A program made the translations under genes and the position numbers. The notes under the pieces are model-generated. The model was given only the letters and a program-made list of their open reading frames with translations, was not told where the DNA came from and made no database searches. From Patescibacteria group bacterium (GTDB lineage: Bacteria > Patescibacteriota > 4484-211): a stretch of DNA of 34,222 nucleotides. The stretch is taken from contig JAHISN010000064.1 in assembly GCA_018818265.1 (NCBI GenBank), forward strand, positions 1 to 34,222, written 5' to 3'. This document shows positions 1 through 34,222 of the stretch, piece by piece. Position 1 is the first letter of the stretch, and the number at the start of each line of letters is the position of its first letter.

Positions 1-153
1 CCAAAGATATACAGAGTATAGAGCCTGATTAACAGGAACTCCTTGCTGTATTGCGGTTAAGAAAATAACTAGAGCTGGTGCGGCGAAGATTAAAGTATTC
101 TTGCCCCACTTGAGAAACTTCTCACTGGTGAAAAATGCTTTTATTTTATTCAT
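1..153 (-). CDS. Putative holin, partial (cut by left window edge)
   Basis: This ORF is too short for the ORF track. It starts with ATG at 153-151 and stays open to base 1, giving 51 visible residues. The start overlaps the stop of the upstream peptidase gene as ATGA, so translation is probably coupled. The visible protein has a short basic N-terminus (MNKIKAFFTSEKFLKWGK) followed by a hydrophobic stretch at about residues 19-38 (TLIFAAPALVIFLTAI). A small basic protein with a membrane segment directly after a lysis peptidase is the usual setting of a holin, which makes the membrane hole that releases or activates the endolysin. The C-terminus is not visible, so the number of membrane segments is unknown. 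The holin call rests on position and hydrophobicity, not on a recognised family motif. Confidence 0.6.
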   Translation of the reverse strand, partial: MNKIKAFFTSEKFLKWGKNTLIFAAPALVIFLTAIQQGVPVNQALYSVYLW

Positions 154-503
154 TTTTTGAATAAACGATTAATAATTTCACTAACTATATCACTAAAGGT
201 ACTAGCCTGTAATGATTTTTTCTTCCAAGTTTGAACTTCAGCACTAGCAGAGTCATAAGACGAGTGCCAATCTGAAGCTGATTTGCCATCATATAGCTGA
301 GATTCGGTTAAAGTCTTTACTTTTTCGGTTAGTGTTTCTACCTTTTTCTCTAGCTTCTCTAGCTTACCCTCTATATTATCGGTTATGTAGCCAATTCCCT
401 GTCTAACATCACCCTCGGTCATGTCTCTTTTTGCACCATTGATAGTAATTCCTTCTCTAATAAATCCTAATATTTTAGTTTCTTCCTCTGTTATATTTGA
501 CAT
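150..503 (-). CDS. Possible internal translation product: C-terminal coiled-coil part of the lysis peptidase
   Basis: Inside the peptidase gene the sequence AGGAGG-aagat-ATG gives a full-consensus Shine-Dalgarno with 5-nt spacing before Met164 (MSNITEEE). Starting there would produce a 117-residue protein made only of the coiled-coil region, without the peptidase domain. Some phage endolysin genes are known to make a full-length enzyme plus a separately initiated C-terminal binding subunit that assemble together, and the same could apply here. The SD bases also encode the acidic run EEED at the domain boundary, so the match could be a side effect of the protein sequence. No separate promoter is visible. 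Confidence 0.4.
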   Translation of the reverse strand: MSNITEEETKILGFIREGITINGAKRDMTEGDVRQGIGYITDNIEGKLEKLEKKVETLTEKVKTLTESQLYDGKSASDWHSSYDSASAEVQTWKKKSLQASTFSDIVSEIINRLFKK

Positions 504-992
504 ATCTTCCTCCTCTTGAACTGGTTTTAATAAAATAATTCTCAACCCAGACAGTATTGGATATGTTGAGACTGGCTTAATTTTACCACCAAGCGAATCA
601 AACAATTTTCCATCGCCTATAAATGTCACAAAATGAGTATCGAATGCAGTAGAATTAGATCCGTCGTAATCAACCTTTACAATACATTTACCATATTTCT
701 CAATTGCCCCTAAGCAAACATCGTTGTTGTAGGAATTATATTTAACAACATCCTCTATTCTGCCTGGAAAAGCAAACTTTATTTTTGAATGATTTAGTAA
801 ACACTCGTCACCAGTCGAATCAGCATAAAAAGCACCAGCAACAAATAGTCTTCTGTTACATTCTATCGGATCAATTCCCAGACAATAAGCTACGGAAAAT
901 ACATAACACCCATCACTTTTTAAAGTGTATTTTTTTGATTCACCCAAAAATATTTTTGAATAAATTGGATCATTTTGGTTATAGTTAATCAT
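150..992 (-). CDS. C39-like cysteine peptidase with C-terminal coiled coil (putative endolysin)
   Basis: This 280-residue protein appears to have two parts. Residues 1-155 resemble the papain-like C39 peptidase fold. The likely nucleophile is Cys29 in SDGCYVFSVAY, followed by a DP motif at about 41-42, with His120 in DTHFVTF and Asp132 in LFDSLGG as the other catalytic candidates. Residues 165-280 are a separate region with an E/K-rich coiled coil (about 205-235) and a basic end. C39-like peptidases in phage lysis modules are thought to cut cell-wall cross-bridges. The gene sits between an XhlA-like membrane protein and a holin candidate, with ATGA overlaps on both sides. No signal peptide is visible. 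A strong Shine-Dalgarno sequence lies inside the gene before Met164 and may start a second, shorter product. A structural peptidase is the alternative role. Confidence 0.6.
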   Translation of the reverse strand: MINYNQNDPIYSKIFLGESKKYTLKSDGCYVFSVAYCLGIDPIECNRRLFVAGAFYADSTGDECLLNHSKIKFAFPGRIEDVVKYNSYNNDVCLGAIEKYGKCIVKVDYDGSNSTAFDTHFVTFIGDGKLFDSLGGKIKPVSTYPILSGLRIILLKPVQEEEDMSNITEEETKILGFIREGITINGAKRDMTEGDVRQGIGYITDNIEGKLEKLEKKVETLTEKVKTLTESQLYDGKSASDWHSSYDSASAEVQTWKKKSLQASTFSDIVSEIINRLFKK

Positions 993-1342
993 AGTCTACT
1001 TAAAGTAGTTTGGATAACATCTAAACGCCTAATTATTTCATCGTGTTGCTTGTCATTGTTTTTCCACTTTTCAATGGAGAGGTCTAATGGCATAAATTTA
1101 TCATTATTGGATTCGACAACAACTTTTACTTCTTCTATTTGTTTTTCTAACGCATCAACCCGAAAAGGAATTGTATTAGCAATAGCAAGAGTACCCCAAA
1201 TAGCAGTTCCAGCAGAACCAAGAACAGCAGTGAAAATGATTGCCAAAGCCTTCCAAAGGTCAATTCTAATGACCCCAGCATGTAAAGTCCTTGTTTCCAG
1301 TGGTGGAGACGCTTCACTAATTTTTGTTTTGTTTTCATTCAT
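989..1342 (-). CDS. XhlA-like membrane and coiled-coil lysis-associated protein
   Basis: This is a 117-residue protein. Its N-terminus is polar, and one long hydrophobic segment lies at about residues 29-55 (WKALAIIFTAVLGSAGTAIW). A coiled-coil region follows (VDALEKQIEEVKVVVES and HDEIIRRLDVIQTTL). One membrane helix followed by a heptad-rich tail is the architecture of the haemolysin XhlA / phage holin-associated family. The stop overlaps the next start as ATGA, coupling it to the cysteine peptidase and then to the holin candidate. The start has a plausible upstream GGGAAAA. It probably acts at the membrane in lysis. A tail-tip membrane protein is a less likely alternative. Confidence 0.55.
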   Translation of the reverse strand: MNENKTKISEASPPLETRTLHAGVIRIDLWKALAIIFTAVLGSAGTAIWGTLAIANTIPFRVDALEKQIEEVKVVVESNNDKFMPLDLSIEKWKNNDKQHDEIIRRLDVIQTTLSRL

Positions 1343-1398
1343 ATTTTTCCCGTTTTATATATCTTCAATACTTTTTATTATAAGTTTATAAATTAATT

Positions 1399-2292
1399 TT
1401 ACATCATCCCAAAAATTAATGCACCACTTGGCGTTACGAAACTCAAATTATCTCCGTATGTTGTGGAGTTTTCCGTTGTGACAAAAGCACGATAATAATA
1501 TTTAGTTCCTGGGGTTAGACTATTAGCCAAAACCGAAAAAGTGCCGTCCTGTCCCGACGAGGTGTTTTTAGAGTCTGATATTGTAGGGTCTTCCGCTTTA
1601 CTCCAACATATACCACGACTTGTTACCGTACCACCGCCAACGTCTGTAACTTCTCCACTTATTGTCGCATATTGAGGGGTCAGATCGCTTACAGCTCCGC
1701 TAGTGACCACTGGGGGGGTTGTCCAAGTAATACTTATATAAGGTCTTTTGCTTGGTGTAATATCATTATATGAGGCGAATGCAAAATAATCATTACCCTG
1801 CCCAGAAGCGGAATTTAGATAATCATTGCTTTGCATAATGGCTATCTTAGAGTAGCCAGTTTTGCTTATATTAGAGATGGCAGTAGAGTTTAAAGAGACT
1901 GATTTTGCACCAGTACTATATGCACCAGAAATGTAGTTTGAATATGCTGTTCTAACTATTGTATCCCAATCTTCCTCGGCTATTTGATTTTCAGTTTTAC
2001 TTGATTGTACGACATAAAAACCGCCTAATTGATTAACAACGGAGGTGGAATACAAATTTAGTATTACCGACGTAATTGTGGCGTTATCTGGCAAACTCGA
2101 CGTGTCAAAATCTAAAAACCCCCTTAACATAAAGAAATAATCACCCGAGCCAGGTCTTTCAACTTTTGCAATACATTCACCCGTTACGGCAGAGCCGAAA
2201 CTAGAAGACGTTTGTAAATTATTCCAAGTAGCACCAAGAGAAGTTGGCCCGATGTGTCCTGAATAACTGGCTGTTATGTCAGAAACACTCAT
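1399..2292 (-). CDS. Tail or fibre protein: DNRLRE-like beta-sandwich plus Fn3-like domain
   Basis: This 297-residue protein appears to be a virion surface protein with two domains. Residues 1-195 look like a DNRLRE/TGF-propeptide-like beta-sandwich, with the typical stretch RGFLDFDTSSLPDNATITSV and a closing YISITW. Residues 195-290 look like a fibronectin-III-like module with G..T..GG..V..RGICWS, then LTPGTKYYYRAFVTT and LSFVTP. This Fn3 variant is common in bacterial and phage surface proteins and probably binds carbohydrate or protein. Its start overlaps the stop of the upstream gene, so the two are coupled. Its position after the baseplate hub and before lysis suggests a receptor-binding or tail-tip role. 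No catalytic motif is seen. Confidence 0.6.
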   Translation of the reverse strand: MSVSDITASYSGHIGPTSLGATWNNLQTSSSFGSAVTGECIAKVERPGSGDYFFMLRGFLDFDTSSLPDNATITSVILNLYSTSVVNQLGGFYVVQSSKTENQIAEEDWDTIVRTAYSNYISGAYSTGAKSVSLNSTAISNISKTGYSKIAIMQSNDYLNSASGQGNDYFAFASYNDITPSKRPYISITWTTPPVVTSGAVSDLTPQYATISGEVTDVGGGTVTSRGICWSKAEDPTISDSKNTSSGQDGTFSVLANSLTPGTKYYYRAFVTTENSTTYGDNLSFVTPSGALIFGMM

Positions 2293-2705
2293 TATTTACT
2301 CATTCCCAAAATGTAACCCTCAAACTCATCTCCATCGTCATTGGTACAAATTAAAGCTACGGAATCGGTTTTATTAGCCGTTGTTGTAAAGGTTGGTGCA
2401 GTTCCACCATACCAACTTATCGTAATAGAACCAGACCAGCTAGGCACTCTCGAACCAGTAGCGTCTTGTTTTATTCTCAACATGATAATTTGATCTTTAA
2501 CTGCGTTAGTAACCAAGATTGTTCTATTACCGCCCAATGTAATATCTCTAATTTTCCCTTTAGTTAGATCCGAGGCGTCAACAGTCACGGTGGCCTCATC
2601 TGTTTCATCACCACTCAAAGCCTTGCCCAAGACTAAATCTTTTCTCAAATTGTTGTACTCCAAGGCTGTTGCGTTTTCTCCTGCTGTAACATTTGTGCTA
2701 TCCAT
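2292..2705 (-). CDS. Phage tail fibre-type structural protein
   Basis: This 137-residue protein matches a motif set often seen in phage fibre proteins. It has G(G)NRTI..TNAVKDQIIMLRIKQDATGSR, a tryptophan strand, then TAPTFTTTANKTDSVALICT and a closing YILG. The N-terminal third (SAL/LRKDLVLGKALSGDE type sequence) probably binds the fibre assembly. The role is structural, with no enzymatic motif. It is coupled to the next gene. The start has no Shine-Dalgarno but is preceded by TAAAAT 6 nt upstream, with TTGTCA 18 nt further up, so the mRNA may be leaderless. It lies directly after an HNH-like remnant. Confidence 0.6.
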   Translation of the reverse strand: MDSTNVTAGENATALEYNNLRKDLVLGKALSGDETDEATVTVDASDLTKGKIRDITLGGNRTILVTNAVKDQIIMLRIKQDATGSRVPSWSGSITISWYGGTAPTFTTTANKTDSVALICTNDDGDEFEGYILGMSK

Positions 2706-2711
2706 AAATAT

Positions 2712-2741
2712 ATTTTACCTTATTTGACTAATTTGTGACAA
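2712..2741 (-). promoter_or_regulatory. Putative promoter close to the start codon of the fibre gene
   Basis: The minus strand reads TTGTCA, an 18-nt spacer and TAAAAT. Six more bases separate the -10 box from the ATG at 2705. Transcription would then begin at or within a base or two of the start codon, giving a leaderless mRNA. The -35 box matches 5 of 6 bases of the sigma70 consensus. Confidence 0.4.
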
Positions 2742-2818
2742 CTGGGACACAATAAAATGAAGTCATCTAAGTTTCTATTATAATTTCCGTCTATATTATG
2801 CCAATGACATATTGTGTC
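2720..2818 (-). pseudogene. HNH endonuclease C-terminal remnant, in frame after the upstream stop
   Basis: The 99 bases directly after the TAA of the upstream tail gene read, in the same frame, as DTICHWHNIDG...LDDFILLCPSCHKLVK and then a stop. The pattern C.WHNIDGN...L..LILLCPSCH matches the second half of many phage HNH homing endonucleases, including the zinc ligands of the final CPSCH. It has no start codon or N-terminal half, so it looks like a remnant left by a decayed homing endonuclease. Alternatively it could be made as a readthrough extension of the tail protein. At 32 codons the resemblance is short but the motif is characteristic. Confidence 0.55.
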
Positions 2819-3289
2819 TTACCCTATACTTACAGACCATCTTAAAGTTAAAGTATCACTACTCGTTTTTGTTCTACTAATTGCCAAATGACAAAATAAA
2901 GTACCTGAATCTGCGGTGCTCGTTGCACTATCACCAAACAATCCAGCCTCTTTTAATTCCCCATTTGCCTCTTCTATTGAAAAAAAGGTTTCAAAAAGGG
3001 CAACATTGCCAGAAACACTTCTAACCGACACCAACTTTCTAAATATTTCTGCACCCAAAACCGTGTCTGTGACCTCTGGGGCTGTTAAGTCGGTTCCTAA
3101 AGCACAATAAGTTATAATTCCTTTATTACTCGCAGTCGTACCACGTAAACCGTCGGCCATCGAAGCCTTACCTGCGCTGGTAACTAAATTATTTACCAGA
3201 TACCTATCCTCTATCCCAGTTTTTACGTTTCTGAAAATTAACTCAACTTTTCCCTCTGGTATAATTTTGTCATTAAGTTTTTCGTCCAT
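2819..3289 (-). CDS. Tail fibre / baseplate-associated structural protein
   Basis: This 156-residue protein contains a stretch typical of phage tail proteins: LVTSAGKASMADGLRGT, then ITYCALGTD and TDTVLGAEIFRK. A beta-rich C-terminus ends in LRWSVSIG. Proteins with this TNAGK...CALGTG pattern are found just downstream of the tail hub in many siphophages and probably form part of the tip. No enzymatic motif is visible. The start lacks a Shine-Dalgarno and has TATAAT 5 nt upstream of the ATG. The frame stays open after its stop into an HNH-like fragment, which suggests that an insertion once disturbed the 3' end. Confidence 0.55.
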   Translation of the reverse strand: MDEKLNDKIIPEGKVELIFRNVKTGIEDRYLVNNLVTSAGKASMADGLRGTTASNKGIITYCALGTDLTAPEVTDTVLGAEIFRKLVSVRSVSGNVALFETFFSIEEANGELKEAGLFGDSATSTADSGTLFCHLAISRTKTSSDTLTLRWSVSIG

Positions 3290-3294
3290 AGAAT

Positions 3295-3300
3295 ATTATA
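3295..3300 (-). promoter_or_regulatory. TATAAT box 5 nt before the start codon
   Basis: The minus strand reads TATAAT-ATTCT-ATG, with the hexamer just downstream of the hub gene stop. A weak TTGTTT lies 17 nt further upstream. The gene has no Shine-Dalgarno, so a leaderless transcript is possible. The -35 match is poor. Confidence 0.35.
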
Positions 3301-3305
3301 TGATT

Positions 3306-5612
3306 TTAACCCCAACTAAACAAATCCCATCTTGCCCTAGTGATCGGCGTTGTTTCATCGCTATCACACCAAGTAAAATAAGCACCGCAAGAATCAATAG
3401 TTAGCGAATCCAGCAGTGAGTCGGACAATAAAGCGTCTGATTTTTCTAACAATTCGTCAACAACTTCATCGTCGTCTAATTTAACCAAATTTTTGTCTAT
3501 TTCTAGTAACCTTATTAAGAATCCAATTATCCCAAGAGTTTTTGCGCTTGCTAGTTTTACCTTGTAGGTAAATATTCCAGCGCCCATTGATTTGCTAATA
3601 ACGCTTTGAATTATGTAGTCATCGTCAACTCCGTATTCTGTTAGGCTTATATTTATTGTTTGCCCAGAATTGAACCCAACCTCCTGCGTTTCAAAAGATC
3701 CCTCAACAATGTCATTTGAATAATCTGTCAATTCGGCGATAGCCCTATTTCTTGCCGAAGTAGTGGTCGAAATTGATGTATCAAATATTGCAAACTCCTG
3801 AACTCCATTCGCCATAATAGATTCCGTGTCCTCAACTGCGACCAAAATGGGAATATCATATTTATAGTTTACCTTTAATACATGGTCGGCTGTTAAAACT
3901 GAACCGCCAGAATCTTGCTCGATATATTTTTCCTGATAATTTAAGTACCAATCAAAACCAGAAGTATCAATATTTTTTATACCAAGGGTTTTTTCCTCAT
4001 ATCCAGTACCAGTGTCAACATAAACAGTGACATCGTGTGGCTTGTCGGGTAGATTAAACTTTGTTGTCTCCCCGTCGCCTACTGTTATGTAATCAGTCAA
4101 ATCTGAAAGTTTAGTACCACCTCTAACATATACACGGTTCTTCAACTGTGTGCTGTTTTTTGAGATATTTAGGTTTTTATATTTTGCGCAAGAACTGTCA
4201 ATATCAAAAGGAGACGAATAAGCATTCTCCGCAAAATAATGAATATCTTTATCGTAATCAATATACCAGTTCCTATTAGTAAGCTTGCATATATTCTTTA
4301 AAACCTGTGAAATTTGTAGGTAATTAAACGAGATCTGGTCTATGGTAACACCCTCCTCGACGTTCGTTGTTGTTATTCCTAGGCCAACACAATACGTACT
4401 AACGATGTCTTCTATAATCTCCTTATCAGTCATGTTTTCATAACTTTTGTGAACAAGATACCTGTCAAGTATTCTTGTATAATCAACACAATTTATATTC
4501 GCCATTACCGTGCCAACCCCCATTTTCTTTAAACTTATTGAAGTTACATATCCACCAAAAACCACGCCATAGTATCCGTCGGTGATTATCACTTCGTCAT
4601 CCGTTTCTGGTATGCCGTTTCCACTTCTATCTATAATGGAAAAACTGCAAGTATTTGCCTTTTCGTTGATTATATCTTCAATGACAATGCTTTGGTTTAT
4701 AATATCGGCCGTCCTGTCTATTCCACCTATTGTAATTACATCTGGCGCTGGTGAGGGAGAAGAAGACAGTGAGGGGGATGATGAGGGGGACTCGCTAGGT
4801 GATGAACTTGGGGATTGTGAAGAACTCTGACTAGATGATGGTGATAAGCTGGGGGATTCTGATGGCGAAACTGAACTTGAAGGTGAGGCGGAAGGGGAAT
4901 TGCTTGGGGATTCACTAGGTGATGAACTTGGGGATTGTGAAGAACTAGGACTTAAACTAGGACTTTGTGACGGTGAAACTGATGATGACGGAGACAATGA
5001 TGGGGATGGAGATGGGGACACACTACTACTTGGACTAACCGAAGGACTTTGTGACGGAGATGTAGAACTTGAAGGACTCAATGAGGGACTGGGAGAAGAA
5101 GCGTCTGCATAGACATAAAAACAAGTGTCAAATGACGCATAATTTACTCCTGCGTTGTAGTACCAACCATTTCCAGAGTGTGTCGGAGATGTATCATCGA
5201 CTCCAACGGCAATATAGTTAGAGCTACTACCACCGTGAACCAATTCACCACCATATACAGAAGCAACATAATATGTTTCATCTGTTAATGTTATTTTTTC
5301 TTCCCCAGAAAAAATAAATGTAACCAAAGTTAAATCCGTTGACAGTTCTGAAATATCTACAGTATCAGAAATAGCGAGAACAGCCCCAGTTGCAACAGAT
5401 GATGTGCCATAAGTTCCAGAGTGAGCGTGAATTGTTGCACAAACAGTTCCCGTTGGAACTCCCTCTTTCGCTAAATAAAACTTAATACTGTTTAAAACCC
5501 CACCGTCACCAGTAAAAGATTGCCCAACATATCTCCAACGGTAATCATCGTCATCAAGTCCAGCATAAGAATGATAGTTACTTTCTGAATATGAATCTAC
5601 TATTGTCGCCAT
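3306..5612 (-). CDS. Baseplate hub protein (gpD/gp27-like) with N-terminal beta-sandwich and Ser/Pro repeat linker
   Basis: This 768-residue protein has an unusual three-part build. Residues 1-170 are a beta-rich domain (YVGQSFTGDGGVLNSIKFYLA...) of the kind seen in carbohydrate-binding or anchor modules. Residues 171-289 are low-complexity Ser-Pro-Ser-x repeats. From about residue 293 (ITIGGIDRTADIINQSIVIED) to about 690 the sequence resembles phage late-control protein D / gp27-like tail hubs, with LKNICKLTNRNWYIDYDK, NRVYVRGG and ARNRAIAELTDYS. It follows the tape measure with a TAATG overlap, the usual place for a hub. No separate distal tail protein was seen between the two. The Ser/Pro linker probably presents the N-terminal domain away from the tail tip and may be glycosylated. 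Confidence 0.7.
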   Translation of the reverse strand: MATIVDSYSESNYHSYAGLDDDDYRWRYVGQSFTGDGGVLNSIKFYLAKEGVPTGTVCATIHAHSGTYGTSSVATGAVLAISDTVDISELSTDLTLVTFIFSGEEKITLTDETYYVASVYGGELVHGGSSSNYIAVGVDDTSPTHSGNGWYYNAGVNYASFDTCFYVYADASSPSPSLSPSSSTSPSQSPSVSPSSSVSPSPSPSLSPSSSVSPSQSPSLSPSSSQSPSSSPSESPSNSPSASPSSSVSPSESPSLSPSSSQSSSQSPSSSPSESPSSSPSLSSSPSPAPDVITIGGIDRTADIINQSIVIEDIINEKANTCSFSIIDRSGNGIPETDDEVIITDGYYGVVFGGYVTSISLKKMGVGTVMANINCVDYTRILDRYLVHKSYENMTDKEIIEDIVSTYCVGLGITTTNVEEGVTIDQISFNYLQISQVLKNICKLTNRNWYIDYDKDIHYFAENAYSSPFDIDSSCAKYKNLNISKNSTQLKNRVYVRGGTKLSDLTDYITVGDGETTKFNLPDKPHDVTVYVDTGTGYEEKTLGIKNIDTSGFDWYLNYQEKYIEQDSGGSVLTADHVLKVNYKYDIPILVAVEDTESIMANGVQEFAIFDTSISTTTSARNRAIAELTDYSNDIVEGSFETQEVGFNSGQTINISLTEYGVDDDYIIQSVISKSMGAGIFTYKVKLASAKTLGIIGFLIRLLEIDKNLVKLDDDEVVDELLEKSDALLSDSLLDSLTIDSCGAYFTWCDSDETTPITRARWDLFSWG
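4745..5100 (-). repeat. Ser-Pro-Ser-x coding repeat in the hub gene
   Basis: About 119 codons encode SPS-x units (x is mostly S, L, V, E, Q, N). The basic unit is 4 codons, or 12 bp. Ser is encoded by both TCN and AGY codons and Pro by several CCN codons, so the DNA copies differ while the protein pattern is kept. One longer block, gaacttggggattgtgaaga, occurs twice, which suggests local duplication. Confidence 0.85.
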
Positions 5613-7246
5613 TAGAACCTCACATTACCTTTTAACTGGGTAATGATAAGATCTCCGACTTTTTCAGCCATTGACCTTGCGCCGTATTCATCGGTTATCA
5701 TTGCCCCATCAAGACTTATATTCAATGCCAAATTTGACGTACCAGCGCCCGCTAGGGATAGGTGTTGTGTGTCAATCGGCTCAACACCCACTTTTAGATC
5801 ATCAAACGCCCTGTTGACCAGTCCGACCCCTTTATGGACAATATCTACCACCGAGGGAGAGTGTCTTTTGGTAAAGTCTAAAGCGTTTTTTATATTTTCC
5901 ACAATTCCTTTGATAGTCTCCCACGCCTTTCTGAAAGGCTCTGTAAGAACATCAAGCAACCAGCCACCCCAACCAGATAGGAATGAAATTATCCCATTGA
6001 ACATATTTTTTAAACCATCCCAAGCAACCTGAGAATAGTGTTTGATTGCGTCCCAAGCACCCTGCCAGTTTCCAGTAAGTAAGTTTAAGAAAACCACAAA
6101 TATTCCAACTATTACACCAAAATTCCACTGCAAGAAACCAACAATAAACTCCCATGCGCCTTTCAAAATTTTAGATATATTTTCCCAATTTTGTACCCAA
6201 AAATTATACAGATTTGTAAATATTTCTACCAATGATCTATATAAAAAACCAGCAATGGAAACGACTGGTGGTACGACTGCGTTTACAAAATACATAAATT
6301 CAGACCACAAGCTTTGTAATAACGGGACTACATTTGCCACAAATAAACTAATTAAAGGCTCTAAAAATACAATTAGATTATTCCACACTATACCCATTTC
6401 GCTTAATACGTTTGATAAAGCACCACCTTCTTTCGAAGATTGAGTTAATACAGAGACAAAATTAGAAACCCCATCAACAACTGTCGCCATTAAGCCAACA
6501 AAAAATGCCAAGACTGGGTTAAGAATGTCCCCTATTTTTACCTTTAAATCAAGTATCTTAATGCCCAGTTCTGCTTGTTTGTCAATTAAAGTACCAGTAA
6601 ATCTCTCCGAAGAACCTAGTGTCAAGTTTGTCAAGTCCATTGTACCCCTAAGCTTGGCCATATCATCGGTAATATCCTTTGTCGCAACTCCTTCCTTTTC
6701 CAAAGCTATCCGACCTTTATCTATAATATCCGACCAGTTTTCTGACATACCAGACATATTTCCCAATGCACTATTTCCAGTAGCATAGGCAAAAGACAAG
6801 TTTTGTACCGCCTGAGCAAGTGAGATGTTTGCCGACTTGCCTGTTATGGCTTCGTTTGTAAACCTCTTCATTAACTCAACCGATTGATCTAAGTTTAATC
6901 CTGATTTCAACAAGTTCTGTAAACTTTCAGCCGAAGCACCAACGCCAATTCTTAAACTTTTCCCAAGTTCTGTCGCCTTCTCTTTGGCCACGTCCGCACT
7001 AACACCAAATTTACCAGCGATAATGTCTAAAGAAATCATCGCCCTTTCAAAATTAGAGGCTTCCAAACTAGCTTGCTTTCCAAAATCAACTATTTTACTA
7101 ATCGCAAATGCGCCAGCTATAACACCACCAAGTTTTGTCATCAAAGACCCCAATTTGCTTGTACTCCCGCTTATTTCCCCGATACCTTTTTGGAAATCGC
7201 TTGTGTCTGCTTTAATTTTGGCAACTGCTGATCCTATCTCAAACAT
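5612..7246 (-). CDS. Tail tape measure protein
   Basis: This 544-residue protein sets tail length and is ejected with the DNA. The N-terminus (IGSAVAKIKADTSDFQKGIGEI) is typical of tape measures, followed by an Ala/Lys-rich helical region with FGKQASLEASNFERAM and KATELGKSL. Hydrophobic segments occur at about residues 38-55, 240-258 and 365-390 (FIVGFLQWNFGVIVGIFVVF), as expected for a protein that enters the host membrane. It is short for the family, and at the usual scale of about 1.5 angstrom per residue it implies a tail near 80 nm. The gene follows the tail chaperone pair by 4 bp and is coupled to the hub gene by TAATG. The start has TAAAAT 6 nt upstream rather than a clear Shine-Dalgarno. 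Confidence 0.88.
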   Translation of the reverse strand: MFEIGSAVAKIKADTSDFQKGIGEISGSTSKLGSLMTKLGGVIAGAFAISKIVDFGKQASLEASNFERAMISLDIIAGKFGVSADVAKEKATELGKSLRIGVGASAESLQNLLKSGLNLDQSVELMKRFTNEAITGKSANISLAQAVQNLSFAYATGNSALGNMSGMSENWSDIIDKGRIALEKEGVATKDITDDMAKLRGTMDLTNLTLGSSERFTGTLIDKQAELGIKILDLKVKIGDILNPVLAFFVGLMATVVDGVSNFVSVLTQSSKEGGALSNVLSEMGIVWNNLIVFLEPLISLFVANVVPLLQSLWSEFMYFVNAVVPPVVSIAGFLYRSLVEIFTNLYNFWVQNWENISKILKGAWEFIVGFLQWNFGVIVGIFVVFLNLLTGNWQGAWDAIKHYSQVAWDGLKNMFNGIISFLSGWGGWLLDVLTEPFRKAWETIKGIVENIKNALDFTKRHSPSVVDIVHKGVGLVNRAFDDLKVGVEPIDTQHLSLAGAGTSNLALNISLDGAMITDEYGARSMAEKVGDLIITQLKGNVRF

Positions 7247-7250
7247 ATAC

Positions 7251-7882
7251 TTATTTTACACCAAGATGGCTTCCTTTCGCCAATGATCGTTTAAAATTTT
7301 CAAAGGAATTAACATCTAACCTTTCGGGGTGGTCTGTTTCTGAGAAGAGTCTTTTTCTGAGTTCTTTTGGGTCTGATTGTGTTGCTACTGACTGAATTAT
7401 AATATTATCTTTTCGTCTGTCTGAAATAATATCCAAAAAAATCACCCCCTCATAAAAGCCAATATCATTTATAGCGTCCCACCCATACTCGGAAGAAATT
7501 ATGTCGATTATTGTGTAGACGGTGTATTCTGCACCTCTATCTTTGGTTTCTCCTTTAGGGTGAACTCTTTTTTTAGCTTTTCTATCGCCTCAATAAACCT
7601 ATTTTCTTTTATAACGGCAATAAAAATGTCAATTAAGTCGCTCATTCCATATTCATTCAGTTTTTCTACACTTATGCTGGTAGCTTCTGAAAAGATAGCA
7701 ATAACGTCTGGTAAACAATTCACAATAATCTCTGGGGCTAATTCAAACAATTCGTCATTCTTTTTCCCACTAATATCATTAAAATATTTTGGCAATACTT
7801 TTATTTTCTTTAATAGGTCTGGGTATTTTCTTATCGGGATAACTTTAATTTGCACTACTGAGTTCTGTATTTTTAATTCCAT
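7251..7882 (-). CDS. Tail assembly chaperone GT fusion made by -1 frameshift
   Basis: Reading the G frame to the slippery A AAA AAA at 7574-7568 and then shifting back one base opens a frame that runs without stops to 7251. The joined product is about 210 residues: 105 from G and 105 from the new frame. The new part begins RVHPKGETKDRG and contains YGWDAINDIGFYEGVIFLD, a helical segment in the position of the lambda T domain. It ends SLAKGSHLGVK. In the ORF track this part appears as a separate 64-residue ORF starting with GTG. In lambda-like phages G and GT coat the tape measure and recruit tail tube subunits at a fixed ratio. Position between tail tube and tape measure, the direction of shift and the heptamer all agree. 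Confidence 0.8.
7508..7882 (-). CDS. Tail assembly chaperone G
   Basis: This 124-residue protein is the zero-frame product of the chaperone pair. It is acidic and mostly helical, with VQIKVIPIRKYPDLLKKIKVLPKY near the N-terminus and LPDVIAIFSEATSISVEKLNEYG in the middle, a layout common to gpG-like proteins. The gene lies between the tail tube and the tape measure. After the slippery run it adds EFTLKEKPKIEVQNTPSTQ and stops at 7508. The start has no clear Shine-Dalgarno. It probably binds the tape measure during tail assembly and is absent from the mature virion. Confidence 0.75.
   Translation of the reverse strand: MELKIQNSVVQIKVIPIRKYPDLLKKIKVLPKYFNDISGKKNDELFELAPEIIVNCLPDVIAIFSEATSISVEKLNEYGMSDLIDIFIAVIKENRFIEAIEKLKKEFTLKEKPKIEVQNTPSTQ
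7568..7574 (-). promoter_or_regulatory. Programmed -1 ribosomal frameshift site (A AAA AAA)
   Basis: The minus strand reads CTA AAA AAA GAG in the G frame, so the seven A residues fit X XXY YYZ exactly. The -1 frame is open on both sides of this point and carries the T-like domain. A downstream stimulatory structure was not established. Confidence 0.82.
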
Positions 7883-7914
7883 AATTTCTGACCACTAAGG
7901 GTACTTATAAAAAA

Positions 7915-8424
7915 TTAAGCGGTGGAATCACCAATGAAACCAAGGTAATTACCATCAGATTTGCTTTCGTCTAAAAGGGCTTCGAAAGTAACCTCAATTA
8001 TTTTCTCTTCATCAATCATGTGTTTTAGGGCAACGGTTGAAGCAACCACGGCCTTATGAATCACGATATCGTGCCTTCGAGTACCTTCACTAATTGGGTG
8101 GAGTACAAGTTCTTTTGCCTCTGTAGAGCCAACTTTACCTGCATTTGCGCCAATAGTTAATCTTGCGTCGGCCGCACCAGCCTTACTACCAAAAGGCATT
8201 CCCACTTTTAGGTTAGCCAGTGTGTATTCTGCAAGGGGTATTTTGGCTGATAACTTTTCACCGATTAGATATTTTTCGACTGCTGTTTCGCCATATTTAT
8301 CGACTGAGACGTCTTTGAATGAGGGTTCGTAAGAAACCTCGACGCCACCTTTGGTGTGACCAAGATCAACACCGTTGAAAGAAACGCTACAAACACCGAG
8401 TTCGACATTAGTTATATCAGACAT
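7915..8424 (-). CDS. Major tail (tube) protein
   Basis: This 169-residue protein resembles the tail tube proteins of siphophages. The N-terminus has VELGVCSVSFNGVDLGHTKGGVEVSYEP, the beta-hairpin pattern of this family, and the middle has KLSAKIPLAEYTLANL. The C-terminus EVTFEALLDESKSDGNYLGFIGD closes a beta-sandwich. It polymerises into hexameric rings around the tape measure. The gene lies between the terminator/Com-like pair and the tail chaperones, the expected place. The start is preceded by GAAGGTGA, a usable Shine-Dalgarno sequence. Confidence 0.85.
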   Translation of the reverse strand: MSDITNVELGVCSVSFNGVDLGHTKGGVEVSYEPSFKDVSVDKYGETAVEKYLIGEKLSAKIPLAEYTLANLKVGMPFGSKAGAADARLTIGANAGKVGSTEAKELVLHPISEGTRRHDIVIHKAVVASTVALKHMIDEEKIIEVTFEALLDESKSDGNYLGFIGDSTA

Positions 8425-8426
8425 AT

Positions 8427-8633
8427 TTATTCACCTTCTTTTTTAATAATTTTTAACACTTCTATTTTACCTGTTTTCTTCCATTCATTCAAATCAGTAA
8501 AGTTAAAATGGTTTACCTCACCACATCGTGGGCAGATATAACAGATTTTACCCTTGACTCTTTCGTAGCAGATTAATTTTCGACAAGTAGTACATCTCAA
8601 TTCCCTATATAACTCATTATTGATTTCGATCAT
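8427..8633 (-). CDS. Com-like zinc-ribbon protein
   Basis: This 68-residue protein has a four-cysteine zinc site: Cys14-x2-Cys17 (RCTTCRKLICYERVKG) and Cys34-x2-Cys37 (ICPRCGEVNHFNF). The pattern RC..C.KL......G.I...CPRCG.VN matches the Com family named after phage Mu Com, an RNA-binding activator of mom translation. Members are common in phage genomes. It overlaps the upstream terminator gene by 4 bp and ends just before the tail tube gene. It may bind RNA or nucleic acid and tune a neighbouring gene, but no mom-like gene is present in this window, so the target is unknown. Confidence 0.7.
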   Translation of the reverse strand: MIEINNELYRELRCTTCRKLICYERVKGKICYICPRCGEVNHFNFTDLNEWKKTGKIEVLKIIKKEGE

Positions 8634-9013
8634 CTAGTTCTGGTTTGAAAATTAATAGAGAACATATCAAAACCATTAAGATCTCTCCCTATATGCCCAC
8701 CCTCACTTAACGCAAGGACAAAGTAACAATATTGGCCACCAGTGACAAACTGTAAGTTACTTTTTTGGTGAAGTAATGATCTAATAAGATCGAGTTTGGT
8801 CTTACCCAAATCATAATCAGTACTTCTAATTAAAATCTGAAAAGTAGGTTCTTTTGTAGGTATATACTGATCTGGTTGAGAACCACCAGTGTCGAGAACG
8901 GCAATACAAGTATCTGGGGAATCTGGTAAAGTACCAACAAATATATTAGTTGCCACTGTGCCTACCCCGTTGCTGGCTAAATAGTCAGCTATATTATCAA
9001 TTAAGTGACTCAT
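8630..9013 (-). CDS. Tail terminator / minor capsid protein
   Basis: This 127-residue protein fits the family of phage minor capsid proteins that act as tail terminators. It has an N-terminal helix (LIDNIADYLASNG), then a strand with CIAVLDTGGSQPDQYIPTKEPTFQILIRS and a following helix KTKLDLIRSLLHQK. It ends with FSINFQTRTR. The terminator caps the tail tube and connects it to the head. Its order after the HK97 gp10-like gene and before the tail tube supports the call. It overlaps both neighbours by 4 bp. Confidence 0.75.
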   Translation of the reverse strand: MSHLIDNIADYLASNGVGTVATNIFVGTLPDSPDTCIAVLDTGGSQPDQYIPTKEPTFQILIRSTDYDLGKTKLDLIRSLLHQKSNLQFVTGGQYCYFVLALSEGGHIGRDLNGFDMFSINFQTRTR

Positions 9014-9381
9014 TTAAAGATGTCTCCGACTAAATTAGTATAAATGTTTTTAAAAATGTTTAGGTTGTTTTTTAAAGGATCTTCAAGATATTTACCCTTC
9101 CTTCCGTTTTTAAAATTATACTGAGGGTTCTCGTGCAACCTCGAAGCATATACTTTATTATAACCCACCAGCCTCTCCTGTTCATTATCGCCTTTTTCTA
9201 CATGCCCACTACTCTGTAGCGCCCCTGTATCTAAGGGTACTTCTCCTTGACTCAATCTTAAAACTTCGTTGGCAATCTTTTCAACGGCCTCACCACTTTT
9301 TAGGCGGGTAAGTCTCGTCAACCTCTCAACACCACTCTTTAGACCATCTAAATTTAACTCTATGTAGAAGTTTCCAGCCAT
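9010..9381 (-). CDS. HK97 gp10-like head-tail protein
   Basis: This 123-residue protein matches the HK97 gp10 family. It has an N-terminal helix (LDGLKSGVERLTRLTRLKSGEAVEKIANEVLRLSQ), then VPLDTGALQSSGHVE, which is the family's most characteristic stretch, and YASRLHENPQYNF. The protein is needed to join heads and tails. It overlaps the upstream adaptor gene by 22 bp and the downstream terminator by 4 bp, so the connector genes form one translationally coupled block. Confidence 0.8.
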   Translation of the reverse strand: MAGNFYIELNLDGLKSGVERLTRLTRLKSGEAVEKIANEVLRLSQGEVPLDTGALQSSGHVEKGDNEQERLVGYNKVYASRLHENPQYNFKNGRKGKYLEDPLKNNLNIFKNIYTNLVGDIFK

Positions 9382-9689
9382 TTTATTAACTCCAACTTTA
9401 AATGGTTAATGTTACCCTCTCCGTCAATAGCTTCACTTTTTGAATAGACTTTATAATTGTCCGAACCGTAAGTTATCTTGTCGTTAATATTTATAGATAA
9501 AGAACCCTTGCAATAAACAATTGCTTCAATAGTAACCAACTGGCCGTTTGGCAGTAGCTTCTCTTTGTTCTTTTTTTGAAACCTAGCGTTTTGGTCAGTG
9601 CCAGTTCCAAATGTAGCCCTACCATATCTATTGTTGGCAGTCTTTGTAGCTACTGTTATTGTTTGATTGAAAAACCCTACAGGATTCAT
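9360..9689 (-). CDS. Head-tail adaptor (stopper-like) protein
   Basis: This 109-residue protein is small and beta-rich, like SPP1 gp16-type head completion proteins. It starts MNPVGFFNQTITVATKTANNRYGRATFGTG, followed by ARFQKKNKEKLLPNGQLVTIEAIVY, and then DKITYGSDNYKVYSKSEAID. These are the usual elements of the family: N-terminal strand, mid-region describing material added by the adaptor, and final strands around YKVY. It follows the connector gene with a 4-bp overlap. It probably closes the head opening after DNA packaging. Confidence 0.75.
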   Translation of the reverse strand: MNPVGFFNQTITVATKTANNRYGRATFGTGTDQNARFQKKNKEKLLPNGQLVTIEAIVYCKGSLSININDKITYGSDNYKVYSKSEAIDGEGNINHLKLELIKWLETST

Positions 9690-10363
9690 ACCTCTATTTC
9701 TCCGACAATGTTCCTAATTCCATTTAGAAGCATTTTAGCTTTTGGGGCAATTAGATCATTGATACGATTTCCAGTACCAGACTTGCTATAAGAATAATCA
9801 CCAATTGACTCACTTTGTATGTTTGCCTTGTTAGTAGAAAAGAAACTATCTCCCATGTTTATTTTATATTCTACTTGGCAGGCAACCGCTCTTTTTAATT
9901 TCTCGGGAATAAATTTGTACCAAGTGTTTGGCACATTCTCACTATCAAAATGAGCGTCTTCTAATCTTGGAAATTTACCTAACTGAAAGATTCTATAATA
10001 AGAAGTACTATCTAGGGACACACTAAATTCTTCTGTGGTTAGCACTCCTGCCAGTGTACTGCTAAGACACATCTTTCTCTCTCCCTGACCAATTCCGCCT
10101 ATAATTTCAACCATACAGTATTTAAAATAGTCTTTTTGAAACAAGTTCTGATGTTTAGTTTGTAGTGTCAAAGATGTGGTAGAGCCACCCGTCGCCATCC
10201 CCCTGTATTCTACTTCAATCGCCTTGTCTTGAAACCCGACATAAGCGTCAATTAATTCCTCCGCCTGCGATATTTGATCTTCCGCTTCATCGTCATCTAT
10301 TACCGTGATATCGGCAAATTCTTCCAGTTCTGCGATTGTAAGATAATTTCTTTTACTAGCCAT
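9686..10363 (-). CDS. Head-tail connector protein (gp6/gp15-like)
   Basis: This 225-residue protein is probably the first connector ring bound to the portal. The N-terminus is helical (YLTIAELEEFADITVIDDDEAEDQISQAEELIDAYVGFQD), as in gp6-like connectors. A beta-rich insert follows (LTLQTKHQNLFQKDYFKYCMVEIIGG), then a helix LKRAVACQVEYKINMG. The C-terminal IQSESIGDYSYSKSGTG is a typical closing motif of the family. It overlaps the LamG/Ser-Pro gene by 8 bp and the adaptor gene by 4 bp. The beta insert makes it longer than the usual members. Confidence 0.75.
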   Translation of the reverse strand: MASKRNYLTIAELEEFADITVIDDDEAEDQISQAEELIDAYVGFQDKAIEVEYRGMATGGSTTSLTLQTKHQNLFQKDYFKYCMVEIIGGIGQGERKMCLSSTLAGVLTTEEFSVSLDSTSYYRIFQLGKFPRLEDAHFDSENVPNTWYKFIPEKLKRAVACQVEYKINMGDSFFSTNKANIQSESIGDYSYSKSGTGNRINDLIAPKAKMLLNGIRNIVGEIEV

Positions 10364-13300
10364 TTTTATATATCCAATTTTTAGTTAATTTATTATACCA
10401 TTTGAAATTGTTCGGTTGTTGGAAGGTCGTATCGTTTTTGTTTTCCCATTTATCTTTAGCCCCGAGATCGCTGACAAACTGAGTGTTGTTTTTTTCATAC
10501 CATTGTTGCTTAGGTGAAGGACTCGGTGAGAATGATGAGGATGGACTTAGTGAAGGTGATTGAGATGGAGAGGCCGATGAACTTGGTGATTCACTAGGTG
10601 ATTGTGACGGAGAAACAGAACTTGAGGGGGATTGGCTCGGACTAATAGAAGGACTTTGGCTCGGACTTGTGGATGAGGACGGTGAAACACTTGGTGAAAC
10701 AGACGGACTGCCCGAAGGGCTAGCTGATGAAGAAGGTGATTTGCTTGGCGACTCGCTTGGGGAAGCTGACTGGGAAACACTAGACGACGGTGATAATGAG
10801 GGAGAGATAGAAGGACTGGCGGACGGAGAAGATGACGATGATGTACTTGAGGACGGAGAAAGGCTGGCGCTATTAGAAGATGATGGACTAGCTGATGGGG
10901 ACACGGAAGATGACGGACTTAAAGACGGACTGCTCGAAGAACTGGGTGATAATGATGATGACGGGGAAACGGATGGGGATTCAGATGAAGAGGGACTTTT
11001 GGAGGGACTTTCTGACGAACTTGGAGACACTGACGGTGACTCACTTGGTGACTCGGATGGAGAAATTGAAGATGATGGAGATAGGCTGGGTGACTCACTT
11101 GGGGAAACGCTTGACGATTCACTAGAAATTTCCGACGGAGAAACACTACTAGACGGGCTTAAAGAGGGTGAGACTGATGAAGAAGGTGAACTAGAGGGGC
11201 TCTCACTTGGAGACGATGAGGGGGAGGTTGATGGTGAGTTTGACGGGCTCTCACTAGGAGACTGCGAAGAACTTGGACTTACTGACGGACTAACAGACGG
11301 CGACTCTGACGGAGACACGCTAGAAGATGGGGACGAGCTTGGACTTTCGGACGGGGATTCAGACGGAGAAACAGAACTACTTGGTGACAAACTAGGTGAA
11401 GCCGAAGACGACGGCGAGACAGATGGCGAGATAGACGGAGAATTAGATGGAGAATTTGACGGGGAAACAGATGAACTTGGGCTGGTAGAAGGTGATTGCG
11501 AAGAACTGGGGCTCAAAGAGGCGCTAGGACTTAAACTAGGTGACTGAGAAGAAGAAGGTGACAAGCTTGGGGAAGTTGATGAGCTCGGGGACTCGCTCGG
11601 ACTTTCACTTGATGATTCACTGGGACTTTCCGAACTTGAAGGAGATAGTGAAGGTGATTGGGAAGGAGAGTTGCTAGGGCTACTAGAAGGACTTAACGAC
11701 GGGCTTTGGCTTGGAGATTCACTAGGACTAACTGATGTCGATGGTGAGGTTGAAGGACTTTCCGAAGGGCTAACCGACGGTGAGATTGAACTGCTGGGTG
11801 AGAGGCTTGGAGATTCTGATGGTGATTCACTAGAGCTTGGAGAAAGCGAAGGAGACACCGAAGGACTTTCGGAGGGGCTCACCGAACTACTAGGGCTTAA
11901 AGAAGGTGACTCGCTGGGACTTTCAGAAGGACTTTCACTAGAACTCGGAGAAAGAGAGGGGGATTCAGATGGCGACAAAGAAGGGGAGATAGAACTTGAA
12001 GGGCTTGTACTCGGGCTTTCGCTCGGTGAAGTACTGGGAGATTCACTGGCAGACGGAGATAAGGAAGGGGATTCTGATGGAGATTGCGAGGGAGAGTTTG
12101 AAGAACTAGGACTTAAACTAGGGCTAGTAGAGGGAGAATTTGAAGGAGACTGTGAACTAGAGGGACTCAAAGAAGGGCTAACACTTGGGCTATTACTGGG
12201 AGAGATACTAGAACTTGGGCTTCGTGAGGGAGAATTAGAGGATGACGGACTACGACTAGGAGAGTTGGATGAAGAAGGACTAATAGACGGTGAATTTGAG
12301 GGAGAGGTGGAAGGACTGTTTGATGAGGATGGGGATAAACTAGGACTTTGAGAAGGGGAAAGAGATGGGGACAAGCTAGAACTAGGGGACAATGAGGGAC
12401 TTTGAGAAGAACTAGGGCTTGGTGAAGGCGACTCTGACGGGCTTTGGCTTGGAGAAGTAGACGGAGATTCGCTAGAACTTGGTGATAAAGATGGAGAAGC
12501 TGAGGGTGAGGCTGATGGACTTGGAGAATTTATAGTTCCGTCATAAAGACTTCCGATTTCGTCAGAAGTTAAGATTCGACTAAAAACAGCCAATTCATCC
12601 AAAACTGCGTCAAGCCCAACAGTTGCCTCTGTGCTTGCACCAACACAAAAAGTTGCCGTGCTATTATAGACAGTAGTCCCTATACCTCCCTGAACCAAAG
12701 TTCCTGCCTCACCAACACCGTTTTTGTAAAAAGTGCATGAATCTGAACTTATGTCAAAAGTCACTGCAACATGTGTCCATCTGCCTGTTGACACCGTAGA
12801 CGTACTTTTTAATTGGATTGCATGTCCACCAGACCAGTCGTTAGTACCATTATCTGTAACACTAACGTACAATTTATTATCGGAGTTTATAAAAAACAAA
12901 TAAGCTCTCTGGTTAGATGTGCCGTTCCACTTACCACATATATACCCGATACCAGTGGCGGTTTTTTTTATCCATGCTGAGATTGTAAAATCGCCAGACA
13001 AATCTAAATCAGTCTGTGAACCATCTGATATGTAAGCATATTGTGCCGAAGACAAAACCAAATTTAGTCCTTTTCCGAAAAAACCAGTTACATAAGACGG
13101 AGAACCAGAAAGGGTTAAATCATTGTTATTTTCGGTTGTGTCCAATGAATTGTCTTCGAATCTCCAATATCCAGCCAGATTATCATCATTCAACAGTCCA
13201 GTAGTGTTTAATTCTACTGAATTTATTGTACCATCATAAATACTGGCTACTTGGTCAGACGATAAGGCAAGCCCGTTAAAAACAGCCACATCGTCAAGTG

Positions 13301-13913
13301 ACCCAGTTACAAAAGAAATTGCCCCAGTGCTAAATGGGTCTCGACAACCAAACCGAACGACGTTTGTCGGGTCATACGAAGGGGCATTTGACCACGCCTT
13401 TGTTGTCTGAAGTGAACCATCGACGTAAATTTTCAAATTCGTTCCGTCCCATGTACCAGTAATCATGTGCCACCCACCATCGCAAACACTTGCCGTACCC
13501 ACGCACTGAGCCCAGTCCGTATTTTCAAGAGTGCCAGTATCTTTTCCTGAAACCAAGACTGCGTACCCAGAAGAATTTACATCTAACATAATTCCTGCGG
13601 TATTTGGTGTAACCGTATATGACGCAAAAATGGCCTGAATTGCTCCTGTTGTAGAGCTTTTTATCCAAGCATTAATCGAGAAGTTGCCCGTCGGCTTAAA
13701 ATCTGCATGGTCTGAAATTGAATACCCGTCATTACCATCTAAATCAACAGCCCCACCAAAAACACCATCCCCCTCCGCTGGGTCAGATATTGCCGTCAAA
13801 GTGTGACCTTGACTACTACTATCTGTAGTTAAAGCCCCAGATTCAAAACGATAATATGATTTGAGATATGTGCTATTAAAAAGACCTGTGGTTATGATTT
13901 CCGCTGAAGCCAT
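10356..13913 (-). CDS. Virion surface protein: two LamG domains, ~670-residue Ser-Pro repeat, Trp-rich C-terminus
   Basis: This 1185-residue protein has two concanavalin/LamG-like domains, at about residues 15-230 (YYRFESGAL..., FSINAWIKSS, GTWDGTNLKIYVDG) and 240-460 (GYWRFEDNSL, FTISAWIKK, LDELAVFSRILTSDEI). These folds usually bind glycans. Residues 464-1132 are Ser-Pro-Ser-x repeats with mucin-like composition. The last 50 residues hold three imperfect W-x-x-K-N motifs (QWYEKNNTQF, KWENKNDTTF, KWYNKLTKNW), possibly the virion anchor. The gene lies between the glycan island and the head-tail connector, with which it overlaps by 8 bp, so it may be a head or neck fibre. The gene directly upstream encodes a GT27-like glycosyltransferase, which could modify the repeat. 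TATAAT lies 5 nt before the ATG. Confidence 0.75.
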   Translation of the reverse strand: MASAEIITTGLFNSTYLKSYYRFESGALTTDSSSQGHTLTAISDPAEGDGVFGGAVDLDGNDGYSISDHADFKPTGNFSINAWIKSSTTGAIQAIFASYTVTPNTAGIMLDVNSSGYAVLVSGKDTGTLENTDWAQCVGTASVCDGGWHMITGTWDGTNLKIYVDGSLQTTKAWSNAPSYDPTNVVRFGCRDPFSTGAISFVTGSLDDVAVFNGLALSSDQVASIYDGTINSVELNTTGLLNDDNLAGYWRFEDNSLDTTENNNDLTLSGSPSYVTGFFGKGLNLVLSSAQYAYISDGSQTDLDLSGDFTISAWIKKTATGIGYICGKWNGTSNQRAYLFFINSDNKLYVSVTDNGTNDWSGGHAIQLKSTSTVSTGRWTHVAVTFDISSDSCTFYKNGVGEAGTLVQGGIGTTVYNSTATFCVGASTEATVGLDAVLDELAVFSRILTSDEIGSLYDGTINSPSPSASPSASPSLSPSSSESPSTSPSQSPSESPSPSPSSSQSPSLSPSSSLSPSLSPSQSPSLSPSSSNSPSTSPSNSPSISPSSSNSPSRSPSSSNSPSRSPSSSISPSNSPSVSPSLSPSSSQSPSNSPSTSPSLSPSSSNSPSQSPSESPSLSPSASESPSTSPSESPSTSPSSSISPSLSPSESPSLSPSSSESPSESPSESPSLSPSSSVSPSESPSVSPSLSPSSSESPSESPSLSPSSSISPSVSPSESPSTSPSTSVSPSESPSQSPSLSPSSSPSNSPSQSPSLSPSSSESPSESSSESPSESPSSSTSPSLSPSSSQSPSLSPSASLSPSSSQSPSTSPSSSVSPSNSPSNSPSISPSVSPSSSASPSLSPSSSVSPSESPSESPSSSPSSSVSPSESPSVSPSVSPSSSQSPSESPSNSPSTSPSSSPSESPSSSPSSSVSPSLSPSSSVSPSEISSESSSVSPSESPSLSPSSSISPSESPSESPSVSPSSSESPSKSPSSSESPSVSPSSSLSPSSSSSPSLSPSSSVSPSASPSSSNSASLSPSSSTSSSSSPSASPSISPSLSPSSSVSQSASPSESPSKSPSSSASPSGSPSVSPSVSPSSSTSPSQSPSISPSQSPSSSVSPSQSPSESPSSSASPSQSPSLSPSSSFSPSPSPKQQWYEKNNTQFVSDLGAKDKWENKNDTTFQQPNNFKWYNKLTKNWIYKNG
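10517..12528 (-). repeat. Large Ser-Pro-Ser-x coding repeat (about 2.0 kb)
   Basis: About 670 codons encode SPS-x units, where x is S, L, E, V, Q, N, T, A, I, K, R or G. Longer motifs such as SPSLSPSSSxSPS recur. Serine codons mix TCN and AGY and proline codons vary, so few exact DNA copies remain. The repeat produces long false ORFs on the plus strand rich in D, G, E and L. Strong protein-level periodicity with varied DNA points to selection on the amino-acid pattern. Confidence 0.9.
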
Positions 13914-13918
13914 AATTA

Positions 13919-13948
13919 ATTATACCTTTTCTCTCGGTCTTATCCCAA
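13919..13948 (-). promoter_or_regulatory. Putative promoter before the LamG/Ser-Pro gene
   Basis: The minus strand reads TTGGGA, an 18-nt spacer, TATAAT, five bases (TAATT) and the ATG. The -10 box is a perfect consensus. There is no good Shine-Dalgarno between it and the start, so the mRNA may be leaderless. The -35 lies inside the end of the upstream glycosyltransferase gene. Confidence 0.4.
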
Positions 13949-15616
13949 CAATCTTTTGACATTATCCCATTCGGAGATAGTATCAATCGTGCCTTCCTGC
14001 CATCTTTTGGGTTTACGTCTAAACTGGTCTATCCTCCACCTTTTTCGACTAACATTACTTCCATGAGTAATGTCTATACTAGGCTTAGGAGAATAAAAAG
14101 TCTTGAAGGGGTATGAATTTTCCCACTTAATTCTTCCATGGGTCATCGGTTCGAAACCTATCTTTAACATAGAAAACTCTTTAAACTGGTCTTTTTCCAT
14201 TAAAGCGATTCTTTCTTTAAAATGTTTAATAGCAATATCTCTGTAAACTACCAATCCCGATAAAGGTGAACAGTCATAACTAATAGCAAAACCATCGTTA
14301 AGTCTTAAAAACCAATAGTTTTCCTCGTAATACCAAGTGTTTCTATCTGGTGGAGTAAAGGCAAAATGTTCTGGGGGATACAAGACATCATGCTCACAAA
14401 AGAACACAATGTCTGTATCCAGCTCCTCTAAAGCAGTTAAAATTTGTTTAGTCATGGTCAAATACCCTCTCTCGCCTTTAAAAACTTTGTTCTTACCAAA
14501 ATCCATCGGTTTTAGAGAACAGGACACTATTGGTAATTTATGGTCTCGACAAGCACTTTTCCATAATTGTTTCTGACAAGCTTTCATAACCTTCTCATCT
14601 AACTGATTATCTGTGTAATATATGACCCCTTTTGTGCCTGATAGCTTCACTATAGGCTCTGTGCTTGACGTTTTTTCGACTACTGGTACTTTTCCACCTA
14701 TTTTTTTCAAATCATCTTCTGTCCATTTTGGTACTGGCCAGAATTTCTCTACTAACCAACTAATTGGTCGTTCACCTTTAAATCTCCCATCAAAAAACAT
14801 CTCCCGTGCAGTTTTTTTCGCATTTGAAATCTGACCCTGTCCTAGCAAGTATGGAAAACCAAAATCCCCTCCCTGAGTTCTAAATAAATGCGCATACCAA
14901 GTCTTATGGTTTATTATCACCCTTCCGCCAGAAAGCCAAGTCTTACACGCCACCTCGATTCCTTGAGAACCCCAATTGCCAAAGTTTTCATCACAAATAT
15001 TAAGCTCCCAATATTTATCTCTAGTCAACATAAAACAAGAGCCTTGAAGGGACATGCTTTCAGTTAGGTCTCCTTGGTCTTTGTACCATTGTCTATTTTT
15101 ACAATCATTGAAATATTGAAAGTGAGGTTCTGGGTCAAAACAATACGACGTGGATGAAGGGTTAGTTTTAGCAATCCAAACAACGTCCTTTTCCGTCGGC
15201 TCACCACATACTTTACAGACTCCGCTTGGGCTTTGATATCTGGTATGTCCATTCTTACACTTCCAATTAAATGCATGCAAATTCCTCATTATCGGGGCGA
15301 CAGTCCAGTCATCGTGCATATCAGCCATTAACTTCACGTCAAATCCCTGATCGAAGGCACAATGAGCGTCTACTTTCATCACATATTTTGCTTTTGATAA
15401 TCGGCAAAGTTGATTGGTCATTGCCCTTTGGCCAATTGACTCGGAAACATGAACAACAGTTACCCTAGGATTGTCTTTTATTGGAGTGGCAGGCCAATTT
15501 CCATCACAACCGACTATAATTTCTGTATTACCTTCTATGTGTTGCAAAATGTCATCTATCGTTCTGACCAAAAACTCCTCGTTTCGGGCTGGTATTAAAA
15601 TAGATAAATCGTACAT
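13940..15616 (-). CDS. Two-domain glycosyltransferase with GT27-like N-terminal domain
   Basis: This 558-residue protein starts as a GT-A fold (YDLSILIPARNEEFLVRTI). It has D83-A-H85 in KVDAHCAF, then WGSQGIEVACKTWLSGG at 215-231 and a late His243 in WYAHLFR. In GT27 polypeptide GalNAc-transferases the same three elements (D-x-H, WGGEN.E, GHVFR) hold the manganese ion and sugar donor. A zinc-ribbon-like insert sits at 120-140 (WKCKNGH...CKVCGEP). Residues 310-558 form a second domain starting GVIYYTDNQL, with FFCEHDVLYPPEHF, probably another GT-A-like transferase. The gene ends 26 bp before the Ser-Pro repeat gene, so modification of that protein is a reasonable inference. Plain GT2 glycan transfer is the alternative. 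Confidence 0.68.
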   Translation of the reverse strand: MYDLSILIPARNEEFLVRTIDDILQHIEGNTEIIVGCDGNWPATPIKDNPRVTVVHVSESIGQRAMTNQLCRLSKAKYVMKVDAHCAFDQGFDVKLMADMHDDWTVAPIMRNLHAFNWKCKNGHTRYQSPSGVCKVCGEPTEKDVVWIAKTNPSSTSYCFDPEPHFQYFNDCKNRQWYKDQGDLTESMSLQGSCFMLTRDKYWELNICDENFGNWGSQGIEVACKTWLSGGRVIINHKTWYAHLFRTQGGDFGFPYLLGQGQISNAKKTAREMFFDGRFKGERPISWLVEKFWPVPKWTEDDLKKIGGKVPVVEKTSSTEPIVKLSGTKGVIYYTDNQLDEKVMKACQKQLWKSACRDHKLPIVSCSLKPMDFGKNKVFKGERGYLTMTKQILTALEELDTDIVFFCEHDVLYPPEHFAFTPPDRNTWYYEENYWFLRLNDGFAISYDCSPLSGLVVYRDIAIKHFKERIALMEKDQFKEFSMLKIGFEPMTHGRIKWENSYPFKTFYSPKPSIDITHGSNVSRKRWRIDQFRRKPKRWQEGTIDTISEWDNVKRLLG

Positions 15617-15621
15617 AATTT

Positions 15622-15630
15622 AGTATAACA
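15622..15630 (-). promoter_or_regulatory. Extended -10 box 5 nt before the glycosyltransferase start
   Basis: The minus strand reads TGT-TATACT-AAATT-ATG. The TGn before the hexamer makes an extended -10 promoter, which needs no -35 box. The start has no Shine-Dalgarno, so this is another leaderless candidate. Confidence 0.35.
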
Positions 15631-15632
15631 GC

Positions 15633-16397
15633 CTAACCAACCCACTCCTTGTTCTTTTTAAGGATTCCCCGTGTAATTTGTGGATTATAACCGAGGGATT
15701 CAGCAAAAGCACACCAAGCATAAACATCCTTTGGAATACATTTAGAGCTCATGCCTCTTTTTTCTGGGTATATAAAAGTAAACCATAAATTAAATCTTGG
15801 ATCATCTCCGTAAACTGCGTCTCGAATTTGGTAGTAGTCGACTCCCGAAATTTCGCAAACATCATATAATTCCTGACACTGGGCAACCTTGAAGGCAATA
15901 GCTCTATTTTCGCTTAGTTTGATTATCTCCGCCTCCAATGAAGATACTTGGCGAATAGTTACGTTTGCATTATAAACCTCGGTGTATAGGTCAATTAAAT
16001 CCCTCCTTGCTTCTGGTTGTCCGCCGATAATTAAAAATGGCCTAGCCTTTGGATCTAATAATGGATGTTGCGGTGTCTCACCTAGATACTCTGGCTGAAA
16101 GACTATTTTTTTGTTATATTTTACCGACCAATTTAGGGTGTCGTTTGGGTTTACTGTTGATCTTATTACAATAAGAGGACACTTACACCACTCAACACAT
16201 TCTTCAACAATTGAAGTGTCCAGCCTACCTTCTTCTATACAAGGGGTTGGAACTCCTATAAAAGCCACGTCACAATTATTTACGTCTTCCTTTGTAACAT
16301 TATTTTTTAACATCGGATCGTAAATTGTGGCCTCTGGGAACAACTTCCCCATTGATTTGCCTACCCACCCGAAACCGATTATCGCTATTTTTTTCAT
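15633..16397 (-). CDS. Short UDP-glucose/GDP-mannose dehydrogenase-like protein
   Basis: This 254-residue protein has an N-terminal Rossmann NAD site (IAIIGFGWVGKSMG) and the family motifs VAFIGVPTP, FQPEYLGETP and EIIKLSENRAIAFKVAQCQELYDVCE. At Cys220 it keeps the family's catalytic cysteine context, as KCIPKD instead of the usual GGxCxPKD. Normal nucleotide-sugar dehydrogenases are about 390-450 residues and have a C-terminal substrate domain that is missing here. The protein could therefore be a minimal dehydrogenase acting on a different substrate or a domain that works with a partner. It is coupled by ATGA to the upstream GT2 gene. Oxidation of a UDP- or GDP-sugar for the island is inferred. 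Confidence 0.72.
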   Translation of the reverse strand: MKKIAIIGFGWVGKSMGKLFPEATIYDPMLKNNVTKEDVNNCDVAFIGVPTPCIEEGRLDTSIVEECVEWCKCPLIVIRSTVNPNDTLNWSVKYNKKIVFQPEYLGETPQHPLLDPKARPFLIIGGQPEARRDLIDLYTEVYNANVTIRQVSSLEAEIIKLSENRAIAFKVAQCQELYDVCEISGVDYYQIRDAVYGDDPRFNLWFTFIYPEKRGMSSKCIPKDVYAWCAFAESLGYNPQITRGILKKNKEWVG

Positions 16398-17125
16398 AGT
16401 TTGTTTGGTTGTGCAACAGGCTCATAACTTAAAGAATGAAACAAACCTTTTGGGTTTAGATCATAATTCACGTTATATCTACCTATTGGAAATATATAAA
16501 TTTTAGAACCTACGATTGGTTTAAGACCGTACTTGACGGCATAATGATTCCACCTCGTATTAAAATATGAGTCCTCGCCTTTCTTTGAAGTGGCATGATG
16601 TCCGTAAGTACAAGCCTTCTCTGGGTATCCGCCGAGATTTTCAAATGTAGATTTCTTCATACAAAAAGTATTCCCGTGATATGAAGCATATAAACCCCTC
16701 TTGGAAGTAAAACGTGATTCATCTATCCCGTAATCTTTCAAAACTTGTTTTTCCTGAGTCAAGCACCCATCTTCATCCAAAACTGCCAAAAATCTAGGGA
16801 AAATCATTTTATCACCAGTAAAATTATATGAGTCCATTATTGCCTCGTAAGACAATATGTGATCGGCGTCAGTCATTAAAATATACTCACCAGACGATTC
16901 CTTTACCCCCCTGTTTCTCGCCAACCCCTGAGTCCAAGGGCGTTTATCATTTGTATAGATAATCTTCAAGTTTTTTAAGCTATAGCCCTCATGTCGGGGA
17001 GAACTGCCATCGTCTACTAGTATAAATTCTATATCGTCGGGAAGTTGGAGTTTGGAGAAAAACTTCATTTGCCTCTCTATGACACCGTGACTGTTATAGA
17101 CTGCTATTATTATTGATAGTTTCAT
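16394..17125 (-). CDS. GT2 family glycosyltransferase
   Basis: This is a GT-A glycosyltransferase of about 243 residues. It begins MKLSIIIAVYNSHGVIE and has FILVDDGSS, then ARNRGVKESSGEYILMTDADHIL with the metal-binding DxD-type motif, and a middle motif GNTFCMKKSTFENLGGYPE. All are typical of GT2. The ORF track begins six codons earlier, but the ATG at 17125 overlaps the upstream TGA as ATGA and starts exactly at the first core strand, so that start is preferred. It transfers a sugar from a nucleotide donor in the cytoplasm. No membrane segment is seen. Confidence 0.85.
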   Translation of the reverse strand: MKLSIIIAVYNSHGVIERQMKFFSKLQLPDDIEFILVDDGSSPRHEGYSLKNLKIIYTNDKRPWTQGLARNRGVKESSGEYILMTDADHILSYEAIMDSYNFTGDKMIFPRFLAVLDEDGCLTQEKQVLKDYGIDESRFTSKRGLYASYHGNTFCMKKSTFENLGGYPEKACTYGHHATSKKGEDSYFNTRWNHYAVKYGLKPIVGSKIYIFPIGRYNVNYDLNPKGLFHSLSYEPVAQPNKL

Positions 17126-17736
17126 TTTACATATAGCCAACACTTGTTGGAATTATTGGTTGTTACAAACCAAGGTTTAATTTTATAAGATTTCATCCAC
17201 CCATCGACGGCATTAATAACATTCATGTCCTTCCAACGTCTACTATTTGAGTAATCATCAAAGTCGTGTCCATATATAATTCCGCCCTTTTTTACCTTTT
17301 TTGACCACAAGGCGATATCTTCAACGACGTATTCATAGGCGTGGTTTCCGTCTATAAACACAAAATCTAACGACTCATCGGGAATAGTCTTGACCACCCA
17401 ATTACTCCACCCTTGAATTAAAGTAGCCCTATCACCATATTTTTTATACACCTCGATGGATTCTCTATGAGCGTCTTTTATATCTTCCCTGTGGTAATCC
17501 TTGTATCCTGTGTACACCTCCCAAGCGTCTACACCTATTAGTTGCAAGTTTGGGTTTCTGTCTAAAAGATGTCTCGAATACGAAGCCCTATAAACACCAA
17601 TTTCAGCCCCTTTGTTGAAGCCTAGTTCACACAAAAGTTTTGGTATGTCCTTAAATCTCCCTATTGCCAACATTATCGGGGATGGTTGATTTAGGTCAAT
17701 GTTAAATTTTTTGACGATATAATCTAAAGTTTCCAT
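17122..17736 (-). CDS. Class I SAM-dependent methyltransferase (Methyltransf_24-like)
   Basis: The protein is 204 residues from the preferred start at 17736 (METLDYIVKK), which has GGAAAG about 7 nt upstream. The ORF track uses a GTG nine codons earlier. Motif I is GAEIGVYRASYSRHLL, followed by IGVDAWEVYTGY (motif II) and LDFVFIDGNHAYEYVVEDIALW (motif IV/post-IV). GGIIYGHDFDDY is typical of the CmcI/Methyltransf_24 group. Members often methylate sugar hydroxyls in polysaccharide or glycoprotein gene clusters. It lies between two glycosyltransferase genes with overlaps on both sides, so methylation of the sugar being built is the likely role. Confidence 0.8.
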   Translation of the reverse strand: METLDYIVKKFNIDLNQPSPIMLAIGRFKDIPKLLCELGFNKGAEIGVYRASYSRHLLDRNPNLQLIGVDAWEVYTGYKDYHREDIKDAHRESIEVYKKYGDRATLIQGWSNWVVKTIPDESLDFVFIDGNHAYEYVVEDIALWSKKVKKGGIIYGHDFDDYSNSRRWKDMNVINAVDGWMKSYKIKPWFVTTNNSNKCWLYVK

Positions 17737-18587
17737 AATTTTTCTTTCCAATTTGATGGCCACGACGGCATTAAAGGGAATTGCTCAATTAAACTAATAA
17801 AAAAGTCCTTGTTTTCGACCATCCATTTGCTATAAGAATAAGCATAAGATTTTCTGTTTTCGTTACGGCTCATCCAGTACATCCTTCCATACTTTTGACC
17901 TTTGTGGAGATGGGCATACCAAGTGTTCTTGTTTGTTACCACCCTTCCGCCGTTCAACCATGTAGTAAAAGAAATTTCCTCCGCTTCTTGACCCCAGCCA
18001 GTATATCCCTCAACTTGCATAAAACCCATCTTGTTAAACCAATCTTTTTCCATAAACCAACACGAACCCTGAAACGTGATAGTGTCGTCGATGGGGATAT
18101 CCCACCTCTCTAGCGTCCTCTCATCCCACTTAAAACCGTGAATACCAAGATCAGTAAAAAGAGGTTTGTACATAATATATTCGTAATCTATTGGTGGTCG
18201 ATTATCGCTCTGGGTTTGTAAGCACCAATTCTCTGCGTCCAGCCTATGTCTTCTTGGTATTTGCACCCAATTTGGTTGACTGTCCTTAACCAGCTGTTCA
18301 TCAAACCCTTTAGCGAACATGCAATGTGCGTCAACAGACATAACATATTTACCAGTACAAATTGAAATTGCATGATTTATTCCGTGTCTTTTCTGGGTGT
18401 ATGTGACTTTTGGAAGTCGGATATAATTTACTCTTGGATCTTTGACAATCTCCTCGGCTGGTGGCTCGTAACCGTCTAAAATTGGGAATACCTCTATTTC
18501 ACCTGTCGCATTTTTTAAAATGTCCTCAATCGTATTTTTTAAAAAGATCTCGTTTCTCGATGGAATAACAATGCTTACTTTATCCAT
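17724..18587 (-). CDS. GT27-like glycosyltransferase (GT-A fold)
   Basis: This 287-residue protein is related to the N-terminal domain of the two-domain enzyme at 13940-15616. It opens DKVSIVIPSRNEIFLKNTIEDIL. D86-A-H88 occurs in SVDAHCMF, GSCWFMEKDWFNKMG at about 174-188, WGQEAEEISFTTWLNGG at 198-214 and His226 in WYAHLHKG. The D-x-H, WG.E..E and late-His arrangement corresponds to the manganese and donor site of GT27 polypeptide GalNAc-transferases; GT2 relatives are close. Only the WG-E motif here keeps the second glutamate seen in the family. It overlaps the methyltransferase gene. It may add the first sugar to Ser/Thr in a virion protein, or extend a glycan. Confidence 0.72.
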   Translation of the reverse strand: MDKVSIVIPSRNEIFLKNTIEDILKNATGEIEVFPILDGYEPPAEEIVKDPRVNYIRLPKVTYTQKRHGINHAISICTGKYVMSVDAHCMFAKGFDEQLVKDSQPNWVQIPRRHRLDAENWCLQTQSDNRPPIDYEYIMYKPLFTDLGIHGFKWDERTLERWDIPIDDTITFQGSCWFMEKDWFNKMGFMQVEGYTGWGQEAEEISFTTWLNGGRVVTNKNTWYAHLHKGQKYGRMYWMSRNENRKSYAYSYSKWMVENKDFFISLIEQFPLMPSWPSNWKEKLWKL

Positions 18588-18593
18588 AGTCTG

Positions 18594-19631
18594 TTATATC
18601 AACTTTGACAAAAAATGTCTAATGATCTTCTCTTCCTTATCAAAGTCAACCTTATTTTTAAAATTATAATATGAGTTGTTACATAGTTCTTTCCATTGCC
18701 GAGAGTAATATTCAATCTTATTCTTTATCTCCAAGGGGTTTAAACCGTCAATACAAACACACGTTTTTCCGTCTATCATTAAGTCTTCTCCCAACTTACC
18801 AGAATAATACTCCTTTTTAACAATCATTGGCCTACCACAAGCACTAGCATTGTGAATTATGTGACCGTAACCATCACCGCCCTTTTTCGTATGCCAAATA
18901 AAGCCAGCCTTTGCAATTGTTTTGGCGACTTCCGCCTCACCATGCGCCTGTCCATCACGACACTGACCGCCCATGCACTTAAAATTCCACTCTGGCATTA
19001 GTTTTTCAACCTTTTGGAATAGCTCCCAATCCTCTTTAAACATTCCGTCATTAGAGAAGCAATTAACTAGCGAAGTGATGTTAGGTTCGAACACCTCACT
19101 AGAAGCCCTAGAAAAGACGTTTGTGTCAAATTCTTGATGATATACCACACTATTCTTGTTCGCTATGGCTATGCGAGAAGAGCACATGATATTGTCAGCT
19201 TTTTCGGCCTCCCCGACCCACTGATTGCCAATTTGGAAAATAAGTTTAGGTCTTGACCAGTGTTCTTTGCATAACTTTTTAAACGGTTCAACATGTTTTG
19301 GAATTGAGGCAATTATGATCCCGAAGTTCATCTCCCTAAATTTGTCTAAGGTAATTGCCCTATTTGTCTTTAAAGAGGATATGTCGTGGCAAATGTAAAC
19401 TCCGCTTTCACCAGTAATAACATCATTCACGGGGTCGGTGTTGTCTGGGGTAGCCCCATTAACATCCAAAAACTGTGCTACCGTGGCTGGGTGATCGTAA
19501 ACCTTCCAATATCCTTCATCAAACCACTGTCTGCCGATGGGTCGATAAACTTTCCACCCCAACCTCCTCTCAAATAATAGAATTAATGAATTAAGAAGTC
19601 CTGCATGATGGAAATCACATAGCACGTTCAT
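18594..19631 (-). CDS. Putative GT-B-fold glycosyltransferase
   Basis: This 345-residue protein was not assigned to a named family. The N-terminal half (MNVLCDFHHAGLLNSLILLFERRLGWKVYRP) looks like the first Rossmann domain of a GT-B enzyme. The C-terminal half has CFSNDGMFKEDWELFQ, AGFIWHTKKGGDGYGHIIHNASACGRPMIV, and DGKTCVCIDG. The KGGDGYGH...ACGRPMIV stretch occupies the place of the donor-binding E-x7-E region of GT4 enzymes, although the second Glu is not clear. Coupled by ATGA to its upstream neighbour. The assignment as a glycosyltransferase is by context and fold pattern. Confidence 0.6.
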   Translation of the reverse strand: MNVLCDFHHAGLLNSLILLFERRLGWKVYRPIGRQWFDEGYWKVYDHPATVAQFLDVNGATPDNTDPVNDVITGESGVYICHDISSLKTNRAITLDKFREMNFGIIIASIPKHVEPFKKLCKEHWSRPKLIFQIGNQWVGEAEKADNIMCSSRIAIANKNSVVYHQEFDTNVFSRASSEVFEPNITSLVNCFSNDGMFKEDWELFQKVEKLMPEWNFKCMGGQCRDGQAHGEAEVAKTIAKAGFIWHTKKGGDGYGHIIHNASACGRPMIVKKEYYSGKLGEDLMIDGKTCVCIDGLNPLEIKNKIEYYSRQWKELCNNSYYNFKNKVDFDKEEKIIRHFLSKLI

Positions 19632-20323
19632 TTTCTATCTAAGTATTCTTGGCATACTTTTATAAAGTTAGGATGTAGTGTTTCCTTGCTGTTTAGAGAG
19701 TCGGCAATGTATTTATCAAACCTATCTACTTCATAGTTTGGAACTCCGCCATTTGCAATTAGACTAAAATTACTGCTAAGCCCATTTAAGTGTTCGTATA
19801 GTCCAGCGCTAATTCTAATCACCGAAATGTTCTTTATGTCTTGCTGAAACTTATAAAAATGATCTGCAACGCCTGGGGTAATGCTAAAGTCTCTCCTTGT
19901 TTTGTCTACGACAGCTCTTTTAGCAAAAATACAACAAGGGTGAAGCCTATCCCCTTGATATGCGCCAATTACGTTTACGTTATTTAAGTCCATTGTAATT
20001 TGGCTGATATATTCCCAAAACTCTTCATTGGGGTAAAAATCTTGTTCTGTAAACCACACCCATTCAGAACTACACAAAGTTAGCCCAAAGTTTGTTGATA
20101 TATTTCTCCAATCTTGTCCTGAAAGAACAGGTGGGGACTTAACTACCGTGCAATAACCTCCCATTTCCTCTTTTATAAAATCACTGTAGTCATACCCTTG
20201 ATTTGTCTCGGTGATGACAATAATGACATCTTTAAACCTATTTCTGTTTTCCCTTATAAATTTTCGCCACATTGGATAATCGCAATTTCTTGGCCAACTA
20301 ATTACAATATCTGGTACGATCAT
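19628..20323 (-). CDS. Putative GT-A-like glycosyltransferase
   Basis: This 231-residue protein has an N-terminal strand-helix start (DIVISWPRNCDYPMWRKFIRENRNRF) with a following IIVITETNQGYDYSDF. EWVWFTEQDFYPNEEFW is in the place of the DxD metal motif, and the C-terminal part is rich in Asn and Tyr. It resembles glycosyltransferase-like proteins found in phage glycan clusters, but no clear CAZy family can be named. ATGA overlaps link it to both neighbours, so it is made in the same chain of coupled genes. Confidence 0.5.
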   Translation of the reverse strand: MIVPDIVISWPRNCDYPMWRKFIRENRNRFKDVIIVITETNQGYDYSDFIKEEMGGYCTVVKSPPVLSGQDWRNISTNFGLTLCSSEWVWFTEQDFYPNEEFWEYISQITMDLNNVNVIGAYQGDRLHPCCIFAKRAVVDKTRRDFSITPGVADHFYKFQQDIKNISVIRISAGLYEHLNGLSSNFSLIANGGVPNYEVDRFDKYIADSLNSKETLHPNFIKVCQEYLDRK

Positions 20324-21339
20324 AGTCCTAACTCCTTATATGCTTTTTGTCTTTTTAACACCGTTTTTCTGTGAACTCCGCTAAGAGCATAGATTCTATC
20401 TAAAGCTTTTCGGTATTCTTCCCTAAATTCACATATCTCGTTCGGATCTGAATTATCGTAAAATGTTTGCCACCACTGTATTCTTCTTGCCCACTCATCT
20501 ATGTGTGCCTCGGCCAACTTAAACTCTCTTGGTTCAACACAAATCTTTCTATTTGAAAGACTTATTCCCCTATCATCAACCAAAACTCCACCAACACCAC
20601 TACTCAAACTTCCTACATGAGTCCAAGCCGATAAACCATTCCATAGATACTGTCGTTTTTCCCAGTGAACCAAGTCTTCGGGGCTACCATGATATTGTTG
20701 TAGGCATAAGAACTTTAATCCTTTAGACCTTAATATGAGGCTAGTGTTTACAAAAGTGTCTCCATATCCAGTTTCTTTCATCACATAATTCAATGGTTCT
20801 ACAACTTCACCCTTCTCCCAAGCCTTGGCCTTAAAGTGCCTATCAGTGTCTAACAATGTCTGTGTCTTACAGAAAAAGAAACATGGCCAAAAATTACATC
20901 CATGATCCCCCAAACCCTCATAATCAACTCCCCACTTTCTTTTGGCTTCTTCTAGTATTTCAAAAGCACAACTGCCCCTCTTCGAGCCAACACAATCCAC
21001 CTCTCCGTCCTCAACGTGTTTAAAACAAGAATCAATATGGCCTTTCTTGAAGACATAAGCGTCATCTTCGACCAGCATTACATATTCTTCCTTGCACATT
21101 TCCAATAAGATTTTGATGGCGTCACCATGTTCTATTTGGTGGTCTATATATACAAAACTAGCCCCGTATCTTTCGAGGAGTTTTTGTTCGTACTCTATGA
21201 CCTCTTTCTCTATGCTCGAATTTAAACAAACATATAATTTGTCGACTTCATCCTTATAGTATTTGGCATAGTTCTCAAGCCAATATTTTAATAGGAACGG
21301 GTCGCACGGGGTTGGTAATAAAACTGCTCTACTTCTCAT
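20320..21339 (-). CDS. GT-A-like glycosyltransferase
   Basis: This 339-residue protein starts AVLLPTPCDPFLLKYWLENYAKYYKDEVDKLYVCLN. The EDD in YVMLVEDDAYVFKKGHID is the likely nucleotide-sugar and metal site, and GLGDHGCNFWPCFFF and GYGDTFVNTSLILRS follow. These fit a GT-A fold of the GT2-related group. The C-terminal 80 residues are helical and basic (KALDRIYALSGVHRKTVLKRQKAYK), which may contact nucleic acid, membrane or a partner. It overlaps the upstream methyltransferase gene by 11 bp and the downstream gene by ATGA. The acceptor is unknown. Confidence 0.6.
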   Translation of the reverse strand: MRSRAVLLPTPCDPFLLKYWLENYAKYYKDEVDKLYVCLNSSIEKEVIEYEQKLLERYGASFVYIDHQIEHGDAIKILLEMCKEEYVMLVEDDAYVFKKGHIDSCFKHVEDGEVDCVGSKRGSCAFEILEEAKRKWGVDYEGLGDHGCNFWPCFFFCKTQTLLDTDRHFKAKAWEKGEVVEPLNYVMKETGYGDTFVNTSLILRSKGLKFLCLQQYHGSPEDLVHWEKRQYLWNGLSAWTHVGSLSSGVGGVLVDDRGISLSNRKICVEPREFKLAEAHIDEWARRIQWWQTFYDNSDPNEICEFREEYRKALDRIYALSGVHRKTVLKRQKAYKELGL

Positions 21340-22057
21340 ATTTATTAAAATTATAATCGGATTCGCTGACCTTGTAAAAGCCAGTTAGACCTCTTGGGGT
21401 TGGCAAGTGGAACACGCAAACCGAGCCGTCGAGAACCAGCTGACTGATTGGAGCAGGTATTTTTCCGAATGGCCAAGCAAAGCCGTGTTCCTCGTTAGGA
21501 ATTTGGTGCATGTGTCGGTGTAAGTCGTGGATAAATATGTAACCACCTTCCTTTAGGTGTGGGAAAAACTTGATAAATTCTGCAAATCTTGTCTGGGGTT
21601 CAGTGTCTAATAATATAAAATCATACTTAATTGTTGGCTGATCCCCACCGATGGTTTCTTGGATGGTGGCATTAGAACCTCTCCAATCTTCTGGGATTTT
21701 AAAATCTTTTACATCACCAAAATGGCATTCAACAAAATCTTGAAGACCCATCTTTTCAATTCTACGTTTAGCTTCTACATAAATAACTGGCAAAAACTCA
21801 ACTGTATCCAAGTGCCCTTTATTATTATCCTTCAAAGCCATCCCTAGATAGGAAGCACCAACGGCAACATGAGTCCCTGTTTCTAGTACAAATTCTGGTT
21901 TTAAAACTCTCAAAAATCCGTATAAAAACTCTCCGACCTCACATTCAATACCAGCGTCGTTAAACGCTGTGTATTCAGAAGTGGTTTTATTCCACTCTCC
22001 CTCATTGTGGACAACTAAGCTGGTATCTTTTTCTTGCAATTCTTTTGTGATTGTCAT
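21329..22057 (-). CDS. Class I SAM-dependent methyltransferase
   Basis: The protein is 242 residues from the preferred start at 22057 (MTITKELQEKD), where ATG overlaps the TGA of the upstream gene. The ORF track begins nine codons earlier. Motif I is FVLETGTHVAVGASYLGMAL. HLDTVEFLPV gives the acidic motif II, and YDFILLDTEPQTRFAEF is motif IV. GGYIFIHDLHRH follows and is typical of the Methyltransf_24 group. With the methyltransferase at 17122-17736 this makes two in the island, and they may methylate different sugar positions. Confidence 0.75.
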   Translation of the reverse strand: MTITKELQEKDTSLVVHNEGEWNKTTSEYTAFNDAGIECEVGEFLYGFLRVLKPEFVLETGTHVAVGASYLGMALKDNNKGHLDTVEFLPVIYVEAKRRIEKMGLQDFVECHFGDVKDFKIPEDWRGSNATIQETIGGDQPTIKYDFILLDTEPQTRFAEFIKFFPHLKEGGYIFIHDLHRHMHQIPNEEHGFAWPFGKIPAPISQLVLDGSVCVFHLPTPRGLTGFYKVSESDYNFNKYEK

Positions 22058-23091
22058 TTGTCTAAGTTTAAATATTTTAACCATTGATTCTTAATAGTTT
22101 CCTTACTAAACAACTTAATTGCCGTTTCTCTTCCCTTTTTACCTATTTTTTGGGCATAATCCTTGTTGCTTAATAAGATTGAAATGTAGTCCTTTAATTT
22201 GTCAATTTCATCGCTACAAAAACCGTTTACACCATCCTCGATAATCTGATCTACCTCATAGAAGTCTAGCTGTTCAAACTTCTCAATATTAGCAGTCTTT
22301 TTTCCGATTGCTAAAATGGGAATACCAGTCATCATGGCTTCAATAAATGATAGCGTGTAGCAAGCGGGGTAAGTTCCACCATAGGCGTATGCTCTGGCGT
22401 CCCTCATCTTTCCCTTCATTAACTCATAAGGCAATTCTCCACCATTCAAAGATCCAAGATCATCATTTCCATTACCATATACTTTTGAGTTAAAACCTTC
22501 CATCATCTTAATAATTTCATCGTGGTGGCAGAAATCACGCCTACCTTTCAAGCTTTGGGTGAAGTTAATGACTAAGGGGTCATCACCATTCCAATCTTTA
22601 AATTCGTCTGGGTCTTTATAAAATCTAATCATAGCCGTCTCACCAGCATAATTAGGCAAATTCTTTTCCATTGGGGAATATCTAACCACTTCCAAACCCT
22701 CGTCAATCAATGGCTTTAATCTCTTCTCTAGTCCACCAGTAGACTGTCCTATTGACCTAAAGATAACTCTTTTGTGTTTAATTCTTTGCCAATTCTGAAA
22801 TAAAACATCGGGGCTATGCATAATCATTATCACATCAAAAGGTTCTATTAGTTCTGGGGGAAGTTCTGTCCGTGGGGTACTTCGTGCAATTTGGGCTAAA
22901 TCTTCGTGGTAAACCATTCCCTCTATTGCGGGACGGGGTAGAGTTATATGTCCCTTCGGGTCAATATAAGCCCCGTTCGAAAAGACATCAATTCCCATTT
23001 CGGTAAACAACTTAACTTCGTCATATTCAAGAATAGAATGGCAGGAAATATAGTGTAGTTTCACTTTCCTAAATAATTCATAACGGTACAT
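22054..23091 (-). CDS. GT4-like glycosyltransferase
   Basis: This is a GT-B glycosyltransferase of 345 residues from the ORF-track start. It has a donor-domain start LVINFTQSLKGRRDF and the GT4 signature GTYPACYTLSFIEAMMTGIPILAIG, in which F-I-E-A-M resembles the E-x7-E element. DGVNGFCSDEIDKLKDYISILLSN and KKGRETAIKLFSKETIKNQW close the domain. A GTG at 23064 overlaps the upstream TGA as GTGA and begins VKLHYISCHS, exactly the first core strand, so that shorter start is a real alternative. The first half has FDVIMIMHSPDVLFQNWQ, as expected of the acceptor domain. It transfers a sugar in the cytoplasm. Confidence 0.75.
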   Translation of the reverse strand: MYRYELFRKVKLHYISCHSILEYDEVKLFTEMGIDVFSNGAYIDPKGHITLPRPAIEGMVYHEDLAQIARSTPRTELPPELIEPFDVIMIMHSPDVLFQNWQRIKHKRVIFRSIGQSTGGLEKRLKPLIDEGLEVVRYSPMEKNLPNYAGETAMIRFYKDPDEFKDWNGDDPLVINFTQSLKGRRDFCHHDEIIKMMEGFNSKVYGNGNDDLGSLNGGELPYELMKGKMRDARAYAYGGTYPACYTLSFIEAMMTGIPILAIGKKTANIEKFEQLDFYEVDQIIEDGVNGFCSDEIDKLKDYISILLSNKDYAQKIGKKGRETAIKLFSKETIKNQWLKYLNLDK

Positions 23092-23210
23092 ACTTGAACA
23101 TCGTCACTTCGATTTTGACAGACAAGTACTTTTGGCTTATTGGCTATGTGAACGTAATAGGCCAATACAAGAATTAAACAAATGTACATAATCGTTTCCA
23201 TTTTTCTCAT
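23061..23210 (-). CDS. Small single-span membrane protein in the glycan island
   Basis: This 49-residue ORF is missing from the ORF track because of its length. ATG at 23210-23208 overlaps the TGA of the upstream GT4 gene as ATGA, and its TGA overlaps a possible GTG start of the next gene. The protein has a hydrophobic segment MYICLILVLAYYVHIA (about residues 8-23) and then a short tail with two cysteines (VLVCQNRSDDVQVC). It may anchor glycan enzymes at the membrane. No family was recognised. Position in a chain of coupled genes supports it being translated. Confidence 0.55.
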   Translation of the reverse strand: MRKMETIMYICLILVLAYYVHIANKPKVLVCQNRSDDVQVCTVMNYLGK

Positions 23211-24331
23211 AATTGTTTTTGAATAATTTCTAATCTACTTTTCATTATGTCACCAACTACTGGTAAGTCAAATTCTCTCTTGACAGTTTTCTTTGCTTCC
23301 TTACCCATCTGGCTCACTATTTCCCTAGACTCAAACATATACCTCATCTTCTTTTTAACTTCGTCAATATCAACATCCGCCCAGTTCTGGTCTTGTGTGT
23401 ACCAGATTTGATTTCTTGAATTTGCTCTTACTGGGATCATCTTTGGCTCAAGTAACAGTGAATCTACGTTTTGAGTTAGATATTCATGGCAACCACCACA
23501 ATTCGTTGAGATTATTGGTTTACCCATTAGCATGGCCTCAGTCTGCGGTATTCCCCACCCCTCACCTCGATGTGTGCTAACATAAACATCAAATGTCTTG
23601 TGGAAGCGATATATCTGGTGTCTGTCCATTAACTCCTTATAAAGATATAAGGGGGCGTATTTACTCAAATTAAGTTTTCTCTTTATTGCTTTAACGTAAT
23701 CGTCGATCTCTCTTTGTTTCTCTGGCCTAAAACTATCTACATAAGTCTTAATCGTTAAGCTGACGGGCTCTGCTGGGTCAAATTCAGTCCAAAAAGCCTC
23801 TAGTAGCGCCGACGGGTTCTTTCTCTCAGTCCATTCAAACATAGAATAGAATTTGAAGTCTTGATTATTCGAAACTAAATAAGGTTCTATTTCATCTGAA
23901 TTAATCCTACAATCAATGGCCTCTGGTATAACATAGATCGGTTTTGTTACCCCAGCCTTCTCTATTGCTTTTTTATTAAATTCGCTGGCAGTCCATATCT
24001 CATCACAATACTTCTGAACATTATCAGCGAAATCTTTGGGGAGTTTATCTGTCTCCCAGATAACTCTTCCGATGTGGTATTTGCCTTCTTCGTAGTATTT
24101 AGAATATACGTTGGGAGTAGTGTGAAGTATTTTTATACCATAAGATATAGATAGGTCTTGTCGCTTACGACATTCCTCACCCAATTCACCAAAATCTGAC
24201 ACCTCCAATACATAGCTTGGCATTTCGGTTTTCACTTCAACCCCAGCACTCAACAGAGCGCCGACATCATGGCGACCAGCTTCTCCGTATCCCGAATAGT
24301 CTCTTAGTGCACCACAATATTTGATGTTCAT
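23207..24331 (-). CDS. GT4 family glycosyltransferase
   Basis: This 374-residue protein is a clear GT-B/GT4 enzyme. It starts MNIKYCGALRDYSGYGEAGRHDVGALLSAGVEV, the acceptor-domain opening. KFYSMFEWTERKNPSALLEAF starts the donor domain. The signature YVSTHRGEGWGIPQTEAMLMGKPIISTNCGG contains the E-x7-E pattern for nucleotide-sugar binding. The C-terminus ends with SREIVSQMGKEAKKTVKREF. It follows the Zn-ribbon microprotein by 1 bp and is coupled by ATGA to a small membrane protein. Donor and acceptor are unknown. Confidence 0.85.
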   Translation of the reverse strand: MNIKYCGALRDYSGYGEAGRHDVGALLSAGVEVKTEMPSYVLEVSDFGELGEECRKRQDLSISYGIKILHTTPNVYSKYYEEGKYHIGRVIWETDKLPKDFADNVQKYCDEIWTASEFNKKAIEKAGVTKPIYVIPEAIDCRINSDEIEPYLVSNNQDFKFYSMFEWTERKNPSALLEAFWTEFDPAEPVSLTIKTYVDSFRPEKQREIDDYVKAIKRKLNLSKYAPLYLYKELMDRHQIYRFHKTFDVYVSTHRGEGWGIPQTEAMLMGKPIISTNCGGCHEYLTQNVDSLLLEPKMIPVRANSRNQIWYTQDQNWADVDIDEVKKKMRYMFESREIVSQMGKEAKKTVKREFDLPVVGDIMKSRLEIIQKQL

Positions 24332-24332
24332 T

Positions 24333-24509
24333 TTATATTTTTATATAGTTGTTCATGTTTTCTAATATAATTTCTTTTCCACATGACTGGCAGGTAACTT
24401 TGTTACCAATCATTTTACTGCTGGTGAAGATTGCATTATTGGTGCAAGCGGGACACACATATCTATATTTCATTTTCGGCTGATCGTTTGTTTTTTTTAC
24501 TTTTTTCAT
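24333..24509 (-). CDS. Zinc-ribbon microprotein in the glycan island
   Basis: This 58-residue ORF is too short for the ORF track. Translation gives a basic N-terminus (MKKVKKTNDQPKMKYRY), then Cys19-x2-Cys22 (CPACTNNAIFTSSKM), a middle strand and Cys40-x2-Cys43 (CQSCGKEI), and a C-terminal tail NMNNYIKI. The four cysteines form a standard zinc ribbon. It lies between two GT4 genes, with its stop 1 bp before the next ATG. It may bind nucleic acid or a protein partner. The function is not known. Confidence 0.65.
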   Translation of the reverse strand: MKKVKKTNDQPKMKYRYVCPACTNNAIFTSSKMIGNKVTCQSCGKEIILENMNNYIKI

Positions 24510-24520
24510 ATTTGTATAAA

Positions 24521-25744
24521 CTATTTAACCTCACTTAATTGTAATACATTTGTTAGAGCTTTTTTTTCAATAGGCTTAGAATAGAGTTCCTCAACCATCT
24601 GTTTAAGCTTAATAGCCGTTTTTCTAAAAGTCCACTGTCTCACATACCGACTAGCTCTTTTGCCCATCTCTAAAGCTTCATCTTGATGTTCGTATATATA
24701 ACGCATTTTCTTCCTCAGATCTTTCACATCACAAATCACCATCTTTCCAACATCTTCACCCTTATATTTATGATATAGGGCGGGGCAGTCTTCTTTAACT
24801 TTTACTTCATACATACATTCTTTATCAAAATATTCACTTATCCCGTGTGCATTGGGTACAATCGCAGGTAATCCAGTTGCCATACACTCTAGCGGAGTCA
24901 TGCCAAATCCCTCACCCCTTGAAGGAAAGACGAAACAATCAGACTTATGAATCAGTTCAACTAACTCTTTCTCGCTATATTTTTTGCAAATAACTTCTAT
25001 ATTAGGGTACTTGTCTTTAATGATAGGAATTGGCGGACTATTCAGTGTCGTCTTTAAAACCAACTTGACTGGTTCTGATTTATCAAATTCTTGGGTAAAT
25101 GCCTTAAATACCTCTAAAAAACCCTTTCGAACATTAAATGCGTTATAGTGCAAAAAAACAAATGGTTCATGCTTTTCGCTTTTGTTCTCTCTCTCTTTAA
25201 AAGTATATACATCATCGTCGTAGCCCAATGGAATAACATCGGCATTAACACCAGAATTTTTGAATACGTCTCTACACCATCTACTGGGTACAATCACCTT
25301 GTCGGCAGATTGTAAGTATTTTACCCAATCGTCTGGTATTTTAGTACTCTCAAACATCGTATAAATCACCTTGAATGGGTTTTCCATTTTTAGTACGGAA
25401 TATGGATTATGAAATAGTAGTCCAACGAGTTGTTTCTTAAAAACACGGGATATGTCTACGTCTAGGTTGACCAATTCTTTGACAATCTTATCGCTGGCTA
25501 CTCCATAACCATCTTTGCCACCCTCAACTACCGTGGACAAGTAAATGCCTCGAACAAAATTGTTTTGAATAACCTCTTCCCTTCTCGTTGTTACCTTCTC
25601 TGCTATCTTATATCTTTCCATAACGAAATCTCTTTCTTCTTCTGGCGTAATCTTCTCAAATCCTTTTGTATTTAGGTATTTTTCGTATTCATTTGGCTTG
25701 TCTATGCAAACAATTCTTCCTTTCGGGTTTCTTAGATAAGGCAT
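24521..25744 (-). CDS. GT4 family glycosyltransferase with N-terminal extension
   Basis: This 407-residue protein begins the glycan island. Residues 1-60 are an extra region (PYLRNPKGRIVCIDKPNEYE, then FEKITPEEE) that resembles a small domain found alone or at the start of other phage proteins. The GT-B core starts at about 65 (RGIYLSTVVEGGKDGYGVASDKIVKEL). KVIYTMFESTKIPDDWV and PFVFLHYNAFNVRKGFLEVFKAF mark the domain boundary, and CFVFPSRGEGFGMTPLECMATGLPAIVP is the GT4 signature. The gene starts right after the coat protein terminator. A promoter ends 6 nt before the ATG, so the mRNA may be leaderless. It probably adds a sugar from a nucleotide donor. Confidence 0.85.
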   Translation of the reverse strand: MPYLRNPKGRIVCIDKPNEYEKYLNTKGFEKITPEEERDFVMERYKIAEKVTTRREEVIQNNFVRGIYLSTVVEGGKDGYGVASDKIVKELVNLDVDISRVFKKQLVGLLFHNPYSVLKMENPFKVIYTMFESTKIPDDWVKYLQSADKVIVPSRWCRDVFKNSGVNADVIPLGYDDDVYTFKERENKSEKHEPFVFLHYNAFNVRKGFLEVFKAFTQEFDKSEPVKLVLKTTLNSPPIPIIKDKYPNIEVICKKYSEKELVELIHKSDCFVFPSRGEGFGMTPLECMATGLPAIVPNAHGISEYFDKECMYEVKVKEDCPALYHKYKGEDVGKMVICDVKDLRKKMRYIYEHQDEALEMGKRASRYVRQWTFRKTAIKLKQMVEELYSKPIEKKALTNVLQLSEVK

Positions 25745-25750
25745 ATCTTC

Positions 25751-25778
25751 ATTTTACAATCATTTTATGTTTTGTCAA
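25751..25778 (-). promoter_or_regulatory. Putative promoter of the glycan island, leaderless type
   Basis: The minus strand reads TTGACA (consensus), a 16-nt spacer and TAAAAT. Six bases then lead to the ATG at 25744. A start of transcription about 7 nt after the -10 box would fall on the A of the ATG. The box lies directly after the coat protein terminator, so the island has its own expression signal. Confidence 0.65.
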
Positions 25779-25779
25779 C

Positions 25780-25811
25780 AACAAAAACCCCGCTCTTTTA
25801 CAAGCGGGGTT
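25780..25811 (-). terminator. Rho-independent terminator after the coat protein gene
   Basis: On the minus strand AACCCCGCT and AGCGGGGTT pair perfectly over 9 bp around an 8-nt loop, and a T-rich run (TTTGTTGTT) follows. It starts about 16 bp after the coat gene stop and separates the scaffold-coat unit from the glycan island. Confidence 0.88.
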
Positions 25812-25827
25812 ATCGAGTATCGGTTAA

Positions 25828-26742
25828 TTAGAAGGATTCCACTTCTACGAGTCTTCGATCATCTAAGATTGCAACTCCAAAGAGGACATCAAGTGTCAAT
25901 TGGTGTGCACCGATATCTGCATTGTACCAGAACATCGAGCGAAGAGTGATCCCTGTTAAAGGATCGTTGATAACTGCTGAATAACCGCTGAATCCTTTTG
26001 GGGTAGGTAGTGCTCTAGTAGCCAAGACCATACCGTTTTTGGAATAAGCGAAGTTATGATAAGCAACGGGCGAACCAGATGTAGGAATCATTTGAGACTC
26101 AGAAACGAGCATGCTATAGGCTTTAATCATTTCACCTTCGGTGATTTGACCTTGCTTTCCAGTAGCGTCATATCGTGAGAATTTATCAGTACCGAGTAAG
26201 TCATTGTAGATCGTTGAATCACAATAGAAATACTTTTGCTCCAATTTAGGAACTTTTTGATCGGTAAAGAATTTTCGGATAGCTAACATTGAGGTGTCAA
26301 TGGTAGTTTCACTTGTTCTGTTCCAAGTGAGAGTGTTTGTGATTTGTGGGTGGAGATCGACCAAAGACTGTTCAATGGCTTCTGAAAGAGCAATAGCTCC
26401 ATCTTCTCCATATCTCATTTGTGTGTCTTGGTTTTCAAACACCTTAGTAACATCGTCAATTGTGAAGGTAACTTCTTTGTGTTTGTCCAAAGTAACTTCC
26501 TCGTAAGTGCCAGTTGGGTTTTGTTTTGTGAACGCAACACCAGCGACTTTATCGTTTGCTGTTACAGCACCAGTTTTTGGAACTTGGATTTTATCACCAA
26601 TTTGAGCAGTAGCCCAATCACTATCTTTAGACACGGTTTTTGCCATGTTCAAATAGCTAGGTAATCTCTGTAAACATTTTTGGGCAATTATCGTCGGGAT
26701 AAATACCGCATTTGTAGTATTGTTTAATACGTTTTCCGCCAT
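25828..26742 (-). CDS. Major capsid (coat) protein, P22-like
   Basis: This 304-residue protein fits the P22 gp5-like group of HK97-fold coat proteins. The N-terminus is MAENVLNNTTNAVFIPTIIAQKCLQRL. The middle has DKIQVPKTG and EVTLDKHKEVTFTIDDVTKVFENQD, typical of the family's E-loop and P-domain regions, and the C-terminus has FGVAILDDRRLVEV. It is the next gene after the scaffold, with its own terminator. The start has no visible Shine-Dalgarno; the 40 bp before it hold an AT-rich hairpin. It should be the most abundant virion protein. Confidence 0.85.
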   Translation of the reverse strand: MAENVLNNTTNAVFIPTIIAQKCLQRLPSYLNMAKTVSKDSDWATAQIGDKIQVPKTGAVTANDKVAGVAFTKQNPTGTYEEVTLDKHKEVTFTIDDVTKVFENQDTQMRYGEDGAIALSEAIEQSLVDLHPQITNTLTWNRTSETTIDTSMLAIRKFFTDQKVPKLEQKYFYCDSTIYNDLLGTDKFSRYDATGKQGQITEGEMIKAYSMLVSESQMIPTSGSPVAYHNFAYSKNGMVLATRALPTPKGFSGYSAVINDPLTGITLRSMFWYNADIGAHQLTLDVLFGVAILDDRRLVEVESF

Positions 26743-26759
26743 ATAAGTAAATTAAAAAT

Positions 26760-26780
26760 ATAATAGAACCTTTCTATTAT
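26760..26780 (-). promoter_or_regulatory. Perfect hairpin between scaffold and coat genes
   Basis: ATAATAGAA-AGG-TTCTATTAT is a perfect 9-bp hairpin with a 3-nt loop, lying between the scaffold stop and the coat start, with a short T-rich stretch after it. It may stabilise the coat mRNA, act as a weak attenuator or mark a processing site. The loop AGG is the only SD-like sequence near, 26 nt from the ATG. Confidence 0.5.
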
Positions 26781-26782
26781 GC

Positions 26783-27415
26783 CTACATATCTTGTTCGAT
26801 TTGACCAGTTTTCATAGCTTCCAAAATTTCAGTCTCATGCTCTTGGTAGAACGCAACATTGCTTATTTGCGACTGTTTAAACTTTGGCGTTGCGTTGTTA
26901 TTTGCAGGATTTGTCCCGTTCGCTAAAGTTGTGGAGTCAAAAAGGTATTTGTCATTTTCAGCCAAACCTTTTAGTGCTTCTTCAACACCTTCCACCGAAC
27001 CGTCATCCTTAACAACGATTTTGCTTCTGTCAACTAATTTCAAAACTGTTTCAGGGTTTAAAGCTCCAAGTTTTGAAGCGCTTGCTCGAATTACACTGTC
27101 CAAAGATGATTGTTTAAGCTCGCTCTCCAATTTCTGGTTTTTCTCCTTTTCCATCTTTAGAGCTTCCTCAAACTTTTTATCTTCTTCAAGTTTCTTTAAG
27201 TCTGCTTCTGACTTTTCCTTAGCGATTTTTTCGCCTTCCTTGGCTTTCTCGTTAAGTGCCTTAAATCTGGGGTGTTTCCAAATTCTTTCATCTTCGAACA
27301 CCTTGTCGATTTGGTCGTCTGTCAGTTTTGATATGTCAAAGGGCTTTGATAGTTCCTTTTTTTCATCTTCTAGTGTTTTTATTTTCTTTTCTAGTTCCTC
27401 GATTGTTTTAGGCAT
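26783..27415 (-). CDS. Capsid scaffolding protein
   Basis: This 210-residue protein is highly charged and helical. Residues 1-25 and 65-110 are coiled coil (IEELEKKIKTLEDEKKEL and FEEALKMEKEKNQKLESELKQ). DDGSVEGVEEALKGLAENDKYLF and a Gly/Asn-rich stretch (LANGTNPANNNATP) follow, as in GP20-like scaffolds. It is made just before the coat protein and is expected to guide its assembly and then leave. The start has AGGA 8 nt upstream and the promoter at 27470-27497 about 50 nt upstream. Confidence 0.8.
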   Translation of the reverse strand: MPKTIEELEKKIKTLEDEKKELSKPFDISKLTDDQIDKVFEDERIWKHPRFKALNEKAKEGEKIAKEKSEADLKKLEEDKKFEEALKMEKEKNQKLESELKQSSLDSVIRASASKLGALNPETVLKLVDRSKIVVKDDGSVEGVEEALKGLAENDKYLFDSTTLANGTNPANNNATPKFKQSQISNVAFYQEHETEILEAMKTGQIEQDM

Positions 27416-27469
27416 AATTTTGTCCTAATTCGTGTTTTACGTGCAACGCCACTAAAGGATAACAACTTA

Positions 27470-27497
27470 ATTATATAACAATAGAAATTATTGTCAA
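27470..27497 (-). promoter_or_regulatory. Consensus sigma70-type promoter before the scaffold gene
   Basis: The minus strand reads TTGACA, a 16-nt spacer and TATAAT, a match of 12 of 12 bases. Transcription should begin near 27463, leaving a leader of about 48 nt with a Shine-Dalgarno before the scaffold ATG. With the terminator after the coat gene it defines a separate scaffold-coat transcript. Confidence 0.85.
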
Positions 27498-27505
27498 TCA
27501 AACGA

Positions 27506-28372
27506 CTACTCTGCTAATTCATATTTTCCAGTTTTTGGATTGAAAGAACGTGTCTGTTTTGAGATCTCTGGGTCATAGACATTAATTGCATGTCGACAGT
27601 TAGGATGAAACAACCCGCTCTCTTCTGCCTCAGTCAAAGTTGGGTATCCCTTGGTATTTCCAGTCAAAGATAAAATCTTAGATTGCCATGGGGCACATAA
27701 AGGACAACTACTTGGATGACTAGACACTTGTACTAGATCATATTTATTCTCAACTACCCTATTAATTAACCCTCTATTGCGTGCTTCGGCGGTCTTTGTC
27801 CTAATTAACATGTCCGTGTACCTGTCCAGTGTCCATTTCCTCCCACCTTTATCTATTAAAGAAGCCAACCCTTGATCTTTAAGATATCCGTTTATGTAAG
27901 CACGAATTGCCTTTGTTGCTTCACCGCTTATCGCCCCCTCCGCCATTCTCATTTTAATTTCTTCTTTAACGGCCTTGTTTAGTAACATCTCAGCATTCCT
28001 TTTTACCCCAGTTATTCCACCAGCAAAAGCCTTAGAAGTATCGTCAATTAAATTTATAATAGCCTCTTGATGGAGAAGGTTAAACTGCATGTCGCCAATC
28101 AATTCAACCCCAAAGCTTTTTAGTTGCCTGTCTGCTTGATTAAAGCCTATTTTGTAATTGTTAGGGATTTCTTTTTCCAAAAAGTCTTGAACGTCCGCAC
28201 CCAACTTAGTTAATATTATCTCAATCTGGCTCAAAATAGATCTTCTGTTGTAAATACCGAAATCAGTGGCGGTGGATATCTCCAAGACAATCTTTTTATA
28301 TGCCCGCTTATAAAGCTTAATGATCTTGTTAATGTCTCTGTCTGGTAGACCAACCTCAATAGGGAAGAGCAT
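27506..28372 (-). CDS. MuF-like head morphogenesis protein
   Basis: This 288-residue protein is helical over residues 1-200, with IIKLYKRAYKKIVLEIS and AIRAYINGYLKDQG. The C-terminal part has the MuF/minor capsid protein motif: QVSSHPSSCPLCAPWQSKILSLTG, then FHPNCRHAINVYDPE. The CPLC and HPNCRH cysteine and histidine pattern is typical of this group, which sits inside the capsid next to the portal. It follows the portal gene directly (1-bp overlap) and has a strong GGGAGG Shine-Dalgarno. Only the core domain is present, so no toxin is seen at the C-terminus. Confidence 0.85.
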   Translation of the reverse strand: MLFPIEVGLPDRDINKIIKLYKRAYKKIVLEISTATDFGIYNRRSILSQIEIILTKLGADVQDFLEKEIPNNYKIGFNQADRQLKSFGVELIGDMQFNLLHQEAIINLIDDTSKAFAGGITGVKRNAEMLLNKAVKEEIKMRMAEGAISGEATKAIRAYINGYLKDQGLASLIDKGGRKWTLDRYTDMLIRTKTAEARNRGLINRVVENKYDLVQVSSHPSSCPLCAPWQSKILSLTGNTKGYPTLTEAEESGLFHPNCRHAINVYDPEISKQTRSFNPKTGKYELAE

Positions 28373-29853
28373 TATTTACCTCCCTGTTTTTCCGCCTTTT
28401 TCTTCAGATCTTTAACTTGGTTAAAGGGATTGTTTTTCATATCAAAGCCATTGGTGGGCATTTCAATTGCCTTTTCATCCTTAATCTTTTTGGCCTTTTC
28501 TACTGCTGTGTCCCTGTCCACACCGTCAATTTTCATAATAGCGTCTTCAATTGTCTCCGTGCCTCCGTCTATTCTGGCGTTCTCGTTTTCAATTAATTCA
28601 GTCTCATCAGCAGGAATACCATCAGCCCATACAATCTCGGGTATGACTGGTTCGCCACTAAAGGCAACTCCACCAGCCTTCAATCCCCATGCTTTGGCCA
28701 ACATCATGCTTCGATAGATAATTTCTTTAATTGCATTATCGTAATAAAGTCTCTTTCTTGCGGTCTTAGCGATGGTTCTTAACATCTTATACTTTAAAGC
28801 TCTACCGCTGTCAGACTGCCCCTTGCCCATGCCTAGGATATCTGGGGAAATTTCAGATGTCATCATCAAGAGCTCAACCATCTTGTCAATCTCATTAAAC
28901 GCATTCTCTAATGAGGCGTCCCAAACAACATATTCTGGCTTACCGTCGTTTGCGTCTTGTACTTCTACCACACCCAAACTACCCTTTTTTACTTTTCCCT
29001 TCTCGTCTAGGATTCCAGTTGGGACAACAAGTAACGGATCACTGTGTTTGTCTAAAATGTTATCAATCTTTGAAATACGGTTGTTAATAGCAAAGAACAG
29101 GGTATCAAGATCATAGAAGTCACTGATTCCCCAGAACCTACTCACCGTCTTCCAGTTGGGAATATGAACTACCAGTTGGCGATTAATTTTTGTATCTTCA
29201 AAAGGTTTGGTTGTGGTGTCGCCTATCTCAGAAAAAGGAACTTTCTCGACTACCTTGTCCCCCTCCATTCTCCATAGCTCGTTTACAATCTTTTTAGGAA
29301 GGTGTATCTCTTTCCGTAGGTACTTTTTTGGCTTATTATCTTTATCAATAAAATCTATAATCCAACACAATTCTTTTACTTCTGGGTCTTCGTCAATGTT
29401 ACTTAGGTTTATCTTCGGAAAATATATAGATGGTGGTAAATTCGACAAAATAATAGAACTATCTTCATCACCAGCCATCCTTTTACCAATCCTCAATTTA
29501 AACAAAATATCACCTAGGTAAGAATTAGATAAGGCGCTCTCGTATAATATTTGATTTAGTTTGTTTTCTTGGACAAATGAATCAAGCCAGTTTTGTTGCT
29601 CTTCACTCTCGACCTTTAATTTAATTGGCTCTGAAAAAAGCATGTCGGCAATGACTTTAGAAATTAATCCTGCGAAATTGGCCTTAACATAGCGAATCTT
29701 TGCATAAGCCTTGTTAAAATCCTTGTTGTTGTCAATTGCAATATTAAAGGCTGTAAAATGGTCGCCCATGAAAAGCTTTTCGTAATAGTCGTAACCACTT
29801 AGTCTCGGTTTATCACTCGTCTTAGGAAAAAGTACTTCTGATGTTTCTGCCAT
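28372..29853 (-). CDS. Portal protein (SPP1 gp6-like)
   Basis: This 493-residue protein forms the dodecameric ring through which DNA is packed and released. It has YDYYEKLFMGDHF near the N-terminus, LISKVIADMLFSEPIKL, and a middle with WGISDFYDLDTLFFAINNRISKIDNILDKHSDPLLVV. SPDILGMGKGQSDSGRALKYKML is a typical portal stretch. The C-terminus is charged (NPFNQVKDLKKKAEKQGGK). It follows the large terminase gene by about 30 bp and precedes MuF, the standard order. The start has no Shine-Dalgarno but has TAAAAT 6 nt upstream. Confidence 0.85.
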   Translation of the reverse strand: MAETSEVLFPKTSDKPRLSGYDYYEKLFMGDHFTAFNIAIDNNKDFNKAYAKIRYVKANFAGLISKVIADMLFSEPIKLKVESEEQQNWLDSFVQENKLNQILYESALSNSYLGDILFKLRIGKRMAGDEDSSIILSNLPPSIYFPKINLSNIDEDPEVKELCWIIDFIDKDNKPKKYLRKEIHLPKKIVNELWRMEGDKVVEKVPFSEIGDTTTKPFEDTKINRQLVVHIPNWKTVSRFWGISDFYDLDTLFFAINNRISKIDNILDKHSDPLLVVPTGILDEKGKVKKGSLGVVEVQDANDGKPEYVVWDASLENAFNEIDKMVELLMMTSEISPDILGMGKGQSDSGRALKYKMLRTIAKTARKRLYYDNAIKEIIYRSMMLAKAWGLKAGGVAFSGEPVIPEIVWADGIPADETELIENENARIDGGTETIEDAIMKIDGVDRDTAVEKAKKIKDEKAIEMPTNGFDMKNNPFNQVKDLKKKAEKQGGK

Positions 29854-29859
29854 ATTATT

Positions 29860-29865
29860 ATTTTA
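29860..29865 (-). promoter_or_regulatory. TAAAAT box 6 nt before the portal start
   Basis: The minus strand reads TAAAAT-AATAAT-ATG in the short gap after the large terminase gene. No good -35 box was found. It belongs to the set of -10-like boxes close to start codons and could be chance in AT-rich DNA. Confidence 0.25.
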
Positions 29866-29883
29866 CTATAAATCTTGTGTTAA

Positions 29884-31425
29884 TTATAAACCAGTATTGT
29901 TAGATTCCCAAGTTCTAGCGGGCTCTTTGTAGTGTTTAATCATTTGTAACGCTATAAATCCTGCAAATAACCTATCGTCATGTTTACCGTCAGCATGCTC
30001 TCTCTTTCCGTTTTCTTTTTTTACAAATGTCTTCATTTCCCCAAGAGTACCAGTTGAGTTAATTGTCAAAGTATCCTCTTCAAAAGCAATAATAAACTCG
30101 TCGATCATCACATCTCTGGTCTTAGAATTGGTATTCCAACCAATCTTCTTGGTCTTTTTGGCAGTCTTTTCGTCTATTGTGGTAGTAAAGAAGTAGTTAT
30201 CATAAATCTTTGAAAGAAAAAGAATACAGGTCAACATGTTGTTTTCAACCCCTACATAAGCCTTATTGTAATAATCTCCTGCAAGTTTAGCCAAATCTGC
30301 TAATTCATCTGGTCTTATCTTTCCATAGAACTGTGCCACTTGGAATCTTGTATCTTTATCCCAAACGTCAATACATGAGGCGTCTGCACCTTCTCCATCA
30401 CTTGGATCTACCCCTATTACATACTTATGTCCAATTATGACATTCTGCCAAACAATAAACCCTTTAGATTGTAGCGTCGGTATTCCACCCAATAATTGAG
30501 GGTTCGGCTTGGTGGCTTCAACCTTTTCAGTATCGAATACGTTACCAGCACCACTCTGAAAAGCCTCTAAAACAGTGATTGGGTATTCTTGCTTAAATAA
30601 CTGTTCACCAGTTAGTCCCAATAAACCTTTGTCGCTTCTCATTAACTCCTTCATCTTCCACCTTCTCCAAAGCAGTTGACCTTCTGTTAAGTTGTACCTG
30701 ACTTGGATCTCCGTTTCATACTGACTCTTCTCCCCACACTCCCCGCTTAAAGTGTATTCTGGGTTTTCATACCAAGCATAAAAAAATGCCCGATAGTCTA
30801 AAGGTGTTGGATGTGGATTGGTTCTAGCTTCTTCATAAACATCATAAAACTCATCAAAACCATTACCTGTTGTTTCCTCGCTTATTCTTCCAGATAATGG
30901 CACTGCTTGCTTAGAACCAGCATTCAACTCTTGACGATCTTTTATGTAGGCGCTCTCGGTTATATGTAGATTCTGAACAGTACCAGACCTTAGCTTCAAT
31001 GCCACATAGATTGATGAGTCCAACTGCTCACCATCAAACCTAAACGTGAAGTCGTACTGCCGTTTAGTGTCTGTTTTTGTTTTGGGTTTTAGAAACTCTG
31101 GTAAGTTTGTATAAGCTCTTTTCACAATATCAAAGATCTTATCCACGGCCTCTCTCTCATGGCCTAGAATAGCGCAAGTAGTACCCTTAACCCACAATGC
31201 CTCGTCTAATAAATCAATGCAATAAAAAGTAGTAAACCCAAACTGCCTCGCTTTAAGTACAAGTGTTCTGGTAAAGTCTTTCCTATCGACCGCATGTTTA
31301 AGCTGTACTGTATTCGGCTTAAAGGTTACTAACTCCCCCTCCTTGTTCTTTATCTTGTAGAGATGGGTCATTCTCCACCCCTTGTTTTGAAGTTTCTTCA
31401 ATAAGGTCTTTTGCCAAATCTCCAT
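29884..31425 (-). CDS. terL: Terminase large subunit
   Basis: This 513-residue protein is the packaging motor. The ATPase part has a Walker A-like LKARQFGFTT at about residues 57-66 and a Walker B-like LHITES at about 153-158 with the catalytic Glu. The nuclease part has YVIGVDPSDGEGADASCIDVWD, the acid VGVENN and HDDRLFAGFIAL, the usual metal-binding triad. The gene overlaps the small subunit by 107 bp if the first ATG is used. A Met at codon 19 (31371, MTHLYKIKN) has AAGGGG about 6 nt upstream and is a better start by its ribosome site. Confidence 0.92.
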   Translation of the reverse strand: MEIWQKTLLKKLQNKGWRMTHLYKIKNKEGELVTFKPNTVQLKHAVDRKDFTRTLVLKARQFGFTTFYCIDLLDEALWVKGTTCAILGHEREAVDKIFDIVKRAYTNLPEFLKPKTKTDTKRQYDFTFRFDGEQLDSSIYVALKLRSGTVQNLHITESAYIKDRQELNAGSKQAVPLSGRISEETTGNGFDEFYDVYEEARTNPHPTPLDYRAFFYAWYENPEYTLSGECGEKSQYETEIQVRYNLTEGQLLWRRWKMKELMRSDKGLLGLTGEQLFKQEYPITVLEAFQSGAGNVFDTEKVEATKPNPQLLGGIPTLQSKGFIVWQNVIIGHKYVIGVDPSDGEGADASCIDVWDKDTRFQVAQFYGKIRPDELADLAKLAGDYYNKAYVGVENNMLTCILFLSKIYDNYFFTTTIDEKTAKKTKKIGWNTNSKTRDVMIDEFIIAFEEDTLTINSTGTLGEMKTFVKKENGKREHADGKHDDRLFAGFIALQMIKHYKEPARTWESNNTGL

Positions 31426-31882
31426 AATTTGTTTTTAAATCTTCTAAATTAGTAGGTAATAAACTCACACCACTTGCGCCAGTCAGTTCACTTCTAACCG
31501 CAAATTCCTCTTTCTTCTTTCGTTCTAAATACCATCTTGCATTTTCCGCTGAATCCAAATTTGAGAAAACAGTTTGCCTTGCCTTTAATGTTGGGTTTTG
31601 TTTCCATTCTTCTTTTAGCTCCAAAAATTCTGGGTAGTCTATTTGAAAGGCATATAAAGAACTTTTGCCTATATTAGCCCAAAAACACGCTTCTTCGTCC
31701 GTAGAACCTATGATAAAAGCTTCATATAATTTACGGAGTACAGACGTGTCGATTATTTTAGGTCTTCCAACCTGTGGTTTTGACTTGTTTTCTGTCTTTA
31801 ATAATGCTTTAAAGATATCAGTGTCTTCTAACCGATTTAGTCCTTTGTCTTTGGCTTCTTGTAGTTCTTTTGGTGCTGTCAT
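31319..31882 (-). CDS. terS: Terminase small subunit
   Basis: This 187-residue protein binds the packaging site. After a helical start (TAPKELQEAKDKGLNRLED), residues 45-80 look like a helix-turn-helix: LRKLYEAFIIGSTDEEACFWANIGKSSLYAFQIDYPEF. LKARQTVFSNLDSAENARWYLERKKKEEF and a variable C-terminus follow, and both are typical of this group. It is directly followed by the large subunit. TAAAAT lies 5 nt before its ATG with TCGACA 16 nt above. A structured element lies immediately upstream and could be the recognition site. Confidence 0.82.
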   Translation of the reverse strand: MTAPKELQEAKDKGLNRLEDTDIFKALLKTENKSKPQVGRPKIIDTSVLRKLYEAFIIGSTDEEACFWANIGKSSLYAFQIDYPEFLELKEEWKQNPTLKARQTVFSNLDSAENARWYLERKKKEEFAVRSELTGASGVSLLPTNLEDLKTNYGDLAKDLIEETSKQGVENDPSLQDKEQGGGVSNL

Positions 31883-31887
31883 AATTT

Positions 31888-31915
31888 ATTTTACATTAAT
31901 AAGTGGACGTGTCGA
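31888..31915 (-). promoter_or_regulatory. Putative promoter before the small terminase gene
   Basis: The minus strand reads TCGACA (5 of 6), a 16-nt spacer and TAAAAT. Five bases then lead to the ATG at 31882, so a leaderless mRNA is possible. The -35 box overlaps the 3' part of the structured element. Confidence 0.5.
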
Positions 31916-31972
31916 CATTGAAGCCGAGTTCCTAGTCAGTTATTCCACTGACTGGCTAGACCTTTCACGCCC
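31904..31972 (-). ncRNA. tRNA-like structured element upstream of the terminase genes
   Basis: On the minus strand GGGCGTG pairs with CACGTCC to close the element over 7 bp. A hairpin AGTCAGT-ggaata-ACTGACT lies in the middle and TCGGC-TTCAAT-GTCGA stacks directly against the closing stem. A 7-bp outer stem joined without gap to a 5-bp arm with a TTCAAT loop looks like a tRNA acceptor and T arm. One G-U pair in each of those two stems works only in the minus-strand RNA. The central loop has 6 nt and no D arm is clear, so it is not a normal tRNA. It could be a decayed tRNA, a regulatory RNA or a packaging site. Confidence 0.4.
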
Positions 31973-32152
31973 CTAATTACTAGAAGGGATTTGCCCAAAC
32001 TTCTCTCTTTCCTTTTGTCTTAAAATACGACACTGCTTACATCTTTTGGGCGGGAGATATCCTTTACTCTCGTAAAAGTCTTGATCTCTAATTGAGAACA
32101 AAAATTTCTCCCCACAAGCGCAGGTTAGCCATATATCTTCTTTATCTTTCAT
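31973..32152 (-). CDS. zf-trcl-like zinc-ribbon microprotein
   Basis: This 59-residue ORF is absent from the ORF track. It reads MKDKEDIWLTCACGEKFLFSI..., then Cys11, Cys13 and a later CKQCR (Cys38 and Cys41) after GYLPPKR. LTC.CG..F.FS...Q.FY...G...PKRC..CR matches the probable zinc-ribbon family zf-trcl. One of the first cysteine pairs is closer than usual (CAC rather than CxxC). The stop is followed directly by the tRNA-like element. These proteins are widespread in bacteria and phages and the function is unknown. Confidence 0.7.
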   Translation of the reverse strand: MKDKEDIWLTCACGEKFLFSIRDQDFYESKGYLPPKRCKQCRILRQKEREKFGQIPSSN

Positions 32153-32173
32153 TTTTTTTATATAATTTAACTA

Positions 32174-32527
32174 TTACATTATAACCATTTTACATTCTCT
32201 TTGTAAAGAGCTTAATATCAAATTATAGTCTCCAAAAAAGCATTGCTTTGATTTTTTTCTTAATGACTCGTACCATTCAACCCCTCTAGTGTCTATTAGC
32301 CACTGCTTAAATTCGTTTGGAGATCTATGAGCCGAAAAGTCTCCGCCCGTGTGGTGCTCTAAACACAAACAGATACCATTGTTTAAATCCCATCTTACCG
32401 TTTGGTTTATACGCCCAAAAATATGATGTGGGGCTAAACTATAAGTTGACCCACAATATTCGCACCTTTCATTGCCTCTTTTTATAACTAATTTTGACCA
32501 AAGAACATCAAGGCTTTTTTTATTCAT
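32174..32527 (-). CDS. HNH endonuclease
   Basis: This 117-residue protein has a complete HNH nuclease core: CEYCGS with the first zinc pair, HHIFGRINQTVRWDLNNGICLC with the catalytic His pair and the Asn, and LEHHTGG as the last part. HNH proteins of this size lie beside terminase genes in many phages and can take part in cutting DNA at the start of packaging. The gene overlaps the upstream DUF4258-like gene by 4 bp. A homing endonuclease is the alternative. Confidence 0.82.
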   Translation of the reverse strand: MNKKSLDVLWSKLVIKRGNERCEYCGSTYSLAPHHIFGRINQTVRWDLNNGICLCLEHHTGGDFSAHRSPNEFKQWLIDTRGVEWYESLRKKSKQCFFGDYNLILSSLQRECKMVIM

Positions 32528-32793
32528 CTTAAAATGACACTAGAGAGACTCTCTTTGGCGATAGTAACTAAAACCATCTTGTGAGTGTCAATTGTTAATA
32601 GATAACCGCTGTGCCAGAAATATCTGACCCCATCTTGGTTCTTTCCGTACTTTTCCTTTTTATATCTCTTTCTATATATTGGCACTTTCACCTCTCTAGC
32701 CAATTTCCACATACGTTCCAGCATGGCAACACTTATAGTGTTTTCTTTCATCCTCTGCTGGGCGTGAGTTGATATAACTAACGGTCTTCTCAT
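32524..32793 (-). CDS. DUF4258-like small protein
   Basis: This 89-residue basic protein starts RRPLVISTHAQQRMKENTISVAMLERM and has YFWHSGYLLTIDTHKMVLVTI near its C-terminus. THAQQRM..N.IS plus the late strands fits DUF4258, a small group related in fold to RelE/ParE-like proteins. No antitoxin gene is visible next to it. It is coupled by overlaps to gmd upstream and HNH downstream. The role in the phage is unknown, and RNA binding or nuclease regulation are only possibilities. Confidence 0.55.
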   Translation of the reverse strand: MRRPLVISTHAQQRMKENTISVAMLERMWKLAREVKVPIYRKRYKKEKYGKNQDGVRYFWHSGYLLTIDTHKMVLVTIAKESLSSVILR

Positions 32794-33806
32794 TTTAGTT
32801 GATTTATATTATTTTCCACCATCTTTTCGACCAATTTTTTAAAATCAACGTCGGTTTTCCAGCCGATTGATTTTATTTTAGTTGGATCACCTAACAACGA
32901 ACAGGTATCTTTTCTGACAAATCTTGGATCTACGTAAATATACTTTTCCCAATCTTCTATACCAACAAACTTAAATGCTGTTTGTACCAGTTCCCTAATT
33001 GAATGTTGTTCGCCTGTTGCAATAACAAAATCATCTGGCATGTTTAATTGAAGCAACATCCACATTCCCCTAACGTAGTCTGGGGAATACCCCCAATCTC
33101 TTTTAGCGTCCAAGTTTCCCAAACTTATCTTTCCGTCCTTGACTAGTGGTTCATTTTCTTCGTTCAAGGCTGGTGACTCCTTCATACCCAAGCTTATGCA
33201 AGCTACTCCATAGCAGATTTTTTGAGTAACAAATTGAAGACCCCTTCTTTCGCTTTCGTGATTAAATAATATTCCACAAGCAACAAATAAACCCTTGTTT
33301 CTGTAAATATGCGCCATTTGGTGCGCATACATTTTTGAAACCGCATAAGGGTTGCTTGGATTAAACTGTGTTGTTTCCCTTTGAGGACTTTCAAACGCAT
33401 TGCCAAACATTTCGCTTGTAGAGGCTTGATATACCCTCGTTTGTGGGGAATATATGGACACTGCTTCAAAAAGCCTGTGACTACCCAAGGCGTTCACGTC
33501 AGTGGTAAGAAAAGGTTGCTTAAAGCTTTCCGCAGGACTTGATTGCGCCGCTAAATTATAAATTTCATCGAACTGTCCGTCTTTTACTATCTTTACTATA
33601 CTGGTAATATCTGTCATGTCGCCATAAATTAAATTTACTGACCCAAGAAGGTGTTTTATGTTTTGATAATTTGGACAACTAAGCCTTCTAACCATTCCAT
33701 ATACCTCGTATCCTTTATCTAAGAGAAACTCCATTAAATAAGAACCATCTTGCCCATTACATCCAGTAACTAGTGCTTTTTTTCTTTCTTGACTGTTTTT
33801 TTTCAT
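32790..33806 (-). CDS. gmd: GDP-mannose 4,6-dehydratase
   Basis: This 338-residue enzyme converts GDP-mannose to GDP-4-keto-6-deoxymannose, the precursor of GDP-fucose, GDP-rhamnose and related sugars. It has the NAD(P) motif TGCNGQDGSYL at about 14-24, STSEMFG with the catalytic Thr and Glu, YAVSK (Tyr154-x3-Lys158) and GILFNHESERRG followed by GNLDAKRDWGYSPDYV, all diagnostic for GMD. Length is normal (about 340-370). It is coupled by ATGA on both sides and lies 7 kb upstream of the glycan island, to which it probably supplies a nucleotide sugar. No fucose synthase or reductase was recognised in the window. Confidence 0.93.
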   Translation of the reverse strand: MKKNSQERKKALVTGCNGQDGSYLMEFLLDKGYEVYGMVRRLSCPNYQNIKHLLGSVNLIYGDMTDITSIVKIVKDGQFDEIYNLAAQSSPAESFKQPFLTTDVNALGSHRLFEAVSIYSPQTRVYQASTSEMFGNAFESPQRETTQFNPSNPYAVSKMYAHQMAHIYRNKGLFVACGILFNHESERRGLQFVTQKICYGVACISLGMKESPALNEENEPLVKDGKISLGNLDAKRDWGYSPDYVRGMWMLLQLNMPDDFVIATGEQHSIRELVQTAFKFVGIEDWEKYIYVDPRFVRKDTCSLLGDPTKIKSIGWKTDVDFKKLVEKMVENNINQLK

Positions 33807-33886
33807 AGTTTTTTAATCATAGTAATAAATAACAAAAATAAACCCATAAGAAAAACACTCAATACTATTGCTGTTGGATAATCCAT
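33803..33886 (-). CDS. Single-span membrane micropeptide
   Basis: This 27-residue ORF reads MDYPTAIVLSVFLMGLFLLFITMIKKL. Almost the whole sequence is hydrophobic and could cross the membrane once. It has AGGAG about 7 nt before its ATG, and its stop overlaps the gmd start as ATGA. These signals favour translation. Function is not known. Confidence 0.5.
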   Translation of the reverse strand: MDYPTAIVLSVFLMGLFLLFITMIKKL

Positions 33887-33949
33887 TTATTTTCTCCTTT
33901 TTTTAATTATTAATTTTATCTTTTCTTCTACTGTGTCTGATTTAGTCAT
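33887..33949 (-). CDS. Possible 20-residue basic leader peptide
   Basis: The ORF reads MTKSDTVEEKIKLIIKKRRK. Its ATG overlaps the TGA of the upstream small gene, with GGAGGAG a few bases above, and its TAA directly precedes the ATG of the membrane micropeptide. It could be a real micropeptide or a coupling leader for the next genes. Confidence 0.35.
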   Translation of the reverse strand: MTKSDTVEEKIKLIIKKRRK

Positions 33950-34098
33950 TTCTTCTCCTCCATAATCTTTTGAAGTTCTTTACGGATGGCTAAACCATCA
34001 GCTAATCCCTTGGTTATTGGAATTGTGGGTATTAGTCTGGTTATTGCTAGTTTAATTTCCATTAACTCTTCTCGGTCATTGGTTAGTTTAGTTTTCAT
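33946..34098 (-). CDS. Small hypothetical helical protein
   Basis: This 50-residue ORF (MKTKLTNDREELMEIKLAITRLIP..., ending IRKELQKIMEEKK) is charged and probably helical. AAGGAGG lies just before its ATG, which overlaps the upstream stop as ATGA, and its stop overlaps the next ATG. Not recognised. The chain of overlaps and the strong ribosome site support translation. Confidence 0.6.
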   Translation of the reverse strand: MKTKLTNDREELMEIKLAITRLIPTIPITKGLADGLAIRKELQKIMEEKK

Positions 34099-34222
34099 TT
34101 TTCCTCCTTTCTCTGCTTGATGGTTTGACGCACTTTGTCAAACAAGTCTTGTGGAAAAAACTTACTATCAGCATCACTATTATTGTCTTTATCTCTTTTC
34201 CAATATTTCATATCATCATCTA
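34095..34222 (-). CDS. Hypothetical protein, partial (cut by right window edge)
   Basis: The frame is open from the right edge to a TGA at 34097-34095. The visible end reads DDDMKYWKRDKDNNSDADS, then KFFPQDLFDKVRQTIKQRKEEK. An ATG at 34211 could begin a 38-residue protein, but the frame continues past the window, so it may be the C-terminus of a longer gene. Coupled to the next gene by ATGA. Not recognised. Confidence 0.45.
   Translation of the reverse strand, partial: DDDMKYWKRDKDNNSDADSKFFPQDLFDKVRQTIKQRKEEK

Follow-up and report, generated by a model that had tools for sequence, protein, structure and literature searches.

A Dit-less tail hub with a predicted N-terminal beta-sandwich on a (Ser-x)n stalk, and glycosyltransferases that track such stalks

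Background

In evolved Dit and C-terminally extended Tal proteins, CBMs are grafted onto a structural protein of the tail tip and swapped between relatives, the modules sitting either in loops of Dit or C-terminal of the hub core (PMC7291167). The Ceduovirus hub (L14c2 / ORF34bIL67) is predicted to carry an N-terminal CBM-type domain ahead of a short Tal/VgrG-like core, there being no canonical Dit or Tal, and Ceduovirus has paired Hcp-like ring proteins (PMC12474359). The Tal-like core of lambda gpJ and of T5 pb3 does not lie at the N-terminus either (PMC12474359, PMC7291167). The Douge central fibre gp20 is a separate tail-tip protein with host-glycan-binding domains; central-fibre domains, CFP-NTD among them, bind mycobacterial glycans in isolation (PMC13033339). 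Finally, the serine-rich-repeat adhesins (GspB, Fap1, SRRP) show a binding domain on a long stalk with alternating Ser residues, are glycosylated on these alternating residues, and are co-located with dedicated glycosyltransferases (PMC6973325).

This framework helps to interpret a tail hub gene in the window, i.e., the entire stretch of 34,222 nucleotides analysed here. Our main reading, to which we assign a probability of about 0.65, is that it encodes the hub of a Dit-less siphovirus-like phage with an exchangeable N-terminal adhesion arm, the stalk of which is probably O-glycosylated by an accessory transferase set of the same window.

Gene layout and segments of the hub

The hub gene is one unbroken ORF of 768 aa on the minus strand (5612→3306), which agrees with the coordinates of the earlier note, 3306-5612. 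The computed boundaries delimit a beta-sandwich (the N-domain; residues 1-171, 5100..5612), a (Ser-x)n stalk (residues 172-289, 4746..5099) and a gp27-type core (residues 290-768 plus stop codon, 3306..4745), all on the minus strand, so that the ORF, the segment analysis and the predicted folds jointly confirm the initial description of a sandwich and stalk preceding the hub core. The gene overlaps by one base the tape-measure (TMP) gene directly upstream (5612..7246, minus strand; phrog_991 E 2.2e-18 and other TMP families). On its other side lies a conserved gene, g2819 (2819..3289, minus strand; phrog_5417 E 6.7e-19), which is found directly downstream of the hub in relatives as well, with 50-68% identity in most of the clade relatives examined. 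The order TMP-hub-g2819 is conserved in relatives, with both hub ends sitting in it, and the hub gene directly following the tape measure, here as in the relatives, is the gene order of a tail hub. An IMG/VR contig identical to the window (L001) comes from this very virus and so adds no independent support. Further downstream, a tail-region protein (1399-2292) ends in an FN3-like domain (weak PF16656 match) of the type seen as the hub arm of many relatives.

The hub core and exchange of its N-terminal arm

The predicted structure of the core has a mean pLDDT of 73 and a pTM of 0.46, the core blocks lying mostly at 75-93 and the last 75 residues being unreliable. Foldseek matches it to the hubs of eCIS, HFTV1, MuSo2 and Mu gp44 (E 2e-17 to 1e-13), to 1wru (E 6e-14) and to T4 gp27 (1k28; E 9e-9), with VgrG also matched. 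These matches of the predicted fold bear out the gpD/gp27-like identity first proposed for this protein and argue that the C-terminal core is a hub of the gp27/gpD type. Recognition by sequence families is weak (phrog_4930 baseplate hub, E 1.2e-5), and as there is no PF05954 (Phage_GPD) match in the genome, the kinship to gp27/gpD/Tal hubs is seen by fold and phrog_4930 only. A Pfam search with the whole protein returned nothing, and a PDB sequence search matched mainly the low-complexity stalk. Relatives of the core at 57-65% identity occur on about 30 viral contigs and in one Gottesmanbacteria bin; distant ones, at 24-37% identity, come from sources that include Firmicutes and Methanosarcinales viruses or genomes. 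Taken with the Gottesmanbacteria relative (L119), the small genomes in the phylum of the source bin point to a CPR host, though short of proof.

A survey of 31 distinct hubs with at least 55% core identity showed an N-terminal arm in 19, while 9 begin at the core and 3, nearly identical to each other, have a lectin-like insert within the core. The 19 arms comprise 13 of FN3-like type, four with a further domain plus the FN3-like one (two sandwiches, one LamG and one 490-residue type), one 212-residue sandwich, and that of the window. Even hubs as similar as L002 and L043, with 75% of the core in common, differ in being armed and armless, respectively. Since 19 of the 31 hubs carry arms of several kinds, the hub N-terminus is a swap site in this clade. 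The premise of the earlier note that such a hub normally begins with its core was thus only partly right, given these N-terminal additions, those of the Ceduovirus hubs and the position of the core in lambda gpJ and T5 pb3. A second grafting site is apparent in the hub ORFs of L083, L084 and L086, where the lectin-like domain is inserted in the core after about residue 188.

The N-terminal beta-sandwich

The AlphaFold2 model of the N-domain (pLDDT 83, pTM 0.82) is all beta, with twelve strands and no helix of four or more residues, upholding the separate beta domain that had been read from the sequence as 170 residues. Its best PDB match by Foldseek is the Douge central fibre (E 6.7e-4, TM 0.59, 12% identity, partial overlap), followed by the lectin-like domain of Cwp84 (TM 0.53-0.63) and then by CBM16, CBM6 and CBM4; among viral models it matches uncharacterised phage proteins and actinophage minor tail proteins. 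The structure prediction that the earlier note had called for hence supports a separate lectin/CBM-like sandwich; the Foldseek matches are modest, and such common beta-sandwich folds need not bind sugar. By sequence, the N-domain of the window matches no Pfam, PHROG or NCBIfam family, those of CBMs included, and only one of the 13 members of its own family touches Laminin_G_3 (2.7e-4). A tblastn search across 50,697 named phages gave no match.

The other 12 members, which are viral and 36-52% identical to the window, mostly start stalked or fibre-like proteins (L135, L137, L138, L139, L141). The domain recurs on a related hub (L101), and also on L144, a stalked protein that by eye resembles a different kind of tail hub and has no PHROG family match. 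Additionally, close homologues lie inside proteins of 2227 and 1760 residues in genomes of the same phylum (L147 in G040 and L148 in G113, respectively), a sequence relationship that suggests exchange between viruses and cells.

The (Ser-x)n stalk and a second stalked protein

The stalk has 118 aa, of which 70 are Ser and 27 Pro. The SPS-x repeat of about 119 residues reported earlier is thus real as a stalk, its unit being more properly a strict (Ser-x)n dipeptide, with Ser at 58 of 59 alternate positions and x being Pro in 27 cases and otherwise mainly Ser, Leu, Gln, Val or Glu. Ser or Thr occupies 98% of the alternate positions as against 22% of the others, a pattern matched by none of 2000 composition-preserving shuffles. 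As it is encoded with six different Ser codons, and exact DNA repeats are short, the pattern is maintained at the protein level. The stalk shares with the serine-rich-repeat adhesins a Ser in every other position along an extended segment; no description of (Ser-x)n stalks in phages was found in the open-access literature. One N-domain protein (L139) and its neighbours have long Thr/Ser stalks instead of Ser/Pro ones, and its record holds six GT2 matches and no homologue of GT13940, the transferase discussed below.

A second (Ser-x)n protein of the window, a probable fibre of 1185 aa (10356..13913, minus strand), has two LamG domains (PF13385 E 3e-41), a 672-aa stalk and C-terminal W/Y-K-N motifs; its stalk, like those of L135, L138, L141 and L144, has 100% in-phase Ser/Thr. 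In the window, L004, L005, L007, L011 and L012, the position immediately before the adaptor gene is occupied by a probable fibre that is large and varies strongly. Short Trp/Tyr-Lys-Asn motifs (e.g., ...FKWYNKLTKNWIYKNG) recur at the C-termini of these fibres and might be a signal for attachment.

Glycan genes and their link to the stalks

Two gene sets of differing distribution can be distinguished on the minus strand between the fibre and the capsid gene. The core glycan cluster (18594..25744), with seven genes, lies between the accessory block and the capsid gene. All seven have homologues in nine of nine large hub-clade contigs, eight of which lack a (Ser-x)n stalk, and throughout the hub clade the cluster sits between the capsid and adaptor genes. 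The core cluster thus does not track stalks, and the idea of the entire glycan cluster acting on the stalk is rejected on account of these eight stalkless relatives. Capsid or tube proteins are candidate acceptors for it.

The accessory block (13940-18587) comprises GT13940, a two-domain GT2 glycosyltransferase (13940..15616; PF00535, 40 bits), a UDP-sugar dehydrogenase-like gene with a further GT2 (15633..17143; PF00984/PF03721, PF00535), a methyltransferase (17122..17763; PF13578, 60 bits) and a second stalk-linked GT2, GT17724 (17724..18587). None of the nine large hub-clade contigs has the block, save for one 28% methyltransferase fragment. Among the 11 other stalked contigs with a length of 15 kb or more, 8 have a homologue of GT13940 (44-60%, E at most 1e-101), as against 0 among 32 stalkless contigs (p about 1e-6, or 3e-7 with the window included, for controls that are not lineage-matched). 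Likewise, any GT2 match of at least 40 bits is seen in 10 of 12 stalked contigs, window included, and in 0 of 32 stalkless. The stalked contigs, many of them fragments, were found by the N-domain or by an SPS DNA pattern, which gave five genuine cases among the matches listed, many others being chance or other low-complexity repeats; the controls leave out G326 (Thr-Pro repeat), and in some of them the scan covered all but a few kilobases.

Linkage is tested more strongly by searching in the opposite direction. Among 18 contigs fetched by GT13940 alone, 16 have a (Ser-x)n ORF (two of these being one virus), and the two stalkless ones are cut near GT13940. A separate orthologue-like gene for GT17724, absent from the nine hub-clade contigs, occurs in 17 of the 18 and a homologue of the accessory methyltransferase in 15, while the dehydrogenase-like gene and its neighbouring GT2 were not found in hub-clade relatives. 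In the phages so fetched, nothing matches the hub core, capsid or tail tube of the window, and its TerL is matched just once, over a short stretch in L405; two of the GT13940 contigs, L396 and L403, also carry the N-domain. Of 96 same-phylum genomes, one other has a strong homologue of GT13940, adjacent to a serine-repeat ORF; at this locus (L420, G085:C14 about 42.4-47.4 kb) the adjoining ORF runs off the contig end, and the contig also holds helicase-like and other chromosomal-looking genes. Across 50,697 named phages, tblastn with GT13940 gave no match, and an NCBIfam scan of six transferase or cluster proteins of the window detected neither GtfA nor GtfB.

The earlier suggestion that the stalk is a second acceptor for the glycan system must consequently be narrowed: the core cluster, present in eight stalkless relatives, does not fit it, and the accessory set does. 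Further, stalks can occur without GT13940, as seen in L144, L139 and L011. This linkage fits modification of the hub or the fibre alike and does not tell which.

Proposed mechanism and alternatives

We propose that the core forms a gp27-type hub, presumably trimeric, under the tail tube, and that a jelly-roll lectin/CBM-like head would be held off the tail by the 118-residue stalk on the hub N-terminus. In this exposed position the head would most likely make reversible contact with host surface glycans. The accessory transferase set probably attaches O-linked glycans to Ser residues of the hub stalk and would also serve the larger (Ser-x)n fibre beside it; by analogy with the serine-rich-repeat adhesins, such glycosylation would keep the stalk extended and protected. 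The receptor-binding arm that the earlier note suggested is, as a putative adhesion arm of the hub itself, the best reading.

Artefacts of assembly or of domain assignment offer little competition to this reading. Since the longest exact repeat within the hub stalk DNA is 32 nt, and the longest stretch it has in common with the other stalk gene (10356-13913) is 24 nt, a collapsed or swapped assembly is unlikely. A chimera joining a fibre N-terminus to the hub via serine repeats, conceivable with two serine-repeat genes on one contig of a single assembly, is rejected as very improbable in view of that 24-nt maximum, the TMP before and g2819 after the hub as in relatives, and the recurrence of the N-domain-hub fusion in L101. 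The genome has no Dit gene, either by PF05709 (Sipho_tail) search or by gene order between tape measure and hub, and the N-domain might hence be a divergent ring domain of Dit type that has been joined to the hub as a replacement. However, close relatives without the domain keep the same Dit-less order. The adjacency of tape measure and hub holds in L003, L004, L005, L007, L011, L012, L101, vir515 and THSA-485A, while in L006 and L119 two or three additional genes intervene, none with a Dit family. The absence reported earlier is accordingly correct, but as a family trait it does not single out this hub. Moreover, homologues of the N-domain occur on fibre-like proteins, and the 50 best PDB matches include no Dit structure. 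The standard Dit-like ring that the earlier note had weighed against its own reading is not seen, and a Dit identity of any kind, which we reject, has only the slimmest chance.

More substantial are two alternatives concerning function. The arm could be a plain spacer or decoration, which stabilises the virion or aids cell-surface diffusion with no specific receptor binding. Many phage structural proteins carry Ig/FN3-type domains as such decoration, FN3-like domains often bind weakly or non-specifically, and relatives with FN3-like arms or none indicate that the arm is dispensable in the clade. We consider this distinctly unlikely, as the N-domain resembles lectin-like and CBM folds, is carried at the distal tip of a long stalk, and belongs to a series of arms exchanged among unrelated fold types, LamG included. 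The stalk, in turn, could be an unmodified disordered linker, with capsid, tube or the fibre of 1185 aa as targets of the transferases and the fibre alone behind the linkage. Only 26 nt separate the accessory set from the fibre gene, so that the fibre could be the real acceptor; the core cluster occurs independently of stalks, and the record of L144 (50.9 kb), with its stalked hub-like protein, has neither a GT2 nor a GT1 match. Against this, the hub of the same virus bears the (Ser-x)n signature, which an enzyme reading the fibre should read too, and strict alternation is unneeded in a plain linker. This alternative is tentative and, on balance, rather unlikely.

If a glycosylated adhesion arm is the correct reading, the hub N-terminus joins the sites at which siphovirus-like phages graft host-binding modules, and an unnamed beta-sandwich family acquires a likely adhesion role. 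A defined transferase set would be tied to a defined acceptor signature, and phage protein O-glycosylation could be put to the test using three genes and a single stalk peptide. Host recognition by viruses of tiny, uncultured bacteria may also come into view, the hub clade including a Gottesmanbacteria bin. More broadly, we give even odds to a mobile virion-glycosylation module in uncultured phages, which would combine (Ser-x)n stalk proteins, exchangeable lectin-like heads and a GT2-type set (GT13940, GT17724 and the methyltransferase) as a phage counterpart of the serine-rich-repeat adhesins, here grafted onto a tail hub.

Comparison with known systems

With the Douge central fibre the window hub shares the best fold match of its N-domain and a tail-tip location, although gp20 is a separate protein, matched at low identity over a partial overlap in a domain that is not specified. 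As in evolved Dit and extended Tal proteins, a predicted CBM-like module is grafted onto a tail-tip structural protein and arms are swapped between relatives; the window arm differs in being N-terminal. The serine-rich-repeat adhesins correspond in their alternating Ser, long stalk and co-located transferases, but in the window x is often Pro, the anchor is a phage hub in place of an LPXTG motif (the translation ends in the hub core), and a two-domain GT2-type enzyme stands in for GtfA/GtfB. The Ceduovirus hub likewise has an N-terminal CBM-like sandwich before the core and no Dit, and is unlike the window in that neither a (Ser-x)n stalk nor a transferase linkage is described for it. The window hub is thus a variant of the known hub-borne binding modules, closest to the Ceduovirus hubs, and the linkage of stalk and transferase is its most original part.
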